This document shows, piece by piece, positions 1 through 64,000 of a stretch of DNA of 64,000 bases. Within the stretch, counting starts at the first letter, position 1. The number at the start of each line of letters is the position of its first letter. The stretch is taken from the NCBI RefSeq assembly GCF_004217145.1, contig NZ_SHKR01000018.1:310001-374000 (forward strand). Direction: 5' to 3'. The position numbers were made by a program, and so were the translations under genes. A model generated the notes under the pieces. That model did not search any database and was not told the DNA's origin. It saw nothing but the letters and a program-made list of their open reading frames with translations. This stretch comes from Kribbella rubisoli. GTDB lineage: Bacteria > Actinomycetota > Actinomycetes > Propionibacteriales > Kribbellaceae.

Positions 1-1049
1 TCGTACAGCGTGGTCAGGATGCTGAACAAGAAGACGAAGAACAGGGTGTCGATCGGCTGGATGTGCCCCTCGCCCCGCCTTAGCAGCAGCGCCGCGACGG
101 TGACCAAGGCGATGTTGGTGACGAAGACGACCAGGAACGAGATCCCGGCCGACTGCCACGAATGACCTCGCTTCGCCGCCCACAGCCCCAGCGCGGCATT
201 GACGATCGCATAAAAGGCGACGCCGAGGAAGATCTGCAGACTGGTCGCGTCGACCCCTGGCAGGACCCGGCCGTAGATCACGCTGATCAGCCCGATCAGG
301 AAGATCTTCTCCAGCGCAGCCTCGTCGAAGACCTTCCGGTGTCTTGCCTGGAAGGCGGCCCGTTCGCGGGCCGTGGCGACCGCCGACGGCAACGGGTCGG
401 CCGCGATCCGCAACGACCAGTCGCGCTGCGGCAGCCGAGGCCGTACGACGAACAGCAGGACCGCGATCAGTATCAGGATGCCGGCAGCGAGCGCCGGACC
501 GAACCACGGCACATCGCGGATCGTGTCCGTGACGTCGAGCTTCGCGATATGGATCCAGTACTCCTGCGGCAGCTTGATGAAGATCCAGATCGCACCCGCG
601 ACGATCAGCCAGAACTTGAACCCGCCTCGCCGCGGGTTCCACCGCGTGCGGACAGTCTCGTAGGCGATGAAGAAGTACTCGAACGTATTCGGGAACACCA
701 GCAACAGCCAGCGCAGGCCGGTCAGCTCGAACGCCACCACACCGATCTGCCGGTAGAAGAACAGAAATCGGTTGATCCGGAACGCCGACAGATTCGCCCA
801 GTTGCGCAGGCCCGCTGTGTACGCAACGGACAGATAGAACACGTCCATCGCCTTGTCGTAGCTCTGGTAGAACGGCGGATTGAATCCGAACGTCTGGAAG
901 ATCGTCTGATCAGCCGCGTCCAGCACCAGACAGGCGATGATCGCCGGCAGCGGATACTTCGGGATGAACAGGGGCAACACGAAGCGCGCCAGCACCACGC
1001 TCCAGAACACGACATCGACGCCCATCGCCCCCACCCCCGGGACAACCAT
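1..1049 (-). CDS. Polytopic membrane protein, 3' end beyond window
   Basis: The minus-strand frame is open from an ATG at 1049 to the window edge, about 349 codons. It has several strongly hydrophobic segments, for example around FWSVVLARFVLPLF, LRWLLLVFPNTFEYFFIAY, FWLIVAGAIWIFI, GILILIAVLLFVV and LQIFLGVAFYAIV. Conserved-looking polar stretches such as FNPPFYQSYDKAMD lie between them. A second in-frame ATG at 1025 has a G-rich stretch upstream and is an alternative start. I do not recognise the family; an integral membrane protein of unknown function is all I can support. It is divergent from the epoxide hydrolase gene at 1142. Confidence 0.7.
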   Translation of the reverse strand, partial: MVVPGVGAMGVDVVFWSVVLARFVLPLFIPKYPLPAIIACLVLDAADQTIFQTFGFNPPFYQSYDKAMDVFYLSVAYTAGLRNWANLSAFRINRFLFFYRQIGVVAFELTGLRWLLLVFPNTFEYFFIAYETVRTRWNPRRGGFKFWLIVAGAIWIFIKLPQEYWIHIAKLDVTDTIRDVPWFGPALAAGILILIAVLLFVVRPRLPQRDWSLRIAADPLPSAVATARERAAFQARHRKVFDEAALEKIFLIGLISVIYGRVLPGVDATSLQIFLGVAFYAIVNAALGLWAAKRGHSWQSAGISFLVVFVTNIALVTVAALLLRRGEGHIQPIDTLFFVFLFSILTTLY

Positions 1050-1141
1050 TCGTGCAACGATCGTAAGCGCCGTCCCAGGGTAACGACGTCGGTCAGTTGA
1101 CGATCGACAACGAGCAGCGAACGCAAGGGGAGGACAGGATC

Positions 1142-2350
1142 ATGAGTGACACCACGGCTGCGAGCGCGCAGGGCACGGTCCGAGCGTTCCGAATCGACGT
1201 ACCTCAGGGCGAGATCGACGAGCTGCGCCGCCGCATTGACGCCACGCGCTGGCCGACCAAGGAACTCGTCTCCGATCGGTCGCAGGGTGTGCAACTGGCG
1301 GCGCTACAGAATCTCGCGCGCTACTGGACAGCTGAGTACGACTGGCGCCAGTGCGAGGCGCGGTTGAACGCGCTTCCGCAGTACAAGACCGAGATCGACG
1401 GGCTGGACATCCACTTCATCCACGTCGAGTCACCGCATGAGAACGCGTTGCCGTTGATCGTGACGCACGGCTGGCCGGGCTCCGTCGTCGAGCTGCTCGA
1501 GACGATCGGCCCACTCACCGACCCGACCGCGCACGGCGGCCGCGCTGAGGACGCCTTCCATCTCGTGCTGCCGTCGATCCCCGGCTACGGGTTCTCCGAT
1601 GAGCCGACCGAGCTCGGTTGGGGACCGATCCGGATAGGAAGGGCGTGGGACGAGCTGATGCGGCGCCTGGGTTACACGGCGTACGTCGCACAGGGGGGCG
1701 ACGTGGGCTCCCAGGTCACCGACGCGATGGGCCGGCTCGCACTCGACGGGTTGATCGGCATCCACACCAACCTCCTCACGCCGGCGCTCGGCGATGCCGA
1801 GGCCCTGAGCGAGTCGCCGCCGTCGACAGAAGAACGTGCCGCCCTCGACCAGCTCGCCGAATTCCACGCGACCGGTACCGGGTACTTCGTGGAGCAGGCG
1901 ACGCGCCCGGAGACGATCGGCTACGCCCTCCTGGACTCCCCCGTCGCGTTGGCGGCGTGGATGATCGATCACGATACCGACAGCTACCAGAAGATCGCCC
2001 GCGCTTTCGTCGAAGGACAACCTTCGGGCAACCTCACCCAGGAACACATCGTCGACAACATCACCCTGTACTGGCTGACAGGCACCGGGGCGTCGGCTGC
2101 GCGCTCGTACTGGGAAGAAGGGCAAGAGAACGCTCGTGCGGTCGGCCAGACTCCCACGCCGGTCTCGGTTCCGGTCGGCTTCACGACGTTCCCCGGAGAG
2201 ATCTGGCGCACCCCGCGCAGCTGGGTCGAGAAGGCGTACCCCAACGTCATCTACTTCCACGAGGTGGACAAGGGCGGTCACTTCGCCGCTTGGGAGGAAC
2301 CTGGGCTCTTCTCGGAGGAGCTGCGCGCCGCCTTCCGCCCGCTGCGCTAG
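1142..2350 (+). CDS. Epoxide hydrolase, EHN-domain alpha/beta hydrolase
   Basis: The protein has about 402 residues. The N-terminal part (FRIDVPQGEIDELRRRIDATRWP) is the EHN domain of microsomal-type epoxide hydrolases. The alpha/beta hydrolase core follows: HGWPGS oxyanion loop, GYGFSD, the probable nucleophile Asp in GGDVGSQV, and the C-terminal catalytic His in DKGGHFAAWEEP. Such enzymes add water to epoxides in the cytosol through an alkyl-enzyme ester. The ATG at 1142 follows AAGGGGAGGA; a longer frame opens at a TTG at 1097 but has no good ribosome site. Lid residues were not assigned, and the substrate cannot be inferred. Confidence 0.88.
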   Translation: MSDTTAASAQGTVRAFRIDVPQGEIDELRRRIDATRWPTKELVSDRSQGVQLAALQNLARYWTAEYDWRQCEARLNALPQYKTEIDGLDIHFIHVESPHENALPLIVTHGWPGSVVELLETIGPLTDPTAHGGRAEDAFHLVLPSIPGYGFSDEPTELGWGPIRIGRAWDELMRRLGYTAYVAQGGDVGSQVTDAMGRLALDGLIGIHTNLLTPALGDAEALSESPPSTEERAALDQLAEFHATGTGYFVEQATRPETIGYALLDSPVALAAWMIDHDTDSYQKIARAFVEGQPSGNLTQEHIVDNITLYWLTGTGASAARSYWEEGQENARAVGQTPTPVSVPVGFTTFPGEIWRTPRSWVEKAYPNVIYFHEVDKGGHFAAWEEPGLFSEELRAAFRPLR

Positions 2351-2364
2351 CCGACACTGAGCGC

Positions 2365-2595
2365 TTACTGCCGCTTGCCGCTCTCTGTCCACTGTTGGAA
2401 GAGGTTGACCTGTGCCTCGGGCCACGCGCCGTCGCAGGGCATCGAGCCGTGCCTCAGGCGGGCCAGGATGCGATCGGCGTGCCGGCTGACGTCGTCGTAC
2501 GACCAGAGGTCGAAGTACCTCAGCATCGATTCGCGATCCTTCTCGCGGAACAAGGGCTTGATGTCCGTCTCAAAGCCGGTCGAATCGTGGGCCAT
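2365..2595 (-). CDS. Small conserved protein of unknown function
   Basis: A 76-residue protein starting MAHDSTGFETDIKPLFREKD and containing LRYFDLWSYDDVSRHADRIL and a C-terminal GAWPEAQVNLFQQW. The ATG at 2595 follows AGGAGG at good spacing and is preferred over longer starts. The FETDIKPLFREKDRESM opening recalls short actinobacterial proteins related to cytochrome-c-like domains without a haem motif; no CxxCH is present here. It is convergent with the epoxide hydrolase gene, with only 14 bases between them. The function is unknown. Confidence 0.72.
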   Translation of the reverse strand: MAHDSTGFETDIKPLFREKDRESMLRYFDLWSYDDVSRHADRILARLRHGSMPCDGAWPEAQVNLFQQWTESGKRQ

Positions 2596-2800
2596 GCGTC
2601 CTCCTGGCATTGGAAGGCGGCCGGAGCCGCGCGTGCGGATATCGTCGTACGACAACAGAGTCGAGCACGAAGCTGTCAGAACACCAGGTGTCGCTTGCCA
2701 CGTATGGGCGCGACGTCGGGGAACGGTCCGATTTGCATCATGGAGGTGCTGGGGAAGGTCGGGAGGGGCACAATCACAGGATCAGGAGAGGGGGCCGCAG

Positions 2801-3706
2801 ATGGCCGACGACGTGATCATCGTGGGAGTCGACGCTGCGTGGGACAAGGGCCGCGCGCTCGACTGGGGCATCGACGAGGCGCTGGCCCGGCAGTTGCCGC
2901 TACGCGCCGTCCACGTCGTGGAGTCCAGGCACAGTAACGAGGACGCGTACGCTCCGGTCATGGCCGACGGGGTCTCGATCGTCCCGGTCAAGATCGACGA
3001 GGCGGCGGCCAAGGTGACCGACGAGGTGCGGGCGCGGCTGGCCAAGACGAAGACCGACCTCGACGTCGACGTCGATCAGCGGGTCGGCAAGCCCGAGGAT
3101 GTATTGGTCGAGCTGAGCGAGTCCGCGACGATGCTGGTGCTCGGCCGGCGCGGGCACGGCGTTTTCGCGGACCTTCTGATCGGATCCACCTCTGAGGCGG
3201 TCGCGAACCGTGGCCGCGGTCCAGTGGTCGTCGTACCCACCGGTTCGGACCAGCAGGAGCACACCACCGATCCGGTCCTGGTTGGTGTCGACTGGCTCGA
3301 ACCCGATCCCGATCAGCCCGCCATCGAGTTCGCCGCCGACCACGCCGCGGCCCACGGCGTGCCGCTGACCTTGGTCCTCGTCTGGGATTTCCCCTGGGTC
3401 GTCGCCTCCGACCAACCAGTCTCCGATCAGGACATCGAGCAATGGCACGACATGACCGACGCCCGCGGCACCGAACTCGTCGAACACTGGCGTACCAAGC
3501 GTCCCGGCCTCCAGATCACCCATGACCTCCACCAGGGTCACGCCGTCGAAGGCCTCCTCGCCGCCGCCGAGAACCTCAACCCTCAACTCCTCGCCATCGG
3601 CGGCCGCCGCCGCTCACGCGCCGCCGAACGCCTCCTCGGCTCCACCGCCCGGGGCATCCTCCACCACACCACCCACCCCATCGCCATCGTCCACGAACGC
3701 CCGTAG
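2801..3706 (+). CDS. Tandem-domain universal stress protein (UspA family)
   Basis: 301 residues forming two Usp domains. Domain 1 runs from VIIVGVDAAWDKGRALDWGI to VLGRRGHGVFADLLIGSTSE, which carries the G-2x-G-9x-G(S/T) nucleotide-binding signature, then VVVVP. Domain 2 runs from DPVLVGVDWLEPD to AIGGRRRSRAAERLLGSTAR and ends IAIVHERP. Proteins of this type bind ATP and act in stress or dormancy adaptation in the cytosol. The ATG at 2801 follows AGGAGAGGG. A second tandem Usp gene lies at 17223 and a decayed Usp piece at 56382. A decayed coiled-coil gene follows at 3823. Confidence 0.9.
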   Translation: MADDVIIVGVDAAWDKGRALDWGIDEALARQLPLRAVHVVESRHSNEDAYAPVMADGVSIVPVKIDEAAAKVTDEVRARLAKTKTDLDVDVDQRVGKPEDVLVELSESATMLVLGRRGHGVFADLLIGSTSEAVANRGRGPVVVVPTGSDQQEHTTDPVLVGVDWLEPDPDQPAIEFAADHAAAHGVPLTLVLVWDFPWVVASDQPVSDQDIEQWHDMTDARGTELVEHWRTKRPGLQITHDLHQGHAVEGLLAAAENLNPQLLAIGGRRRSRAAERLLGSTARGILHHTTHPIAIVHERP

Positions 3707-3822
3707 ACCGGAGGCATCGGGCGAATCGTAAGCGGCAAGATCTCCTGATCTGGTTGGGGTTGCGCTCAGGCGTCAGGAGGTGTTCGCTGGACTGTGCAGT
3801 CGACGTCCAGTGGACGGTCGAG

Positions 3823-4152
3823 ATGGACTTTTCGACATAATTCGAGGAACTCGAGAAGCGTACGTCGGATGCGCTGGCGACAGCGCGCACTGCGGCCACC
3901 GCGTCGCGAGACCAACTCCGCGGGCAGATCGATCGGGCCCAGGTCGACCTCGATCTCGCGGGCAAGGACGCGCAGCAGCAGGCGGCCAAGACAGCGGAAC
4001 GCGTAGAGCAAGTTGGCGCAGATGAGGGCCGACGCCAAGTCGAGCATGGACGACGTCAAAGCCGGGATCGACAAACGCACGCTCAGCTGGACGCGAAGAT
4101 GGCGGAGAACGACGCGGATGAGCAGAGGTTGATGCCGTCGACGCGATCGACC
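3823..4152 (+). pseudogene. Decayed coiled-coil protein gene (paralogue of 55106-55543)
   Basis: The reading starts MDFST, then a TAA at 3838-3840 replaces the Gln of the intact paralogue (MDFSTQFEALEKRT). It resumes FEELEKRTSDAL and RDQLRGQIDRAQVDLDLAGKDA. A frame change near 3950-4010 leads to SKLAQMRADAKSSMDDVKAG. A second returns to AQLDAKMAENDAD, and a third gives AEVDAVDAID, where similarity ends. One nonsense codon and three frame shifts make this a clear pseudogene. It is one of four members of this family in the window (also 25895, 41152 and 55106), and the ISL3 remnant starts 45 bases after its end. Confidence 0.88.
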
Positions 4153-4231
4153 CGGCCGCACCAATCGCCATCCATAGTGGGCACGAATCGTTTATAGGCT
4201 CTTCACAAATGAGGGTGTAGCGGGCGTTGGC

Positions 4232-5573
4232 GTGGCGGTCCAGGGATGGACATCGAGGTCTCCCGAGGATGAAGGCTCCTACACGCTCATTCTGAAAGAC
4301 CTCGACGTGCCCGACGCTACCGTCGGCGAGCGCTCCGACGCGTCCGCCCATCCCGATCTGACTTCCTTCTGCCGCCTCGACGAGCTTGGGCTGGTCGTCA
4401 CGCGGCAGCGCCTCGAGCCTGATCGCGCGGTCCTCGCGTGCCGAGTCCTCGAACCCGACCAGTGGTGTCGCCGTTGCGGTTGCGAAGGGACCCCGCGGGA
4501 CACCGTCAACCGGCAGTTGGCCCACGAGCCACTCGGCTGGCGGCCCACGACGCTGCTGGTCACGATCCGCCGCTACCGGTGCGGCGATTGCGGTCATGTG
4601 TGGCGCCAAGACACCTCCCGGGCGGCGGAGCCGCGGGCTCGGCTGTCTCGTCGTGGGCTGCGGTGGGCACTCGAGGGGATCGTGGTCGCTCACCTCACCG
4701 TTTCCCGGGTCGCTGAGGGGCTCGGGGTCGCTGGAACACCGCCAACGACGCCGTCCTGGCCGAAGGCCAGCGGGTCCTGATCGACAACTCCACGCGCTTC
4801 GACGGCGTCCGGGTCGTTGGCGTCGACGAGCACGTGTGGCGACACACTCGCCGCGGCGACAAGTACGTCACCGTCATCATCGACCTCACTCCGATCCGCG
4901 ACGGCGCCGGCCCAGCCCGGCTGCTCGACATGGTCGAAGGCCGCTCCAAGCAGGCGTTCAAGACCTGGCTCGCCGCACGGCCCGACGTCTGGCGCGACGC
5001 GATCGAGGTAGTCGCGATGGACGGGTTCACCGGCTTCAAGACCGCCACCAGCGAGGAACTCCCCGACGCAGTCGCGGTCATGGATCCCTTCCACGTCGTC
5101 CGCCTGGCCGGCGATGCACTGGATCGGTGCCGACGCCGGGTCCTGCAGGCCATCCACGGCCGCCGCGGCCGCAAGAACGACCCGTTGTACAGGGCGCGCC
5201 GAACGCTGCACACCGGTGCCGAGCTGCTCACCGACAAGCAGAAGGACCGGCTCGCAGTCCTGTTCGCGGCCGAGGAGCACGTCGAGGTCGAGGCGACCTG
5301 GGGGATCTATCAGCCGATGATCGCCGCCTACCGTCACGAGGTCCGCAGTCGAGGTCGCGAACTGCTGACCAAGCTCATCGACTCGGTCAGCCACGGCGTC
5401 CCGAAGGCGCTGACCGAAGTCATCACGCTCGGCCGGACCCTGAAGAAGCGAGCCGACGACGCGCTGGCCTACTTCGACCGACCCGGCACGTCCAACGGCC
5501 CAACGGAGGCAATCAACGGACGGCTCGAACACCTCCGCGGATCAGCGCTCGGTCGACCATCATTCAGCGTGTG
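4232..5573 (+). pseudogene. Frameshifted, C-terminally truncated ISL3 transposase
   Basis: The N-terminal part has the four-Cys zinc-finger-like CRRCGC...CGDCGHVW and continues to AEGLGVA near 4733. One base is then missing (GCT-GGAACACC instead of GCT TGG AAC ACC), and the rest continues in another frame from NTANDAVLAEGQRV to the end. The DDE residues are visible: Asp in GVDEHVW, Asp in VAMDGFTGF and Glu in GPTEAINGRLEHLRG. The family's C-terminal tail after GSALG is replaced by unrelated residues. The true start codon is uncertain. Confidence 0.85.
4279..4301. repeat. Inverted copy of the ISL3 left end
   Basis: The reverse complement, GGTCTTTCAGAATGAGCGTG and onward, resembles the element's left end at 4197-4220 (GGCTCTTCACAAATGAGGGT and onward) at most positions. 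The two arms face each other across about 60 bases. Confidence 0.55.
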
Positions 5574-5618
5574 ACGAGGACGCGGGTGCGCTCGCACTGC
5601 GCGCCCGGGCGGGCTCGG

Positions 5619-7208
5619 CTACGGGCGTGGATTGGCGGGCTTGTTGACGGCCGCGGGACGGGCGTTCACCTGCTTGGCTGGGTCGGGGCCGAAGGCGAAG
5701 CCGACTACGGCCCCGAGCGCCGCGAAGGCAGCCGCGGCGAGCAGCACACCGTTGAGCCCGTTCGCCGTGCCGGCGCGGGCGGCATGGGCGGCCGCGGCGC
5801 GGGTTTGGGGTGGCAGGATGGCGACTACCCGGGTGCCCGCGCCTGAGGCGACGGCGGCCGCGAGCCTGTGGATCGCGTCGGGTGGCGCGGCCAGGCCTGC
5901 CAGTTCGTGGAGCGTGGCGGTGCTGACGCGGTTGGCGTACAGCGCGCCGAACACTGCCACACCGGTGGCTGTGCCGACCTGGCGTAGCGTGTTCGTGAGG
6001 CCGGCGGCCATCCCGGCTCGTGCCGGTTCCACCGCCGCAAGCGCCGCCGAGGCCAAGGCGGTGGAGGTGATGCCTAGGCCGATCCCAGCCAGGATCAGGC
6101 CGGGCAGCAGTACGAGCCAGCCGGACGTGGCGGTCAGGTGAGCCATCGAGGCCAACCCGGCGGCGGCCGAGGCCATGGCCGCGCCTAGCAGCATTCGCAT
6201 CTGCACTTTGCCGATCAACCGGCCGGTCAGGAGGGCGACCGTGAACGAGACCACGAACATTGGCACCAACCGCAACCCACCCTGAACCGGTGAGTTGCCG
6301 AGGGTGTTCTGCACATAGAGCGAGAGATAGGTGATTGTCCCGATCACAGTCGCCGAGATCGCGAACGCGACGAACCCGGTCGCGGCGAAGCTGCGGCGCC
6401 CGAACAGCCGGAGGTCGGCCATAGGTGCGTGCGCGAACCGCAACTCGTACAACACGAACACCGCAAGGGCGACGGACGCTATCAGGAACAGAGTCAGGAT
6501 CGCCGGGCTCGTCCAGCCGGAGGAGTTGCCGCGGATCAGCGCGAACATCAGCGCGGTGAGCGCCGTGATGATGAGGGCCGTTCCTACCCAATCGGCCCGA
6601 CCGCCGGCCGGGTTACGGGACTCGCGCAGCTTCGCCCATCCGATCACCAACGCCATCACGCCGACCGGCAGGTTGATAAAGAAGATGGACCGCCAGCCCA
6701 GGGAGTCGGTCAGCGCCCCACCGACCAGCGGCCCGATGGCGCTGGCACCGCCGAGAGTGGCACCGAAGGCGCCCAACGCCCGGCCCAAGGCCGGACCCGA
6801 GAACTCCACACGCAAGAGCGGCGTGGCGACGGCGAACAGCGCCGCGCCGCCGAGCCCCTGCAACGCGCGGAACAACTCGAGCGCCAGGGTGGTCGTCGCC
6901 AACGCGCTCGCCAGCGACCCGATCATGAAGACGACCATGCCGACCAGGAACACCCGGCGATGACCCACTCGGTCGCCCAACGTAGCCGCCGGTAAGAGCA
7001 GCACGGCCAACCCCAGTGCGTAGGCCGCGCTCACCCACTGCAGGTCCGCCAGACTCGCCTGCAGGTCGCGCTGAATCGACGGCAGCGCCACACTCACCAC
7101 AGTCACGTCCAGCAGCAGCATGAACGCCGCCGTCAGCACCAGCAGAAGCGTCCACCGCTGCCGCGACGACGTCCGCCTGGTGCTCTCGTCGATCTCATTG
7201 ATCGTCAT
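5619..7208 (-). CDS. MFS drug:H+ antiporter, DHA2/EmrB-QacA type
   Basis: 529 residues with about 14 hydrophobic segments, the usual layout of the DHA2 family. The first helix contains the family signature LDVTVVSVALPSIQRDL (motif D1). Motif A follows as GDRVGHRRVFLVG, and motif C-like GGASAIGPLVGGALTDSLGWR lies after helix 5. It should export a hydrophobic or cationic compound across the cytoplasmic membrane using the proton gradient. The ATG at 7208 follows GGGAGGAG; longer frames upstream lack a ribosome site. The gene is divergent from a phosphoribosyltransferase, and no linked TetR or MarR regulator is visible. Confidence 0.9.
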   Translation of the reverse strand: MTINEIDESTRRTSSRQRWTLLLVLTAAFMLLLDVTVVSVALPSIQRDLQASLADLQWVSAAYALGLAVLLLPAATLGDRVGHRRVFLVGMVVFMIGSLASALATTTLALELFRALQGLGGAALFAVATPLLRVEFSGPALGRALGAFGATLGGASAIGPLVGGALTDSLGWRSIFFINLPVGVMALVIGWAKLRESRNPAGGRADWVGTALIITALTALMFALIRGNSSGWTSPAILTLFLIASVALAVFVLYELRFAHAPMADLRLFGRRSFAATGFVAFAISATVIGTITYLSLYVQNTLGNSPVQGGLRLVPMFVVSFTVALLTGRLIGKVQMRMLLGAAMASAAAGLASMAHLTATSGWLVLLPGLILAGIGLGITSTALASAALAAVEPARAGMAAGLTNTLRQVGTATGVAVFGALYANRVSTATLHELAGLAAPPDAIHRLAAAVASGAGTRVVAILPPQTRAAAAHAARAGTANGLNGVLLAAAAFAALGAVVGFAFGPDPAKQVNARPAAVNKPANPRP

Positions 7209-7449
7209 GTCTTCTCCTCCCGGTACCGCGCCATTACACGATTGATGTTTCAACCATCGATCGGACAGCAGCCCGTCACGCCAGTCGGATCCACTGGCGA
7301 GGTCACCGGTCCCGAGTTGCACTCGGGAGCATTTCGATCGCGAGGCCCTCTAGCCGTGGGACCAGTTGGCGCCGGTGCCCGCGCGGCCAGGGCGATCACC
7401 AGGGAGTACGACGGGTGCGACGGACCCGTCGTCGCGCGATCGTCGAGGC

Positions 7450-8190
7450 ATGACAACGAATCGGACGACCCTGGCGAATCCCCGGCGGACAAGGCTTGTC
7501 GGGCGGGGCGACATTGCTCGGCTCACAGCCGTGCCTGCGATCAAGACCGATCTGATCCTCCGGCTCGCGACGGTGCCGGGACTGGTTCGGCCCGGTGTCT
7601 CGCATTGGGATATGAAGACGCGGCTGCCGCTGCATCCGTTGTCCAACGAGAACGCGTACGGCGACCCGCAGTTGCTGCACGACCTCGCCGTACCGGGTGC
7701 GAAGTTTGCCCGCCGGATGGGCGCGGATGTGGTCGTTGGCGCAGAGACCGGCGGCATCCCCCTGGCGACCGCGGTCGCGCTGGCCGGCGACCTTCCGTTC
7801 GCGTTCGCCCGCAAGCCCGGATACGTGGGACACGAGGACCACGAGCCGCGGGTCCGTGGAGCCTCGGTTGCCGGGCGGCGGGTGCTGCTCGTCGACGATG
7901 CGGTCTCCTCGGGTACGGCGCTCGAAGCGTTCGCGGACGAACTCCAGAGCGAAGGCGCGATCCTCGTCGGCGTCTTCACTCTCGTCGACATGCGCGACGT
8001 CGCGACCTCGGTGGCCCCGATCACCAAGACCCTCCCGATCGAGTCCGTCGCGACCTATCTCGAGGTCCTCGACGCGGCGACCGACGCCGGCATCCTCGAT
8101 CCCGCGGTACACCAGCTCGCGGTCAACGCCCTGGTCAACCACTGGACCAACGACGACCCCCGCTGGTCCCTACTCGACCACGCAGCCTGA
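7450..8190 (+). CDS. Phosphoribosyltransferase (orotate PRTase-like)
   Basis: About 246 residues. The core is a type I phosphoribosyltransferase: VVGAETGGIPLATAVA (pyrophosphate loop region), FAFARKPGYVGHEDHEP (flexible loop) and the PRPP-binding signature VLLVDDAVSSGTALEAF. It resembles orotate phosphoribosyltransferases but stands apart from any pyrimidine operon. A close paralogue lies at 16462-17007. The start is uncertain: ATG 7450 lacks a strong ribosome site, and a GTG at 7531 would match the N-terminus of the paralogue better (IKTDLILRLATVPGLVRP versus NSDLITRLAKVPGLVRP). Its neighbours suggest a stress-linked role. Confidence 0.82.
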   Translation: MTTNRTTLANPRRTRLVGRGDIARLTAVPAIKTDLILRLATVPGLVRPGVSHWDMKTRLPLHPLSNENAYGDPQLLHDLAVPGAKFARRMGADVVVGAETGGIPLATAVALAGDLPFAFARKPGYVGHEDHEPRVRGASVAGRRVLLVDDAVSSGTALEAFADELQSEGAILVGVFTLVDMRDVATSVAPITKTLPIESVATYLEVLDAATDAGILDPAVHQLAVNALVNHWTNDDPRWSLLDHAA

Positions 8191-8192
8191 CC

Positions 8193-10097
8193 TCAGAACC
8201 GCCGCCGGGCGGGGATGAACGTGCCGGCTGCCTCCTCGGCGCGGATGATGTGGGTGATGGCGTTGATCAGGGCCAGGTGGGTGAATGCTTGTGGGAAGTT
8301 GCCGAGTTGGCGGCCGGTGAGCGGGTCGAGCTCCTCGGCGTACAGGCCGAGCGGGCTCGCGTAGGACAAGAGCTTCTCGCACAGCGCCGTGGCCTCGGCC
8401 AGCTCACCGATCTCGACTAGCGCGGACACCAGCCAGAACGAGCAGATCGTGAACGTCCCCTCCCTGCCGGTCAGCCCGTCGTCGGTCTCCGAGACGCGGT
8501 AGCGCAGGACCATGCCGTCCTCGGTGAGCTCGTCGGCAATCGCCCGTACGGTGGCTCGAACCCGCGGGTCGTCCGCAGGCAGGAACCGTAGCAACGGCAC
8601 GAGTAACAGCGAGGCGTCGAGCGTGGTCGCGCCGTACCGCTGCACGAAGACTCCCCGCTCGTCGACACCCTGGGTGCAGATGTCCTCGCGGATCTCGTCG
8701 GCGATCGCTTGCCAATCGTCGGCGAACCCCGGCTCGTCGTGCAGCCGGGCCAGCTTCGCGCCACGATCCAACGCCACCCAGCACATCAGCTTGGACGACG
8801 TGAAGTGCTGCGGTTCACCACGCGATTCCCAGATGCCGCGATCGGGCTCGCGCCAATGCTTCGCAGCTGCTTCCACGGCCCGTTTGAGGATCGGCCAGAG
8901 ACTCTCGGGCACCTGGTCCCGGGACCGGGCATGCAGATACACCGAGTCGAGCACCGCACCCCAGACGTCATGCTGGCGCTGCAAATAGGCCGCGTTTCCG
9001 ACCCGGACCGGTCTCGCGCGCTCGTACCCACTCAGGTGGTCCAGGATCTGTTCGGGGAGGTCGCGCTCCCCGCCGATGCCGTACATGATCTGCATGTCGT
9101 GATCGCCGTCGCACATCTCGGTCAGGAAGCAGAAGAAGTCGTTGGCCTCGCGATCCAGCCCGATCGTGTACAGCCCCCAGAGAGCGAACGTGGAGTCGCG
9201 GATCCACGAGTACCGGTAGTCCCAGTTCCGCTCACCGCGCGGCGTCTCGGGCAGGGAGGTCGTCGCAGCGGCGAGCAGTGCACCGGTTGGAGCGTAGGTG
9301 AGTCCTTTCAACGTGAGTGCGCTGCGCGCCAGATAGCGGCTCCACGGATGATCCGGAAAGACGCCGACGTTCATCCACTGCCGCCAGTACTCCGCCGTGC
9401 TCCCCATCCGTTCAACAGCGTCGGTCCAGGTCTGCGGGGCCGGCACGGCCGACCACGAGAGTGCCACGAATGCCGTATCGCCCTGCGACATACGAGTCCT
9501 GGCCCCGGCCGTGCGGCCCTCCAACCCGACGCGTAGATCCGTGGTCAGCCTCAGCGTGACGTCGTGGTCCACGTCAGGGCAGCTCGCCACGGCCTCGCCG
9601 TAGCCAGGACCGTCGTACGACCAGCGTGCTTCTCGCCGGCCGTATCCGAACATCGGCTCGCACACCATCGCGAGATCCACAACGCCGCTGACGCATTTGA
9701 CGGTCCGCAGCAAGCAGTGTTCGGCGTCGTAGTCCGTCGGCGTACGGCGATGAGAGTGGGACCGCTCGGAGACCTGGTGCCAAGGACCCATCAGCAGGGC
9801 GTCACGGACGATCAACCATCCGGTCGGAGTCTTCCAGGTCGTTTCGAGCATCAGGCTGCCTGGCAGGTACCGACGTGCAGCAGGCACCCGTACGCCGTGC
9901 GGGCCGAGCCGGAAGCTCCCCGCCGCGCGGTCGAGGATCGCCCCGAACACACTGGGCGAGTCGTGCCGCGGCAGGCACATCCACTCCACCGCGCCGCTGG
10001 GCGCGATCAAGCAATTCGACTCGCAGTCCGACAGGAAGGCGTAGTCCGCGATCGGCGGGTGCGCGCTTCGACGTACCAAGGGCTCCGGCGACGTCAC
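8193..10097 (-). CDS. Glycoside hydrolase family 15 protein (trehalase/glucoamylase-like)
   Basis: 634 residues. The start PPIADYAFLSDCESNCLIAPSGAVEWMCLPRHD (in two parts: PPIADYAFLSDCESNC and VEWMCLPRHDSPSVFG) is the N-terminal beta-sandwich of bacterial GH15 enzymes. The catalytic (alpha/alpha)6 barrel has the hallmark ERNWDYRYSWIRDSTFALW and MYGIGGERDLPE. The length and layout match actinobacterial GH15 proteins that include mycobacterial trehalase. No signal peptide is seen, so a cytosolic alpha-glucan or trehalose hydrolase is likely. The gene ends three bases from the convergent phosphoribosyltransferase gene. Confidence 0.88.
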   Translation of the reverse strand: MTSPEPLVRRSAHPPIADYAFLSDCESNCLIAPSGAVEWMCLPRHDSPSVFGAILDRAAGSFRLGPHGVRVPAARRYLPGSLMLETTWKTPTGWLIVRDALLMGPWHQVSERSHSHRRTPTDYDAEHCLLRTVKCVSGVVDLAMVCEPMFGYGRREARWSYDGPGYGEAVASCPDVDHDVTLRLTTDLRVGLEGRTAGARTRMSQGDTAFVALSWSAVPAPQTWTDAVERMGSTAEYWRQWMNVGVFPDHPWSRYLARSALTLKGLTYAPTGALLAAATTSLPETPRGERNWDYRYSWIRDSTFALWGLYTIGLDREANDFFCFLTEMCDGDHDMQIMYGIGGERDLPEQILDHLSGYERARPVRVGNAAYLQRQHDVWGAVLDSVYLHARSRDQVPESLWPILKRAVEAAAKHWREPDRGIWESRGEPQHFTSSKLMCWVALDRGAKLARLHDEPGFADDWQAIADEIREDICTQGVDERGVFVQRYGATTLDASLLLVPLLRFLPADDPRVRATVRAIADELTEDGMVLRYRVSETDDGLTGREGTFTICSFWLVSALVEIGELAEATALCEKLLSYASPLGLYAEELDPLTGRQLGNFPQAFTHLALINAITHIIRAEEAAGTFIPARRRF

Positions 10098-10112
10098 TTC
10101 CCCTCCTCCATG

Positions 10113-10970
10113 TCAGGAAGCTGTTTCTGGCGACGCCAGCAGCATCGCGACCACCCGGCCGAGGTCCTGTTCCGCGCCAGTCGGTGTTTGGAGGCCGTTG
10201 TCGAACAGTGCCTTGGCGCGGAGGGCGTTGTCTGGGCGGGCCGACGTACGGAAGAAGGCGGCGAGGCCGGGCCCGAACTCGTCGTCGGGTGGCAGCGTGG
10301 CTACGTCGAGGAGGGCCTTTGTACTGGCGACTGCGTCCTTGTCGAAGCCCGCGATCCGCCGGGCGAACGCGTCGACGTACCCCGCCAGGCCGGCGTCGGG
10401 GAGCACGCGATTGACGTAGCCGTAGCGCTCGGCGAGGGCGGCGGGGATGTCGTCGCCGCCGAAGAGGATCTCGGCGGCCCGGCCGCGGCCGACCAATCGA
10501 CCGAGCCGTGCCATCGGACCGCCACCCGGCACAGCTCCGATGCCGACCTCGAACTGGCCCAGGATGGCCCGATCGCCGGCGAATCGGATGTCAGTCGCGA
10601 GAACGAACTCGCTTCCGGCACCTCGAGCCCGGCCGCGGATCGACGAGATCGTGACCGCCGGGACCTTGCTCAGCCGGATCAGGTTGTCGACGTACGGGTG
10701 CAGGCCGGTCGGCCCGGGCTGCATCGCGGCAACCCGGGCCTTGTCGGCCTTGAAGTCCCAGTGGGCCATGAAGTACTCGGGGTTCGCGCTGTCGAACACG
10801 ACCACGGTGACGGTCGGCGACTGCTCGATCCGGTTCACCAGAGCTGCGAGCTCGTCGACCGAGTCCGGGTCGAGCAGGTTCACCGGGCCGTTCTCGAAGG
10901 TCACCCGCCAGTACGCCGGGGACACCTCGTCGACCGTGAACTGGACCTTGGCGGAATCCGCACTGGACAT
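10113..10970 (-). CDS. Enoyl-CoA hydratase/isomerase (crotonase) family protein
   Basis: 285 residues. The crotonase fold is marked by ISSIRGRARGAGSEFVLATD, the region that forms the oxyanion hole, and by GQFEVGIGAVPGGGPMARL. It is closely similar in layout to the second crotonase at 12820-13671 (IEGRARGAGSEFVLACD and IEPAFGLVPGGGGVEYL). The position where hydratases usually carry a catalytic Glu is not obvious, so the reaction is open. The ATG at 10970 follows GAGGAGG. It lies downstream of the decayed peroxidase block, on the same strand. Confidence 0.85.
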   Translation of the reverse strand: MSSADSAKVQFTVDEVSPAYWRVTFENGPVNLLDPDSVDELAALVNRIEQSPTVTVVVFDSANPEYFMAHWDFKADKARVAAMQPGPTGLHPYVDNLIRLSKVPAVTISSIRGRARGAGSEFVLATDIRFAGDRAILGQFEVGIGAVPGGGPMARLGRLVGRGRAAEILFGGDDIPAALAERYGYVNRVLPDAGLAGYVDAFARRIAGFDKDAVASTKALLDVATLPPDDEFGPGLAAFFRTSARPDNALRAKALFDNGLQTPTGAEQDLGRVVAMLLASPETAS

Positions 10971-10990
10971 GTTGCCTCCTCGACCATTCA

Positions 10991-11371
10991 TCATGCGACG
11001 CATTCCTTGTGACTTGCACTAGCCAGGGCCACGACCTTTTCCGAGCGCACGGTCCGCGGCCGGGAGTCTGCGGCCAGCAACGCGACAAGCAGAGCGACAC
11101 CAGCCGCGGCGCCGCCGAAGATCACGAACGCCATCCGTACTCCGGCGAACCCGGCCACGATCCCGCCGGCGATGGCCGGCAGCGAGATCGCCGCGCAGGC
11201 GACGACGTAGAAGGCGGACATCACGGCGGCGCGGTGCTCGGCGGGGATGACCGCGGTCAGGGCGCGCAGTCCGCCGAGGAAGGCGACACCGAATCCGCCG
11301 CCACCGATGACCGCACCGGTGAGGTACAGGACCGGCGAACCGATTGCCGCGGCGGTGACCAGCATCGTCAT
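10991..11371 (-). pseudogene. C-terminal fragment of an MFS transporter
   Basis: About 126 codons encode the last four membrane helices of an MFS protein (LVTAAAIGSPVLYLTGAVIG, GFGVAFLGGLRALTAVIPAE, FYVVACAAISLPAIAGGIV and FVIFGGAAAGVALLVALLAA). The first two thirds are missing. The fragment is joined in frame to the peroxidase remnant: peroxidase-like GADPLR is followed directly by transporter-like MTMLVTAAA at 11371/11372. It cannot form a working transporter on its own. Confidence 0.8.
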
Positions 11372-12232
11372 GCGCAGCGGATCGGCGCCGAGCGCGGGAT
11401 CGTCGTGATCGGGGGCAAGTGTCAACGGAGCGCCGGAGCGCCAGCGGCCGATCAGCTTGGCGGCGAGCAGTCGCCCTCGCCATCGGTCCCACCATGAGCG
11501 TGCAGGAAGCGGTTGAAGGCTCCGACCTGCGACTGGTACTTGCGCACCCCGACGTACGTGCCTTTTGCGGCCGAGGATGTCGGGCTGCGGTGACGGAAGG
11601 GGTACGCCGGACTCGCCTGGGTAGCCGAGCACGAAACTCGCCGGCCTTGATCGCTAGGCCCTGACCGGGCAGCGGATCGACGCCGCTGCCCTCGATGGCG
11701 GGCTGGCCGATCGAGTCCCGGTAGCCCAGTGGATTCAGGTCGCCGGGCTGAGCGCCGAAGTCGTGAGTACTCAGTACGGTCAGACTGTGGCGGCCGTCGT
11801 AATGCCTGCGCGCCAGCTCCATCGTCCGACGCCAGCTCTCCTCTGAATCGCTGAAGACGCTGACGGCGATGTGGACGGCACCGGTCCCGAAGTCCGGCTC
11901 CCAATGCACCGGATCGTTGACGCCGTCGTCCCGGAGCTCGCGAGCACGCGCGGCCATCCCCACCCGGAACGCCTCCGGGAAGCTCTGCAGCGACTGTTCC
12001 GGCAGACCGAGCGCCACCAGCCCGGAGTACGTGATCGCCACCGCGATCCAGGGCTCGTCGCTCTGCCACCACTCGGCGGCCGATGCGACGTGCGGTGCCA
12101 GGTCGCGAAGGAACTCGCGCCCGGCACGCACGTCGTCGATGTGCAGCATGACGTGCGTGCCGTAGTACGGCTCCGGGCGGTAGCGCAGAACGGTCGCCTG
12201 GATGTCGTCGAGCTCGACCAGTGCCGTCGCAC
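11372..12232 (-). pseudogene. Dyp-type haem peroxidase remnant, frameshifted and truncated
   Basis: Peroxidase sequence is recognisable as LVELDDIQATVLRYRPEPYY, WIAVAITYSGLVALGLPE and DPVHWEPDFGTGAVHIAVSV. It continues as FVLGYPGESGVPLPSPQPDI, TYVGVRKYQSQVGAFNRFLH and LLAAKLIGRWRSGAPLTLA. These stretches lie in alternating frames: one-base changes occur near 11641 (extra T), in an A run near 11595, and near 11470. The start region at 12232 (GTG overlapping the upstream stop) is also out of frame. The C-terminal haem-binding part is missing and replaced by the MFS tail. Confidence 0.85.
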
Positions 12233-12833
12233 TAGTCCGCGATCTTGTCCAGGTACTCGTCGACGGCCTCGCCGGCGCGTCGCAGCCAGCCTCTCCGCGA
12301 CGGTCAGGTCGTTCGCGACGTACCAGCCCTCGGCAGTGACCTGGTACTTCGCGAGGTAGTCCTTCGCCTGGGGCTGCGGATCCCCGGCCAGCCCTCCCAG
12401 GCCGAGTCGATGATGTCGAGGAAGTCGGGAATCTTCGTCGCGAAGTCGTCGATGTAGGCGTCCCAGTCACCGTCGTACGCCGTCGCGAACAGCGTCCGGG
12501 TGTCGTTGTCGAGGCACACGAATCGCATGCCGTGGACCGTGCCGACGTCGTCCGCGCCGGCGAGATTGCCGCCGAACAGCTTGAGGAACGCCCGCAACCG
12601 GTCGGCTCCCCCGGGTGCGAACGGAACGATGATCGTCAGCTCGGAGACCTTCCCGAGCCGACTGCCGGTCCGCCCAGCGCTCTCCACCGGCGGCGGTGGC
12701 GTCTGGGAAGCGTCCAACGCAAGCCGGCTGAGCGCCTTCTCCAGCGCGACCTTGCCAACCTCCGGGCGTCCGCGAACAGTTCCCGCAACTGATCGATCTT
12801 GGTCTCGACAGTCGCCTGCTCAATGGTGGTCAT
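12232..12833 (-). pseudogene. Decayed gene of unknown function upstream of the peroxidase
   Basis: ATG 12833 starts MTTIEQATVETKIDQLRELF. A missing base near 12750 is needed to continue into GKVALEKALSRLALDASQT. The reading goes on with VSELTIIVPFAPGGADRLRA, FGGNLAGADDVGTVHGMRFV and FATAYDGDWDAYIDDFATKI. A further shift near 12380 gives QAKDYLAKYQVTAEGWYVAN, and another leads to AGEAVDEYLDKIAD and TAG at 12234-12232. At least three indels make it a pseudogene. It overlaps the end of the crotonase gene by 14 bases and touches the peroxidase start, so the three once formed a coupled operon. The family is not recognised. Confidence 0.75.
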
Positions 12834-13671
12834 GATCCTTTGCTTTCACTAGTTCTGGAAGCATCGAGGCAAGCTCGAGCTCCCCATCGGGGGTTTGCAG
12901 GCCGCGTTCGAACGCGGCCTGAGTCAGTTGTTGCGGTTCGGGCGTGCCGACGTGCTTGCCGAAGAGGTCCGAGTCGAGCCTGAAGTCTTCGATCGGGGCG
13001 AGGGAGATCGCGTTCACCCTGCTCTTGACGGCGACGTGACCCGCGACGGGGAACGCTGCAATCCGTTGGGCGAGCGCCGTCACGAAGCCGTCGAGGTCCT
13101 TCGCCGGTAGTGCGCGGTTGATCCAGCCGTACTGCTCGGCAAGGTCGGCGTTGTAGTCGTCGGCGCTGAGGAGTACTTCGAGGGCTCGGGCGCGGCCGAT
13201 CAGCCGGACGAGGTACTCCACGCCACCACCACCCGGGACCAGACCGAACGCAGGCTCGATCTGCGCGAAGATCGCAGTCTCGCGGGCGGCGAACCGCAGG
13301 TCGCAGGCGAGGACGAACTCGCTGCCGGCGCCTCGGGCCCGTCCCTCGATCTGGGCGATGCTCACGAGCCGGCTGGCGCTGAGATCGCGGAAGAGGAGCG
13401 CTATCGACGGTTCTCCGGTCAGTTTCGCGGCCTCGGCCCGGTACTCCGCGACACGGCGCAGGTCAACGTGCGAGATGAAGTACTGCGGATCGCCGCTGGT
13501 GAAGACGAGCACCTTGATCGCCGCATCTGCCTCGGCCTGCTGAATCAGCGTTACGAGATCCCGGACGAGCTCAGGCCCGAGCAGATTCATCGGCGGAGCT
13601 CCGATCTCGACTCGAAGTACAGCGCCGTTCGGCCGTACGTCGAGAGTCTCGAATGACCACTGTCTGTTCAT
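12820..13671 (-). CDS. Enoyl-CoA hydratase/isomerase (crotonase) family protein
   Basis: 283 residues starting MNRQWSFETLDVRPNGAVLR. Crotonase features are IAQIEGRARGAGSEFVLACD and FAQIEPAFGLVPGGGGVEYL. It is the paralogue of 10113-10970, and together they flank the decayed peroxidase block on the same strand. The stop lies 14 bases inside the next gene's start (ATG 12833), which implies translational coupling. The start at 13671 leaves a divergent promoter region of about 176 bases shared with the GMC oxidoreductase gene, where a CCAGTG...CACTGG palindrome lies at 13770. Confidence 0.85.
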   Translation of the reverse strand: MNRQWSFETLDVRPNGAVLRVEIGAPPMNLLGPELVRDLVTLIQQAEADAAIKVLVFTSGDPQYFISHVDLRRVAEYRAEAAKLTGEPSIALLFRDLSASRLVSIAQIEGRARGAGSEFVLACDLRFAARETAIFAQIEPAFGLVPGGGGVEYLVRLIGRARALEVLLSADDYNADLAEQYGWINRALPAKDLDGFVTALAQRIAAFPVAGHVAVKSRVNAISLAPIEDFRLDSDLFGKHVGTPEPQQLTQAAFERGLQTPDGELELASMLPELVKAKDHDHH

Positions 13672-13769
13672 GAATCCACGATGTTGCGAGCGCAGGTCCC
13701 ATCGCGCCTGTGCCATCACTGGTCGATCCACGTTGCCACTGGGCGGATTGCCGCCGACCCGCGTGTACA

Positions 13770-13785
13770 CCAGTGGGTTCACTGG
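13770..13785. promoter_or_regulatory. Palindrome CCAGTG-N4-CACTGG in a divergent promoter
   Basis: The 16-base site CCAGTGGGTTCACTGG has perfect six-base arms. It lies between the divergent crotonase (start 13671) and GMC oxidoreductase (start 13848) genes. The same layout occurs at 22606-22621 and 25115-25130. The binding protein is unknown. Confidence 0.55.
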
Positions 13786-13847
13786 TGCCATCTCGGGCGT
13801 CCACAGTCCATGGTGGTTACGACTATGGCCGTGGAGGGGAGATTCCG

Positions 13848-15578
13848 ATGGCGAGCTTCGACTACGACGTGTTGATCGTCGGGTCCGGTTTCGGTGGCAG
13901 TGTTGCAGCGCTGCGTGCCGCGGAGAAGGGGTACCGGGTCGGCGTTCTCGAATCGGGGAAGCGCTGGAACGACGCGGACATCCCGAAGAGCCAGTGGCAT
14001 CTGCCCGGGTTCTTGTGGTTCCCGGCAGCAGAGCTCTACGGGATCCAGCGCGTCGAGTACCTCGATGACGTACTGGTCCTGTGCGGCGCAGGCGTCGGCG
14101 GCGGCTCACATGTCTACGCGAACACGCTGTACGTACCGCCGAAGCAGTTCTTCGATGCTCCCCAATGGTCGAGCATCACCGACTGGGCCGACGAGCTGGC
14201 TCCGCATTACGACCAGGCCACCCGGATGCTCGGCGCCGTTCGTTCCCCCTACCTGCCCACCGACGTGGACCGTGTCATGCTGCAGGTCGCGACCGAGATG
14301 GGACGCGGCGAAACCTTCAACAAGGCCCCCGTCGGCGTGTACTTCGGAAGCCCCGGCGTCGAGGCCGAGGACCCGTACTTCGGCGGCGCCGGCCCACGCC
14401 GTACCGGGTGCATCTCCTGCGGGAAGTGCAACATCGGCTGCGGCCACAACGCGAAGAACAAGCTGACCACGAACTACCTGTACCTGGCCGAGAAACTCGG
14501 CGCCCAGGTCCACGAGCTGCACGAGGTCCACGACCTGATCCCGCTCGAGGGCGGCGGCTTCGAAGTGCGCGCGCGGCATCCGGGCTGGGCCCAACGAGCC
14601 GCCCACCGGCAGCAACACATCTATACGGCCGAGCAGGTGATCGTAGCGGCCCACGCGTACGGCTCGTCGAAGCTCCTGCTGCACATGCAACACGAAGGTC
14701 GCCTCAACGGTGTCTCTACCGAACTCGGCCGCCGCGCCCGGACGAACTCCGAACAGCTCCTCGCAATCACCCGCACGCACGCTGAATGGAAGGCCGATCC
14801 GGACAAGATCCAGCTCACGCCGGGGTCGGTGTCGATCACCTCCGGCGTCTGGCCAGATCCCGTCACGAGCATCGAGCCCGTGTACTGGGGCGTCGGCAAC
14901 GACCTGTTCGCGTTCCTGGTCACCTACCACCAGCACGGCGCGCAGAAGCACCCGACAGCCGCCTGGATCAAGCAGCTGATCGACGAGCCGAGCTCAGTGC
15001 TCAGCTTCGACGACCCCCGTGACTGGGCCGAGCGCACCGTCATCATGCTCTGCTCTCAGACGACCGACACGTCGATCGATCTTTACTGGAGCGACGGCCG
15101 ACTTCGAAGCAAGAACACCGGCACACCCCCGTCGGTTCACATCCCCGTCGTGGAGCAGTTCGTCGACCGGATGACCGCTCTGATGGGCGGCCACCAGGGT
15201 GCCCTGCCGTTCGAGGTCGTCAACCGCACCGCATCCGCCCACTTCACCGGCGGCATCCCCATCGGCGACAGCAACGAGAGCGGCGCGGTCGACCCGTACC
15301 AGCGTGTGTTCGGCCAGCCCGGCCTCCACGTGATTGACGGCAGCGTGATGCCGGCCAACACCGGCGTGAACCCGTCACTGTCGATCACCGCCCTCGCCGA
15401 GCGAGCGCTGTCGCTGTGGCCGAACAAGGGCGAAGTGGACCCGAGGCCGCCGCTGGGGTCGGGCTACCAGCGCGTCGCCCCGGTGATGCCGCATCGTCCC
15501 GCCGTACCCGCGGGCGCTCCGGCCGAGCTGCGGCTCGACGCCAAGAAGGCCGACGTCATCCCCGACTACCCGTACTAA
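13848..15578 (+). CDS. GMC-family FAD oxidoreductase with a four-Cys cluster motif
   Basis: 576 residues. The N-terminal FAD-binding fold has YDVLIVGSGFGGSVAALRAA (GxGxxG at 12-17). CGAGVGGGSHVYANTLYVPP is the GMC flavin-attachment region. The C-terminal HVIDGSVMPANTGVNPSLSI with GVNPS marks the GMC active-site end. It resembles the actinobacterial group that includes mycobacterial ChoD-like sterol oxidases. Cys188, 191, 194 and 198 (CISCGKCNIGC) form a ferredoxin-like motif known from that group. The ATG at 13848 follows GGAGGGGAG. The Rieske-like gene follows 18 bases later, suggesting an electron-transfer partner. The substrate is unknown. Confidence 0.88.
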   Translation: MASFDYDVLIVGSGFGGSVAALRAAEKGYRVGVLESGKRWNDADIPKSQWHLPGFLWFPAAELYGIQRVEYLDDVLVLCGAGVGGGSHVYANTLYVPPKQFFDAPQWSSITDWADELAPHYDQATRMLGAVRSPYLPTDVDRVMLQVATEMGRGETFNKAPVGVYFGSPGVEAEDPYFGGAGPRRTGCISCGKCNIGCGHNAKNKLTTNYLYLAEKLGAQVHELHEVHDLIPLEGGGFEVRARHPGWAQRAAHRQQHIYTAEQVIVAAHAYGSSKLLLHMQHEGRLNGVSTELGRRARTNSEQLLAITRTHAEWKADPDKIQLTPGSVSITSGVWPDPVTSIEPVYWGVGNDLFAFLVTYHQHGAQKHPTAAWIKQLIDEPSSVLSFDDPRDWAERTVIMLCSQTTDTSIDLYWSDGRLRSKNTGTPPSVHIPVVEQFVDRMTALMGGHQGALPFEVVNRTASAHFTGGIPIGDSNESGAVDPYQRVFGQPGLHVIDGSVMPANTGVNPSLSITALAERALSLWPNKGEVDPRPPLGSGYQRVAPVMPHRPAVPAGAPAELRLDAKKADVIPDYPY

Positions 15579-15596
15579 GGCCAAAGGAGCACACAG

Positions 15597-15917
15597 ATGA
15601 CCGATCTTCGCGCCCTCGAGCCCCTCGCCCCGATCGGAGATGGCGTGGTCGTTCCGTACTACCTCGGCGACCGGAAGTTACGCATCGCAATCGCCCGGGT
15701 CGACGGCCGCCTGTACAGCTTCGACGATCTGTGCACCTGCGGCGGCGACCCCTGTCCGCTGTCGAGCGGTCTCCTCGTCGAGCACACGATCATGTGCCAG
15801 TGCCACGGCTCCCGGTTCGACGTCGCGACCGGTGCGGTGCTCAACGGTCCAGCGAGCCGACCGCTGAGCAGCTACGAAGTCCAGGAACTCGACGGCAACC
15901 TCGCAATCCGGCTGTGA
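15597..15917 (+). CDS. Rieske-type [2Fe-2S] ferredoxin with a Cys in place of a ligand His
   Basis: 106 residues forming a single small Rieske domain. The second ligand box is normal: C67-Q-C-H70-G-S-R-F. The first box, usually C-x-H, reads C46-T-C48-G-G-D-P-C53-P-L; the codons TGC ACC TGC are unambiguous. If the fold is kept, the cluster would have three Cys and one His, as in mitoNEET, rather than two and two. Cys53 and Cys69 are additional candidates. The gene has AAAGGAG upstream and sits 18 bases after the GMC oxidoreductase, its likely partner. It is probably cytosolic. Confidence 0.85.
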   Translation: MTDLRALEPLAPIGDGVVVPYYLGDRKLRIAIARVDGRLYSFDDLCTCGGDPCPLSSGLLVEHTIMCQCHGSRFDVATGAVLNGPASRPLSSYEVQELDGNLAIRL

Positions 15918-15930
15918 AGGAGACGACCTC

Positions 15931-16461
15931 ATGAAACTCAACCGTGACTGCCTGACGCCGGTCGGAGCGATTACGCGCGGTCTCCTGGCCGGAACCATCG
16001 GCACGATCGCCATGGACACCTTGCTCTACTTCCGCTACCGCAAGGGCGGCGGCAACGGCGGATTCGCGCACTGGGAGTTCTCCGCCGACATCCACAGCTG
16101 GGATCAGGCGCCCGCACCCGCCCAGGTCGGGAGACGCCTGTACGACGGGCTCCTGCAGCGCGAGTTGCCTGACGAGCGGGCCGCGCTGGTCAACAACATC
16201 ATGCACTGGGGCTACGGCATCGCCAACGCAGCCGTGTACGGCGTCCTCGCCGGCTCGCTACGCACTCCGCGGGTCTGGTACGGCATACCGTTCGGCGCCG
16301 GCGTCTGGGCGTCGGGGTACGTCGTACTGCCCGCCGCCAAGCTCTACGAACCAATCTGGAAATACGACCGCCAGACCCTCGCAAAGGACCTCAGCGCTCA
16401 CCTCGTCTACGGCCTCACCACGGCCGCGGCCTTCAGGCTCGCCCGCCGGTTCCGCCTCTGA
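15931..16461 (+). CDS. Small integral membrane protein (YagU/DUF1440-like)
   Basis: 176 residues. Hydrophobic stretches occur at about 14-31 (ITRGLLAGTIGTIAMDTLLY), 88-105 (NAAVYGVLAGSL), 110-127 (IPFGAGVWASGYVVLPAA) and near the C-terminus (LVYGLTTAAAFRLA). The pattern GLLAGTIGTIAMD near the start and the paired helices recall YagU/DUF1440 proteins, but I am not certain. The ATG at 15931 follows AAGGAGACG, 13 bases after the Rieske-like gene, so the three genes probably form one operon. It could be a membrane anchor for the GMC/ferredoxin pair. Confidence 0.75.
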   Translation: MKLNRDCLTPVGAITRGLLAGTIGTIAMDTLLYFRYRKGGGNGGFAHWEFSADIHSWDQAPAPAQVGRRLYDGLLQRELPDERAALVNNIMHWGYGIANAAVYGVLAGSLRTPRVWYGIPFGAGVWASGYVVLPAAKLYEPIWKYDRQTLAKDLSAHLVYGLTTAAAFRLARRFRL

Positions 16462-17007
16462 CTACGCAGCGAGGCTGTGGGTGGCGGTCGACAGCACCTG
16501 CGGGTAGGTGGCGATCGACTCGATCGGGAGGCGGCGCGCGGTCGGGACGACCGGGCCCGCGACCTCGCGCATGTCGACCACGGTGAAGGCTGCGGTAACG
16601 ATCGCGCCTTCCTGCTCGAGCTCGGCGGCAAAGCCTTCCAGGGAGGCGGTGCCCTGCGACATCGCGTCGTCGACCAGCAGGACGTGGCGACCCGCGACCG
16701 AGGCACCACGGACCATCGGCTCGTGGTCCTCGTGGTCCTCGTGGCCGACGTACCCGGGCTTCCGGACGAAGGCGAACGGGAGGTCCGCGGCCAGCGCGAC
16801 GGCCGCGGCGAGCGGGATGCCGCCGGTCTCGGCGCCGACGATGACCTCGACCCCGAGCCGGTCCGCGAAGACCGCGCCGGGTTCGGCGAGGTCGTGGAGC
16901 AGTCGCGGGTCGCCGTAGGCGTTCTCGACCGACAGCGGGAGGTTCTCCAGGTTCGGGCGCACGAGCCCCGGTACCTTGGCGAGCCGGGTGATGAGGTCGC
17001 TGTTCAT
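16462..17007 (-). CDS. Phosphoribosyltransferase (orotate PRTase-like)
   Basis: 181 residues. It has the same motifs as the protein at 7450: VGAETGGIPLAAAVALA, VRKPGYVGHEDHEDHEP and the PRPP signature HVLLVDDAMSQGTASLEGF. Compared with the paralogue, the loop has an extra HED, and the tail is shorter, ending STATHSLAA. ATG 17007 follows GAGGAGACG. It is divergent from the tandem Usp gene, with a 215-base region between them holding a GGACCAGGGA element. It is convergent and almost abutting with the membrane protein gene. Confidence 0.85.
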   Translation of the reverse strand: MNSDLITRLAKVPGLVRPNLENLPLSVENAYGDPRLLHDLAEPGAVFADRLGVEVIVGAETGGIPLAAAVALAADLPFAFVRKPGYVGHEDHEDHEPMVRGASVAGRHVLLVDDAMSQGTASLEGFAAELEQEGAIVTAAFTVVDMREVAGPVVPTARRLPIESIATYPQVLSTATHSLAA

Positions 17008-17124
17008 GGTCGTCTCCTCGAGCAGTGGTTGATGATTCGACGATCCGCCGGGGCGGACCCGATCGCCCCTGGGCAAATACCTGGCCTATCCACGTGCTGG
17101 CTCTGCCGGCCCAATGCCCCGCGC

Positions 17125-17134
17125 GGACCAGGGA
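17125..17134 (+). promoter_or_regulatory. Recurrent GGACCAGGGA element upstream of a Usp gene
   Basis: GGACCAGGGA lies about 90 bases before the Usp start at 17223. The core GGACCAGGG recurs at 20894, 25142, 34078 and, inverted, at 32447. Each copy lies 40-110 bases upstream of a gene or gene remnant. It is followed here by CCAGTGAGTCTCCCTGGTG, which resembles the CCAGTG palindrome. Confidence 0.45.
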
Positions 17135-17222
17135 CGCTGGCCAGTGAGTCTCCCTGGTGTGATGCGGCGGCTCTGACGCGAGAGTTGAGGGCATCGAGAG
17201 AAATCGCATTGGGAGGCGTCGG

Positions 17223-18095
17223 ATGAAGCTCTTTCGCGGTGGACAGACGGCAAGCGCCGTACCCGCGACCGCGGTTGCAGGACCGGATCACGGTCCGGTG
17301 ATCGTCCTGGTCAAGGGCACCGAGGACAGCAAGGACGCGGTGGAATGGGCCGCTGCCGAGGCTGCAGCGCGGCAGTCCGAGCTCCGGATCGTGCATGCGT
17401 TCCGGTGGGCCCGCGTACTCGACCCGTTCGGCAACACGACCGTCGACCCACGAGTCCGCGAGGCCGCCGAGAAGGTCGTCGAGGTCGCGGAGCGCAGGGC
17501 GCGGACCATCGCGTCCGGCCTGCGGACCAGCACCATCGTCTTCCCCGGCAAGCCAGCCGCCGCTCTGGCCAGCGCGGCCGAAGACGGCGGCCGGCAGAGC
17601 CTTCTGGTCGTCGAGCACGACCATCGCTCCGGCCGCCGCTCCTGGATCCGCGGGCTGTCGCGCCGTACGACGAACTCCGTGGCCGTGATCGGGCTGACCT
17701 CCCCGTACGCGCCAGGATCGTCGGCCGGCCGCGTGGTCGTGGGCGTCGACGGGAACGGCGGTCCGCAGGCAGCCCTTGGCTTCGCGTTCCGGGCAGCTCG
17801 CCGCCGCGGCACCGGCCTGACCGTCGTCCATGCCACGTCCTTCGACCGGCGCGCCGACATCGAGGACACCGTCGGTGTCTGGCAGATGGCCTACCCCGAG
17901 GTCGACGTCCGGTGGACCGTCACCAGCGGGCCGGCCGACTCCGCGATCCTGGCCGAATCCGCGGCGGCAGCCCTGACCGTCATCGGCTCCACGACCCACG
18001 GATGGCTCCGGCGACTGCTGTACGGATCCACCGCCTGCACGGTTCAGCGGTTGGCTCGCGGTCCGGTTGTCGTTGTGGGGACAGACGCCGCCTGA
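17223..18095 (+). CDS. Tandem-domain universal stress protein
   Basis: 290 residues with two Usp domains. Domain 1 (VIVLVKGTEDSKDAVEWAA to SRRTTNSVAVIGL) has lost the usual glycine-rich nucleotide signature. Domain 2 (GRVVVGVDGNGGPQAALGFA to the end) keeps GSTTHGWLRRLLYGSTACTV, close to the ATP-binding signature, and VVVVGTDAA. The ORF starts with ATG 17223 behind GGGAGGCG. The decayed piece at 56382-56562 is most similar to the middle of domain 2 of this gene (GVWQMAYPEVDVRW). Its position between a phosphoribosyltransferase and a LAL regulator suggests a stress regulon. Confidence 0.87.
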   Translation: MKLFRGGQTASAVPATAVAGPDHGPVIVLVKGTEDSKDAVEWAAAEAAARQSELRIVHAFRWARVLDPFGNTTVDPRVREAAEKVVEVAERRARTIASGLRTSTIVFPGKPAAALASAAEDGGRQSLLVVEHDHRSGRRSWIRGLSRRTTNSVAVIGLTSPYAPGSSAGRVVVGVDGNGGPQAALGFAFRAARRRGTGLTVVHATSFDRRADIEDTVGVWQMAYPEVDVRWTVTSGPADSAILAESAAAALTVIGSTTHGWLRRLLYGSTACTVQRLARGPVVVVGTDAA

Positions 18096-18147
18096 GCGTT
18101 GCGCGGTCTCACCTGCGGGTGCAAACCTGACCACAGTGGGGGTGACG

Positions 18148-20874
18148 ATGGCCGACAGCGAACTACGCGGGCGGGACAGAGAGCGCGCCGTACTGGAACA
18201 GCTGGTCGAAGCCGCCCGGAGCGGCCACAGCGATGCGCTCGTCCTGCATGGCGAACCCGGCATCGGCAAGTCCGCGCTGCTCGACATGCTGGCCGGCCGG
18301 CTCCAGGGATTCCACGTCACCCGGGCCGTAGGCGTCGAGTCCGAGATGGAACTCGCGTACGCCGGCCTGCATCAGCTCTGCCAGCCGTTCCTCGACCACC
18401 TCAACCGGATCCCGCCGCCCCAACAAGCAGCCCTCGGTACGGCGTTCGGCCTCGTCAGCGGGACGACCCCGGACCGGTTCCTGACCGGGCTCGCCGTACT
18501 CAACCTGCTCTCCGATGCTGCCGCCAAGCAGCCGGTCGTCTGCATCGTCGACGACGCGCAATGGCTCGACCGGATGTCCGCGCGGATCCTCGCCTTCGTC
18601 GCGCGCCGGCTGGGCGCCGAGTCGGTGGTGATGATCTTCGCGGTCCGCGACGGCGTCGAGCACGAACTGACCGGGCTGACCGAGCTCGAGATCCGCGGCC
18701 TCGACGACGCCGACGCCCGTGCCCTGCTCGACTCCGTGCTGCCCGGGCCGATCGATCCGCGGGTGCGCGACCGGATCGTCGCCGAGACGCGCGGCAACCC
18801 GCTGGCGCTGCTCGAACTCCCTCTGGCACGCAGCGCGGCCGAGCTTGCCGACGACCGCAGTACCGAAGCCCTCGCCAGCCGGATCGAGGACAGTTTCGTC
18901 CGACGGCTCGAGGCCCTGCCCGTCGACACGCGTCTGCTCATGCTCACCGCGGCGGCCGAGCCGCTCGGCAACCCGACATTACTGTGGCGGGCGGCGGAGC
19001 AGCTGGGGCTGGGCGCGGATCCGGCAGCTGCGGCTGTCGAGTCGGGGCTGATCACCTTCGGCCGGCACATTCAGTTCCGGCATCCGCTGGTTCGGTCCGC
19101 GGCGTACCGGATGGCGTCGCCGCAGGATCGGCAGGCCGTCCACCAGGCGCTCGCCGACGTCACCGACCCGGAGCTGGATCCGGACCGCCGCGCCTGGCAC
19201 CGCGCGCAGGCAACGATGCGCCCCGACGAGGACGTCGCCGCCGACCTCGAACGATCCGCCGAACGCGCGCAGGCCCGCGGCGGCTTCTTCGCCGCCGGCG
19301 CGTTCCTCGAACGCTCAGCCGAACTGACCCTGGACCCCGCCAGGCGCTCTCAACGGCTGCTCGCCGCGGCGACGGCGAAACGCAGTGCAGGCGCCCTGGA
19401 TGCCGCGCTCGACCTGCTCGGCGGAGTGGCCGAAGGACCGCCCGACCCGCTGCTGACCGCCGCCGCTGAGCGGCTCCGTGGCGAGATCGCCTTCGACCAG
19501 GGCCAAGCCCGTCTGGCTGCCCGCACTCTGCTCAGCGCAGCCAGACAACTGGACCCGATCGATGCCCGCCAAGCCCGGATCACTTACCTGGAAGCGATGT
19601 CGGCCGCGATGTGGGCCAGCGGACCAGATGCGCCTGGCATCCTCGCCTTAGCCGCCGCGGCCGCTCCTCCCCCGGCCGAGTCCAAACCACCCGCCGATCT
19701 GTTGCTCCAGGCCCTCGCCCTGCGCTTCACCGCCGGGTATGCCGCTGCGGCGCCCAAGCTGACCGCCGCGCTCGCGAGTGCCCGCACGGCAGAGCTCGAC
19801 ACCAACGACGTCGGCAGCTGGCTCTGGCTGGCCGGCAACCGTGCGAGCGGCATCATCGCGATCGAGGTCTGGGATCTCGAGACCGCCCTGCAGCTCGCCG
19901 ACCGGCAGGACCGGATGGCCCGTCAGACGGGCGCGCTGCTGCAGTTGCAGTTCGCGCTGAACTTCCGCGCCAATCTGCAGTGCCTCGCGGGGAATCTGCC
20001 GGTGGTCGCGGGTTTCGTCGACGAGGCCCGTCAGATCGCGGCTGCGACCAGCACCCCGCAGATCGAGTACGGCGGCGTGCTGCTCGAGGCATTTCGTGGC
20101 AACGAGGTTTCTGCGGGCCGCCTGATCGAGGCGACCATTCGCACGGCGACCGCGCGGAGCCAGGGGCGGATGGCGGCGTTCGCGACGTACGCGAAGGCCG
20201 TTCTGCACAACGGATTGGGGCGCTACGAGACCGCCCGCGACGCGGCCGCTCGCGTCTTCGAGCAGGACGTCATCGGATACGGCGTCCTGGCCGCCAGCGA
20301 ACTCGCTGAAGCCGCGTCCCGCACCGGCGACACCAAGCTCGTCGAGTCCGTCCTGACCTGGCTCGGTGTCCGCACGACCGCCGTACCCACCGATTGGAGC
20401 ATCGGGATCGAGGCGCGCGTCCGGGCCCTCCTCGAGTCCGACGAGTCCGCCTACGAGCAGTCGATCGAGTGCCTCAGCCGGACCGGCCTCCGAGTCGAGA
20501 CAGCGCGCTCACACCTGCTGTACGGAGAATGGCTGCGGCGCGAGGGGCGCCGCGTCGACGGGCGCGAGCAGCTACGGATCGCCCACGACCAGCTGACCGA
20601 GATGGGACTCGAAGCCTTCGCCGAACGCGCCCGCCACGAGCTTCTGGCCACCGGTGAGACGGTGCGCAAACGCCGGCCGGAAACGAGCAACGACCTCACC
20701 GCGCAGGAGGCGCAGATCGCCGGCCTGGCGCGCGAAGGGCACACCAATCCGGAGATCGCGGCGCAGCTGTACATCAGCCCGCGGACGGTCGAGTGGCACC
20801 TTCGGAAGACGTTCTCCAAGCTCGGCATCACCTCGCGGCGCCAGCTCGGAGCCGCCTTGGACCGCGCCGGCTGA
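18148..20874 (+). CDS. LuxR-family LAL-type transcriptional regulator
   Basis: 908 residues. The N-terminal AAA/STAND ATPase has Walker A GEPGIGKSALL and Walker B VVCIVDDAQWLD, then a helical repeat region. The C-terminal LuxR helix-turn-helix reads DLTAQEAQIAGLAREGHTNP, AAQLYISPRTVEWHLRKTFS and KLGITSRRQLG. LAL proteins are large ATP-dependent activators, often needing a ligand. Two paralogues with the same layout are at 26327 and 35743. ATG 18148 has GTGGGGGTG upstream. The gene starts 52 bases after the Usp gene and may be read with it. The target is unknown. Confidence 0.9.
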   Translation: MADSELRGRDRERAVLEQLVEAARSGHSDALVLHGEPGIGKSALLDMLAGRLQGFHVTRAVGVESEMELAYAGLHQLCQPFLDHLNRIPPPQQAALGTAFGLVSGTTPDRFLTGLAVLNLLSDAAAKQPVVCIVDDAQWLDRMSARILAFVARRLGAESVVMIFAVRDGVEHELTGLTELEIRGLDDADARALLDSVLPGPIDPRVRDRIVAETRGNPLALLELPLARSAAELADDRSTEALASRIEDSFVRRLEALPVDTRLLMLTAAAEPLGNPTLLWRAAEQLGLGADPAAAAVESGLITFGRHIQFRHPLVRSAAYRMASPQDRQAVHQALADVTDPELDPDRRAWHRAQATMRPDEDVAADLERSAERAQARGGFFAAGAFLERSAELTLDPARRSQRLLAAATAKRSAGALDAALDLLGGVAEGPPDPLLTAAAERLRGEIAFDQGQARLAARTLLSAARQLDPIDARQARITYLEAMSAAMWASGPDAPGILALAAAAAPPPAESKPPADLLLQALALRFTAGYAAAAPKLTAALASARTAELDTNDVGSWLWLAGNRASGIIAIEVWDLETALQLADRQDRMARQTGALLQLQFALNFRANLQCLAGNLPVVAGFVDEARQIAAATSTPQIEYGGVLLEAFRGNEVSAGRLIEATIRTATARSQGRMAAFATYAKAVLHNGLGRYETARDAAARVFEQDVIGYGVLAASELAEAASRTGDTKLVESVLTWLGVRTTAVPTDWSIGIEARVRALLESDESAYEQSIECLSRTGLRVETARSHLLYGEWLRREGRRVDGREQLRIAHDQLTEMGLEAFAERARHELLATGETVRKRRPETSNDLTAQEAQIAGLAREGHTNPEIAAQLYISPRTVEWHLRKTFSKLGITSRRQLGAALDRAG

Positions 20875-20893
20875 TGCACGGACGCTGAGGTCG

Positions 20894-20903
20894 GGACCAG
20901 GGA
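20894..20903 (+). promoter_or_regulatory. GGACCAGGGA element upstream of a VOC gene
   Basis: GGACCAGGGA lies 67 bases before the VOC start at 20970 and has TCG before and TTCTCCC after it. It is one of five copies of the GGACCAGGG core noted in the window. Confidence 0.4.
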
Positions 20904-20969
20904 TTCTCCCGGACGCGACGACGGCCGGGTCCGGCGACGATCGAAGTACATCGTCGAAGGAGTTCTTCC

Positions 20970-21338
20970 ATGCAGACCAGACTCGAGGCCGTCGTCGTAC
21001 CGGTGTCCGATGCGGATCGGTCCCGGCACTTCTACCGCGCCCTCGGCTTCCGGCTCGACCTCGACGTGACGACCGGCGACGGCTCCCGCGTCGTACGACT
21101 GACGCCGCCCGGTTCGACCTGCTCGATCATGTTCGGGAGTGGGATCACCACGGCCGGTCCCTGCTGCATCTTGCTGACCGTGCCGGACATCGAAGCGGCC
21201 CGCGCCGAACTCGTCGCGCGCGGTGCTGCGCCCGGTCCTGTCCGGGAGGTGCCGACCGGCGTCCGCGCGGTCTCCTTCCTCGATCCAGATGAGAACGAGT
21301 GGCTACTGGTGGAAAGCATGCCCCTGAACCGACCATAG
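20970..21338 (+). CDS. VOC superfamily protein (glyoxalase-like)
   Basis: 122 residues. Two beta-alpha-beta-beta-beta units are visible: RLEAVVVPVSDADRSRHFYR and FYRALGFRLDLDVTTGDGSR, then CCILLTVPDIEAARAELVAR and RAVSFLDPDENEWLLVES. The second-half Glu of the metal site may be the one in NEWLLVES, but the usual first His is replaced by Glu or Val (LEAVVVPV), so metal binding is uncertain. ATG 20970 follows GAAGGAG. A second VOC gene follows after four bases; the two are probably co-transcribed. Confidence 0.82.
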   Translation: MQTRLEAVVVPVSDADRSRHFYRALGFRLDLDVTTGDGSRVVRLTPPGSTCSIMFGSGITTAGPCCILLTVPDIEAARAELVARGAAPGPVREVPTGVRAVSFLDPDENEWLLVESMPLNRP

Positions 21339-21342
21339 GTTC

Positions 21343-21735
21343 ATGCCCGCGCTCGACAACTTCTCGCATGTGTCACTGACCGTCTCCGATCCGGGACGGA
21401 GCGCCCGGTTCTACAACAAGGTGCTCGGCACCGAGACCGTCAGGTCGTTCGGCGGAAACGCCGGCGAACGGCTGGAGATCGTGGCCCGCGGCAACATGAT
21501 GCTCGCCCTGCGCGATCATCCGGAGACGCCGGACCAGAGCTTCGATCCGTGCCGGATCGGCCTCGACCATGTCGCGTTGCAGGTCCCGTCCCGGGACGAG
21601 TTGGAGGCGTGGCATGCCAGCCTGCTGGCCGAGGGCGTCACGTGCTCGGCGATCGAGCCGAGTCCATTCGGCCTGCACCTCAACCTCAAGGACCCCGATG
21701 GGATCGCGATCGAGCTCTTCACGCCTTCGCCGTGA
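21343..21735 (+). CDS. VOC superfamily protein (glyoxalase/dioxygenase-like)
   Basis: 130 residues starting MPALDNFSHVSLTVSDPGRS. Likely metal ligands are His9 in SHVSLTVSD, the His in GLDHVALQVPSRDELEAW and Glu in DGIAIELFTP, the pattern expected of glyoxalase-like enzymes. It lies four bases downstream of another VOC gene. Its 3' end overlaps the convergent alpha/beta hydrolase gene by 17 bases. The substrate is unknown. Confidence 0.85.
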   Translation: MPALDNFSHVSLTVSDPGRSARFYNKVLGTETVRSFGGNAGERLEIVARGNMMLALRDHPETPDQSFDPCRIGLDHVALQVPSRDELEAWHASLLAEGVTCSAIEPSPFGLHLNLKDPDGIAIELFTPSP

Positions 21736-22528
21736 TCGCCTCGATCACCGTACCGGCGTACTGCTCGGGGGCTTCCTCCCAGATGAAGTGGCCGGAGTCG
21801 ACCGCTACCAGGCGGCTGTTGGGCAGGCGGGCGTCGAGGAACTCCGCGTTGGACAGCGGTACGACGCGATCGTGGCGGCCGTTGATGAGCGTGACCGGCG
21901 TGGTGATCGTCGGCAGGAGGTCACGGAGCTCGGGCAGCTCTTGTGGATAACGGCGTACGTAGCGCATCGACTCGACAAAGCGGTCGCCTTGGTACGACGC
22001 GACGTAGTCGGCGCGGATCTCCTCGGGAACCTCCGCCGCGATCCCGTCGACCGCCACGTTGACGATCACGCTCGGGTCGATCTTGCGGTACTTGCCGAGG
22101 TCCGGGTCGACAACCCAAGAAGCCAGCGGCTCACCGAGCTCGAGCGGGACCGAGGCGGCGCCGGTGCCGACGATCAGACCGGCGATCCGCTCGGGCTGTT
22201 GTGCGGCTGCGAAGAGAGCAGCGGCGGTGCCGACGTCCGGGGCAACGATGTACGGCTGGTCCAGGTCCGCGGCGGCGATGACCTTGGTCAGGAAATCACC
22301 CATCGCTCGCGGGGACATCAAGTCGTCGCGGCCCTCGGACGCTCCGAAACCGGGCAGGTCGATCGCGAACAGGCGGGCGTGCTCGGCGAGCGTCGTCCAT
22401 ACCGACGAGAACGCGTAGAGGCTCTCCGGCCACGGGCTCGTCAGCAGCACGGTGGTGTCGTGCGGTTCGCCGGTGTCGGCGTACCTGATCTGCACACCGT
22501 CGACGATGCGGAACTGGGTCTTGATCAC
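21719..22528 (-). CDS. Alpha/beta hydrolase, Asp-nucleophile type
   Basis: 269 residues. The core shows IDLPGFGASEGRDDLMSPRA, VAPDVGTAAALFAAA at the nucleophile elbow, with Asp where serine hydrolases have Ser, and LINGRHDRVVPLSNAEFLDA. The catalytic His lies in VAVDSGHFIWEEAPEQYA. An Asp nucleophile suggests an epoxide hydrolase or dehalogenase type of reaction. A decayed close relative is at 33238-34052. ATG 22528 lies 78 bases from a CCAGTG...CACCGG palindrome at 22606. It overlaps the VOC gene's 3' end. Confidence 0.85.
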   Translation of the reverse strand: MIKTQFRIVDGVQIRYADTGEPHDTTVLLTSPWPESLYAFSSVWTTLAEHARLFAIDLPGFGASEGRDDLMSPRAMGDFLTKVIAAADLDQPYIVAPDVGTAAALFAAAQQPERIAGLIVGTGAASVPLELGEPLASWVVDPDLGKYRKIDPSVIVNVAVDGIAAEVPEEIRADYVASYQGDRFVESMRYVRRYPQELPELRDLLPTITTPVTLINGRHDRVVPLSNAEFLDARLPNSRLVAVDSGHFIWEEAPEQYAGTVIEAITAKA

Positions 22529-22605
22529 GGCCGGCTTCCTTCCGGGCTACGGCGCACGGGATTGTGCGCTGTCTCCACGCTCGCCCCATTGCCGGTCGTT
22601 TCGCG

Positions 22606-22621
22606 CCAGTGACTTCACCGG
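22606..22621. promoter_or_regulatory. Palindrome CCAGTG-N4-CACCGG upstream of the hydrolase
   Basis: CCAGTGACTTCACCGG lies 78 bases before ATG 22528. It matches the sites at 13770 and 25115 with one mismatch in the right arm. Confidence 0.45.
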
Positions 22622-22636
22622 TCCGAGGCCCGGGTT

Positions 22637-22963
22637 TCAGGTCAGGCTCTCGAGCCTCTGCCGTGCGGCGGTCAGGTGGCCGGCGGACTCATCGAGATGG
22701 TCCGAAGCGGCCTTCAAGCCGGCCTCGGCTTCGGCCAGGCGGTCCGCTCGTTCGCCCTCGGCCTGCGCCCGCATCACCTCGGCGAACTCAGCCAGCCCGA
22801 ACGAGCGCATCAACAGAGTCGCGGTCGACATCAGACTGCGCAGCTCATGAAACTCCGCGACCAGCATCTTCGCGGCCACATCGTCGGCCGCACGGTGACG
22901 CAGGACCTCAACCGCCTGCCGCAACGCCGCGCCCGCCTCCTGCAGCGAGTCTTCCGCGCTCAT
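22637..22963 (-). CDS. Small helical protein of unknown function
   Basis: 108 residues, rich in Ala, Glu and Arg and almost certainly all helical with coiled-coil character (AGAALRQAVEVLRHRAADD, MRAQAEGERADRLAEAEAG and AASDHLDESAGHLTAARQRL). ATG 22963 has GGGAGGCGG upstream and is preferred over the longer start at 22996. I do not recognise a family. It is followed on the same strand by the alpha/beta hydrolase gene. Confidence 0.6.
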   Translation of the reverse strand: MSAEDSLQEAGAALRQAVEVLRHRAADDVAAKMLVAEFHELRSLMSTATLLMRSFGLAEFAEVMRAQAEGERADRLAEAEAGLKAASDHLDESAGHLTAARQRLESLT

Positions 22964-23064
22964 CGCCACCGGCCGCCTCCCTCTCGTCAGCATCACTCAC
23001 GGTGCAAGGCCTGTTACCCCACCAGACAACACGCCCCCACGCAAGCAGTTGACCAGAATTGCGA

Positions 23065-23262
23065 CTACACCAGCCCCCGCAGCCGCTGCTTGGCGCCGCG
23101 TTCGACGAACAGCGGCACAAAGTCGCGGATCGGCACCTCCTCGAACTCGGGGCGGGCCTCGCTCACCATCTGAGCCACCTTGTCCACTGCGACGCTGGGA
23201 AACGCCTTGGCGAGCCGGTCGACAACCTCACCGATTGCACGGTCCTCATCCGCACTGTTCAT
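23065..23262 (-). CDS. Small three-helix-bundle-like protein
   Basis: 65 residues: NSADEDRAIGEVVDRLAKAF, VAVDKVAQMVSEARPEFEEV and RDFVPLFVERGAKQRLRGLV. The pattern matches short actinobacterial proteins annotated as three-helix-bundle dimerisation domains. The start at 23262 is chosen because MNSADED matches the usual N-terminus; upstream there is only a weak GTGGGGG. The function is unknown. Confidence 0.65.
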   Translation of the reverse strand: MNSADEDRAIGEVVDRLAKAFPSVAVDKVAQMVSEARPEFEEVPIRDFVPLFVERGAKQRLRGLV

Positions 23263-23314
23263 ACCCCCACGATGGCCGCCGACCATCCCGCACACAACCC
23301 CGTCCAACATTCGA

Positions 23315-23512
23315 CTACCCGGAGAAGTGCGTCAGGGCCACCGACTCGACCGAGAGCCAAGGAGCCAGCGGGAGGTCCGCCACTATGGCGTCCAACTGCT
23401 CGGCGTCGCGGACCTGCCACAACGACAGACCCCGCCCGGTGCCCGGAAGTCGCCACAGACAAAGCAGAAGACCCTGCTCGGCCAGCCTTAGCGAGTGGCT
23501 GCCTTCCCGCGC
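23315..23512 (-). pseudogene. C-terminal remnant of a muconolactone-isomerase-like protein
   Basis: One minus frame reads LAEQGLLLCLWRLPGTG, GLSLWQVRDAEQLDAIVADL and PLAPWLSVESVALTHFSG, then TAG. This matches the C-terminal two thirds of muconolactone delta-isomerase-like proteins. A stop (TAG) lies just upstream and no start codon with a ribosome site is present, so the N-terminal third is lost. The enzyme family isomerises muconolactone in the beta-ketoadipate pathway; this copy cannot be functional as it stands. Confidence 0.6.
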
Positions 23513-23538
23513 CTACATCTTCTCGACCTCGTCAGCAG

Positions 23539-23798
23539 TTATCCCTCGGGAACAGTCACGATCAAAGTCGAGAGGAACTCGGCACCCGACGGCCCCGGCA
23601 GCGGAGTCCCCGGGAACGGGTCATGCGGGTGCGGACCGAGGGGCGTGACCTGGTCCGGCAGGTCATCAGGCGCTTCCGGATCGTCTCGGAGTACAGCTCG
23701 ATCGACTCGCCGTTGGCCCTCCAGTGCCGGACCAACTGCCAGCCGGCCGGAGCACTCCACGGTTCGCCACCTTCCGCCGTTCTCAGGAGGTAGTCCAT
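23539..23798 (-). pseudogene. Frameshifted small gene of unknown function
   Basis: ATG 23798, with AGGAGGTAG-like bases on the opposite strand only, opens MDYLLRTAEGGEPWSAPAGW and QLVRHWRANGESIELYSETI. A one-base change near 23672 is needed to continue as EAPDDLPDQVTPLGPHPHDP and PLPGPSGAEFLSTLIVTVPE. Both halves look like real protein and neither continues sensibly in its own frame. The family is not recognised. Confidence 0.5.
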
Positions 23799-23844
23799 GC
23801 ATCGCTGCTTCCTGGTCTCATCGTCACCGACGCGCGGCCGGTCG

Positions 23845-24684
23845 TCACGCAGTGAGGAAGACGTCGACGTCGTGGGCGAATTCGGTGTGTAGCTGGAACA
23901 AGAACCCGTGGGCCGCGTCCTGGTAGATCTTCAGCTGCGCCTGCGGGATCAGCCCGGCGAGGAGGTACGAGAAGTGCGGGAGGATCATCGGATCGCTGTC
24001 GCCGTTGGCCACGAACACGGGCATGCCTAGCGCGCTGACCCGCTGTAGTTGGCCGTGGTCCGGGATGCCCCACTCGCACACCGCGTCGTACTGCGCCTGC
24101 CGGGTCTGCCAGGTGGTCTGCGTATCGCGATCGTCGCGCCTCGCCGTCAGCCGCCCGAGAGTCTCCAGACCCGCTTGCCGGCTTGCGGCCGAGCCGGTGA
24201 AGAAGACGCCGCGGTACCCGTCCGGGTTCAGCGCCGGCTGACCCACCGCCGCGATCACGTCGGGAGCCCAGCCGTGCATTCCCGCGGCGCCCCGCGGCGC
24301 GGACGACGCGAGTACGAGACGACGTACGAGCGCCGGCCTGGTCAGCGCGATCTCCTGTGCGACGAAACTCCCGATCGAGAAGCCGAGCAGGTCGACCGAG
24401 TCGAGTTCGAGGGCCTCGATAAACGCGATGGCATCACGCGCCATCTGCGCGAAGGTACTCGGCGTCGTACCGGTCGATCCGCCGACGCCGGCGTTGTCGA
24501 ACGTCACGACTCTCCGGCCGCTCGCCAACGCGTCGATCAACGCGGGATCCCAGTTGTCGAGATTGCCGCGGAAATGCTGCAGGAGAACGAGAACCGGCGT
24601 ACCCGCTCCTGTCTCGCGATAGGCGTAGTCGATCCCGTTCGCGGCGTGGATCGTTTGCGTAGGAGTCTCCAGGTATGACTTCAC
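23845..24684 (-). CDS. Alpha/beta hydrolase, Ser-nucleophile type
   Basis: 279 residues. Features are VVTFDNAGVGGSTGTTPSTF, the nucleophile elbow LLGFSIGSFVAQEIALTRPA (G-F-S-I-G), the acid in ANGDSDPMILPHFS and the His in DAAHGFLFQLHTEFA. The layout is that of small cytosolic esterases or non-haem haloperoxidase-like hydrolases. It lies seven bases downstream of the SnoaL-like gene, so the two form an operon. Confidence 0.88.
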   Translation of the reverse strand: MKSYLETPTQTIHAANGIDYAYRETGAGTPVLVLLQHFRGNLDNWDPALIDALASGRRVVTFDNAGVGGSTGTTPSTFAQMARDAIAFIEALELDSVDLLGFSIGSFVAQEIALTRPALVRRLVLASSAPRGAAGMHGWAPDVIAAVGQPALNPDGYRGVFFTGSAASRQAGLETLGRLTARRDDRDTQTTWQTRQAQYDAVCEWGIPDHGQLQRVSALGMPVFVANGDSDPMILPHFSYLLAGLIPQAQLKIYQDAAHGFLFQLHTEFAHDVDVFLTA

Positions 24685-24690
24685 GGCGGC

Positions 24691-25080
24691 TCACTCCTCG
24701 GCGAGGTAGTGCTCGGCGTACGGCGTTCCGGCGAACTTCTCGTGCAACAGCCGCGAGAAGAACATCACCGAGCTGAGCGGCCGGTAGTTGACGACGATGT
24801 GCTGCACCTGACCGTCGTCGTTGAAGGTGAGCAGATGCACCGCCCCGAGCGGCTTGCCCTGAACGTCCGCGGTGTAGTCCTCGATGAAGCTGGAGTCGCC
24901 CCACGGTCCGACGAGGTCGAAGTCCTGCCGGTCGTACAGTTCGCGCGCCCCGCCGATGACAGCGAGAACCGCGTCTCGGCCTTGGACGACCCCGTCGAGT
25001 ATCGACCCTTCCAGGGTGACGTCGTCAGCCAGCTTGTCCACCCACTCCGGGCGGTAGTCCTTACTAGGAATGTTTGTCAT
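24691..25080 (-). CDS. SnoaL-like/NTF2-fold protein
   Basis: 129 residues. WVDKLADDVTLEGSILDGVV, the segment from GRDAVLAVIGGARELY on, VQGKPLGAVHLLTFNDDGQV and HIVVNYRPLSSVMFFS fit the cone-shaped NTF2/SnoaL fold. ATG 25080 is chosen because of GGGGGAAGG upstream and because the frame before it is not protein-like. A CCAGTG...CACTGG palindrome lies 35 bases upstream. It is followed by the alpha/beta hydrolase gene. The function is unknown; members include cyclases, isomerases and binding proteins. Confidence 0.8.
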   Translation of the reverse strand: MTNIPSKDYRPEWVDKLADDVTLEGSILDGVVQGRDAVLAVIGGARELYDRQDFDLVGPWGDSSFIEDYTADVQGKPLGAVHLLTFNDDGQVQHIVVNYRPLSSVMFFSRLLHEKFAGTPYAEHYLAEE

Positions 25081-25114
25081 GACGTCAGCCTTCCCCCGAT
25101 GCACGCCGATCGCG

Positions 25115-25130
25115 CCAGTGAAGGCACTGG
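25115..25130. promoter_or_regulatory. Palindrome CCAGTG-N4-CACTGG
   Basis: CCAGTGAAGGCACTGG has perfect six-base arms. It lies 35 bases from the SnoaL-like start (25080) and 128 bases before the HdeD-like gene, in a divergent promoter. It is the same site as at 13770 read on the other strand: both have TACACCAGTG, two bases, then TTCACTGG. Confidence 0.55.
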
Positions 25131-25141
25131 TGTAAGGCCCT

Positions 25142-25151
25142 GGACCAGGGG
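25142..25151 (+). promoter_or_regulatory. GGACCAGGGG element upstream of the HdeD-like gene
   Basis: GGACCAGGGG sits in CCCTGGACCAGGG, a near-perfect 13-base palindrome, about 107 bases before ATG 25258. It is one of the five GGACCAGGG copies. Confidence 0.45.
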
Positions 25152-25257
25152 TGCGGCCAGGGGCGCACCCTGGCTCATCCGTGCGCCCGGAACCGAGAAC
25201 CTCGAGGTAGCGGCACCACCCGGTACCGCGAGACCCAATCGGAGTACGGAGCACATC

Positions 25258-25842
25258 ATGAACACGAACGAAACCACCAAGGGATCACTGGCCGGGACCC
25301 TCTCGAAGGCGCTCGTCTGGCGCGGCGTACTGGCGATCGCGATCGGAGCGATCTCGGTCATCTGGCCGAACGTCACCGTCGGCGCGCTGGTCATCCTCTT
25401 CGCGGTGTACGCCTTCATCGCGGCGGGCCTGGACGCAGCCCGTGCGTTCAGCGGCGACCGCGGCGGGTACGTCGTCGGGCACTTGCTGCTCTCGGTGCTG
25501 TCACTCGCGGCCGGCGTCATCGCGCTGATCTGGCCAGGTCCCACCGCCGTGGTCCTGACACTGATCGTCGGCTGGTGGGCGCTCTTCACCGGCCTGGTTG
25601 AAATCGCGATGGTCTTCACCAGCGGTCGCCGGGCCGGCGAACGGGCCTGGCTCATCCTGGCCGGGCTGGTGTCGGTCGCGTTCGCAGCCGCACTGTTCAT
25701 CCGGCCCGACCTCGGCGCGCTCTCGCTGGCGACGATCTTCGGCCTCTACAGCATCTTCTACGGCGTCAGCACGCTCGTGGTCGCCCGCGAGGGTCGCCAA
25801 CTGCAACGCACGACCCGGCGTGTCGCCGGGGCCGTTGCCTGA
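25258..25842 (+). CDS. HdeD-family membrane protein
   Basis: 194 residues with six hydrophobic segments in three pairs: VWRGVLAIAIGAISVIWPNV, VGALVILFAVYAFIAAGLDA, LLLSVLSLAAGVIALIWPGP, LTLIVGWWALFTGLVEIAMV, WLILAGLVSVAFAAALFIRP and IFGLYSIFYGVSTLVVA. Repeated IWP motifs end helices 1 and 3. This is the HdeD (DUF308) pattern, linked to acid and stress responses. ATG 25258 follows CGGAGTACGGAG. It is followed by a coiled-coil gene 52 bases later. Confidence 0.87.
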   Translation: MNTNETTKGSLAGTLSKALVWRGVLAIAIGAISVIWPNVTVGALVILFAVYAFIAAGLDAARAFSGDRGGYVVGHLLLSVLSLAAGVIALIWPGPTAVVLTLIVGWWALFTGLVEIAMVFTSGRRAGERAWLILAGLVSVAFAAALFIRPDLGALSLATIFGLYSIFYGVSTLVVAREGRQLQRTTRRVAGAVA

Positions 25843-25854
25843 ACCACCTCACCC

Positions 25855-25882
25855 CACCCCGACCCACCCCGACCCACCCCGA
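25855..25882. repeat. Short tandem repeat CCACCCCGAC
   Basis: Three near-identical units of the ten-base CCACCCCGAC lie between the HdeD-like gene and the coiled-coil gene, just before its GAAGGAG ribosome site. Confidence 0.6.
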
Positions 25883-25894
25883 AGGAGCAGAATC

Positions 25895-26311
25895 ATGAAC
25901 TACACCGAGTCTTTGGTAGCACTGCAGAAGAGTGTCGACGACACCGTCGACGAGATCCGGCAGGCCGCCGTGGAGGACCACGAGCACCTCGCCGCCCGCA
26001 TCGACAAGCACGAGTCGTCGGCTCGGCAGCGGTTGGACGACGTGAACGGCAAGCTCGACAGCAAGTGGAACCAGGTGAAAGCCGACGCGTCCGCCAAGAT
26101 GACCGATCTGAAGGCGAACATGGCACAACGCCGCAAGGTCCGCGACGCCGAGGTGGCCTCGTCGGACGCGGACTGGGCCGAGGCCGACGCCGCCTCCGCC
26201 GTCGACCTGGCCATCTGGGCAACCGACAACGCACGGAACTCGATCCTCGACGCGATCGATGCCCGCAACCACGCCGATGACCTGACCAAGCTGGCCGCGC
26301 AGCACGCATGA
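25895..26311 (+). CDS. Coiled-coil protein, window paralogue family
   Basis: 138 residues, helical throughout. A long heptad-like region (VALQKSVDDTVDEIRQAAVE, QRLDDVNGKLDSKWNQVKAD and AKMTDLKANMAQRRKVRDAE) is followed by the family signature SSDADWAEADAASAVDLAIW and ATDNARNSILDAIDARNHAD. The WxQxKADASAKMxDxKA and DADWAEADAA motifs recur at 41152 and 55106 and in the pseudogene at 3823. GAAGGAG precedes ATG 25895. The family is not recognised; a phasin-like or structural role is possible given the copy beside the PHA genes. Confidence 0.8.
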   Translation: MNYTESLVALQKSVDDTVDEIRQAAVEDHEHLAARIDKHESSARQRLDDVNGKLDSKWNQVKADASAKMTDLKANMAQRRKVRDAEVASSDADWAEADAASAVDLAIWATDNARNSILDAIDARNHADDLTKLAAQHA

Positions 26312-26326
26312 CCCCGTGGAAACCGT

Positions 26327-29134
26327 TTGGAGGCCGTGGTCGCCGACCACGGCCTCCGACGCGTCCGCCGGACCTATCATGACGACGTGGCTGTCCCGCC
26401 GGAACTGGTGCTGTGGGGGCGCTCGCGCGAACGCGAAGAGCTCGAGCGCGCGAGCGACTGCGTGCGGGGCGGCGAGAGCGCGGTACTGGTCATCCGCGGA
26501 GAAGCCGGCATCGGCAAGACCGAACTGATGCGGTACTGCGCCGCGCGGGCAACCGACTGCCGCGTCGCACAGATCGCCGGCATCGAGGGCGAGCTCGAGC
26601 TGCCGTTCGCCGCGCTGCATCAGCTCTGCGCCCCGCTGCTGACCGATCTCCCGCCGCTCCCCGAACCGCAGGAGCGTGCCCTTCGGATCGCCCTCGGGCT
26701 CGTCGACGGACGCGCTCCGGACCAGTTCCTGGTGGGTCTGGCCGTACTGAGCTCGCTCGCGGAGGTCGCCGCCAAGCAACCGCTCGTCTGTCTGATCGAC
26801 GACGCCCAGTGGCTGGACGAAGTCAGCTCCCGAGTACTCCGTTTCGTCGCCCGCCGGTTGCTGGCCGAGTCCGTGTTGCTGGTGTTCGCGATCCGCGAGG
26901 CGCCCGACGTACGGGCCTTCGGGGAGCTGCCGACCCTCACGCTCGAAGGGCTGAACCGCGACGACGCCCGGGACCTGCTGAACGCGATCGTGTCGGTCCA
27001 GCTGGACGCGAAGGTCCGGGACCGGATCGTCGCCGAGACCGGCGGAAACCCGCTCGCGCTGCTCGAGGTGCCGAGGTTGATGGCCGCGGCGGAGCTGGCC
27101 GGTGGTTTCGGCGTACCACCGACGGCCGCTGCCGGCCAGCTTCAGGACCTTTACATTCGCTGCTTCAATGCGCTGCCGGAACCGACGCGCCAACTGATGC
27201 TGCTGGCAGCGACCGATCCGACCGGAGACGCGACGTTGGTGTGGCGGGCCGCCCAGACGCTTGGGATCACCCGCGACGCCGCAGCTGCCGCCGCGGAGAA
27301 GGATCTGCTCGACATCCGTTCCCGGGTGCGGTTCCGGCATCCGTTGGTACGGTCGGCCGTCCAGGCGGCTGCCTCCCCGGCGGAACGTCGCGCGGCGCAC
27401 CTCGCCATCGCTTCGGCAACCGACGCCGAGACCGATCCGGACCGCCGGGTCTGGCATCTGGCCAGTGCGGCGGCCGAACCCGACGAGGAGCTGGCCGGAG
27501 AGCTGGAGCGTTCGGCGGACCGGGCACAAGGCCGCGCCGGGCTGGCGGCCGCCGCAGCGTTCCTCGAGCGATCGGCGTCGTTGACCCCAGACCGCAAGCT
27601 GCGGGCCGACAGGATCCTCGCGGCCGCGCACGCGCACCAGCACGCCGGTGCCTTCGATGTCGCGCGCGGCCTGCTCGCCGAGGCCGAGGCCACCGCGGTC
27701 GACGAGCGTCAGGGCGCGCTCGTCGACGTACTCCGAGGCCAGATCGACCGCGCGGCAGGGACCAGTGCGGAGGCACCGGCCCGCCTGCTCCGCGCCGCCC
27801 AGCGACTCGAGCCGCACGACGCCCGGCTCGCGCGGGACGCCTACCTCGACGCGGCCGTGGCTTCGATGGTGGCCGGTTCACTGGCCGGCCCCGGTGGGCG
27901 GCTGATCGACGTCGCACTGGCCGTCCCGCGGGCAGCCTCGGGTTCGGAACCGGGTGACTACATGCTCGAGGGTCTGGTGCAGTACGCCACCCTCGGCCCG
28001 TCGACGGCCGCTCCTACCCTCCGCCGAGGAGTGGACGCGTGTCTCCACGGCGAACTGTCGCCGGACCAGTGGCTGCACTGGGGCGGGCTCGCATCGATGG
28101 GCGCGCTGGACCTCGGGGACTACGAGACCTGGGCCAAGGTGAGCGCGCGACAGGCCGACGTGGCCCGATCGTCCGGCGCACTCGGTCCGCTCGTCGTCGC
28201 TGTCAGCCTTGAACGTCTGGTCGCCACCGTGGCGGGCGACTTGGACCGCGCGACATCGCTCGGCGTGGAGGAAGACGCGCTGAAGGACGCGACCGGCAGC
28301 AACAGAACGCCGTACGGCGCCTTGCTCGCGGCCGGCTACCGAGGCCGCCCGGATCCGGCGGCACGACTCCTCACGACAACCGCCGAGGAAGCCAGCGCCC
28401 GCGGCGAGGGCCTCGGGCGGCAACTCGCCGATCTGGCCACCGCAATCCTCAACAACGGTCTCGGTCGGTACTCCGTGGCACTGCCGGCAGCGCTCCGGGC
28501 ATCACAGGAGACCTACGCCGCCTGGGCCAGGTGGGCGCTCGGCGAACTCATCGAAGCCGCGGTCCACAGCGGCAAACCCGAACTCGCCGACGGCGCCCTG
28601 CAGCGACTGCGCGACTTGACCATGGAAGACTCCCATTGGTCCGCAGCAGTCGAAGCACGCTCCAAAGCCCTTCTCAGCAAGGGAGCCGCGGCCGAGTCGT
28701 GCTATCTCGACTCCATCGATCACTTCGCCCGCACACCCTTGCGCCCCGAGCTGGCCCGAACCCACCTCCTGTACGGCGAATGGCTACGCCGCGCCGACCG
28801 ACGCCTCGACGCCCGCGACCAACTCCGCACCGCCCACGCCCTCCTCACCGACATCGGCACCGAAGCCTTCGCCGAACGGGCCCGCCACGAGCTCCTCGCC
28901 GTAGGCGACTCCGTCCGCCGCCGCAAACCCGAATCCCACCACGACCTCACCGCCCAAGAACTCCACATTGCCCGCCTCGCCCGCACCGGCCGAACCAACG
29001 CCGAAATAGGCGAGGAACTCTTCCTCAGCGCCCGAACCGTCGAATGGCACCTCCGCAAGGTCTTCACCAAACTCCAGATAACCTCCCGCAAAGACCTCCA
29101 AGACACCTTGCCCTCGCGCTCCAAGCAACTCTGA
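26327..29134 (+). CDS. LuxR-family LAL-type transcriptional regulator
   Basis: 935 residues from ATG 26327; a GTG at 26387 (VAVPPELVLWGRSRE) is a plausible shorter start. Walker A is GEAGIGKTELM and Walker B LVCLIDDAQWLD; the middle is a helical repeat region. The C-terminal LuxR helix-turn-helix is DLTAQELHIARLARTGRTNA, GEELFLSARTVEWHLRKVFT and KLQITSRKDL. It is closely similar in layout to the regulators at 18148 and 35743. It starts 15 bases after the coiled-coil gene, so the HdeD-like, coiled-coil and LAL genes may form one unit. Confidence 0.9.
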   Translation: MEAVVADHGLRRVRRTYHDDVAVPPELVLWGRSREREELERASDCVRGGESAVLVIRGEAGIGKTELMRYCAARATDCRVAQIAGIEGELELPFAALHQLCAPLLTDLPPLPEPQERALRIALGLVDGRAPDQFLVGLAVLSSLAEVAAKQPLVCLIDDAQWLDEVSSRVLRFVARRLLAESVLLVFAIREAPDVRAFGELPTLTLEGLNRDDARDLLNAIVSVQLDAKVRDRIVAETGGNPLALLEVPRLMAAAELAGGFGVPPTAAAGQLQDLYIRCFNALPEPTRQLMLLAATDPTGDATLVWRAAQTLGITRDAAAAAAEKDLLDIRSRVRFRHPLVRSAVQAAASPAERRAAHLAIASATDAETDPDRRVWHLASAAAEPDEELAGELERSADRAQGRAGLAAAAAFLERSASLTPDRKLRADRILAAAHAHQHAGAFDVARGLLAEAEATAVDERQGALVDVLRGQIDRAAGTSAEAPARLLRAAQRLEPHDARLARDAYLDAAVASMVAGSLAGPGGRLIDVALAVPRAASGSEPGDYMLEGLVQYATLGPSTAAPTLRRGVDACLHGELSPDQWLHWGGLASMGALDLGDYETWAKVSARQADVARSSGALGPLVVAVSLERLVATVAGDLDRATSLGVEEDALKDATGSNRTPYGALLAAGYRGRPDPAARLLTTTAEEASARGEGLGRQLADLATAILNNGLGRYSVALPAALRASQETYAAWARWALGELIEAAVHSGKPELADGALQRLRDLTMEDSHWSAAVEARSKALLSKGAAAESCYLDSIDHFARTPLRPELARTHLLYGEWLRRADRRLDARDQLRTAHALLTDIGTEAFAERARHELLAVGDSVRRRKPESHHDLTAQELHIARLARTGRTNAEIGEELFLSARTVEWHLRKVFTKLQITSRKDLQDTLPSRSKQL

Positions 29135-29637
29135 CCGCCGGCACACCGTCATCTAGGGCATCGCCCCGCGATTTAGACACTCCCGCCCAGAAGCAAGCAG
29201 CGCCTCGGCAGGGCCTTGTTCTTGTTCACCGCAAGGCGCAGGCGGCCGAGACCGTCGTCGGGAGGCGGGCGACCTCGTCGCGACGGGGCAGCAGAACAAG
29301 ATGTGCACTTTTGGTCAATGACGACCGTGGCGTGTTGCGGTCAACTCCCTCGGAGCTAGCTTCTGGGATAGCGCTATCTGGCAAGTGCCGGCTGCCACTG
29401 CGCAGCGGTCGCCGCGTCATACGGTCTGGTGAAATCACAGGCGGTGGAAGTTCCACGCCGTCCGGCTCCGGCACGAGCCGCTCGTGGCCCCCACCCGTGG
29501 CTCCCAGACTGTCAGCTGTCCGCATTCCCGAGAATGGGGAAGCAGTCTTGCATCCCCTCGGTCGAGCGGTGGAGCGGCTCGGGAAGCCGGTACGGCTCCC
29601 CGAGCCCCTGATTGGTCTTTCCGGTTATCGTCCAGGG
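29135..29637. other. Intergenic stretch without a supported gene
   Basis: About 500 bases between the convergent LAL gene and the tannase-like gene. No frame looks like protein. It holds a 12-base palindrome GATAGCGCTATC at 29367-29378 and the hairpin listed at 29578. Confidence 0.6.
29578..29604 (-). terminator. Strong hairpin after the tannase-like gene
   Basis: Arms CTCGGGAAGCCG and CGGCTCCCCGAG around GTA pair at 11 of 12 positions. It starts 34 bases beyond the stop of the gene at 29638 and has no clear U tract. Confidence 0.55.
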
Positions 29638-31293
29638 CTATCGGCACGCGAAGCTCGACGCCTCGGTCGTCGGACCTTGCCCGGTATAGGCGGCCACCTT
29701 CGGGTACATGCAGATCGGCCGTGTCGCCACGACGGCGCCCGTGCTCGGATCACGAATGACACCATCGAGAGACTTCGGTGCCCTGCCGTTCTCGACCCAA
29801 TCCACGAGCTTGCTCAGCGCGTTGGCCGGCTGTGCCCCTGGTCCGCCACCGCAGTGGGCCATGCCTGGCGCGAGGAACACTCGCGCGAAGTCGGCCGTAG
29901 CCTTCTGGTCGCCAATCAACCGCTGCACGCGCTGGTAGTAATTGACCGTTCCCTCCGTGAAGATCAACTGGTCGGCCAGCCCGTGGTAGACGAGGAGCTT
30001 TCCGCCCGCCTTCTTGAGGCCACGAAGATCAGGGTTGTCCGTACCCATCACGTCCCCGAACAGGTCGACCGACTGCCGGAACAACTGGTCGAAGCGGGCG
30101 TGCGTCGTGGTCGTCCAATCCCAGGTGCCCCGCGGGACGGGCGGATTCTGCTGGACCCATGTCCCGAGATACTCCAGGACGAGCGGGAACGGTGCGCCGA
30201 TCGTCTGGCCATTCGCGGTGACCGTGTTGCCGATGCCGGCGAAGCTCGCACCGGGTTCGAGCCCGTACCACAGGAATTTCCCGGTGGTGCTCCGCGCTCC
30301 TTGCCAGATCTTCGCGACAACCCGCGCATCGGTCGCGGTGATCGTCCCGCAAGGCGTACTGATCCCGATCAGCGATCGAGGGTCGAACCTGCAGGCGGCC
30401 GGATCGCCGATCACGCCGTCCACGACCCTGTCCCCAAGCGAGTCACACGCCTGGATAGCCGCGGTCTGGAACGCAGCGAACTTGCACTGCGGCAGGAAGT
30501 CGCCAGACTGCAGCATGACCAGCTGCGGCCAGAGCGAGGCCGGGACGTACTTCTGCCAGTTGATCGCCGGCGCGCCAGCAAGGATCCCGTCGAAGTCCGA
30601 CGGATAGCGCTGCGCCTCCGCGAGGCCCTGGCGGCCGCCCGTGGAGCAACCGTTCCAATAGGAGAACGCCGCCATGGATCCGTAGTAGGCAGCGGTCACC
30701 GCCTTGCCCACAACGGCCAGGTCATGGACGCCGCGGTAAGCGAAGTCCTTGATCAGCGTCCAGTTGAGCTGGCGCGTGCTGTCGAGCGCGAACGAACCGT
30801 CGAAGGGGTTGCCGGACTTGTTGCCCGCATCGGTGACGGCCGCGGCGTATCCGGCGTCCACGGCACCCGCCATGAAGTAAGGGTGACCGGCGAGGAACGC
30901 GCTCCCACCGACGCCCTGGAAGCGGCCATTCCAGCCGCTGATGGGCATCCAGACGTCGACGCCGATCTGATCGTTCGCTCCAGGAGTCGTGACGATGGCA
31001 TGGACGCGGCACGCCGCGACGATCGGCATCGGGGGGAGGCCCAGGCCCGGAATGGGTGGCTGAAGCGTTTCCGCGGGCGCGTCGGCGGCGCTGGTGATGG
31101 TCGTGTTCGGTAGTGACAGCGCGGTCAGGCTGGCGCACGAGCGCGGTGCGGCCGGCGCGCCCGAGGCCGATCGCGAGGCAGCGGCCAATCCGGCCGTTGG
31201 CATAGACAGCACGACGGCCAGCGCCGCGGCCACCGGAATCACGGCGACCGCGAAGCGAGGCCGATGGGCAAGCCCAATCAACTTCGGCAGCAT
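29638..31293 (-). CDS. Secreted tannase/feruloyl esterase family protein
   Basis: 551 residues. The N-terminus has a basic region then FAVAVIPVAAALAVVLSMPT with Ala-rich cleavage sites, a Sec signal peptide. Tannase-family marks are ISGWNGRFQGVGGSAFLAG, the nucleophile SYWNGCSTGGRQGLAEAQRY (C-S-T-G-G), AGAPAINW, the acid in VYHGLADQLIF and the His in APGMAHCGGGPG. The Cys next to the Ser and the Cys near the His fit the family's disulphide. It should hydrolyse aromatic esters outside the cell. ATG 31293 follows GGGAGG. A LacI remnant and a tandem repeat lie upstream. Confidence 0.9.
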   Translation of the reverse strand: MLPKLIGLAHRPRFAVAVIPVAAALAVVLSMPTAGLAAASRSASGAPAAPRSCASLTALSLPNTTITSAADAPAETLQPPIPGLGLPPMPIVAACRVHAIVTTPGANDQIGVDVWMPISGWNGRFQGVGGSAFLAGHPYFMAGAVDAGYAAAVTDAGNKSGNPFDGSFALDSTRQLNWTLIKDFAYRGVHDLAVVGKAVTAAYYGSMAAFSYWNGCSTGGRQGLAEAQRYPSDFDGILAGAPAINWQKYVPASLWPQLVMLQSGDFLPQCKFAAFQTAAIQACDSLGDRVVDGVIGDPAACRFDPRSLIGISTPCGTITATDARVVAKIWQGARSTTGKFLWYGLEPGASFAGIGNTVTANGQTIGAPFPLVLEYLGTWVQQNPPVPRGTWDWTTTTHARFDQLFRQSVDLFGDVMGTDNPDLRGLKKAGGKLLVYHGLADQLIFTEGTVNYYQRVQRLIGDQKATADFARVFLAPGMAHCGGGPGAQPANALSKLVDWVENGRAPKSLDGVIRDPSTGAVVATRPICMYPKVAAYTGQGPTTEASSFACR

Positions 31294-31361
31294 AGGAACC
31301 TCCCGGGCTCGGTTGTACCCAGAGCGTGCTTGCCCTCCTCGGCACATCGCGCCAGGGGGAT

Positions 31362-31424
31362 GCCCTGGTCTGGGATGCCCAGTCACGTGCATCGCCCTGG
31401 TCTGGGATGCCCAGTCACGTGCAT
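31362..31424. repeat. Two tandem 31-base repeats upstream of the tannase-like gene
   Basis: Identical 31-base units at 31362-31392 and 31394-31424 are separated by one base. Each contains CTGGGATGCCCAG, a near palindrome, and CACGTG. They lie 69-131 bases upstream of ATG 31293 and just before a truncated LacI gene, a fitting place for a sugar- or aromatic-responsive operator. Confidence 0.8.
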
Positions 31425-31472
31425 AGTGCCGCCAGCGCGGCGTCGCGGGGTGGCGCGCGCCGGTCCCACCTG

Positions 31473-32042
31473 GACCTGCCCGACCCCGAGGTCCCCAGCG
31501 TCGGCGCGATCACCTGGTCGGGCGGGCTCGCCGCCACCCGACACCTGCAGGAACAGGGACACCGCCGGATCGCCGTGATCGGCGGTCCCCAGCACCTGCT
31601 CTGCAGCCGGGCCCGGATCGACGGCTACCGCGCGGCTCTCGACGCCGCGGGAGTCCCCATCGACCCGGAGCTGATCGGGTACGGCGACTTCCACCACATC
31701 GGCGGGTACGAGCGGGCCCGGCACCTGCTCGCGCTCCCCGATCCGCCGACCGCTGTCTTCGCCGGCAGCGACGAGCAGGCCTTCGGCGTGGTCGAGGCGG
31801 CTCGCGTCGCCGGCATCGACGTGCCGCGCGACCTCAGCGTCGTCGGGTTCGACGACCTGCCGATGTCCCGCTGGGCCTCGCCGCCGCTGACCACGATGCG
31901 GCAACCGCTGGCCGAGATGGGCCGGGTGAACACGCAGATGCTGGCCTCGTTGATGGCCGGGAAGCCTCTCGACTCGACCCGCGTCGAGCTCGCCACCACC
32001 CTGATCGTCCGGTCGTCGACGGCGCCGCCTCCTTCGCGCTGA
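31473..32042 (+). pseudogene. LacI-family regulator remnant without its DNA-binding domain
   Basis: About 190 codons encode the C-terminal ligand-binding half: EVPSVGAITWSGGLAATRHL, HRRIAVIGGPQHLLCSRARI, FAGSDEQAFGVVEAARVAGI and LSVVGFDDLPMSRWASPPLT. The helix-turn-helix and first subdomain are absent; sequence before DLPDPEV at 31473 is not LacI-like. No start codon with a ribosome site is present. It could once have regulated the divergent tannase-like gene. Confidence 0.8.
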
Positions 32043-32059
32043 GGGACGTCGGAATCCGT

Positions 32060-32392
32060 TGCACAGCAACAGGTTGCGACCGCGGCTCCGACATCGACCA
32101 CGTCGTCATCGGCCCTGGCGGGGTGTGGACGCTGAACACCAAGACCCACCCGGGCAAGAGCGTCTGGGTCGGCAAGCACCAGATCCGGGTAGACGGCCAC
32201 CGGACCGACTACCTGCGCAACTCTCGGCATGAGGCCGACCGCGCGAGTCGACTACTCACCGACGCCTGCGGGTTCCCCGTGTTCGTGAAGGGCACGCTGG
32301 GGTTCCTGACCGGCACCCTCATCCCGGACGTCACCATCAAGCAGGCACCCGAGGACGTCGCTATCTTGGATCGGATGGACATCCCGGCTCCT
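32060..32392 (+). pseudogene. NERD-domain protein remnant
   Basis: The frame reads GSDIDHVVIGPGGVWTLNTK, VDGHRTDYLRNSRHEADRAS and LLTDACGFPVFVKG, typical of NERD (nuclease-related) domains, where IDHVVIGPGGVW and NTK are conserved. The N-terminal start and the region after DVAILDRMDIP are missing, and the sequence runs on into unrelated residues. The neighbours on both sides are also broken. Confidence 0.7.
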
Positions 32393-32446
32393 CGCGGGGC
32401 CATGGGCCGACGTTCGCCTGCCCGGAGCTCCGTCGCGCCCGTGGAG

Positions 32447-32456
32447 CCCCTGGTCC
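32447..32456 (-). promoter_or_regulatory. Inverted GGACCAGGGG element
   Basis: CCCCTGGTCC at 32447 is the reverse complement of the GGACCAGGGG element at 25142. It lies about 40 bases before the first recognisable codons of the broken hydrolase. Confidence 0.35.
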
Positions 32457-32495
32457 ATGCCCTGGTGCGATCACGGACCGGGGGGAGGCCAGGGG

Positions 32496-33241
32496 ATGCC
32501 CTCCCTGCCGCGGGACTTCCAGGTGGTGGCGGTCGACCAGCGCGGGATCGGGTTGTCCGACAAGCCCGAGGACGGCTACGACACCGCCACGCTGGCCAAC
32601 GACATGGTCGCGGCGATGGACGCGCTCGGTCACGAGCGGTTTGCCGTCGTCGGCTGCGACACGGGACTCCTGATCGCCTACGCCGTGGCCGCGGACCACC
32701 CCGACCGGGTCGACCACCTGGTGGTGGGCGAGGCGCCGATCCCCGGCGTGTCGCCCCCCGCCGCTGTTCCTGCCCGACCAGGTCAAGGCCCGGCTCTGGC
32801 ACATCCCGTTCAACCAGCAGGACACCGTGAACGAGCAGCTCGTCACCGGGCGGGAGGACATCTTCTTCGGGGCCGATTCTTCGGGGCCGAGTTTTCCGCG
32901 GCGGCCGGGAAGGAGAAGCTCCCCGACGACGCCGTCCGGTACTACGTCGACACGCTCGAGACCAGCCCCGAGCACCTGCGCGGGAGCTTCCAGATGTACC
33001 GCGGGTTGAACGCCAGCGCGGCCCAGAACGAGCAGCGCGCGAACACGCGGCTGACGATGCCGGTCCTGGCGCTCGCCGGCGCGGAGAGCAGCGGCAGCCT
33101 GGTCGAAGACACGATGGAGCTCATCGCCGATGACGTCCAGAGCCGCATCTTCGACACCGGTCACTGGATCGCCGAGCAGGCCCCGATCAGATGCTTGAGG
33201 CGCTCACCGGCTTCCTGTCCCCGACGCGGGTGTCCGCGTGA
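32496..33241 (+). pseudogene. Alpha/beta hydrolase remnant with a 14-base tandem duplication
   Basis: The reading FQVVAVDQRGIGLSDKPEDG and FAVVGCDTGLLIAYAVAADH shows an epoxide-hydrolase-like core with Asp at the elbow. The first 50 or so residues are missing. A one-base change near 32758 is needed to reach PLFLPDQVKARLWHIPFNQQ. The 14 bases TTCTTCGGGGCCGA then occur twice in tandem (32863-32876 and 32877-32890) and shift the frame again before FSAAAGKEKLPDDAVRYYVD. A further deletion near 33185 is needed for DQMLEALTGFLSPTRVSA and the TGA at 33239, which overlaps the GTG of the next gene. Confidence 0.85.
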
Positions 33242-34052
33242 ATACCTCCCTCCAGGCAGGGATCAAGCCGCAGTTCCAGACCATCGACGGGCTGAGACTC
33301 CGATACGCCGACAGCGGCGGCTGGTCAGACCAGACAGTCCTGTGCACGAGTCCCTGGCCCGAGAGCCTGTACGCGTTTGCGCCGATCTGGGAGAACCTGA
33401 CCGACCACACCCGGGTGTTCGCCGTCGACCCGCCCGGGTTCGGCGGATCCGAACGCCGCGAGGACCTTCTGTCCCCGCGGGCCATGGGGAAGTTCCTGGC
33501 TCGCCTCGTCGCCGAGGCCGCTCTGCCGAGCCCCCACATCGTCGCCCCGGACGTCGGAACCTCGGCCGCGCTGTTCGCACCGGCGGCGCACCCCGATCTG
33601 TTCTCGACCGTGATCGCGGGGCACCGGCGGAGCCGCGGTACCGATCCAGCTCGGTGAGCCGCTCGCGCCCTGGGTGCTCGACCCCGACTTCGAGAAGTAC
33701 CGCCAGATGGACGCGGGCGAGGTCGTGGGCGCGGCCCTCGACACGATCGAGGGTGGCCTGCCCGAGGACATTCGCGCCGACTACCTGGACTGCTACGCCG
33801 GGACCGTTCGCGGAGCCGATGCGCTACGTCCGCTGCTACCCCCAGGAGCTGCCGGTGCTGGCCGAGCTGCTGCCCCAGATCTCGACGCTGGTCACGATCA
33901 TCGAGGGTGTCCGGGACCGCGTCGTCCCGCTCGCGAACGCGCAGTTCCTCGACGAGCGGCTGCCCACGAGCCATTTCGTGGTCATCGACGCGGGCCACTT
34001 CGTCCGGGAAGAGGCGCCGGCGGAGTACGCGGCGGCCCTCGGGGCGAGCTGA
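33238..34052 (+). pseudogene. Decayed alpha/beta hydrolase, paralogue of 21719-22528
   Basis: GTG 33238 opens a protein that matches the intact hydrolase at 21719-22528 along its length (VLCTSPWPESLYAF, PPGFGGSERREDLLSPRAMG and IVAPDVGTSAALFAPAAHP). A one-base change near 33620 closes the frame at 33657; the next frame carries QLGEPLAPWVLDPDFEKYRQ. A second change near 33803 leads to MRYVRCYPQELPVLAELLPQ and HFVVIDAGHFVREEAPAEYA. Two frame shifts inactivate it. It overlaps the preceding broken hydrolase by GTGA, so they were once coupled. Confidence 0.88.
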
Positions 34053-34077
34053 TGGCGGGCTTCGCGCGTGAACCCGG

Positions 34078-34087
34078 GGACCAGGGA
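34078..34087 (+). promoter_or_regulatory. GGACCAGGGA element upstream of the SDR gene
   Basis: GGACCAGGGA within GGGGACCAGGGACCCC lies 100 bases before the SDR start at 34187. It is one of five GGACCAGGG copies. Confidence 0.4.
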
Positions 34088-34186
34088 CCCCGCCCGGGAG
34101 GTCACGGGCGCGAAGGAGGGGCAGGACGCGGAGCCTGATGGAGATCGCGAAACGTAGGACCAACCCCGAGGCCGAAAGGACCCATC

Positions 34187-34957
34187 ATGCAACTCAAGGA
34201 CAAGGTGGCGGTCGTGACCGGCGGCGCCCAGGGCATCGGCCTGGGGTTGTGCACGCGGTTCGCCCAGGAGGGCGCACACGTCGTGCTGTCGGACCTCAAG
34301 CAGGAGGCCTGCGAGCGCGAGGCAGGCAAGATCGACGCGTTGCCCGTCGCGGCCGACGTGAGCCGGGAGGAGGACATCGCGAACCTCGTGTCGGCCGCAG
34401 TGGACCGCTTCGGGCAGGTGGACCTGTTCGTGTCCAACGCCGGGATCGCCGTCGACGGAGGCATCGACACCCCCATCGAGGGGTGGCGCAAGATCATCGA
34501 CATCAACCTGATGGCCGAGGTCCACGCGGCCAAGCACGCCATCCCGCACATGCTCGAGCAGGGCAGCGGCTACATGCTCAACGTGGCGTCAGCGGGCGGC
34601 CTGCTGGTGATCCCCGACACGGTCTCGTACACGGTGACCAAGCACGCGGCGGTCGGGTTCTCCGAGTGGCTCGCGGTCGTGTACGGGGATCGCGGCATCG
34701 GCGTCAGTGTGCTGTGCCCAGCGGCGGTTGCCACGGCGATCCTCGCGGGGAAGGAGGACACCCCGGAGGGCCGGGGCGCGATCAGCACGGAAGAGCTCGC
34801 CGGGATCGTGGTGGACGGGCTCGCCGAGGAACACTTCATGATCTCGACGCACCCGTGGGTGCTCGAGAAGTTCGCCATCAAGGCGCGCGACTACGACGAG
34901 TACATCAGGACGCTGCAGGCCGACATCCCGGCGGCGGCCAAGGCTGCGGCGGTGTGA
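34187..34957 (+). CDS. Short-chain dehydrogenase/reductase
   Basis: 256 residues. Classical SDR marks are the NAD(P) motif VAVVTGGAQGIGLGL, ADVSREEDIANLV, NAG in LFVSNAGIAVDGG, catalytic Ser in NVASAGGLLV and Y-x-x-x-K in SYTVTKHAAVGFSE. The Asp in VLSDLKQEA after the second strand favours NAD(H). The intact state stands out because its neighbours on both sides are broken. ATG 34187 follows GAAAGGACC. The substrate is unknown. Confidence 0.88.
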   Translation: MQLKDKVAVVTGGAQGIGLGLCTRFAQEGAHVVLSDLKQEACEREAGKIDALPVAADVSREEDIANLVSAAVDRFGQVDLFVSNAGIAVDGGIDTPIEGWRKIIDINLMAEVHAAKHAIPHMLEQGSGYMLNVASAGGLLVIPDTVSYTVTKHAAVGFSEWLAVVYGDRGIGVSVLCPAAVATAILAGKEDTPEGRGAISTEELAGIVVDGLAEEHFMISTHPWVLEKFAIKARDYDEYIRTLQADIPAAAKAAAV

Positions 34958-34960
34958 GGC

Positions 34961-35335
34961 ATGCACCGCGTCGTCATCGTCGGCCACGGGTTCGCGGGGT
35001 TGTTCGCCGCGAAGGCGCTGCGCCGGGCACCGGTCGAGGTGGTAGTGGTGGACCGCACCAACCACCACCTCTTCCAGCCGCTGCTCTACCAGGTGGCCAC
35101 CGGCGTGCTCTCCGAAGGCGACATCGCTCCGCCGATCCGCAACGTCCTGCGCCATCAGCGCAACACGCGGGTGGTGCTCGGCGAGGTCACCGACCTCGAC
35201 GTCGATGATCGGCGGCTCACGGTCGACACCGTGGGTCGCGAGACGGAGCTGTCCTACGACAGACTCATGACAAACATCGCCGTCACCGGCGCGACATTCG
35301 ACGTCGACGGTGGACAGCAACTCGTCGACGGCTGA
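34961..35335 (+). pseudogene. Truncated type II NADH dehydrogenase with an SDR-like tail
   Basis: The first 105 or so residues are the NDH-2 N-terminus: RVVIVGHGFAGLFAAKALRR (FAD motif), NHHLFQPLLYQVATGVLSEG and IAPPIRNVLR. A full NDH-2 has over 400 residues. After LSYDRL near 35267 the frame continues AVTGATFDVDGGQQLVDG, which looks like the last residues of an SDR (TGxxxxVDGGQQLV). The open frame therefore looks like a deletion joint between two unrelated genes. Confidence 0.72.
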
Positions 35336-35491
35336 CCGCGACAGGGCCGATGCAGTGTCTACGGAATCCAATCGAGTCACTCTTGAGCCGCGCCGCGAGC
35401 GTCGAGCCACGAAACCACCAGAGTCAGGCACCGGGCCCAGCCCTAACTCAGTGGCCGACTCTGTTCACGGATCGACTTCCGGGTACGAGTG

Positions 35492-35701
35492 CATGACCCG
35501 CCACCCTCATGCCTCATGGCTGCTGGCCGGGGCGCAGATCTCACGTCTGAAATGGATCGCCTAGGGCACGCCCAGATCCAGACCACCCAGAGGTACCTGC
35601 ACACCTCGCCGATGCCGACGAACAACGAGAGCGCGGAGCCGGTGCGGCATCTCGGCGAGCAGCCGCTCGGACTCCTCCTAGGACAGGATGCGGACCCGTA
35701 G
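35492..35701 (+). pseudogene. C-terminal remnant of a tyrosine recombinase
   Basis: The end of an integrase is readable in two frames. RHPHASWLLAGA carries the H-x-x-R-H box in one frame, and GADLTSEMDRLGHAQIQTTQ with RYLHTSP (catalytic Tyr) follows in another. At least one frame shift and the loss of the N-terminal two thirds inactivate it. It ends just before the LAL regulator's 3' end. Confidence 0.72.
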
Positions 35702-35742
35702 TTGGCGGGACCTTATGCAACTCGGTGTCGGCGTGCACCGTT

Positions 35743-38514
35743 TCAGTTGCTGATTGTTTGAAACGAAGCTGCGGAGCCGTCGGCGCCCCGCCCGGTATGC
35801 AGGGCTTCTCTCAGGGCGCCGCGCGAGGTGACGCCAAGCTTCGCGAAGACCTTGCGCAGGTGCCATTCGACGGTGCGCGGACTGATGAACAGCTCGGCCC
35901 CGATCTCGGGGTTGGAGTGCCCGTCTCGGGCGAGTCGGGCGATGTGCATCTCCTGCGGGGTCAGATCGTGCTGGGTCGTGACGTCGCGCCGACGCACAGT
36001 CTCCCCCGTGGCCAGCAACTCTGTGCGGGCGCGCTCGGCGAAAGCGTCGGCGCCCGTGGCGATGAAAAGCTCGTAGGCACGGCGGAGCTGGTCTCGTGCG
36101 GCGATGCGCTGGTGGTCGCGCCGCAGCCACTCGCCATACAGCAGGTGAGCCCGCGCGAGCTCGATCCGCACCGGCGTCCGGCTCAGACATGCGATCGCCT
36201 CGGCGTAGCAGCGCCCAGCCTCCTCACCTTCGCTCACTAGGGCGCGGCCGCGTGCCTCTAGCCCAACCACCCAGTCCGCTCCTGGAAGGACCAACGTCGT
36301 CAGTTCGTCCAGCGCCTGGCACGCCAGGTCGGAATGCCCAATCCGGACGGCACCCTCGATCAGCTCGCTGAGTACGAACGGCTGCATGAACGACCAGACA
36401 GGGGTCGCGTCGCGAGCGGCGTCGACGGCCTCGGCGTACCGGCACAGCCCGTTGTTCAACAAGGCTGCGGCGTAACGGACCTCGTCCGCGGCAAACCCGT
36501 CATCGGGTGCCGCGAGCTCGTCGTCGATCGCGGCGAGCTCGTCCGGATGGCCCCGATAAGCGGCTATCAGCCGACCGCCGTACGAACCCATCCGAATGCC
36601 GGTCACATCCTTTACGGAGCGCAGCTCGGCGACGACTGCTTCCCCCACCGCCAGGTCACCGCGCCACGCGACGACGTTGGAGTGCAGGTTGAGGGATAGA
36701 GCAAGCTGAGCCAACGCGCCGGACTCGCGGACCCGTGCGACCTGCCGGTCGCTTAGTGCCTGGTATCGGGGGAAGTCGAATAGGGCGATCGCGGAGCACG
36801 TCGCGCCCCGGCCGAACCGGATCCAGTCGTCATCGGACACTTGGTCTGCCATATAGAGGTCGATCACCGTGTTAAGCGTTGGAGCAGCCGCCTGTCGCCC
36901 CTCGGTGATCATCGTCGCCAACCCGTCGAGCATGAGGTCGCACGGCCGCGCGGCGTCAGGCCGCGGCGCAGCGCGGGCCGCTCGGCTGACCTCCAGCAGG
37001 TCGCCACCCGGGGTTGCGAACCGGCCGGCAAGGAGGGCTGCCCACCAAGCCTGCAGATAAGTCTCACGCGCGAGCCCGACGTCGAGCGGTTCGAGCCGTC
37101 GTGCTGCCTCCAGCAGCCGCAGCGGTACCTCGCCGCCGGGCCGGGAGGCTGCCTCGATCTGGCCGGTGAGCTGCTCGACGCGAGCCTGCTGCAGGGCGTC
37201 GAGTTTCCCGGCGGCGGACTCAGCAACCAGAGAGCGCGCCCGGTCCAGGTCGCCTGCCTGCAGGCTCGCTGTGGCGGCGGCCATGCCCCGGTCGACGCGC
37301 CGGGTCGGGTCGGCGGTCAGCACGAACGCCCTCTCGAGGAACGTCGCGGTGCCGGCCAGCCCGGCTCGTGCCTGCGCAGCAGTCGCGGTTCGCTCGAGCT
37401 CGGCCGCGACCCCTTCGTCGGGTCCGGTGGCCGCGACCGCGAGGTGCCAAATCCTGCGCTCAGGGTCTCGCTCGGCGTCGGTCGCTGTCGCCAGAGCGAG
37501 GTGCGCGGTTCCCCGGTCTTCGGCCGAGGCCGCGGCGTAGGCCGCCGAGCGCACCAACGGGTGTCGGAAATGGACCTGCGAACCGATCTCGAGCAGTTGC
37601 TCGCGGTCGGCCGGCGCGGCCGCTTCCCGACCCACGTACAGCGCCTTCGCAGCGCGCCACAGAAGCGTGGCATCGCCGGTGGGGTCGGCGGCGGCAAGCA
37701 GCATCAGCTGCTGCGTCGGCCCGGGCAGGGCCCTCACTCGTCGCACGTAGCTGTCGTGTAGCTGACCGGACAACGGTTTCGAAGATGGAAGGGCATAGCC
37801 TCCGGCCAGCTCGCTCGCATTCATGCCTCGCGGCAGCTCCAGCAGGCCCAGAGGGTTACCGCGCGTCTCGGCGATGATCCGGTCGCGGACCCGGTCGTCG
37901 AGGTGCCCCGGAACGGTGGCGCTGAGCAACACACTGGCGTCCTCGCCGGTGAGCCCTTCGAGGGTCAACTCAGGAAGCCCGGGGAACAGGTGACTGTCGC
38001 CAGCTTCGCGGACCGCGAAGAGCATCAGGATCGGCTCGGCCAGCAGGCGTCGGGCGACGAATCCCAGGACCTGGGCAGTGGGCTCGTCGAGCCACTGGGC
38101 ATCGTCGACCACGCAGACCAGCGGACGTGACCCAGCCGCTTCGGTCAGTAGGGTCAACACGGCCAGGCCCACCACGAAGCGGTCCGGCGTGCTGCCCGCC
38201 GAGAATCCGAACGCCACTCGCAATGCGTTCGCCTGCGGTTCCGGCAGCATCGACAGGTCGCTGAGCATCGGCCGGCAGAGCTGGTGGAGCGCCGCGAACG
38301 GTAGCTCCAGCTCAGACTCGACGCCGGTGATCCGGGCGGTCCGGTAGCCGGCTGCCTGGCGCAGGCAGTAGTGCAGCAGCGCAGTCTTGCCGATGCCGGG
38401 CTCGCCCCGGATCACGAGCACAGCGCTATCGCCACCGCGCACGCCGTCCAGTAGACGGTCCAGCTGGTGACGCTCCCTCGTCCGCCCTCTGAATGGCTCC
38501 CGGACAGCTGCCAT
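35743..38514 (-). CDS. LuxR-family LAL-type transcriptional regulator
   Basis: 923 residues. Walker A GEPGIGKTALL and Walker B LVCVVDDAQWLD are followed by a long helical repeat region. The C-terminal LuxR helix-turn-helix is DLTPQEMHIARLARDGHSNP, GAELFISPRTVEWHLRKVFA and KLGVTSRGALREAL. It is the third LAL paralogue of the window. It is flanked by an integrase remnant and a broken SDR gene but is itself intact. Its target is unknown; nearby remnants may be what is left of a controlled locus. Confidence 0.9.
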   Translation of the reverse strand: MAAVREPFRGRTRERHQLDRLLDGVRGGDSAVLVIRGEPGIGKTALLHYCLRQAAGYRTARITGVESELELPFAALHQLCRPMLSDLSMLPEPQANALRVAFGFSAGSTPDRFVVGLAVLTLLTEAAGSRPLVCVVDDAQWLDEPTAQVLGFVARRLLAEPILMLFAVREAGDSHLFPGLPELTLEGLTGEDASVLLSATVPGHLDDRVRDRIIAETRGNPLGLLELPRGMNASELAGGYALPSSKPLSGQLHDSYVRRVRALPGPTQQLMLLAAADPTGDATLLWRAAKALYVGREAAAPADREQLLEIGSQVHFRHPLVRSAAYAAASAEDRGTAHLALATATDAERDPERRIWHLAVAATGPDEGVAAELERTATAAQARAGLAGTATFLERAFVLTADPTRRVDRGMAAATASLQAGDLDRARSLVAESAAGKLDALQQARVEQLTGQIEAASRPGGEVPLRLLEAARRLEPLDVGLARETYLQAWWAALLAGRFATPGGDLLEVSRAARAAPRPDAARPCDLMLDGLATMITEGRQAAAPTLNTVIDLYMADQVSDDDWIRFGRGATCSAIALFDFPRYQALSDRQVARVRESGALAQLALSLNLHSNVVAWRGDLAVGEAVVAELRSVKDVTGIRMGSYGGRLIAAYRGHPDELAAIDDELAAPDDGFAADEVRYAAALLNNGLCRYAEAVDAARDATPVWSFMQPFVLSELIEGAVRIGHSDLACQALDELTTLVLPGADWVVGLEARGRALVSEGEEAGRCYAEAIACLSRTPVRIELARAHLLYGEWLRRDHQRIAARDQLRRAYELFIATGADAFAERARTELLATGETVRRRDVTTQHDLTPQEMHIARLARDGHSNPEIGAELFISPRTVEWHLRKVFAKLGVTSRGALREALHTGRGADGSAASFQTISN

Positions 38515-38592
38515 TTTGTCACCCTAGAACCAGTGGCACGGCACGGGAACTCCCTGCTGCGACGACTTGGCGCTCGCCGCAGACTGCCGAGC

Positions 38593-39112
38593 ATGACCAC
38601 GTCGACCGGAGGCTCACCTGCGAGCCGGGTGGCGATCGTCGCAGGGGCCACGCGCGGGATCGGTCGAGCCACTGCCTGCCGACTGGCGCGCGAAGGGTGG
38701 TCAGTGATCGTCAACTACGCCCACGACCAGCGACAGGCCGAGTCGACCGTCGAGACGATCTTGGCCGGCGGGGAGAGCGGCCGAGGCCGTACGCGCCGAT
38801 GTGACCGATGAGCTGGACGTCGAGCGCCTGTTCTTCGAGACCATAGAGACGTGCGGTAGCCTCGACGCCGTCGTCCAGGCCGTCATCGGCAGTCGTCCTC
38901 CGACGTGCGCGTTGGCTGAGGTCGAACTCGATGGGTTCGAGGCCCTTTGTCGGAGCCACGCTCTGGCGGCCTGCCTCGTCAATCGGGAGGCGGCTCGCCA
39001 CTTGCGTAACGACGGTGCCATCGTGAATATCACGAGCGTCGCGGTGACCCGGCGCCCCGACTGGGCGACTCAGACCGTGCGCGAGGCGGTGACCGCCACC
39101 GGCAGGTCGAAG
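38593..39112 (+). pseudogene. Frameshifted, truncated short-chain dehydrogenase
   Basis: ATG 38593 opens VAIVAGATRGIGRATACRLA (nucleotide-binding motif) and EGWSVIVNYAHDQRQAESTV. One base near 38778 is out of place; the next frame continues ADVTDELDVERLFFETIETC and NREAARHLRNDGAIVNITSV. The catalytic Y-x-x-x-K region and everything after it are missing, with similarity ending near 39112 where integrase sequence on the other strand begins. Confidence 0.78.
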
Positions 39113-39139
39113 GCCGTCTGGGGTGACGCCGCTGGTAGA

Positions 39140-39344
39140 CCTCGGCGACGAACTCTGCCCGCAGCGCCTCAGCCTTATCCCAGGCGTCCGGCCCGGCCGG
39201 GACCCTCTCCTCCAAGTACCGCTTCTTCTTCTTGACAGGGTCGATGCCGGCGTACACGCGGACGCGGAGGGAGCCGGACGGCAGCGCGTGAATCCCTCCC
39301 GTTTGGCGCTTCTTCGGGCTGGTCTTCTTCTGCACAAGCCGCAT
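39140..39344 (-). pseudogene. N-terminal remnant of a phage-type integrase
   Basis: ATG 39344 opens MRLVQKKTSPKKRQTGG, then HALPSGSLRVRVYAGIDPVK, KKKRYLEERVPAGPDAWDKA and ALRAEFVAEVYQRRHP. This is the typical N-terminal arm-binding and linker part of actinobacterial tyrosine integrases. Similarity stops near 39140; the catalytic domain is absent. It lies 83 bases downstream of a tRNA-Thr 3' half, the usual place of an integrase next to its attachment site. Confidence 0.72.
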
Positions 39345-39399
39345 CGTAGAGGGCATTGGATCCACGAATGGCTCCACGGACCTTGCCTGGAGGGGGGGT

Positions 39400-39423
39400 C
39401 TGACCTGCGTTTCCGCAGGTCAG
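39400..39423 (-). terminator. Hairpin beyond the tRNA 3' half
   Basis: Perfect ten-base arms CTGACCTGCG and CGCAGGTCAG around a four-base loop, four bases beyond the tRNA 3' end. It is followed by a C run on the minus strand rather than a U tract. Confidence 0.6.
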
Positions 39424-39426
39424 AGG

Positions 39427-39469
39427 TGGAGCCGCCTGTCGGAATTGAACCGACGACCTTCTCATTACG
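39427..39469 (-). other. 3' half of tRNA-Thr(CGT), probable attachment-site remnant
   Basis: On the minus strand CGTAATGAGAAGG is followed by a TPsiC arm (GTCGG TTCAATT CCGAC), the acceptor strand AGGCGGC, T and CCA. It starts exactly at a CGT anticodon and matches the 3' half of an actinobacterial tRNA-Thr. No D arm or 5' acceptor strand (GCCGCCT) is present upstream, so it is not a complete tRNA. Integrases often use the anticodon-to-3'-end half of a tRNA as core sequence, and an integrase N-terminus lies next to it. Confidence 0.8.
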
Positions 39470-39504
39470 GCCGCGGACTTGTGCCAGGTGAGCGTTTTGG
39501 GGTT

Positions 39505-39579
39505 TCAGGTCTCGGCCCAGCTGCGAATGTCGGCGGCGAGATCTTTGACGGTGTGGTGGGCTGAGCGTTGCACTGCACC
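39505..39579 (-). pseudogene. Possible IS630-type transposase C-terminal scrap
   Basis: The minus frame ends SAHHTVKDLAADIRSWAET then a stop. SVxDLxxDIRxWxE is the pattern near the C-terminus of IS630-family transposases. Only about 25 codons are recognisable, so this is tentative. Confidence 0.35.
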
Positions 39580-39687
39580 ACTGGTTACGCCGTCTTCGGC
39601 GTGGAAGTGGGGCCGGGATACCGTCATCGATGGCAGGTGATTTGCGACTGGCACGCTTACCGACGTTGCGCGAGACTGTGGTGGATG

Positions 39688-39786
39688 GTGTCGGAGCTGT
39701 TGGGTCCTGGCTGGCGGTCCTCGGATCTTCCGCAACGGCCGGTGTTGGTTGTCAACCCGAGATCTGGCGGGGGCGCGGCCGGCCGT
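39688..39786 (+). pseudogene. Possible diacylglycerol-kinase-like N-terminal scrap
   Basis: The plus frame reads RPVLVVNPRSGGGAAGR. The VNPxSGGG motif marks the nucleotide site of diacylglycerol and related lipid kinases. Nothing before or after it is recognisable. Confidence 0.35.
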
Positions 39787-39869
39787 CTCAGCTTCACCGG
39801 GACTGGCCTGCGAGACGTCGGTGTCGGCAAGCGCGGCAGCAGAGCGGGTGGCGTGGATCGTGTCCCTAT

Positions 39870-40466
39870 CCGCTCGCCGCTGAGGACCCTGGCGGCGTTG
39901 ATCAGGGCCCGTGCGGTCACCGCCTGATTGCGGTTCAGGCAGCCGTGCGTGAGCTCGGCGCCCTTCGGCTTGCTCGTGGTGCCGGGGGTATAGAGGATCA
40001 CCGCGATGTCGTCGTCGGACCGGCTGACGGGGTCGGTCGCGGGCGGGGTCGCCGCCAGCGCGGCTTGGAAGTCCCAGTCCCCCGGCGCGACCGCCAGGCA
40101 GTCGGGGCCTGCGGCCTTCGCACCTGCCTCCGCCTCGGCGGCACAGTCATGCCAGGCAATCAGCAGTTTGGCGGCGGAGTCGCGGAGGTAGTACTCCACC
40201 TCGCGCTTCCCAAGCAGCGGGTTCATCGGCACGACGACACCGCCGGCACGGAGGATGCCGTAGTACGAGATCGCGAACTGCACGTTGGGAAGCATCAGCC
40301 CGACACGGTCGCCAGGCTCCAGGCCGCTGCCGCGCAGCAGCGTGACCATTCGGGACGCGGCGTCGTCCAGAGCCGCGTACGTCAGCACGTGGTCATCCAT
40401 CCGGACGGCCGGGTGGTCCGGGTACATCGAGGCGGACTCGGTGAGGTTCTGGCTGAGGTTGGTCAT
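39870..40466 (-). pseudogene. Truncated AMP-binding (acyl-CoA ligase) gene
   Basis: ATG 40466 opens a CoA-ligase N-terminus: MYPDHPAVRMDDHVLTYAAL, GDRVGLMLPNVQFAISYYGI and GGVVVPMNPLL. The ATP loop YTPGTTSKPKGAELTH follows; the usual Gly after TT is Ser. Similarity ends after about 200 of the expected 500 residues, near ALINA, and the frame runs on into unrelated sequence. Both the adenylation core and the C-terminal lid are missing, so it cannot work. It is the last gene of the leftward operon starting at 41598. Confidence 0.8.
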
Positions 40467-40479
40467 GTCGGCCTCTTCG

Positions 40480-40836
40480 TCAGATCTTGCCGAAGGCGAG
40501 CCAAAGATAGGCCACGAGCAGCACGATGACGACGAGCGCTGGCGCCATCTCGGCTACGCCGTCGTGCTGGCGCAGGTGCGCGCCGAGGGCTCCAACCATG
40601 AGGAGCAGCAAACCCGCCGCGGCGAGCAGGCCGAGCGGGGGTATCGCGAGGCCGATCAGGACTCCTGCGGCACCCGCGACCTCCAGGACCCCGATGCGCT
40701 GGTAGGCACCGACACTGAACCCGACGTGCGCGGCCCGGGCCTGCATCGACGCGACGGCTCGGATCTTGCTTGCGCCCAGCACCGCAAAGGCGACAGCGAT
40801 GAGCGCGGCCAAGCAAACAAGGAGTGGGGTAGTCAT
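40480..40836 (-). CDS. DoxX-family membrane protein
   Basis: 118 residues with four helices: LLVCLAALIAVAFAVLGASK, RIGVLEVAGAAGVLIGLAIP, LGLLAAAGLLLLMVGALGAH and ALVVIVLLVAYLWLAF. The GASKI motif and QRIGVLEVAGAAG mark DoxX-like proteins. It is a paralogue of 49767-50120 in the right operon. ATG 40836 overlaps the stop of the upstream small gene (ATGA). DoxX proteins are often found with oxidoreductases; the precise role here is unknown. Confidence 0.85.
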   Translation of the reverse strand: MTTPLLVCLAALIAVAFAVLGASKIRAVASMQARAAHVGFSVGAYQRIGVLEVAGAAGVLIGLAIPPLGLLAAAGLLLLMVGALGAHLRQHDGVAEMAPALVVIVLLVAYLWLAFGKI

Positions 40837-41036
40837 AGCTGGATCTCCGACTTCCGCGGAATGGTGAGTGCGTCGACGACAGCCTTGCCTGCTGCTTGGT
40901 CGACCTCGTCCAGGTCCAGATCCGGCTTCTCGAACTCCAGCCAGGCGAGGTCGTGCACATTGACCGCCGACGCGTCCTGGGCGCCGGCCTGCATCGTGTC
41001 GGGCACCGGGTCGGGGGTCTTCAGGTCATTAGTCAT
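40833..41036 (-). CDS. Short VOC-like protein, probably a truncated dioxygenase gene
   Basis: 67 residues. VNVHDLAWLEFEKPDLD corresponds to the start of the extradiol dioxygenase at 45822 (VLDLAWLQFVKPDLV). The rest, AAGKAVVDALTIPRKSEIQL, does not match it. The frame is intact, has AAAGGAAG before ATG 41036, and its TGA overlaps the DoxX start, so it is probably still translated. A dioxygenase function is excluded because all metal-ligand regions are missing. Confidence 0.55.
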   Translation of the reverse strand: MTNDLKTPDPVPDTMQAGAQDASAVNVHDLAWLEFEKPDLDLDEVDQAAGKAVVDALTIPRKSEIQL

Positions 41037-41151
41037 TGCAAACTTCCTTTGGGTGATGCCGCCCGGGCAGGGAGTCAGCCATTCCTGCCCGGCGCGGCGC
41101 GAGGGCTGTAAGGAGAACTGGGGCTTCGTGGCCACCGGTCCGATTGGGGGA

Positions 41152-41598
41152 CTACGAGTTGTCTGCGGCTTTGGCGAGCTTGTCGGCGTGGGCGCGGGCG
41201 TGGATGGAATCGAGGATGACCAGCTGCGCGTTGTCGACCGCCCAGTCGGCGAAATCGAGGGCTTCGGCCGCGTCAGCTTCTGCCCAGTCGGCGTCGTTCG
41301 CGGCGAGCTTGGCGTCCATGTGACGGGTCCGCTTGTCCATGTTTGCCTTGACGTCGCTCATCTTTGCCGCGGCGTCGGCCTTTACCTGCGCCCACTTCGC
41401 CCGAGCGCTGTCGGCGGCCTGCGAGGTCTCCTGCCGTGCGTTCTGGGCTGACTGGTCCAGGTTGGACTGAGCCCGGTCGATCCGCTCCTTGAGTTGCGCT
41501 TCGGACTCGGTCGCGGCCGTCTGCACCGCCGACTTCGCCGTCTGAACCCGCTTCTGCAGATCGTCCAGCCGCGTGGAGAAGTTCGTGTGTTGCGTCAT
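41152..41598 (-). CDS. Coiled-coil protein beside PHA genes (phasin-like candidate)
   Basis: 148 residues. A helical region (RLDDLQKRVQTAKSAVQTAA, AQLKERIDRAQSNLDQSAQN and ARAKWAQVKADAAAKMSDVK) is followed by the family signature AANDADWAEADAAEALDFAD and WAVDNAQLVILDSIHARAHA. It belongs to the same family as 25895 and 55106. Here it is the first gene of an operon preceded by a perfect 28-base TetR-type palindrome and lies near phaC and phaZ. That context and its amphipathic helices make a granule-associated role possible but unproven. Confidence 0.8.
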   Translation of the reverse strand: MTQHTNFSTRLDDLQKRVQTAKSAVQTAATESEAQLKERIDRAQSNLDQSAQNARQETSQAADSARAKWAQVKADAAAKMSDVKANMDKRTRHMDAKLAANDADWAEADAAEALDFADWAVDNAQLVILDSIHARAHADKLAKAADNS

Positions 41599-41652
41599 GA
41601 GCTACCACCTTCGTTAGATTCGGGCCCAATGAGAGCCTCTTGTAATGTTTCT

Positions 41653-41680
41653 GCAGTACTGACGATATCGTCAGTACTGC
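41653..41680. promoter_or_regulatory. Perfect 28-base palindrome, TetR-type operator
   Basis: The inner 20 bases are TACTGACGATATCGTCAGTA, flanked by GCAG and CTGC. It lies 55 bases before the start of the coiled-coil gene (41598). The core TGACGATATCGTCA recurs at 45786, with a close variant at 44909 and a weaker one at 45742. Confidence 0.85.
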
Positions 41681-41865
41681 AATCTGGTCAAGCTGCCATG
41701 GCGAAGACATGACGAAATCCTCAGTTAGCTGCTCGTCCGCGACCGGCACTCTGGTCGAGCGGACCATCCGTTCACGCTGCTGCTGCACCCTGCCCGCATG
41801 GACGGCTACGACCACCCGGCAGACCGAACCGTCGCCCGCGTCATCGGTCCCGGCGCCATGGACCG

Positions 41866-42144
41866 CCGATGAACTGGTCGTCGCCTCACTCGGACAGATC
41901 GTGCATGCTCCGGCGACAAGGGCGGCGACGCGAATCTCGGCTTGTGGGGTATGCGACTGTGAGGCCTGGGTCTGGCTCAAGTCGACCCTCACCATCGACG
42001 AGCTCCGCCCAGCTCCTTCCGGAAACGCGTGAGTTGGCAATCTCGCGCTGCGAACTGCCCAACCTGGGCGCGGTGAACTTCGTCATCCGGGGACTCCTCG
42101 GGGCCGGCGCCACCTCGACGCTGCGGCTGGACGCGCAGGCAAGG
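41866..42144 (+). pseudogene. C-terminal remnant of an AtuA-like protein
   Basis: Pieces in three frames read VVASLGQIVHA, then SGDKGGDANLGLWGMR, then LLPETRELAISRCELPNLGA and VNFVIRGLLGAGATSTLRLD. These match the C-terminal domain of acyclic terpene utilisation AtuA-like proteins (HxRSGDKGGxANLGxW ... ELPNLxALNFV). At least two frame shifts and a TGA after MRL inactivate it. It lies on the other side of the 41653 operator, and a weak operator-like site is at 41710. Confidence 0.68.
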
Positions 42145-42305
42145 CGCTCGGTGAATGACTGCGCTCACGCAGCACCGAGGTGTCGCATCCATTGGTGAAG
42201 ACGTAGCTCGACGGACAGCTCGATGCGCCTACGTCGACGGCCAGAAGAAGTCGCGATCCTGTGTTCGCCGAGCGAACGGACCTCGGGAGAGCGGGCAGCG
42301 AGCCG

Positions 42306-43136
42306 TCAGTGGCTCGATGAGATGCCATCGGCTCTGGGGGCGGTCAGAAACCGCGAGACGAGCGGGCCGAGCTCGTCGGCGGCGGTAAGCAGGCCGAGGT
42401 GGCCGTCGTCGAACACGTGCAGTGTGGCGTTGGGCAGCAACGCCCGCATGATCCGCGCGTTCACCAGCGGGATCATCGGGTCGTCGTTCCCGGCGAGGAC
42501 GAGGGTGGGCTGCCGGATGAGTGGCAGAGCGGGGAGGCTGGACCAGCCGATCCCGGCGAGGAGCTGGAGGGAGTACCCGGTCCTGGACCCGAGGCGCTCC
42601 TGCTCGTAGACCACGTGCCTCACCTGGTCGGGCTGCCGCCGCATCCGGCCGCCGTACAGCACCGGCGCGACGGCCTTGGCGTATGCCGGGTCGCGGTAGC
42701 GCCGCGGGGTGAGCATCTTGCTAAGCACGCTGAGGCGGGCCGGGACCATCAGCATGCCGGTCCCGGTGCTGACCAGCACCAGTCGTCGGCAGCGACGCGG
42801 GTACTGCAACGCCACCTGTTGGGCCAGGCCGCCGCCCCACGAGATGCCGAGCGCGTCGAACCGGTCGTAGCCGAGCCGGTCGACCAGCGTCCCGACGAGG
42901 CAGGCCAGCATCGCGAAGTTGTACGGCACCTTCGGCATCGGGGAACCACCCACACCCGGTACGTCGAACCGGACCACCTCGATCCGCGGGTCGACCTCGT
43001 CGACGAACGGCTGGAGCAGGTCGAGGCTGGCCCCGATGCCGTTGCAGAGCACCAGCGGCGGCCCCGGTGCCGTGCCCGGCCGGACGGCCACCCGGACGTC
43101 GTGGCCGAGGACACGGACCCGGAGGAACCTGGTCAC
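42306..43136 (-). CDS. phaZ: Intracellular PHA depolymerase-like alpha/beta hydrolase
   Basis: 276 residues. GHDVRVAVRPGTAPGPPLVL, NGIGASLDLLQPFVDEVDPR and FDVPGVGGSPMPKVPYNFAM match medium-chain PHA depolymerases. The nucleophile elbow is LGISWGGGLAQQVALQYPRR, the acid lies in LAGNDDPMIPLVNA and the His in VFDDGHLGLLTAADE. It would release hydroxyalkanoate monomers from cytosolic granules. The GTG start at 43136 overlaps the phaC stop (GTGA), so the two are translationally coupled. Confidence 0.87.
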   Translation of the reverse strand: MTRFLRVRVLGHDVRVAVRPGTAPGPPLVLCNGIGASLDLLQPFVDEVDPRIEVVRFDVPGVGGSPMPKVPYNFAMLACLVGTLVDRLGYDRFDALGISWGGGLAQQVALQYPRRCRRLVLVSTGTGMLMVPARLSVLSKMLTPRRYRDPAYAKAVAPVLYGGRMRRQPDQVRHVVYEQERLGSRTGYSLQLLAGIGWSSLPALPLIRQPTLVLAGNDDPMIPLVNARIMRALLPNATLHVFDDGHLGLLTAADELGPLVSRFLTAPRADGISSSH

Positions 43137-44824
43137 TTGTCGAAAACGTAGGTGCCGGGCGCCTCCGCGAGCACGCCCTGGCGGTGCGACCCGAGCGCCT
43201 TGGGTGCCGGACGCTGCGCGCCCCAGCGTTCGTCGAGCCACAGACCGAGGTCGGTCCACCAGGTGTCTCGGTGGACGTCGGAGCCCTCGAGCCAGACCTT
43301 GGCGTCGGAGGTCAGATCGTCGTTGGTGTGGAAGGACGCCTTGGGGTTGCCGGGCGGGTTGACCAGGGCAGCGATGTGACCACTGGTGGACAGCACGAAT
43401 CGGGTCGTGCCGCCGAGGAGCTGGGCGCTGCGGTAGCAGTTCTCCCACGGGGTGATGTGGTCGGCGATGGCCGCCACCACGTAGGAGTCGACCGTGATCT
43501 TGCCGAGGTCGATCGGCACGCCCAGGACGGTGAGGGCGCCGGGCCGGGTCAGCGAGTTCTCCATCGCCAGGTCGATGAAGTCGGCGTGGAGTGCGGTGGT
43601 CATCCGGGTGGTGTCGGAGTTCCAGAACAGGATGTCGAACGCCGGTGGTCGCTTGCCGAGCAGGTAGTTGTTGACCCAGTAGGTCCAGACCAGGTCGCCG
43701 GGCCGGAGCCACGCGAACACCTCGGCCAGCGCCCGGCCGTCGAGGTATCCCTTGCGCGCCGACTTCGCCTTGGCCCGGCCCGCCAACCTCTCGTCGACGA
43801 GGGCAGACACAGTCCCGGCATCGTGGTTGTCGATGACTGTAACTGCCAGGCAGAGCGCGGCCAGCCGGTCCTGCCGGCCGATACCGGCGAGGTAGGCCGC
43901 TGCCATGCTCGCGAGGATGCCGCCGGAGCACACTCCACCGAGCACCGTCCGCGCGCTGCCCGTGATCTCCTCAACGGCGTCGAGAGCGTCCAGGATGGCA
44001 CGAACATAGGTGTCGAAGTTCCAGGAGGCGTGCCGCGAGTCCGGGTTACGCCAGGAGACAACGAACATCTGCCTGCCCTGCCGGATGCCGAACTCCACGA
44101 GGCTCCGCTCCGGGGCGAGGTCGAGCGCGTAGAACTTGTTGATCGTGGGCGGGATCACCAGCGTCGGCACCTCGGAGACCTCGTCGGTCTGCGGCGCGTA
44201 CTGGATCAGCTCCAGCACCTCGTTGCGAAAGACGACCTCGCCTGGCGTCGCGGCGATGTTGTCGCCCACGACGAAGCCGCTGCCGTCGACCATCTCCGGC
44301 ACGCGGGGGGCCGAGGCCAGGTCCGTCACCAGCTGCTTGCCCCCGCGCACCAGGCTCAGCCCGGCAGTGTCTATGACGGCCTTGGCCGAGGCCGGGTTGA
44401 CCAGCGGTACGTTGCTGGGAGCGGTCGCCTGGATGACGTTCTCGAGGAAGAACCGCACGCGCTTGCGGTCGCGTGGGTCGAGGTCGGCGTCGATCACCAG
44501 CTGGTCGACGGTCTGCCCGCTGGCCAGGTAGAGCTGGAGCAGCCGCTTCAGCAACGGGTTCTCGGTCCAGGCGACATCGGTGAACCTGCGGTCCCCTCGG
44601 TGCGGCGCGAGCGTCGAGGCGCCGGTGAGGATGCGCCTGGCCTCGACGCCCAGCCGGCCGAGGCGCCGCGCGGTGATGTCCGGCTTGCGCGCGAGAGAGA
44701 CCGCCCACTTCGCCGTCGACATGTCGGGGACGAAGCGGCGTACCGGGCCGAGGGCGGCGTCGACCAGAAGTACGTCGAGGGAAGCAGCGCTCTCGGCGAG
44801 CCTGGAGGTAGTGGCGGTGTTCAT
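43133..44824 (-). CDS. phaC: Polyhydroxyalkanoate synthase, class II-like
   Basis: 563 residues. The N-terminal region is followed by the catalytic domain. It includes LVIPPTINKFYALDLAPERS, FVVSWRNPDSRHASWNFDTY, the lipase-like box LGGVCSGGILASMAAAYLA with Cys as nucleophile, WTYWVNNYLLGKRPPAFDIL, the Asp in IADHITPWE and the His in STSGHIAALVNPPGN. The enzyme polymerises (R)-3-hydroxyacyl-CoA on granules. Length and neighbours (coupled phaZ) resemble medium-chain-length systems. A TetR-type operator at 44909 lies 85 bases upstream. Confidence 0.93.
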   Translation of the reverse strand: MNTATTSRLAESAASLDVLLVDAALGPVRRFVPDMSTAKWAVSLARKPDITARRLGRLGVEARRILTGASTLAPHRGDRRFTDVAWTENPLLKRLLQLYLASGQTVDQLVIDADLDPRDRKRVRFFLENVIQATAPSNVPLVNPASAKAVIDTAGLSLVRGGKQLVTDLASAPRVPEMVDGSGFVVGDNIAATPGEVVFRNEVLELIQYAPQTDEVSEVPTLVIPPTINKFYALDLAPERSLVEFGIRQGRQMFVVSWRNPDSRHASWNFDTYVRAILDALDAVEEITGSARTVLGGVCSGGILASMAAAYLAGIGRQDRLAALCLAVTVIDNHDAGTVSALVDERLAGRAKAKSARKGYLDGRALAEVFAWLRPGDLVWTYWVNNYLLGKRPPAFDILFWNSDTTRMTTALHADFIDLAMENSLTRPGALTVLGVPIDLGKITVDSYVVAAIADHITPWENCYRSAQLLGGTTRFVLSTSGHIAALVNPPGNPKASFHTNDDLTSDAKVWLEGSDVHRDTWWTDLGLWLDERWGAQRPAPKALGSHRQGVLAEAPGTYVFDK

Positions 44825-44908
44825 CGAAGGATCTCCTCGCGGTCACAGGTGGCGACCTTTGCAGGTGGCTCCCGGTTAGGGCCGCCAATTGACTGAAGGA
44901 TACCTCGA

Positions 44909-44928
44909 TAGTGACGATTTCGTCAGTA
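44909..44928. promoter_or_regulatory. TetR-type operator before phaC
   Basis: TAGTGACGATTTCGTCAGTA has arms TAnTGACGA and TCGTCAnTA and matches the site at 41653. On the phaC strand CTGACG within it is 18 bases from a TATCCT, so it may overlap a -35 box. Confidence 0.75.
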
Positions 44929-45014
44929 TAGTTCGGAGGGCTGAGCGCCGCGGTGACGGCCGCCCGGAGGGCGCTGGTAGCCGCGGCTCCTAGCGGCGGG
45001 GCAGAATTGAAGCG

Positions 45015-45677
45015 TCAGGCCGCCGAGCCGTCGCCTCGAACGGCGCCGATCTCCGGTAGCGGCAGCGTGCTGATCCGCTGCGCCTGCCGCCGCGTGACGC
45101 CGAACATGCGCAGCAGGTCCGCGGTCAGCCGGTCGGTGGTCTCCTCGACGTCGCGCTCCGGCTGGTCGTGCAGCAGCTGGCCGAGGGCGATCAGGGCGCC
45201 GGCAGCCATCGTGACCGCGACGTCGAGGTCCTCGACGTCGAAGCGGCCGGCATCCGCGGCGGCCGCGATGTCGCGCCGAGCGCGCGGCGCCAAGCCGTTG
45301 TCGGCGCCGAGCAGCCGGAGCACGTTGTTGAGCAGCACCCGGCTGAGCTCCGGCTCCCGGCGTTGGAGCCGTCCGGTGAGCCGGAAACTACAGGCGAACA
45401 CCTCCGCGGGGTCTTCGATGTCGGCGGTCAGGTCGTCGAGCAGCTGACCGTAGCCGTCCATCACCGCCTCGACAGCAGCTTCGAACAGCTGCTCCTTGGT
45501 CTCGAAGTGGTTGTAGAAGGAGCCCATCCCGACGTCAGCGGCTTGGGTGATCTCCAGGATCGGCACATTCGTCCTGCCCTCGGCGATGAGGGTCTGCGCA
45601 GCCCGGATGAGAGCCGCTCGGGTCCGGGCCTTGCGACGGTCCAGTCGGTTGGCCTGCTGCGTTGGTGCGTTGCTCAT
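45015..45677 (-). CDS. TetR-family regulator of the aromatic/PHA cluster
   Basis: 220 residues. The N-terminal helix-turn-helix is ARTRAALIRAAQTLIAEG, VPILEITQAADVGMGSFYNH and FETKEQLFEAAVEAV; the C-terminal ligand domain is helical. It stands between the phaC operon and the dioxygenase operon. TGACGATATCGTCA-type palindromes precede three neighbouring operons, and a weak copy at 45742 precedes its own gene, so it is the natural candidate for binding them. An intermediate of the pathway, perhaps a CoA ester, is a likely ligand (inference). Confidence 0.87.
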   Translation of the reverse strand: MSNAPTQQANRLDRRKARTRAALIRAAQTLIAEGRTNVPILEITQAADVGMGSFYNHFETKEQLFEAAVEAVMDGYGQLLDDLTADIEDPAEVFACSFRLTGRLQRREPELSRVLLNNVLRLLGADNGLAPRARRDIAAAADAGRFDVEDLDVAVTMAAGALIALGQLLHDQPERDVEETTDRLTADLLRMFGVTRRQAQRISTLPLPEIGAVRGDGSAA

Positions 45678-45741
45678 GATCTCCTCGGCGTCTCCATCGG
45701 TGGGTGGCGTGCACCCATTCTAGCGTGGGTGCTGTCAGAAA

Positions 45742-45755
45742 TGACGTTTTCCTCA
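45742..45755. promoter_or_regulatory. Degenerate TetR-type site before the regulator gene
   Basis: TGACGTTTTCCTCA keeps the TGACG left arm and TCA right end of the consensus and lies 65 bases before the TetR start at 45677. Confidence 0.4.
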
Positions 45756-45785
45756 GATGCTCTTGACTGAGCATATGTTCGTGAA

Positions 45786-45799
45786 TGACGATATCGTCA
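45786..45799. promoter_or_regulatory. TetR-type operator before the dioxygenase operon
   Basis: TGACGATATCGTCA is a perfect 14-base palindrome, 23 bases before ATG 45822. A TTGACT at 45763-45768 lies 17 bases upstream of it, so it probably covers the -10 region. Confidence 0.8.
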
Positions 45800-45821
45800 G
45801 TAACGAATCGAGGAGCAGCAG

Positions 45822-46955
45822 ATGACCAGTCACCGCGGGACTCACAGCGACCTGCACAGCGAGCAGGGCGCACTACGCGCCGAGCACCCGGGACGCGCGA
45901 AGAACCCCGTCATCAAGGTGCTCGATCTGGCCTGGCTCCAGTTCGTCAAGCCCGACCTGGTCGCCTCGGAGCGCTTCGCGCACGCGTTCGGGTTCACCAC
46001 GGTGAGCCGGACGGCGGACGAGCTGCTGTTGCGCGGGACCGACTCCGGCGATCCGTGTGTGGTCGTCCGGCGCGGACCCTGCTCGAGGTACCTCGGTGCG
46101 GCCTTCCGGGCGGCGGACTCCACCGATTTGGTGCGGCTCGCCGACGCCACCGGGACGAGGGTCGAGAAGCTCCCGGAGCACCTGGGCGGGTTCACTGTGG
46201 ACCTGACCGACCCGAGTGGGGTCATGGTCCGGGTTGTCGCCGACACCCATGAGCTCGCAACCCTGCCGCCCCAGTCGACGCAGGTGTTGAACTTCGGGCA
46301 CGACGTGAGGCGCGCCAACGCCATGCAGCGCCCGCCGCGGGTCCCCGCGAGGGTCCAGCGATTGGGCCACGTGGTGCTGCAGACCACGAGGTACGTCGAG
46401 TCCCTGAACTGGTACCTGGAGCACCTCGGTCTGATCGTCAGCGACTTCAAGTACTACGAGGGGCAACGCGAGCGCGGCCCCACCATGAGCTTTATCCGCT
46501 GCGACCGAGGCATGACTCCCACCGACCACCACACTCTGGCGATGATGCTCGGCCCCAGCAACCGGTACGTGCACTCGGCGTACCAGGTCGGGGACCTCGA
46601 CGCGATGGCCGCCGGCGGAGAGTACCTCCGCGACCTCGGCTTCCACCGCTCCTGGGGGATCGGCAGGCACATCGAGGGCAGCCAGATCTTCGACTACTGG
46701 CGCGACCCGGACGGTCTACTGGTCGAGCACTTCGCCGACGGTGACCTGTTCGACTCCAGCCTGGAGCCCGGCTGGTCGCCGATGACGGTGTCCGGGCTGG
46801 CCCAGTGGGGACCGCCGGCCACCAAGGACTTCCTGGGTCTCACCCCAGGACGAGAGGCGTTGCGCGAGCTGGTGTCGATGGCTCGTTCGCTGCGCGAAGA
46901 CAACGAGTTCGACCTGACCCGCCTTCACGGCCTCCTGAAAGTGACGAGTTCATGA
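45822..46955 (+). CDS. Extradiol ring-cleavage dioxygenase-like VOC protein
   Basis: 377 residues with two VOC modules. The catalytic second module has RLGHVVLQTTRYVESLNWYL (first His), MMLGPSNRYVHSAYQVGDLD (second His) and DPDGLLVEHFADGDLFD (Glu), the two-His-one-Glu iron site of type I extradiol dioxygenases. It should open a catechol-type ring with O2. The first module starts DLAWLQFVKPDLVASERFAH. It is the first gene of a five-gene operon with ATGA overlaps. A ribosome site GAGGAG precedes ATG 45822. Confidence 0.88.
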   Translation: MTSHRGTHSDLHSEQGALRAEHPGRAKNPVIKVLDLAWLQFVKPDLVASERFAHAFGFTTVSRTADELLLRGTDSGDPCVVVRRGPCSRYLGAAFRAADSTDLVRLADATGTRVEKLPEHLGGFTVDLTDPSGVMVRVVADTHELATLPPQSTQVLNFGHDVRRANAMQRPPRVPARVQRLGHVVLQTTRYVESLNWYLEHLGLIVSDFKYYEGQRERGPTMSFIRCDRGMTPTDHHTLAMMLGPSNRYVHSAYQVGDLDAMAAGGEYLRDLGFHRSWGIGRHIEGSQIFDYWRDPDGLLVEHFADGDLFDSSLEPGWSPMTVSGLAQWGPPATKDFLGLTPGREALRELVSMARSLREDNEFDLTRLHGLLKVTSS

Positions 46956-47890
46956 GCATCACGATCCTTCGTACGCCCGACGCCTGGTGGGTCCGCACTC
47001 CCGACGGCGCCGCACGTATCGACACCGAAGCCAAGACCACCGGTGAGCTGCTCGCCGAGCACGAGCAGATCGAGGCGGCCCGGGGCAGCAGGACAACCGT
47101 CGACCCGGCCACCCTCGAGCTCGTGTCCCCGGTGACGACGCCCTGCCGGGTGGTGGCGCAGATGACGAACTTCGCCAGCCATGTGAAGGATTCAGGGCTC
47201 GACCCGGACACGATCCCGCTGGCGTTCTTCCGGAAGGCGTCAGGCTCGATCAGCGGCCCGTTCGACGACATTGTCCGGCCCGCTCACGTGCGCTACCTGG
47301 ACTACGAGGTCGAGATCGGCCTGGTGATCGGCCGAGAGCTGCCGGTGGGCACGGCGGTCATGGCGGACAACTGGGCCTCGTTCGTGGCCGGCTTGGTGGT
47401 GACCAACGACGTCTCGGCCCGCGACGTGCAGCTGCCGAAGACCCAGTTCTTCGAGTCGAAGTCGTACCCGACCTTCACGCCGGTGGGGCCGTCGCTGGTC
47501 CTGCTCGACGACGACGAGCTCAAGCGGTTCGGCGACCTTCGCCTGCGCCTGTGGGTCAACGGCGAGTTGCGCCAGGACTCGGTGGTCGACGACGACATGG
47601 TCTACTCCCCGCCGGAGGCGCTGCAGGGACTGAGCCGGTTCCAGCGGCTGGACGAGGGTGACCTGCTCCTCACAGGGACCCCGGCGGGCACCGCTCTGAG
47701 CGCACCGCCCAAGCCGCTCGAGATCATCGCCGCATTCCTGCCGCCCACATTGAAGTGGAAGATCTTCTTCCAGCGGCAGGCCCAGAACCCGAAGTACCTC
47801 AAGCAGGGCGACGTCGTCGAGGTCACCATCGGGACCGACGACGGTGCGATCGACCTCGGCCGGCAGCGCACCGTCGTGAGGGGCGAGTGA
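46952..47890 (+). CDS. Fumarylacetoacetate hydrolase family protein
   Basis: 312 residues. FAH-fold marks are ASHVKDSGLDPDTIPLAFFR, the metal site YLDYEVEIGLVIGRELPVG (Asp and Glu residues), VTNDVSARDVQLPKTQFF, SYPTFTPVGPSLV and DLLLTGTPAGTALSAPP. Members cleave or hydrate 2-oxo acids after ring opening, so this enzyme probably handles the dioxygenase product. ATG 46952 overlaps the stop of the dioxygenase gene by four bases. Confidence 0.88.
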   Translation: MSITILRTPDAWWVRTPDGAARIDTEAKTTGELLAEHEQIEAARGSRTTVDPATLELVSPVTTPCRVVAQMTNFASHVKDSGLDPDTIPLAFFRKASGSISGPFDDIVRPAHVRYLDYEVEIGLVIGRELPVGTAVMADNWASFVAGLVVTNDVSARDVQLPKTQFFESKSYPTFTPVGPSLVLLDDDELKRFGDLRLRLWVNGELRQDSVVDDDMVYSPPEALQGLSRFQRLDEGDLLLTGTPAGTALSAPPKPLEIIAAFLPPTLKWKIFFQRQAQNPKYLKQGDVVEVTIGTDDGAIDLGRQRTVVRGE

Positions 47891-49770
47891 TGGGCGACCG
47901 CCTCTGGCCGACGTACGACACGCCGGACGACCTCGCGGGGATCGAGGCCGTGCCGCTGGGCGACCGTGGCCTGCCGGGGACGACGTACGAGCTGCTCTTC
48001 CGGGCCGCCCGGCTGTGGCCGGACCGCGTCGCCCTGTCGGTGCTCCCGGACGGCGAACGGTGGGAGCAGCCGGCGGAGCGATCCTACGCCGAGCTGCTGG
48101 GCGACGTACATCGCTACGCCAACATGCTCCACGCGCTGGGGGTGCGCCGGACCGACGGGATCGCGCTCCTCGCCCCGAACTGCGACGAGCTCATCACCGC
48201 GACCCTCGCGGCGGAACTCGCCGGCATCGCCGCGCCGATCAACAGCGGGCTGTCCCGAGAGCACATCGCCGAGCTGCTGCGCAGGTCGGGCGCCCGGGTG
48301 CTCGTTGCTGCAGGCCCCGACCTCGCGCCGGAGGTTTGGGAGAGCGCACGGGAGCTCGCCGTCGAGGCCGGGATGGAAGCCCTGCTCGCCCTCGGCCCGA
48401 CGAGGGTAGGCCCAGGAGAGCCGGAGCTGCACCCGATCGACGGCCTCCGGATCGCCCACGTCTCCGCGCTGGCGGCCGAGCAGCCACCCGACGCCTTCGT
48501 CGGGCCGGCGCCCTCGGCCACCGACCTGGCCGCTGTCTTCCACACGGGCGGCACGACCGGCACGCCGAAGCTCGCAGCACACACCCACGCCAACGAGGTC
48601 AGCGACGCCTGGATGATCGCTGCCAACGGGCTGCTGAGCGACGGGGTGATGTTCGCTGCGCTGCCGCTCTTCCACGTCAACGCCCTCCTCGTCACCGTTC
48701 TGGCCCCGCTGTTCAGGGGCCTCCGGGTCATCTGGGCAGGCCCCCTCGGGTACCGCGACCAGGCGCTGTACTCGCGCTTCTGGAAGCTCGTCGAACGCTA
48801 TCGGGTCACCACGATGAGTGCCGTGCCCACCGTGTACTCCGTCCTCGCCGGCCGCCCTGTCGACGCCGACATCAGCAGCCTCCGCTTCGCTGTCGTCGGC
48901 GCTTCACCCCTGCCGCCAGCAGTCCGGGACGGATTCGAGTCCGCCACCGGCATCCGGCTGGTCGAGGGCTACGGCCTCACCGAAGCTACCTGTGTCAGCG
49001 CACTGAGCTTTCCCCACCATCCGCGTCCCGGATCCGTCGGCCAGCGCCTGCCGTACCAGCAGGTGAAGGCCGTCCAGGTCACCGCCGACGGCGAGTGGGT
49101 CGACCTGCTGGCCGGTCGGGTCGGCGTGCTCGCCATCAGCGGGCCGACTGTCTTTCCCGGCTACGTCACCGACCGTGGTCCTGACGGGCGCGTCCTGGAC
49201 GGGCTGGGCAAGCTGCGCGACGGCTGGCTGGACACCGGGGACCTGGCCTGGGTGGACGCGGACGGCTTCATTCACCTCGCCGGCCGAGCCAAGGACCTGA
49301 TCATCCGGGGCGGTCACAACATCGAACCGGCGGTCATCGAAAACGCGCTGCTGGCACATCCGGAGGTCACGGCCGCGCAGGCCGTGGGTCGTCCGGACGT
49401 GCACGCCGGCGAGGTGCCGGTCGCGTTCGTCACACTCGCCCCGGGCGCCGACGCGACCGCAGAGGAGCTGCGCGCCTGGGCGTCCGACCACGTGCCTGAG
49501 CAGGCGGCGGCACCCAAGGCCGTCACCGTGCTGGACGCACTCCCCGTCACCCTGGTGGGCAAGCCGTTCAAGCCCGCCCTACGCGCCGAGGCCACCCGAG
49601 AGGCCGTCGCCGAAGCGCTCCGCGATATGCCCTCGGTCACCGGCGTCCAAGGAGTGGTCGAGGACGGTGCGGTCGTCGCGGTCGTCGGCCTGGCCCCTGG
49701 TGCCGACGAGTCCTCGGTCAAGGAAGCACTCGGCCGGTTCGCGATCACCTGGAGATTGGAACTGTCATGA
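47890..49770 (+). CDS. Acyl-CoA synthetase, AMP-binding family
   Basis: 626 residues. The ATP loop is FHTGGTTGTPKLAAHTH, later motifs are VEGYGLTEATC and WLDTGDLAWVDADGFIHLAG, then RAKDLIIRGGHNIEPAVIEN and the lid Lys region VTLVGKPFKPALR. It would activate an organic acid to its CoA ester via an acyl-adenylate. The tail after 560 (VQGVVEDGAVVAVVGLAPGA) is longer than usual. Start and upstream stop share one base (TGATG). The broken ligase in the leftward operon (39870) is a functional counterpart. Confidence 0.9.
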   Translation: MGDRLWPTYDTPDDLAGIEAVPLGDRGLPGTTYELLFRAARLWPDRVALSVLPDGERWEQPAERSYAELLGDVHRYANMLHALGVRRTDGIALLAPNCDELITATLAAELAGIAAPINSGLSREHIAELLRRSGARVLVAAGPDLAPEVWESARELAVEAGMEALLALGPTRVGPGEPELHPIDGLRIAHVSALAAEQPPDAFVGPAPSATDLAAVFHTGGTTGTPKLAAHTHANEVSDAWMIAANGLLSDGVMFAALPLFHVNALLVTVLAPLFRGLRVIWAGPLGYRDQALYSRFWKLVERYRVTTMSAVPTVYSVLAGRPVDADISSLRFAVVGASPLPPAVRDGFESATGIRLVEGYGLTEATCVSALSFPHHPRPGSVGQRLPYQQVKAVQVTADGEWVDLLAGRVGVLAISGPTVFPGYVTDRGPDGRVLDGLGKLRDGWLDTGDLAWVDADGFIHLAGRAKDLIIRGGHNIEPAVIENALLAHPEVTAAQAVGRPDVHAGEVPVAFVTLAPGADATAEELRAWASDHVPEQAAAPKAVTVLDALPVTLVGKPFKPALRAEATREAVAEALRDMPSVTGVQGVVEDGAVVAVVGLAPGADESSVKEALGRFAITWRLELS

Positions 49771-50120
49771 ACCCGACATCGATTCTTGCGGGCCTCCTCA
49801 TCGTGGCCTTCGCTGCCCTCGGGTCTGCCAAGCTCGCCGCCGTACCCGCCATGCGCGCGAAGGCCGAGCACGTGGGCTTGAGTGTCTCCGCGTACCGACG
49901 GATCGGCTTCGCCGAGGTCCTCGCCGTCATCGGCCTGCTCGTCGGCGCCTTCGCGCCAGTGGTCGGTGCCCTGGCCGCCGCGGGACTCCTGATGCTCCTG
50001 GGCGGGGCAGTCGTCGCGCACCTGCGCAAGGGCGACGGTGTGCGCGAGATCGCCCCGGCCGTGGTCCTGAGTGTGGTGGCCCTGACCTTCCTCCTTCTCG
50101 TGGTCGGAGACCTTCGATGA
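49767..50120 (+). CDS. DoxX-family membrane protein
   Basis: 117 residues with four helices: SILAGLLIVAFAALGSAKLA, RIGFAEVLAVIGLLVGAFAP, VVGALAAAGLLMLLGGAVVA and VVLSVVALTFLLLVVG. It is the paralogue of 40480-40836, including the GSAKL/GASKI motif and HLRxxDGVxEMAPA-like loop. It overlaps both neighbours by ATGA, showing tight coupling in the operon. Confidence 0.87.
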   Translation: MNPTSILAGLLIVAFAALGSAKLAAVPAMRAKAEHVGLSVSAYRRIGFAEVLAVIGLLVGAFAPVVGALAAAGLLMLLGGAVVAHLRKGDGVREIAPAVVLSVVALTFLLLVVGDLR

Positions 50121-51652
50121 ACAGGTCTCAGCGGACCAGCGCCGACCCGATTCCCGTCGTCATCGTGGGGGCCGGTCCCGTCGGTGTCACCGCCGCCACC
50201 CTGCTCGGGCAGTACGGCGTCGACTGCCTCCTGCTTGACCGCTGGGACGGCGTGTACCCGCAGCCGCGCGCCGTCCACCTCGACGACGAGATCTACCGGG
50301 TCCTGGTGAGGCTCGGCGTCGGTGAGCAGTTCGCTGCCGTGTCCCGGCCCACCCGAGGGCTGCAGCTGACCGACCGGAACCACCGGGCGTTCGCGGTGTT
50401 CGACCGGGCCGGCGACCACGGCCGGCACGGGCACCCGAGAGCCACCCTGTTCGACCAGCCCGAGCTCGAGCACCTGCTGCGCACCAACCTCAAGGACCAG
50501 ACCACGGTCGGCCTGCGCGAGAACGTCGAGGTCACCGACGTCGCCCAGGACGGCCAGGGCCGGGTCCGGGTGGACTTCACCGACCGGCTCACCGGCGAGC
50601 ACGAGTCCGTGCTGGCCACCTATGTGCTGGGGTGCGACGGAGCCAACAGCGTGGTGCGTACGGCGATCGGCGCGACGTTGGAGGACCTCGAGTTCGAGCA
50701 GCGCTGGCTGGTGATTGACGTGGCCAGCATGGTCGAGCTCGACCAGTGGGACGGCGTTCACCAGGTCTGCGACCCTCAGCGCGCTGCGACGTACATGCGC
50801 ATCGGGGATAGCCGCTACCGCTGGGAGTTCCGCCTCCTCGAGGGCGAGACCGCCGCTGACTTCGAGACCATCGAAGCCCTCCGGCCTCTCATAGGTCCGT
50901 GGGTCGAGGGCATCCCGTGCGACAAGCTCGAGCTGGCGCGTGTCGCGGAGTACAACTTTCGGGCGCAGCTGGCCGACCGCTGGCGTGACCGCAACGTGTT
51001 CCTCCTCGGCGACGCCGCCCACCTGACACCGCCGTTCATCGGACAAGGGCTGTGCGCCGGTGTCCGCGACTCCATGAACCTCAGCTGGAAGATTGCAGGG
51101 GTTCTGTCCGGCGACCTGCCCGACTCGATGCTCGACACCTACGAGGTCGAGCGCAAACCGCATGCCAGGGCGCTCATCCAGCTCGCCAAACTCATTGGTG
51201 TCTCCATGACTCAAGGCGGCAGGGCTGGTGACTTGCTCCGCAGGGCGATCGCTCCGCGGCTCCACTGGATCCCCGGCCTGCGCGACCGTCTCCTCGATAG
51301 CGAGACGCCGCCGCTGCGCCGGTCCGCACTGGTAGAAGGACGCGGACTCCGCAAGTCCCTCAATGGACGGCTGTGCCCGAACGCGCTCCTGGCGGATGAC
51401 ATCCGGTACGACGACATGACCCGCGGCGGGTTCGTGTTCGTGACCGCCGTACCGCTCTCGCTTCAGCAGCGGGCGCTACTAGCGGACCGCGGGACCGACG
51501 TGCTCGAGGTGGAACCCGGCTCGCCCCTGTACAAGTGGCTCGCAGACGGCAACGCTGCGGCCGCATTGGTGCGGCCGGACTTCACGGTGCTGCGGGCCGG
51601 CCGCGACGTCGCAGGGCTCTGCGCCGCAGCACCGAGGTTCCTGGTTGCCTGA
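50117..51652 (+). CDS. FAD-dependent aromatic hydroxylase (MhpA-like)
   Basis: 511 residues. FAD motifs are VVIVGAGPVGVTAATLLGQY (GxGxxG), VLGCDGANSVVRTAIGATLE (DG motif) and RNVFLLGDAAHLTPPFIGQG (GD motif). QPRAVHLDDEIYRVLVRLGV is typical of 3-(3-hydroxyphenyl)propionate hydroxylase-type group A monooxygenases. It would hydroxylate a phenolic ring with NAD(P)H and O2 and so make the catechol for the extradiol dioxygenase of the same operon. ATG 50117 overlaps the DoxX stop. The exact substrate is unknown. Confidence 0.9.
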   Translation: MNRSQRTSADPIPVVIVGAGPVGVTAATLLGQYGVDCLLLDRWDGVYPQPRAVHLDDEIYRVLVRLGVGEQFAAVSRPTRGLQLTDRNHRAFAVFDRAGDHGRHGHPRATLFDQPELEHLLRTNLKDQTTVGLRENVEVTDVAQDGQGRVRVDFTDRLTGEHESVLATYVLGCDGANSVVRTAIGATLEDLEFEQRWLVIDVASMVELDQWDGVHQVCDPQRAATYMRIGDSRYRWEFRLLEGETAADFETIEALRPLIGPWVEGIPCDKLELARVAEYNFRAQLADRWRDRNVFLLGDAAHLTPPFIGQGLCAGVRDSMNLSWKIAGVLSGDLPDSMLDTYEVERKPHARALIQLAKLIGVSMTQGGRAGDLLRRAIAPRLHWIPGLRDRLLDSETPPLRRSALVEGRGLRKSLNGRLCPNALLADDIRYDDMTRGGFVFVTAVPLSLQQRALLADRGTDVLEVEPGSPLYKWLADGNAAAALVRPDFTVLRAGRDVAGLCAAAPRFLVA

Positions 51653-51718
51653 GGAAGCGTCCGCCCGCAAGACGACGGGTCGCGGTCCGGTCCGTCGTCG
51701 GCGGCGGCGCGCAACGGG

Positions 51719-51952
51719 TCAGTTCAGGCCGAGCCAGCCGGCGACGGTGATGACCCAGCACGGCGATGGCCAGGACGGCGACCACGCCGACTCAGACACT
51801 GGCGAGAGCCTTCGGGCGGGTCGGTTGGCGGCGACGCCAAGGACGCTGCGCCGGTTGGCCAGGACGAGGATGAACGTTTAGATGACGAGGGTGATTACGC
51901 CGTTCAGCAGCTGCATGTTGAGCAGCAGTTGGATCAGGTTGCCGGGGACCAT
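51719..51952 (-). pseudogene. C-terminal remnant of an NRAMP metal transporter
   Basis: The frame reads MVPGNLIQLLLNMQLLNGVI, TLVI, then TAA at 51881-51879, and continues TFILVLANRRSVLGVAANRP. This matches the last helices of NRAMP Mn/Mg transporters. A later shift is needed for VAVLAIAVL before the final TVAGWLGLN. One nonsense codon, one frame shift and loss of the first 350 or so residues inactivate it. It lies next to a CorA gene, another divalent cation transporter. Confidence 0.68.
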
Positions 51953-52185
51953 TCGCCGGAGGGGGCATCCTGCGCCTCGCGAAGCCCTTCGACGGGGTGC
52001 CTCGCGGTCGCCGCGCTCCTTGCAACGTGCGAAGGAGGCCGAAGGTGATCGAGTGCCCGTCGATCCGAGCGAGCCGTCGATTTGGTTGCACGTGTGCGCG
52101 GAGATGCGGCCGTTGGTGTGGCGGCACGTCAAGTCGGACGTCTTCCTGCTGGGCGCCGCTTGAGCGGCTGGCCGGCATCGGCCAG

Positions 52186-53127
52186 CTACAGCCAGCCGTA
52201 GTGCCGGAAGGCGCGGTACAGTCCCAGGCAGATGGCCACCATCACCACCAGCACCAGCGGGTAGCCGAAGCGCCAGCCCAACTCGGGCATGTGCCGGAAG
52301 TTCATTCCGTAGATGCCGGCGAGCAGGGTTGGGACGGCCCAGATCGCGGCCCAGGCCGAGATCCGGCGCATATCGGTGTTCTGCCGCACCGACACCTCGG
52401 CCAGGTAAGCCTGGAGCGCGTTGGCGAGCAGGTTGCCGAGCGCGTCGGCCCCATCGACCAGGTGCTGCAGGTGGGGGCGCTGCAGGCGGAAGTGCCGCCT
52501 GAACCGGTCGCCGGTGGGCGCTGGCAACTCGGTGGCCAGACGGTCGAGCATCTCGACCAGCGGGGCGGCGGCCCGCCGGAACTCCAGCACCTGCCGGGCG
52601 AGGTGGTACAGGCGCTCGGTCGGCCGGGACCGATCTGTGTCGAAGACGGCCTGCGTGGCCTCGTCGACCGCGTCGTTGAGGGCGCTGAGGACGGGGCCGT
52701 AGCGCTCCACGGCATGGTCGAGGACGCAGGTGAGCACCGCCGCCGGGCCAGCGCCGGCCAACTCGGCGTCGGCCCGTAAGTCCTGACTCACCCGCTCCAC
52801 GGCAGGCTCGTTGCGGTCGACGCTGACTACGAAGCCGTCGCCAAGCACCAGCTGGACCCTCGCGAGCCGTACGGCCTCCTCGGCGGCCACCCAACTGATC
52901 GTGTTGACTTCCGCGAATACCAGCTGGTCGGAAACCTCCAGGGCCGGCCGATTGGCCGACGTGTCCGGGTCGTCGATCAGCGGCCCCGGCAGCGCGAACT
53001 CGTGCTGCACGGACGCCAACTCCTCCGGGCTGGGGTCGCGCAGGCTGACCCAGACGAACGTGTGGCCGTCCGGCCCGGCACCCTCGGCGCCGCGCCCGTC
53101 CTGATACGTGGTTCGCGCGGTGGCCAT
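52186..53127 (-). CDS. corA: CorA-family Mg2+/Co2+ channel
   Basis: 313 residues. The cytosolic domain is helical (RLYHLARQVLEFRRAAAPLV and HLQHLVDGADALGNLLANAL). The C-terminus has two membrane helices, with the selectivity motif YGMNF between WAVPTLLAGI and PLVLVVMVAICLGLY. GMN is diagnostic for CorA channels, which form pentamers in the membrane. The ATG at 53127 follows GGCGGGAG; a longer frame to 53226 has no protein-like sequence. Confidence 0.93.
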   Translation of the reverse strand: MATARTTYQDGRGAEGAGPDGHTFVWVSLRDPSPEELASVQHEFALPGPLIDDPDTSANRPALEVSDQLVFAEVNTISWVAAEEAVRLARVQLVLGDGFVVSVDRNEPAVERVSQDLRADAELAGAGPAAVLTCVLDHAVERYGPVLSALNDAVDEATQAVFDTDRSRPTERLYHLARQVLEFRRAAAPLVEMLDRLATELPAPTGDRFRRHFRLQRPHLQHLVDGADALGNLLANALQAYLAEVSVRQNTDMRRISAWAAIWAVPTLLAGIYGMNFRHMPELGWRFGYPLVLVVMVAICLGLYRAFRHYGWL

Positions 53128-53253
53128 CACGCTCCCGCCACTCCGTCCAACAGCTGCCCCGCAGCCGTCCGCTTCCGCCGGACGGCGGCCAGCACCGCTC
53201 GGTCCCGGTCCGGGCTCGACAAGCATGGCCCAGCATACGGCGCGCCCCCGCGC

Positions 53254-53538
53254 TCACGCCTCCTCCTTAGTCCTTGACCTGCACACCTTCACTGCCGCCG
53301 GCCGTGGCAGGGAAGCTGGCTTCTCGAAGCGGTGGTGATCAGCCGGCCAGCCGCTCGGCCTCCTTGCCGCCTCACGTAAGGCAAAGGCGGCGAAGATTTC
53401 GTTCACCCGGTAGAAGACGGCCCACACCCCGACCACGGTGACCAGGGTCAGCAGCGACCGCTCCCAGGAGCGGACCGCCCAGATTCCCAGGACCGCCTCC
53501 CGCAATGGGATCCTCGAGAATGTCTCATCGCGTGTCAT
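53254..53538 (-). CDS. Small membrane-associated protein of unknown function
   Basis: 94 residues with one hydrophobic stretch, SLLTLVTVVGVWAVFYRVNE, preceded by PLREAVLGIWAVRSWERS and followed by a basic C-terminus. ATG 53538 follows GGGAGG. The family is not recognised. It lies between corA and the AI-2E family transporter on the same strand. Confidence 0.55.
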   Translation of the reverse strand: MTRDETFSRIPLREAVLGIWAVRSWERSLLTLVTVVGVWAVFYRVNEIFAAFALREAARRPSGWPADHHRFEKPASLPRPAAVKVCRSRTKEEA

Positions 53539-53688
53539 CACAACCTCCCTTGCCGCCCGCCACCGCCGGGGACCCCGATTCCCATGTCCATGAGCTCGCG
53601 GCGGTGCGGCTGCTTCTACCTTTGCGGTCGTGCGTCCTGCCACGCCTGCGGTTCGGGGGGTTGTCCTTGCCGGTCTGGAAGCTGGCGC

Positions 53689-54915
53689 TCAGTTGTCGTG
53701 CGGCGCCGCTGGGCCGTCGTTGGCGGGGTCCTCAGGTGGTGCGTTGGATCGGCTGGCCAGGACGACGTCGACGGCGATGACTTTGATGGTGGCGGCGATC
53801 GGGAGGGCGAGCAGTGCGCCGGCGAAGCCCGCCAGGATCCCGCCGGCGAGGGTGCTGATGATGACGGCCGCTGGTGAGAGGTCGATGGAGCTCTTGTACA
53901 CCCGCGGGGCCAGGAGGTAGTTCTCGAACAGCTGGTAGGCGATGAAGAACACGACGGTCGCGACGCTGTAGGCGGGCCCTTCGGTCAGGGCGACCAGTAC
54001 CGCCGGCACGGCACCGAGGTAGGCGCCGACCTGCGGGATCAAGTCGGCGACGCCGGCCCACAGGCCCAGCGGTACCGCGTAGTCGATGCGCAGGGCGAGC
54101 AGCGCGACCACGGTCGCTGCTGCGCACACGGTCGAGGTGATCAGGTTGCCGGAGACGTAGCCGCCGATCTTGTCGAACGACCGTTGGAGCAGCAGGTTGA
54201 CGTGGGCGCGGCGGTCCCGGCTGACCAGCTTGGCGATGGTCGCGGGCAGGCGCGGCAGCGCGACCATGAAGTAGATGCACAAGATGCCGACGGTGAACAC
54301 GTCGAAGACGCGGCCGAACGCCGTCCCCGCGGCGCCGACGATCGCGGTGAACGACTTGCCGATCTTGCTCGGAAGGTCGGCGATGAACTGCCTGACTTCG
54401 GCCGAGACGCTGGCGTGCCGGAAGGCGTTGCCGAGCCAGTCGTCGCGCCGTTGCAGGTCGGCGAGAAAACCCGGCAGCGCCGCGGCGAACTGCGGCACCT
54501 CCCGAGCCAGCAGCGGGATCAGCAACGCCACGAACAAGGCCAGGAACACGACCAGCCCGACGAAGATGATGGCCACCGCCCAGCCCCGGCGGATCCGCAG
54601 CTTGCCGAGCCACTGGACGGCCGGATCCAGGCCGATGGCCAGCACGAACGCGACCAGCGCGAGGAGCAGCACGTGGGAGATCCGCCGCGCCGCGGCGACC
54701 ACGAGCAGCGTGGCGACCACGGCCAGCGTGGTCCGCACCCAGTACGTCCACGGCGGCCAGACCTGGGACCATGCCGGCCGAGCCGGCGCCGGCGCCGGCT
54801 CAGGTCCCGACATGCTCGTGGATCCGGTCTGCGCCTGCGCGGCCTCCGCTGGCTCGCTTCGGTCAGGTCTGCCGGGCCTGTGGTCGGCGGTGCCGTCTCC
54901 AGGCTCGGTGACCAT
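53689..54915 (-). CDS. AI-2E family transporter (PerM-like)
   Basis: 408 residues. A Pro/Ala-rich N-terminus is followed by about eight helices: ISHVLLLALVAFVLAIGLDP, RRGWAVAIIFVGLVVFLALF, FDVFTVGILCIYFMVALPRL, VSGNLITSTVCAAATVVALL, PLGLWAGVADLIPQVGAYLG and AAVIISTLAGGILAGFAGAL. The DLIPQVGAYLGAVPA signature marks the AI-2E/PerM family. The family includes Na+/H+ antiporters and putative signal exporters, so the substrate is open. ATG 54915 follows AGGAGG. Confidence 0.9.
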   Translation of the reverse strand: MVTEPGDGTADHRPGRPDRSEPAEAAQAQTGSTSMSGPEPAPAPARPAWSQVWPPWTYWVRTTLAVVATLLVVAAARRISHVLLLALVAFVLAIGLDPAVQWLGKLRIRRGWAVAIIFVGLVVFLALFVALLIPLLAREVPQFAAALPGFLADLQRRDDWLGNAFRHASVSAEVRQFIADLPSKIGKSFTAIVGAAGTAFGRVFDVFTVGILCIYFMVALPRLPATIAKLVSRDRRAHVNLLLQRSFDKIGGYVSGNLITSTVCAAATVVALLALRIDYAVPLGLWAGVADLIPQVGAYLGAVPAVLVALTEGPAYSVATVVFFIAYQLFENYLLAPRVYKSSIDLSPAAVIISTLAGGILAGFAGALLALPIAATIKVIAVDVVLASRSNAPPEDPANDGPAAPHDN

Positions 54916-55105
54916 CCGCACCTCCTGGTCCAGCCGTTACCTTCCGGCCGCCGGTCCGCACTCCGGCTCCAGTCGGTTCCGGCCTAACGGTTCGATCTCC
55001 CACTGCGCCGGACGTCGAGATCCGGGCTCGTGCGGCGGATGGAGAGCAGGCGGGAGGGACGCTCGACCCGACCAAGCTTCCCCTTTGAAGGCAGCGAAGG
55101 CGTGA

Positions 55106-55543
55106 TTATGGAGCGTTTGCTGCAGCCCTGGCCCGCTCGTCGGCGTATGCCCGCGCGTCCATGGCATCGAGGGCTGCGAGCCGCGCGTTCTCGACCGTCC
55201 ATGCGGCGTAGTCGATGGCGTCGGCTGCGTCCGCTTCGGCCAAATCCGCGTCGGTGGCGGCCAGGTTGGCGTCGCGCTGCTCGTTGCGCTTCTCGATCTT
55301 CGCCTTCACATCGTCCATCTTGGCCGACGCGTCAGCCTTCATCTGCGCCCACTTACTCTGCGCCTGCTCGGCGGTATCACCCGCCTTCTGTTCGACGTCC
55401 TTGCCGGCCTGATCGAGGTCGACCTGGGCCTGGTCGATTCGCGAGCGCAGTTTGTCGCGCGACTCGCCGGCCGCGCTCTTCACCGCGGACAGCCCCTCGG
55501 CAGTGCGCTTCTCGAGGGCCTCGAACTGCGTGGAGAAATCCAT
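55106..55543 (-). CDS. Coiled-coil protein, window paralogue family
   Basis: 145 residues: MDFSTQFEALEKRTAEG, RDKLRSRIDQAQVDLDQAGK, QSKWAQMKADASAKMDDVKA and the signature ATDADLAEADAADAIDYAAW and TVENARLAALDAMDARAYAD. It is the closest intact relative of the pseudogene at 3823. GGGGAGGGAACG precedes ATG 55543. The conserved tail of about 45 residues is shared by all copies and may be a separate helical module. The function is unknown. Confidence 0.8.
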   Translation of the reverse strand: MDFSTQFEALEKRTAEGLSAVKSAAGESRDKLRSRIDQAQVDLDQAGKDVEQKAGDTAEQAQSKWAQMKADASAKMDDVKAKIEKRNEQRDANLAATDADLAEADAADAIDYAAWTVENARLAALDAMDARAYADERARAAANAP

Positions 55544-56381
55544 CTCGTTCCCTCCCCTTACTCGACTCCGGAGCCTGCTTCCGACAGATACAGCCAACTC
55601 CTGGTGAAGACCCATGACAACCCCGAGCCCGCGATCTTCGAGGTCGACCGGAGTCGACCTTGCGCGGGACGCCAGCGCCGCACCCGCGAGCCGGTTCCGC
55701 ATTGCAGAAGTCCGAGAAATCAATGACCGCGGGGAGCGCCAGCCAGTTGTTCGCTGGCCGGGTGGCACGTAGCGCGTCGGGGGCACGGCAGGCCCGGGAT
55801 CGGAAGCCAGGGGGGAAGACACTCAGCTGGGCTGCGCCGACGAAGTCGGCCACGTCCAAGGGCCCGCAGGACCGGCTTGCCTGCGAGCACACGGCGTCGG
55901 TGGGCAGGACAACGGTGATCGCAGACCAGCCCACGCGACCCCCGGAGGCCTGGACTGGACCGTGTCGGACTCGGGCACGCCGCCAACTGCTGCCCGTCCG
56001 GCTACCCCCAGGGTCTACCGATGGCTGGCAGCTTGTCACGGGCACCTCTGCAAACACACCCAGCTGCAGGACACCTTCGGGTGGAACATGCTGGCTCTGG
56101 TTGACGGCGTACCGCGCACCCTGAACTCCCCGCCGGGACCAGCTCATTCGGCAGCGGGTACGGGCGGGTATGTCACCCCGCCTGTCCCGTGCAGCGGCCA
56201 GCGCTCGCCTGCACGCCGAGAGTTCATTGATCCGCTCGTGAAGAACCGGCGACTCCACCCAACGCCTCCAATGTCATTCAGCTCGTCGACGAGGCCCACC
56301 AACGGGCACCGCGCGCCAGACCCTAAAGCCGCTCGATAGACGACCGATAGCACCACCACACGCGCACTCTCAGGGACTCCG
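55544..56381. other. Intergenic stretch without a supported gene
   Basis: About 840 bases. Some frames are open for long distances but show no convincing motifs or ribosome sites, and base composition is slightly less GC-rich than in neighbouring genes. It probably holds decayed sequence. Confidence 0.5.
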
Positions 56382-56562
56382 CGTCGTGGGACCGGCCTGA
56401 CAGACGTCTACGCAACTGGGTCGATGAGGCGCCGTGGGCTCGAAGGCGCCGTGCGGGTATGGCAGATGGCTTACCCGGAGGTCGACGTCCGATGGCATGT
56501 CGCGCCCGGTGCGGTCGAGGGCGTCGTACTTGCGGAGTTGGCCGCAGCTGTGGTGACGGTGC
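56382..56562 (+). pseudogene. Universal stress protein fragment
   Basis: The frame reads RRGTGLTDVYATGS and GAVRVWQMAYPEVDVRWHVA, matching RRGTGLTVVHATSF and VGVWQMAYPEVDVRWTVT in domain 2 of the Usp protein at 17223. Similarity ends after LAELAAAVVTV. Only about 60 codons remain. As at 2801-4152, Usp and coiled-coil sequences lie close together. Confidence 0.78.
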
Positions 56563-56700
56563 TGGAACCACACCTTGTTCCCCCGGACCATGCTGTACGT
56601 CGCCGCCACGACAGCACTGTTCGCCGTCGGCGCACACCTGGCCGCATACAGGATCCCGAACCCGGATGACTGCGATCTGGCGTATAACGGGTGGCGCGAG

Positions 56701-56727
56701 GGTGGTGGCTTCTGATCAGCCACCACC
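56701..56727. terminator. Perfect hairpin before the secreted-protein gene
   Basis: Arms GGTGGTGGCT and AGCCACCACC pair perfectly around a seven-base loop. It lies 13 bases before ATG 56740 and just before TAGGAGC, so it may be a terminator of upstream transcription or a 5' leader element. Confidence 0.5.
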
Positions 56728-56739
56728 TCTAGGAGCAAC

Positions 56740-57010
56740 ATGCCGCACCGATTTCGCAGGCTGCGTCGTTGGCCGATGCTTGTCGTCATGGCCGCGGTCA
56801 CGGCCGTGGTCATGCTGGCGGGAACGATCACCGCGTCGCAGCAGGCCAGTGCGAACACCGGACTGGTCGCCGTACCGGGTGATCTGACCAACTTCGTCAT
56901 CGCGGGTGCACCGACCTGGTACTTCGCCCGGGCCAATAGTCACGACGCCTGCTGGCCGTCGCCGGCCTTCGTCGGCGCCAACAACGATCAGGTCCCGCGG
57001 CGCCGCTGGC
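56740..57010 (+). pseudogene. Truncated secreted protein gene
   Basis: ATG 56740 after TAGGAGC opens RRWPMLVVMAAVTAVVMLAG and TITASQQASANT, a signal peptide. The mature part GDLTNFVIAGAPTWYFARAN and SHDACWPSPAFVGANNDQVP follows. Near 57000 the protein-like reading moves to another frame (APLANWPDAHP) and ends where the antisense gene at 56988 begins. The open frame itself runs on without protein-like sequence. It appears to be the N-terminus of a larger exported protein. Confidence 0.6.
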
Positions 57011-57248
57011 AAACTGGCCGGACGCCCACCCGGACCGTCTCGGGTGCTGTCGAACTGGTCGACAGCGGACCATACCTGACCAGCACCACGCACATGAGTT
57101 GGATCGCGGCCACACCTGCCAGTGCGAATGCGCCAGTACCGCGGAGCGCAGCGCGGTCGTTCAATACTCCGAAGACGGCGAGCAAAGTCTCGGCCATTGC
57201 CGCGACCAAAAGCCACTGCGAACGACGCTTCTGGGCAACGAGCCTCAC
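56988..57248 (-). CDS. Small two-helix membrane protein
   Basis: 86 residues from GTG 57248. It has two hydrophobic stretches, QWLLVAAMAETLLAVFGVLN and AFALAGVAAIQLMCVVLVRY, and a basic tail. The GTG overlaps the stop of the upstream membrane protein gene (GTGA), which supports translation of this frame. The C-terminus overlaps the truncated secreted-protein region on the other strand. The function is unknown. Confidence 0.6.
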   Translation of the reverse strand: MRLVAQKRRSQWLLVAAMAETLLAVFGVLNDRAALRGTGAFALAGVAAIQLMCVVLVRYGPLSTSSTAPETVRVGVRPVCQRRRGT

Positions 57249-57916
57249 GGGACAGGCCGGTAGGGCGATCCGGTCCTCCGGGGACGAGCCAGACCGCCGG
57301 TCACGGCAAGACCGGCACCCACCACGCCGAGGAACACCGACAACAGGCCGGCGCCGAACAGCAGACTCAGGTTCACGTAGGTGCGCATCGAGGTGTACCC
57401 GCTGCCGGCCAGCCCGTCGATCTTTGCTTGCTGGCGGCTGATGACGTCCAGGAACACGTTGTCGATCACCGCGTAGGTACCGATCGTCAACGCTCCGATC
57501 ACCACGCCCGTAGTACCACCGGCCAGTGCGAGCACCCGCCAGTCGCTCGTCACCCGAGCCGTCAGTACGCCGATGATGACGAAGGCGCCGAAGACCGCCA
57601 GGTAGCTGATCAGCACCGACGCACCGTCGGTGTCCTCGGTGGTCGGGAAGACCACGTTCGACAGCACGATCTCGATACTCAGAGCGACCCAGACGATCCC
57701 TGCGGCGAGGAACGCCCGGCGCAGGGCAGCTCCGATCTCCGGAGCTCTGGAGCGCCCCGCCGTCAGATGGGCATCGACCACCCCACGCAGGAGATCGAGC
57801 GCCACCCGGATGCGGGTGCGCAGGCTCATCGGCCGGAGGTCGTCGAGGACCTGGCTCATCTCGTCGCCGTACTGCCGCCGCCACCGAGCCGGGTAGAGCC
57901 GGATCAGGCGCTTCAT
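57245..57916 (-). CDS. Membrane protein in a PadR operon
   Basis: 223 residues. The N-terminal RLIRLYPARWRRQYGDEMSQ and VLDDLRPMSLRTRIRVALDL is the helical domain often found behind PadR genes. Four or more helices follow: GIVWVALSIEIVLSNVV, LISYLAVFGAFVIIGVLTAR, GTTGVVIGALTIGTYAVI and LLFGAGLLSVFLGVVGAGLA. ATG 57916 overlaps the PadR stop (ATGA). It is probably controlled by that regulator; the role is unknown. Confidence 0.82.
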   Translation of the reverse strand: MKRLIRLYPARWRRQYGDEMSQVLDDLRPMSLRTRIRVALDLLRGVVDAHLTAGRSRAPEIGAALRRAFLAAGIVWVALSIEIVLSNVVFPTTEDTDGASVLISYLAVFGAFVIIGVLTARVTSDWRVLALAGGTTGVVIGALTIGTYAVIDNVFLDVISRQQAKIDGLAGSGYTSMRTYVNLSLLFGAGLLSVFLGVVGAGLAVTGGLARPRRTGSPYRPVP

Positions 57917-58221
57917 GCGAACGCTGTCAGACGTTTGAGGCCGACCGTGCTGACCTGGCGCGCCTGTTCCAGATACGTCCGTAGAGCCTGCACCCCGGTC
58001 GGCGTGATCTGGTACGGCCGGCGTCGTTCCTCCTCCGGTAAGGCCTCAATCAACCGGCTCTTCTGTAGCCGACTCAGTGCCGCGTAGAGCGTTCCCGGCC
58101 CGACCACTGTGCCCGCGAGTCCCTCGATGTCCTTGATCAGCGCGTACCCATGCTTCGGGCCACCGGCAAGGCTGGTCAGGATCAACACACTCGGTTCGGC
58201 AAATCTCCCCAGACCATCCAT
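57913..58221 (-). CDS. PadR-family transcriptional regulator
   Basis: 102 residues. The winged helix reads EPSVLILTSLAGGPKHGYAL, IKDIEGLAGTVVGPGTLYAA and LSRLQKSRLIEALPEEERRR, with PYQITPTGVQALRTYLEQAR as wing and dimer helix. The GPGTLYAALSRLxxxGLI-like core is diagnostic for PadR. It is coupled by ATGA overlap to the membrane protein gene it probably represses. ATG 58221 has GTGGGGCGG upstream. Confidence 0.88.
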   Translation of the reverse strand: MDGLGRFAEPSVLILTSLAGGPKHGYALIKDIEGLAGTVVGPGTLYAALSRLQKSRLIEALPEEERRRPYQITPTGVQALRTYLEQARQVSTVGLKRLTAFA

Positions 58222-58638
58222 CCGCCCCACACCCCCACTATTCCGCGACACGCTATATCGCCTCACGTAATACTAGGATCGATCCGACGCTCTGGGAACC
58301 CCTGGTCAGCCCGCCGCACCCGCCTCCTGCAGATCCCGGTCGACCACGTCCGATCCGTGCGCCGGACCTATTCCGCCGGCTGCGCGGACTACTGGCGATC
58401 GTCGCCTGGACTGCGCGACGCGAGGACCCGGTACGACGCGACGAACTGGATCGCCTCAATGAGCAGCCTCGTGGTGTCCAACCGGCATTCCGCACACCCG
58501 CCAGGTCCAAGCCCTGCGCTGAGGCCTGTCGATCGGGTGCGCCGGCTCGCTTGCTCGGACAGTCGCGGATGCCATCCCAAAGTCTCGCTGCCTCAAACGT
58601 TGAGCTCGGTCTGTGTCAGTGGGCCGAGGAGGCAGCGG
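58222..58638. other. Stretch upstream of the integrase without a supported gene
   Basis: About 420 bases between the divergent PadR and integrase genes. I see no tRNA, no clear repeat and no protein-like frame with a ribosome site. A frame reading LLAIVAWTARREDPVRRDEL looks faintly protein-like but is unsupported. Confidence 0.45.
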
Positions 58639-59952
58639 GTGGCCTTTGCGAAGGATCAGTGGACGAAGGCTGTTACGCAGTCCGATGGGAAGGTCAAGCG
58701 GGAGCGGGACGATAAGCGTTGGGGGCACGGTAAGCGTTGGCTGGGGGTTTGGACCGATCCGCAGGGGAAGGAGAAGTCTCGGGCGTTCGACACCAAGGTT
58801 CAGGCGTTGCGGTATGCGAATGGGATGGAGACGGATCGGGATCGTGGGGACTATCTCGATCCGAACGCCGGAACGGTGCGACTGGCGGAGATCTGGCCAC
58901 GGTGGATCGGCTCCCGGACCATCGATCCTGCGAGCGAGATTCAGTACGAGTCGAAGTGGCGGCTGCACGTCGAGCCGGTGTTCGGGCGGCGGATGGTCAA
59001 GGGCATCTTGCCGTCTGAGGTCGCGGTCTGGCTGACAGATCTCATGGGCGCCTATGGGCCATCGACGGCCAGGAGCGCGTTCCTGGTGCTCAACGGGTGC
59101 CTTGAACTCGCGGTGGCGGACGAACTCATCAAACGGAACCCAGGCCAGTCGAAGGTCGTCAAGAAGCCCAGTAGACGGTTCTCCAAAGTCGTTGCCTGGT
59201 CGGATGACATGGTGGAGCGCATCGTCGAGGCGCACCCTGAGCGGTTCAGGTTGCTTCCGACGATCGCATCGGCGGCCGGGTTGCGGCAGGGCGAGATGTT
59301 CGGGCTCTCGGTTGACGACTTCGACTTCAGCCTGATGCTCATCAGAGTCCGTCGCCAGGTGAAGCGACTCGGAAAGAAGTTCGTCTTCGCGCTCCCGAAG
59401 AACGACAAGGAGCGGTTCGTTCCGATGGCACCCGTGTTCGCGGAGGCGGTCAAGAGCCACATCGAGCGTTTCGGAACGACCACCATCTCGCTGCCGTGGG
59501 AGCGGCTCGACGGCGATGTCCAGGAGCATGACTTGATCTTCAGCTGGCCGGACGGTCGACACCTTACGGCGCGTCTGCATGACGAGCTCGTGTGGAAGCC
59601 TGCGCTTGCTGCGGCCGGCGTGATCCCGCCGCCGTACAAGGACAGCCGTGGCCGTCGGCGGTTCAAGACCGATCGCACGACCGGACTGCACGCGCTCCGT
59701 CACTACTTCGCAAGCATCACGCTCGCGGACGGGGTCAACATCAAGGAGCTCTCCGAGTACCTCGGTCACCACGATCCGGGGTTCACGCTGCAGATGTACA
59801 CGCATATGCTGCCGTCGTCCTACGACCGCGCTCGGCAGGCTGTCGACCGGCGGCTGGCGCGACTTGCGCAACGGCTGACGGAGCAGTCACGGAGCAGTGC
59901 CGATCAGAGCTGGGATCTCGACGAGATAGATCGAGGTCCCGGCCCGCTCTGA
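58639..59952 (+). CDS. Tyrosine recombinase/integrase
   Basis: 437 residues from GTG 58639, which follows GAGGAGGC. The N-terminal arm-binding part (KRWLGVWTDPQGKEKSRAFD) and core-binding domain (AYGPSTARSAFLVLNGCLEL) are followed by the catalytic domain. Its residues are Arg in AAGLRQGEMFGLSV, Lys in LPKNDKERFVP, H-x-x-R in LHALRHYFAS, His in YLGHHDPGFT and Tyr in LQMYTHMLP. All six catalytic positions are visible, so it may be active. No tRNA or att repeat was found beside it. Confidence 0.9.
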   Translation: MAFAKDQWTKAVTQSDGKVKRERDDKRWGHGKRWLGVWTDPQGKEKSRAFDTKVQALRYANGMETDRDRGDYLDPNAGTVRLAEIWPRWIGSRTIDPASEIQYESKWRLHVEPVFGRRMVKGILPSEVAVWLTDLMGAYGPSTARSAFLVLNGCLELAVADELIKRNPGQSKVVKKPSRRFSKVVAWSDDMVERIVEAHPERFRLLPTIASAAGLRQGEMFGLSVDDFDFSLMLIRVRRQVKRLGKKFVFALPKNDKERFVPMAPVFAEAVKSHIERFGTTTISLPWERLDGDVQEHDLIFSWPDGRHLTARLHDELVWKPALAAAGVIPPPYKDSRGRRRFKTDRTTGLHALRHYFASITLADGVNIKELSEYLGHHDPGFTLQMYTHMLPSSYDRARQAVDRRLARLAQRLTEQSRSSADQSWDLDEIDRGPGPL

Positions 59953-59991
59953 GAGGAACTCGGAGTAGCCCGGAAGGCGTTACGAACAAGG

Positions 59992-61194
59992 CTATTTCAG
60001 CTCGGCCGACGTCTTGCCTAACAGTCTGCGAGCAATGATCAGCTGCTGGATCTGCTGGGTTCCCTCGAAGATGTCGAGGATTTTGCTGTCTCGGGACCAC
60101 TTCTCGAGGAGTTCGTGTTCGGAGTAGCCGAGGGTGCCGGTCAGTTCTACGCAGCGGAGGGTTATGTCGTTGGCGGTGCGGCCGGCTTTGGCTTTGGCTA
60201 TGGAGGCTTGGAGGGAGTTGGGTTGGGCGTTGTCGGCCATCCAGGCGGCCTGGAGGGTGAGGAGGTAGGCGGCTTCCCAGTCGGCTTCCATCGAGAGGTA
60301 CGTCGCGGCGGCGGCGGGCTGTAGATGGATGGGGCGGTCGTAGTCGACGTGTACGCCGGCCTCCGCCAACAGGTCCCGGGTGAGTTCCAGGGACGCGCGG
60401 GCGCAGCCGACCGCCATCGCCGCGACCAGCGGACGGGTGTTGTCGAACGTCTGCATGACGCCCGCGAAGCCCTTGTCGATATCGGCCGTGCCGAGCAGGT
60501 TCGAGCGCGGTACGCGGCAGTTCTCGAAGCGGATGGTCGCGGTGTCGGACGCGCGGATGCCGAGCTTGTGCTCGAGGCGTTCGACCGTCATGCCGGGCGT
60601 GTCCTTCATGACCACGAACGACTTGATCGCTGCCCGGCCGAGCGTCTTGTCGAGCGTCGCCCACACCACCACGGCATCGCACCGGCCGCCGGCGGTGACG
60701 AAGATCTTCTCGCCGTTCAGCACGTAGTCGTCGCCGTCGAGCCGCGCGGTCGTCTGGATGTTCGCCGAGTCGGAGCCGCAGTCCGGCTCGGTGATGGCCA
60801 TCGCGGCCCACACACCGTCGAACCGCTGCAACTGCTCGTCCGACGCCACGGATGCGATCGCCGAGTTGCCGAGTCCCTGCCGCGGCATCGACAGCAGCAG
60901 CCCGACATCACCCCAGCACATCTCCATGATCGACAGGACCGACGACAGGTTCGACCCGTTGACGACGCCCTCTTCCCCAGCCGAAGGACGTCGTACGCCG
61001 GAAGCCCCCGCGCCCGAGCCGGTGCCTGAGGCCCCTAATCCGTCGACCATCGCGGCGAGCATGTCCAGCTCGACCGGGTACTCGTGCTCGGCCAGGTCGT
61101 ACCGGCGCGAATTCGGCCGCAGCATCTCCGCCGCGACCTGATGCGCCTGGTTGACGAAGGCCCGGAACTTGCGCGGAGTCTCGAGGTTGATCAT
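59992..61194 (-). CDS. Acyl-CoA dehydrogenase
   Basis: 400 residues. The family signature is AAMAITEPDCGSDSANIQTT, with VLNGEKIFVTAGGRCDAVVV next and a C-terminal catalytic-type segment KILDIFEGTQQIQQLIIARR. It is FAD-dependent and would pass electrons to ETF. A Gly/Ser-rich insert (GASGTGSGAGASG) lies near residue 55. The ATG at 61194 overlaps the upstream acyl-CoA dehydrogenase stop (TGATG), so the two are coupled and may form a heteromer. Confidence 0.88.
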   Translation of the reverse strand: MINLETPRKFRAFVNQAHQVAAEMLRPNSRRYDLAEHEYPVELDMLAAMVDGLGASGTGSGAGASGVRRPSAGEEGVVNGSNLSSVLSIMEMCWGDVGLLLSMPRQGLGNSAIASVASDEQLQRFDGVWAAMAITEPDCGSDSANIQTTARLDGDDYVLNGEKIFVTAGGRCDAVVVWATLDKTLGRAAIKSFVVMKDTPGMTVERLEHKLGIRASDTATIRFENCRVPRSNLLGTADIDKGFAGVMQTFDNTRPLVAAMAVGCARASLELTRDLLAEAGVHVDYDRPIHLQPAAAATYLSMEADWEAAYLLTLQAAWMADNAQPNSLQASIAKAKAGRTANDITLRCVELTGTLGYSEHELLEKWSRDSKILDIFEGTQQIQQLIIARRLLGKTSAELK

Positions 61195-62498
61195 CAGACC
61201 AGCACCGCCCCTTCCATCACGCCGATCGCTCGCAGGTCGCGGTACCAGCGCTCCACCGGATGCTCCTTCACGAACCCGTGCCCGCCGAGCAGTTGTACGC
61301 CGTCCGTCCCGATCTGCATGCCCTTCTCGGTGCACAACCGCCGCGCCAATGCCACCTCCCGGGCGAACGAAAGCCCTTGCGTAGCACGCGATCCGGCCCG
61401 ATACGTCACGAGTTTCATGCCTTCGAGCTCGATCCCGATGTTCGCGACCATGAACGCGACCGACTGCCGATGGCTGATCGGCTCGCCGAAGGCCTCCCGC
61501 GAGTTCACGTACGGCGTGACGTAGTCGAGCACCGCCCGCGCCGTACCGAGGGCCAATGCACACCACCCGAGCCGCGACAACCGCACGCACTCGGCGTAGT
61601 CGTCCAACGATCCGAGCGGCACGGCCGGCACATCGGTCAGGATCACCCGGCTCAGCGAAGCGGCCCGCAGCCCCATCGAAGGCTCCGCCTCGATCACCAC
61701 TCCCGGGTGATCAGCCTCCACCACGAACAACCGCGGACCGGCGTCCGTCTGCGCGCCGATCACGAACAGCTCCGCCTCGGCGCCTCGCGGTACCAACGAC
61801 TTCACGCCGTTCAGCAGCCCACCCGTGAACCGTGTGCGCACCGAGAACGGATCGAACACCGGCCGCGGCTCGACCAACGCCAGCGCGGCGGCCGGCACAG
61901 ATGAGCCGGTGAAGGAGGGCAGGTACGTCGCCTGCTGCGTCTCGTCGCCCCACAACGAGATCGCCGTACTCACCGCCGACGGCGCCAGACACGCGACCGC
62001 CTGGCCCATGTCGCCGTACGCGAGCGCCTCGGCGACGAGTACGCCGGTCATCGCGGACCGCTCGGTGACGATGCCGCCGAGCTCCTCCGGGACCTCGATC
62101 AGGCTCAGCCCCAGCTCGGCCGACGACTCCAGAACCTTGGCCTCCGTGGCGCAGGCCGTGTCGGCCGCAGAAGCAGCAGGCCGCAGTACGTCGGAGGCGA
62201 ACGAGCGGACGACGTCGACCATCATCTGCTGGTCCTCGGTCGGCGTCAGGTCGAACCGTCCAGTTCCCTTCGCTGCAGGCAACCGCGACGGGCCGGTCAG
62301 CTTCGTAGCGGCCGAGAACCGCCGAGAGAGCGCTCCCGCCGTCCGGAATCCGGTCTTGGTCGCCTCGAACACCACCCGCTCGGCCGGCTTCCGCAGCCCG
62401 AACCGGTCGATCGCCCGCCACCGGGCCAGCTTGTTGAGCAGGGCCACGCCGACCCCGATCGCGTCCCGGCGCCCGCGGGTCTTCTCCTGAAGGCTCAT
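61194..62498 (-). CDS. Acyl-CoA dehydrogenase-like protein
   Basis: 434 residues. The N-terminal extension of about 75 residues precedes the dehydrogenase fold (FDLTPTEDQQMMVDVVRSFA and LIEVPEELGGIVTERSAMTG). PYVNSREAFGEPISHRQSVA and QLLGGHGFVKEHPVERWYRD are typical. The usual E-G-T/x active-site segment reads IGVMEGAVLV at the very end. Together with the coupled gene at 59992 it could form a mixed dehydrogenase as known for actinobacterial steroid enzymes (inference). A divergent LacI gene lies 75 bases away. Confidence 0.85.
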   Translation of the reverse strand: MSLQEKTRGRRDAIGVGVALLNKLARWRAIDRFGLRKPAERVVFEATKTGFRTAGALSRRFSAATKLTGPSRLPAAKGTGRFDLTPTEDQQMMVDVVRSFASDVLRPAASAADTACATEAKVLESSAELGLSLIEVPEELGGIVTERSAMTGVLVAEALAYGDMGQAVACLAPSAVSTAISLWGDETQQATYLPSFTGSSVPAAALALVEPRPVFDPFSVRTRFTGGLLNGVKSLVPRGAEAELFVIGAQTDAGPRLFVVEADHPGVVIEAEPSMGLRAASLSRVILTDVPAVPLGSLDDYAECVRLSRLGWCALALGTARAVLDYVTPYVNSREAFGEPISHRQSVAFMVANIGIELEGMKLVTYRAGSRATQGLSFAREVALARRLCTEKGMQIGTDGVQLLGGHGFVKEHPVERWYRDLRAIGVMEGAVLV

Positions 62499-62573
62499 GC
62501 GGCCAACTGTAAACCGAAGTTACAACCCAGGTCACGCTGTAGCCTGACGCAACCGGTCCGAAGGAGCGCAGCA

Positions 62574-63557
62574 GTGGCGGTCAGCATGTCCGACGTGGCC
62601 CGCCATGCAGGCGTGTCTCAGCGCACCGTCTCGAACGTGGTGAACAACTACGTCCACGTCTCCCCCGCGACCCGCGCCCGCGTCCAGGCCAGCCTCGACG
62701 CCCTCGGCTACCGCCCGAACACCGCGGCCCGCCGCCTGCGGACCGGCCGCACCGGCACCGTCACCCTGGCCGTCCCCACGTTCCGCGAGCGGTACTTCGC
62801 CGACCTCGCCGAAGCCGTCATCGCCGCTGCGCGCGACCGCGGTACGACGATCCTCGTCGAGACGACCGGCGGCCGCCACGACCTCGAGGTCGAGCTGCTC
62901 CGCGGTGGCGGCGACGTCCTCACCGACGGCGTGATCATGAGCGCGGTCTCGCTCAGCCGCACCGACCAGCGCAGTACGCACCCGGTCGTGCTTGTCGGCG
63001 ACCGTGAGCCCGGCAGCGCGATCGACCATGTCGGCATCAAGAACCGTGAGGCGGCTCAGGCCGCTGTCACGCATCTGCTCGACACCGGCCGGCAACGGAT
63101 CCTGCTGCTCGGAGCGAACCACGGCCCGAGACGCTCGTACCAACTCCGCCGCCAGGGTTATCAGGCCGCGCTCAAGAAACGCGGGATCGACCTCGACCCC
63201 GCCCTGATCGTCGACTGCGACTGGACCACCACGACTGCCGCCCAAGCGATCAGCCAGACCTTCCCACAGTTGCGCCCTGACGGCATCTTCGCGATGAACG
63301 ACTCCGCGGCGCTCGGCGCGCTCCGGGCGCTGCAGCGCGGCACCATCGACGTACCAGGCGACGTGTCCGTCATCGGCTTCGACGACATCGTCGAGTCGAG
63401 CCTGTCCACACCGACTCTCAGCACGATCGCTCCGCTCCTCGACGACCTCGCCAGCTCAGCGCTCGACCTGCTCGATGAGCAGTTGGACGACGATCACGTC
63501 CCGCAGCACCGGATGGCCGGCTATGAACTCCGCGTCCGGGAGAGCACCACCCGCTGA
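62574..63557 (+). CDS. LacI-family transcriptional regulator
   Basis: 327 residues from GTG 62574 (AAGGAGCGCAGCA upstream). The helix-turn-helix is SMSDVARHAGVSQRTVSNVV with hinge RVQASLDALGYRPNTAARRL. The ligand domain includes GTVTLAVPTFRERYFADLAE, VGIKNREAAQAAVTHLLDTG, GIFAMNDSAALGALRALQRG and VSVIGFDDIVESSLSTPTLS. It is complete, unlike the LacI remnant at 31473. A palindrome TTTGCTACGTAGTAAA follows its gene and precedes the alcohol dehydrogenase, its likely target. Confidence 0.92.
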   Translation: MAVSMSDVARHAGVSQRTVSNVVNNYVHVSPATRARVQASLDALGYRPNTAARRLRTGRTGTVTLAVPTFRERYFADLAEAVIAAARDRGTTILVETTGGRHDLEVELLRGGGDVLTDGVIMSAVSLSRTDQRSTHPVVLVGDREPGSAIDHVGIKNREAAQAAVTHLLDTGRQRILLLGANHGPRRSYQLRRQGYQAALKKRGIDLDPALIVDCDWTTTTAAQAISQTFPQLRPDGIFAMNDSAALGALRALQRGTIDVPGDVSVIGFDDIVESSLSTPTLSTIAPLLDDLASSALDLLDEQLDDDHVPQHRMAGYELRVRESTTR

Positions 63558-63593
63558 TCCACCTCGACCATCGCGCAAACCCTTGTGGACAGG

Positions 63594-63609
63594 ATTTGCT
63601 ACGTAGTAA
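63594..63609. promoter_or_regulatory. LacI-type operator before the alcohol dehydrogenase
   Basis: TTTGCTACGTAGTAAA is symmetrical at 14 of 16 positions and lies 11 bases before ATG 63621. Its length and central CG fit LacI-family operators. Confidence 0.65.
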
Positions 63610-63620
63610 ATTCCGGCAGC

Positions 63621-64000
63621 ATGACGCGTACCGCCCTCGCCCCCAGGTTCACCGGCGCCGGAAAGATCGAGTTCGCGGACCACGAGTACCCGGACCCCGG
63701 ACCCGGCCAACTCCTCCTCGCCGTCCAGGCCAACGCCCTCTGCGGCACCGACCGGCATCAGTACTACGACGGCTCGTCCGTCGTACCCGGACATGAAGCC
63801 GCCGGCACCGTCCTGCAGGCCGGCGAAGGCACCAACACATCCGTCGGCACCCGCGGCGCCGTCTTCCTGATGGACTTCTGCGGCGAGTGCCGCAGCTGCA
63901 AGCTGAGCGCCACCAACCAGTGCCTCGCCAAGCGGGCCGACATGGGGTTCAGCCACGACGGCGGCTACGGCCCGTACGAGCTGGTGCACGAGTCGAACTT
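63621..64000 (+). CDS. Zinc-binding alcohol dehydrogenase, 3' end beyond window
   Basis: The first 126 codons are present. They show the MDR N-terminal domain: the catalytic zinc Cys in NALCGTDRHQYYDG, His-Glu in VVPGHEAAGTVLQAG and the structural zinc cluster CGECRSCKLSATNQC. Proteins of this group oxidise sugar alcohols or similar substrates with NAD(P)+. The gene follows the LacI regulator and has its likely operator in front, so it is probably induced by a carbohydrate. Confidence 0.88.
   Translation, partial: MTRTALAPRFTGAGKIEFADHEYPDPGPGQLLLAVQANALCGTDRHQYYDGSSVVPGHEAAGTVLQAGEGTNTSVGTRGAVFLMDFCGECRSCKLSATNQCLAKRADMGFSHDGGYGPYELVHESN

Follow-up and report, generated by a model that had tools for sequence, protein, structure and literature searches.

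The 64,000-nucleotide stretch of Kribbella rubisoli DNA analyzed here (the window) carries an aromatic catabolic operon, PHA genes, and a TetR-family regulator. The initial annotation had noticed similar palindromes before several of these genes. This raises the question of whether one regulator controls both ring cleavage and carbon storage.

Gene content of the locus

The genes concerned are given below.

39657..40466, minus strand: truncated AMP-ligase, N-terminal part only, probable remnant
40480..40836, minus strand: DoxX-like protein of the phasin-like unit, 118 aa
40833..41135, minus strand: small ORF, likely start at about 41036, no family, 71-79% identical in two same-genus loci
41152..41598, minus strand: phasin-like apolipoprotein/coiled-coil protein, 148 aa (Apolipoprotein, E=8.6e-5, under Pfam's cut-off)
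42306..43136, minus strand: phaZ, intracellular PHA depolymerase, 276 aa (TIGR02240, 285.2 bits against a cut-off of 250.6)
43133..44824, minus strand: phaC, PHA synthase, 563 aa (PhaC_N, E=3.2e-54; lipase-like box GVCSG at 297)
45015..45677, minus strand: tetR, RolR-subfamily TetR regulator, 220 aa (TetR_N and TetR_C_40)
45822..46955, plus strand: extradiol ring-cleavage dioxygenase, 377 aa (H183, H237, and E302 conserved)
46952..47890, plus strand: FAH (fumarylacetoacetate-hydrolase) family enzyme, likely a C-C hydrolase, 312 aa
47890..49770, plus strand: acyl-CoA synthetase, 626 aa, intact (NF005714, over its cut-off)
49767..50120, plus strand: DoxX-like small protein, 117 aa
50117..51652, plus strand: FAD-dependent aromatic hydroxylase, MhpA-like, 511 aa (NF004829, over its cut-off; FAD motifs)

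The hydroxylase, extradiol dioxygenase, and FAH-family hydrolase are gene classes of the orcinol/alkyl-resorcinol route. Residues H183, H237, and E302 of the dioxygenase, which we take to be the two-His, one-Glu iron ligands of type I extradiol dioxygenases, show at least 97% conservation across 73 homologous stretches. A Rhodococcus 2-isopropylphenol cluster combines a BphC2-like dioxygenase with FAH-like and acetoacetyl-CoA-synthetase-like genes; its monooxygenase is two-component, and it was taken as a different system.

PhaC scored 588.8 bits with the class II model TIGR01839 and 499.9 bits with the class I model, below the respective cut-offs of 855.4 and 622.65. The class II assignment was therefore rejected, and the protein was kept as a PHA synthase only. 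The 148-aa protein matched no known phasin family in Pfam or NCBIfam, with just the sub-cut-off Apolipoprotein match, and its gene accompanies phaC within the genus. The initial annotation had described a coiled-coil operon here. Its operator was present, and from the weak match and the co-occurrence with phaC the gene is best read as phasin-like, although it was not filed as a phasin. The AMP-ligase at the end of this unit was rejected as the CoA-activating enzyme because the window and two relatives retain just about 213-230 residues of the ligase. CoA activation thus rests on the intact 626-aa ligase of the aromatic operon. None of the 20 window proteins scanned was a PhaJ-type protein. A short-chain dehydrogenase lies at 34187-34957, outside the operator-bearing units.

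Palindromic sites and their specificity

Three exact TGACGAnnTCGTCA sites were found within 4.2 kb, before the phasin-like gene, phaC, and the ring-cleavage operon, and all three fall outside the genes called in the window. The sites and their weaker partners, none with an assigned strand, are as follows.

41652..41681: operator 1, perfect 30-bp palindrome upstream of the phasin-like operon
41657-41676: 20-mer site in operator 1, TACTGACGATATCGTCAGTA
41660-41673: core of operator 1, TGACGATATCGTCA
41710..41723: weak partner of operator 1, TGACGAAATCCTCA, 1 mismatch in 12 fixed bases, 50 bp away
44909-44928: 20-mer site before phaC, TAGTGACGATTTCGTCAGTA
44912..44925: operator 2, TGACGATTTCGTCA, centre 94.5 bp upstream of phaC
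45742..45755: operator 3, weak, TGACGTTTTCCTCA, on the tetR side, 44 bp from operator 4
45786..45799: operator 4, TGACGATATCGTCA, centre 29.5 bp upstream of the dioxygenase start

The sites that had been reported before phaC (44909) and the dioxygenase operon (45786) were present as quoted. The palindrome described as a perfect 28-mer at 41653 is indeed perfect, but it extends over 30 bp. A weak copy had also been placed before tetR at 45742, and both it and the weak partner at 41710 were matched by counterparts in relatives. No partner site was found for operator 2, which stands single. In a promoter scan, operator 1 overlapped a promoter-like match; the scan gave no match on the phaC strand and none between tetR and the dioxygenase.

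Scanning the window with the 20-mer at up to 3 mismatches returned 3 matches, of which one was the query, where 0.01 would be expected. The exact pattern TGACGANNTCGTCA occurs in 4 places in the whole 8.64-Mb genome, a count close to the 3 found with a reversed-pattern control and, thus, unremarkable by itself. Three of the 4 lie within 4.2 kb (p ~3e-6 under uniform placement). At up to 2 mismatches the genome held 1250 matches compared to 570 for the control, so the degenerate motif is unspecific by itself. Counting was given up as proof for these reasons, and conservation in other genomes was taken as the decisive evidence.

Conservation of the palindrome in other Actinobacteria

Divergent tetR-dioxygenase gene pairs within 1200 bp of each other were compared. 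Two overlapping loci (L057 and L073) were the same region, which reduced 62 regions to 61 distinct ones, and L045 was omitted since it is on the same contig as L036. The best match was exact in 38 of the 61, with 1 mismatch in 16, 2 in 4, and 3 in 3. Therefore 54/61 had at most 1 mismatch, as opposed to 0.12% of scrambled-palindrome trials. Two sites (up to 3 mismatches each) separated by 43-45 bp were also found in 54/61. The core was present between tetR and the dioxygenase in Nocardia, Mycobacterium, Rhodococcus, Amycolatopsis, and others.

The 34 tetR matches outside this divergent set included 10 with an exact site, 8 with one mismatch, and 16 that were worse. When the 300 bp upstream of tetR were taken for every match scoring 90 bits or more, whether or not it belonged to the divergent set, 48/96 had an exact site and 25/96 a site with 1 mismatch; the best site had 2 or more mismatches in the other 23/96. 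Thirty-three of 87 loci lacked any exact site. A second sample of loci, from which L005 and L012 (already seen) and three places in genome G392 without a locus were omitted, had at most 1 mismatch in 18/28. Eight of these 28 had 3 or 4 mismatches at best, and three of the eight (L179, L181, and L183) have a neighbouring dioxygenase. In these sequences, the palindrome tracks this TetR across Actinobacteria.

The distances from site to gene start were nearly constant in the 4-5 close loci measured. The core centre of operator 1 was 64.5-69.5 bp from the gene start in 5 loci, and partner sites of the operator 1 type were 49-50 bp apart in L035, L036, L037, and L147/L170. Counterparts of operator 2 were found in L035, L044, and L046 (1 mismatch), and in four loci, from three genera, the phaC operator lay 86.5-95.5 bp before the start codon.

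These data bear on a rival view, in which tetR is nearby by coincidence and the palindromes either serve another regulator or, in the case of the 30-bp one, form a hairpin or the end of a mobile element. The 30-bp arms could form a hairpin, and in L037 the outer arms differ yet remain complementary. However, the outer arms are asymmetric in some copies, the core-to-start distance is nearly constant, and the core recurs between tetR and the dioxygenase in several genera. A terminator was rejected since there was no terminator-like match at 41590-41780. We regard this explanation as highly improbable.

The site at PHA genes of relatives

Where phaC is next to this tetR, the site was upstream in 4/4 cases (3 exact, 1 with 1 mismatch), compared to an exact site in 0/12 phaC genes elsewhere. 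One phaC without tetR, at L132, had a 1-mismatch site upstream. Paired sites preceded 6/6 close copies of the phasin-like gene, one of them a pseudogene, and 0/12 more distant copies. Among the phaC and phasin-like genes examined, the palindrome in these sequences precedes only those of the window's TetR clade. In one genome (G412), tetR and phaC are on separate contigs; its phaC has no upstream site, and an exact site lies past the end of phaZ. Another (G019) has phasin-like units linked to the locus, and phaC was not found there.

PHA linkage to this TetR is rare: phaC was near tetR in 3/79 named loci among the matches listed, which are the most similar TetRs. Other actinobacterial phaC clusters (e.g., that of a Tsukamurella plasmid and a same-genus phaC) share phaZ and often a nearby CoA ligase. 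Six such loci fetched from relatives showed neither a RolR-like tetR nor an aromatic operon alongside.

In a distant relative, Pseudonocardia acidicola, phaC-phaZ follow the aromatic operon and apparently overlap it, with a possible phaC start inside the hydroxylase stop codon and a possible phaZ start inside the phaC stop. The dioxygenase of this species is apart from the window's clade in the tree. This gene order seems to reach the same aromatic-PHA coupling by a path of its own.

Another possible explanation is that the PHA genes are passengers, beside which operator-bearing promoter fragments were copied during movement of the cluster, without any regulatory function under selection. The cluster is seemingly mobile, as dioxygenases from the same genus sit in separate parts of the tree, and K. 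steppae has three tetR copies and a phasin-like pseudogene that retains its sites. However, the conserved operator distance before phaC and the coupling through gene order in Pseudonocardia both speak against it, and we consider it improbable.

Resemblance of the regulator to RolR

The top PDB sequence match of the window TetR was 3aqs/3aqt, and RolR was also nearest to its predicted fold (Z 20.9, rmsd 4.0 over 193 residues). RolR of Corynebacterium glutamicum is a TetR-type resorcinol repressor (PDB 3AQS/3AQT), and its subfamily is defined by the motif IxxxAxxGxGxFYxxF in the DNA-binding domain (PMC3086911), which is kept in the window TetR. The RolR effector quartet Asp94-Arg145-Arg148-Asp149 aligned with D81, R132, R135, and D136, using an inferred offset of 16 between the PDB chain and the numbering of the paper. 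Across 95 aligned TetRs, D81 and R132 were kept in 95/95, R135 in 89/95, and D136 in 93/95. At the positions of the RolR ring contacts Phe107, Leu111, Leu114, Leu142, and Phe172, the window TetR has hydrophobic F94, F98, and L129 and small T101 and A159. The Leu114 position is Thr in 79/95 relatives, and the Phe172 position is A/G/S/T/V in 95/95.

By alignment and predicted structure, the window TetR is RolR-like with two smaller pocket residues. RolR, too, regulates aromatic catabolism, but the window TetR apparently governs an extradiol/FAH/CoA-ligase pathway together with PHA genes. The comparison with RolR covered protein sequence and predicted fold.

Proposed regulon

The most likely reading, which we hold with good though incomplete confidence, is that one RolR-type TetR repressor controls four units and is released by a phenolic compound, so that aromatic catabolism and PHA formation are co-induced. 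The TetR would bind palindromic operators, paired except before phaC, and its targets would be tetR itself, the aromatic operon (dioxygenase, FAH-family hydrolase, acyl-CoA ligase, DoxX, and hydroxylase), phaC-phaZ, and the phasin-like unit. The ligand-free protein would block all four. A resorcinol-type phenolic ligand, probably bulkier than resorcinol, would release it, inducing ring hydroxylation, cleavage, and CoA activation with the synthesis, coating, and remobilization of PHA.

A likely chemistry can be drawn by analogy with the orcinol pathway. An alkyl-resorcinol-like phenol would be hydroxylated and then cleaved, the FAH enzyme would release pyruvate along with a fatty or 3-oxo acid, and the acyl-CoA entering beta-oxidation and PHA would come from the ligase. 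By this analogy, an alkyl-resorcinol-like substrate may feed PHA. What the sequences show directly is the sites with their conserved spacing and occurrence, the set of genes, and the RolR-type ligand residues; binding, repression, the ligand, and the flow of carbon from ring or side chain into PHA are inferred. In silico, there is good support for one regulator acting on both aromatic catabolism and PHA. The claim that one TetR acts over hydroxylation, ring cleavage, CoA activation, and carbon storage gained support from the conservation of the palindrome and its spacing to gene starts.

The same TetR could instead bind these sites but activate the PHA genes, or act with a different sign at different promoters. 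PhaD of Pseudomonas putida is described as a TetR-like, carbon-dependent activator of PHA genes that acts at the promoters of phaC1ZC2D and phaIF, two units holding genes for PHA synthase, depolymerase, and phasins. In the window, in contrast, the sites are common to an aromatic operon and the TetR is RolR-like. TtdR of Pseudomonas umsongensis GO16 is also a catabolic regulator with an effect on PHA content; it activates one catabolic pathway, and its deletion raises scl-PHA. However, it is of the LysR type and acts in the ethylene glycol pathway, and its abstract gives proteome and PHA changes and not shared operators. The distance of the phaC site from its start codon and the empty promoter scan on that strand would also fit activation. 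On the other hand, RolR, the closest characterized relative, is a repressor, a promoter-like match overlaps the operator of the phasin-like unit, and just 29.5 bp separate the dioxygenase operator from the start codon. Activation is considered unlikely, and repression by a RolR-type TetR is the preferred reading.

Significance

The usual account of PHA formation has cells responding to nutrient status or to the supply of fatty acids. At this locus, the PHA storage machinery is apparently hard-wired to one aromatic pathway via a single ligand-sensing repressor. No description of this coupling was found among the matches listed from open-licence PMC papers, including those on alkyl-resorcinol or orcinol catabolic genes. 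We suggest, tentatively, that the locus could represent a mobile actinobacterial module that turns phenolic lipids of the alkyl-resorcinol-like kind into PHA through a widened-pocket RolR-type sensor, ring cleavage with release of a 3-oxo or fatty acid, activation of this acid, and storage by co-induced PhaC/PhaZ/phasin-like proteins. The coupling would then have evolved at least twice, by operator spread in one clade and by operon fusion in Pseudonocardia. The locus offers a defined operator and a short list of likely inducers. It would also yield a phenol-inducible PHA switch of actinobacterial origin and, for biosensor work, a RolR-type sensor whose pocket differs.

Gene organization and operator sites

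The 39.6-51.7 kb region was read from its gene layout as four transcription units, containing the following genes:

39657-40466, minus strand: truncated ligase of the phasin-like unit, with the N-terminal part alone left
40833-41135, minus strand: small ORF of the phasin-like unit
41152-41598, leftward: phasin-like gene, in a unit shared with the small ORF, a DoxX-like gene and the truncated ligase
42306-43136, leftward: phaZ, overlapping phaC
43133-44824, leftward: phaC
45015-45677, leftward: tetR
45822-46955, rightward: dioxygenase, first gene of the aromatic unit
46952-47890, rightward: FAH-family hydrolase
47890-49770, rightward: acyl-CoA ligase
49767-50120, rightward: DoxX-like
50117-51652, rightward: MhpA-like hydroxylase, last gene of the aromatic unit

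From the dioxygenase to the hydroxylase, consecutive genes overlap by a few bases each. The small ORF is conserved in relatives, and a segment of it resembles the dioxygenase N-terminus (HDLAWLEFEKPDL vs LDLAWLQFVKPDL). The ligase is likewise reduced to its N-terminal part in K. steppae (L035) and at locus L170, where about 1.8-2.1 kb of extra DNA precedes the stretch matching the truncated ligase's last residues.

The three strong palindromes reported by the initial annotation, putative TetR operators, are present at 41652-41681, 44912 and 45786. The palindrome preceding the phasin-like gene is perfect, as claimed, but it is a 30-mer instead of a 28-mer. The weaker sites at 41710 and 45742 are partners of strong sites, 50 and 44 bp off, respectively. 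In the whole genome, TGACGANNTCGTCA occurs in four places, three of which are the strong sites of the window. In a promoter scan of the operator regions, the phasin-like operator was the one place with promoter-like matches on the correct strand. Locus L037 carries a perfect 32-bp palindrome (10130-10161) whose outer arms differ in sequence from those of the window's 30-bp palindrome with symmetry kept; the outer arms are not symmetric in all copies.

The operator centre lies 28.5-29.5 bp from the start of the dioxygenase gene (4 loci), 69.5-71.5 bp from tetR (5 loci), 86.5-95.5 bp from phaC (4 loci) and 64.5-69.5 bp from the phasin-like gene (5 loci), measured in relatives to the start of the tblastn match.

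Operator conservation among relatives

Named genomes were scanned with a TetR alignment, which gave at least 79 loci, the best matches being listed. The 87 loci examined are 79 best matches and nine regions from further relatives, minus the duplicate L045. Divergent tetR-dioxygenase regions made up 62 rows, 61 of them distinct. The best site had all 12 fixed operator bases in 38 of these regions; in 16 it was off by one base, in 4 by two and in 3 by three. In control trials with scrambled palindromes on these regions, 0.12% came within one mismatch. Paired sites 43-45 bp apart recur in 54 of the 61, and this accounts for the "weak copy" at 45742.

When divergent and non-divergent tetR genes were taken together (96 hits of at least 90 bits, one further hit being omitted as too near a contig end), the best site in the 300 bp upstream was exact for 48 hits; it differed at one base for 25, at two for 12 and at more for 11. 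No exact site was found anywhere in 33 of the 87 loci. A second sample, 394 genomes of the class, provided 28 further loci: 10 exact, 8 with one mismatch, 2 with two and 8 worse. The dioxygenase adjoins tetR in three of these last eight, so the operator at those loci has been lost or has drifted in sequence.

Association of the operator with PHA genes

All four phaC genes adjoining tetR (the window, K. steppae, Nocardioides guangzhouensis and Intrasporangium oryzae) have a site within 300 bp upstream, three exact and one with one mismatch. Among 12 phaC genes without a tetR neighbour, none had an exact site upstream and one had a one-mismatch site. Linkage of phaC to tetR is rare, at 3/79 among the best-matching named loci listed, some of which are cut by contig ends. 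An exact site in genome G412 (L164, 7180) lies past the 3' end of phaZ, not upstream of phaC.

Phasin-like matches numbered 18 in 58 genomes, that of the window among them. Paired sites accompany all six close copies, one of them a pseudogene, and no site within two mismatches was found at the twelve distant copies, the window copy at 55106-55543 among them. The window holds extra phasin-like copies at 55106-55543, ~25895-26296 and ~3820-4122, one of them broken, and the 300 bp upstream of each match contain no operator. In 37 same-genus genomes, the phasin-like gene and phaC occur together in 6, the phasin-like gene only in 2 and phaC only in 4 (Fisher p = 0.002, relatedness ignored). K. steppae (L035, L036) has three tetR copies, each with its own operator pair; phaC and two phasin-like genes, one intact and the other a pseudogene, lie nearby.

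The regulator, the enzymes and a candidate substrate

Sequence and predicted fold comparison both indicated RolR, the resorcinol repressor of Corynebacterium glutamicum, as the match for the window TetR (Z 20.9, rmsd 4.0, 193 residues; next TetR proteins from Z 17.9). The resorcinol-binding motif of RolR is Asp94-Arg145-Arg148-Asp149 according to its description (PMC3086911). The aligned window residues are D81, R132, R135 and D136, kept in 95, 95, 89 and 93 of 95 aligned relatives, respectively; two more hits do not reach these positions. In contrast, the position of RolR Leu114 is Thr in 79/95 relatives, and that of Phe172 is A/G/S/T/V in 95/95. We infer that the window TetR would recognize a diphenol as RolR does, with a roomier pocket.

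The dioxygenase retains H183, H237 and E302. The closest models to the FAH-family protein are diketo-deoxyrhamnonate hydrolase and HpaG, with scores under the model cut-offs. A P450-like gene, so labelled from a scan of one copy alone, occurs in 19 loci, and 16 of 20 copies share the operon strand. At L038, an MMPL-family transporter gene (Pfam; 9934-12624) and tetR are transcribed divergently from either side of two operators, and an 88% identical gene occupies the same place at L039 (10523-13228), so the transporter likely belongs to the regulon in these strains. The substrate may be an alkyl-substituted diphenol, since this would fit the single C-C hydrolase, the large CoA ligase, the MMPL transporter of some strains and the roomier pocket. 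This hypothesis is drawn by analogy with the orcinol pathway.

Possible spread of the cluster and regulatory parallels

In a 75-row tree of dioxygenases, the window clusters with K. steppae, G019 (a relative's genome), I. oryzae and N. guangzhouensis (97/63), nested in a well-supported set with Phycicoccus (100/99). Horizontal spread of the aromatic cluster is suggested because the window groups with other genera while the remaining same-genus rows fall elsewhere in the tree. The "PHA-linked" label needs three changes on this tree, which may be gains or losses. The Pseudonocardia acidicola dioxygenase lies apart from the window group and pairs with Dietzia at weak support (95/46). In this species, phaC is downstream of the hydroxylase on the same strand, overlapping its stop if the start is the ATG at L053:3971; phaZ begins inside the phaC stop, in an ORF only part of which is similar to phaZ, and a phasin-like gene lies farther downstream. 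No separate operator precedes this phaC, the best upstream match having 4 mismatches. The tetR-dioxygenase-FAH-hydroxylase operon is also carried by a plasmid of Prescottella equi that was classed as conjugative (L173), and a Paraburkholderia plasmid has tetR, VOC and FAH genes in a divergent arrangement, its dioxygenase being 40% identical (L171).

Among the open-licence papers listed, none described this kind of aromatic-pathway/PHA coupling. The nearest regulatory parallels among them were PhaD, a TetR-like activator of PHA genes in Pseudomonas putida, and TtdR, a LysR-type regulator of Pseudomonas umsongensis GO16. Taken from sequence evidence throughout, the findings point to a RolR-like TetR that would couple aromatic catabolism to PHA genes.
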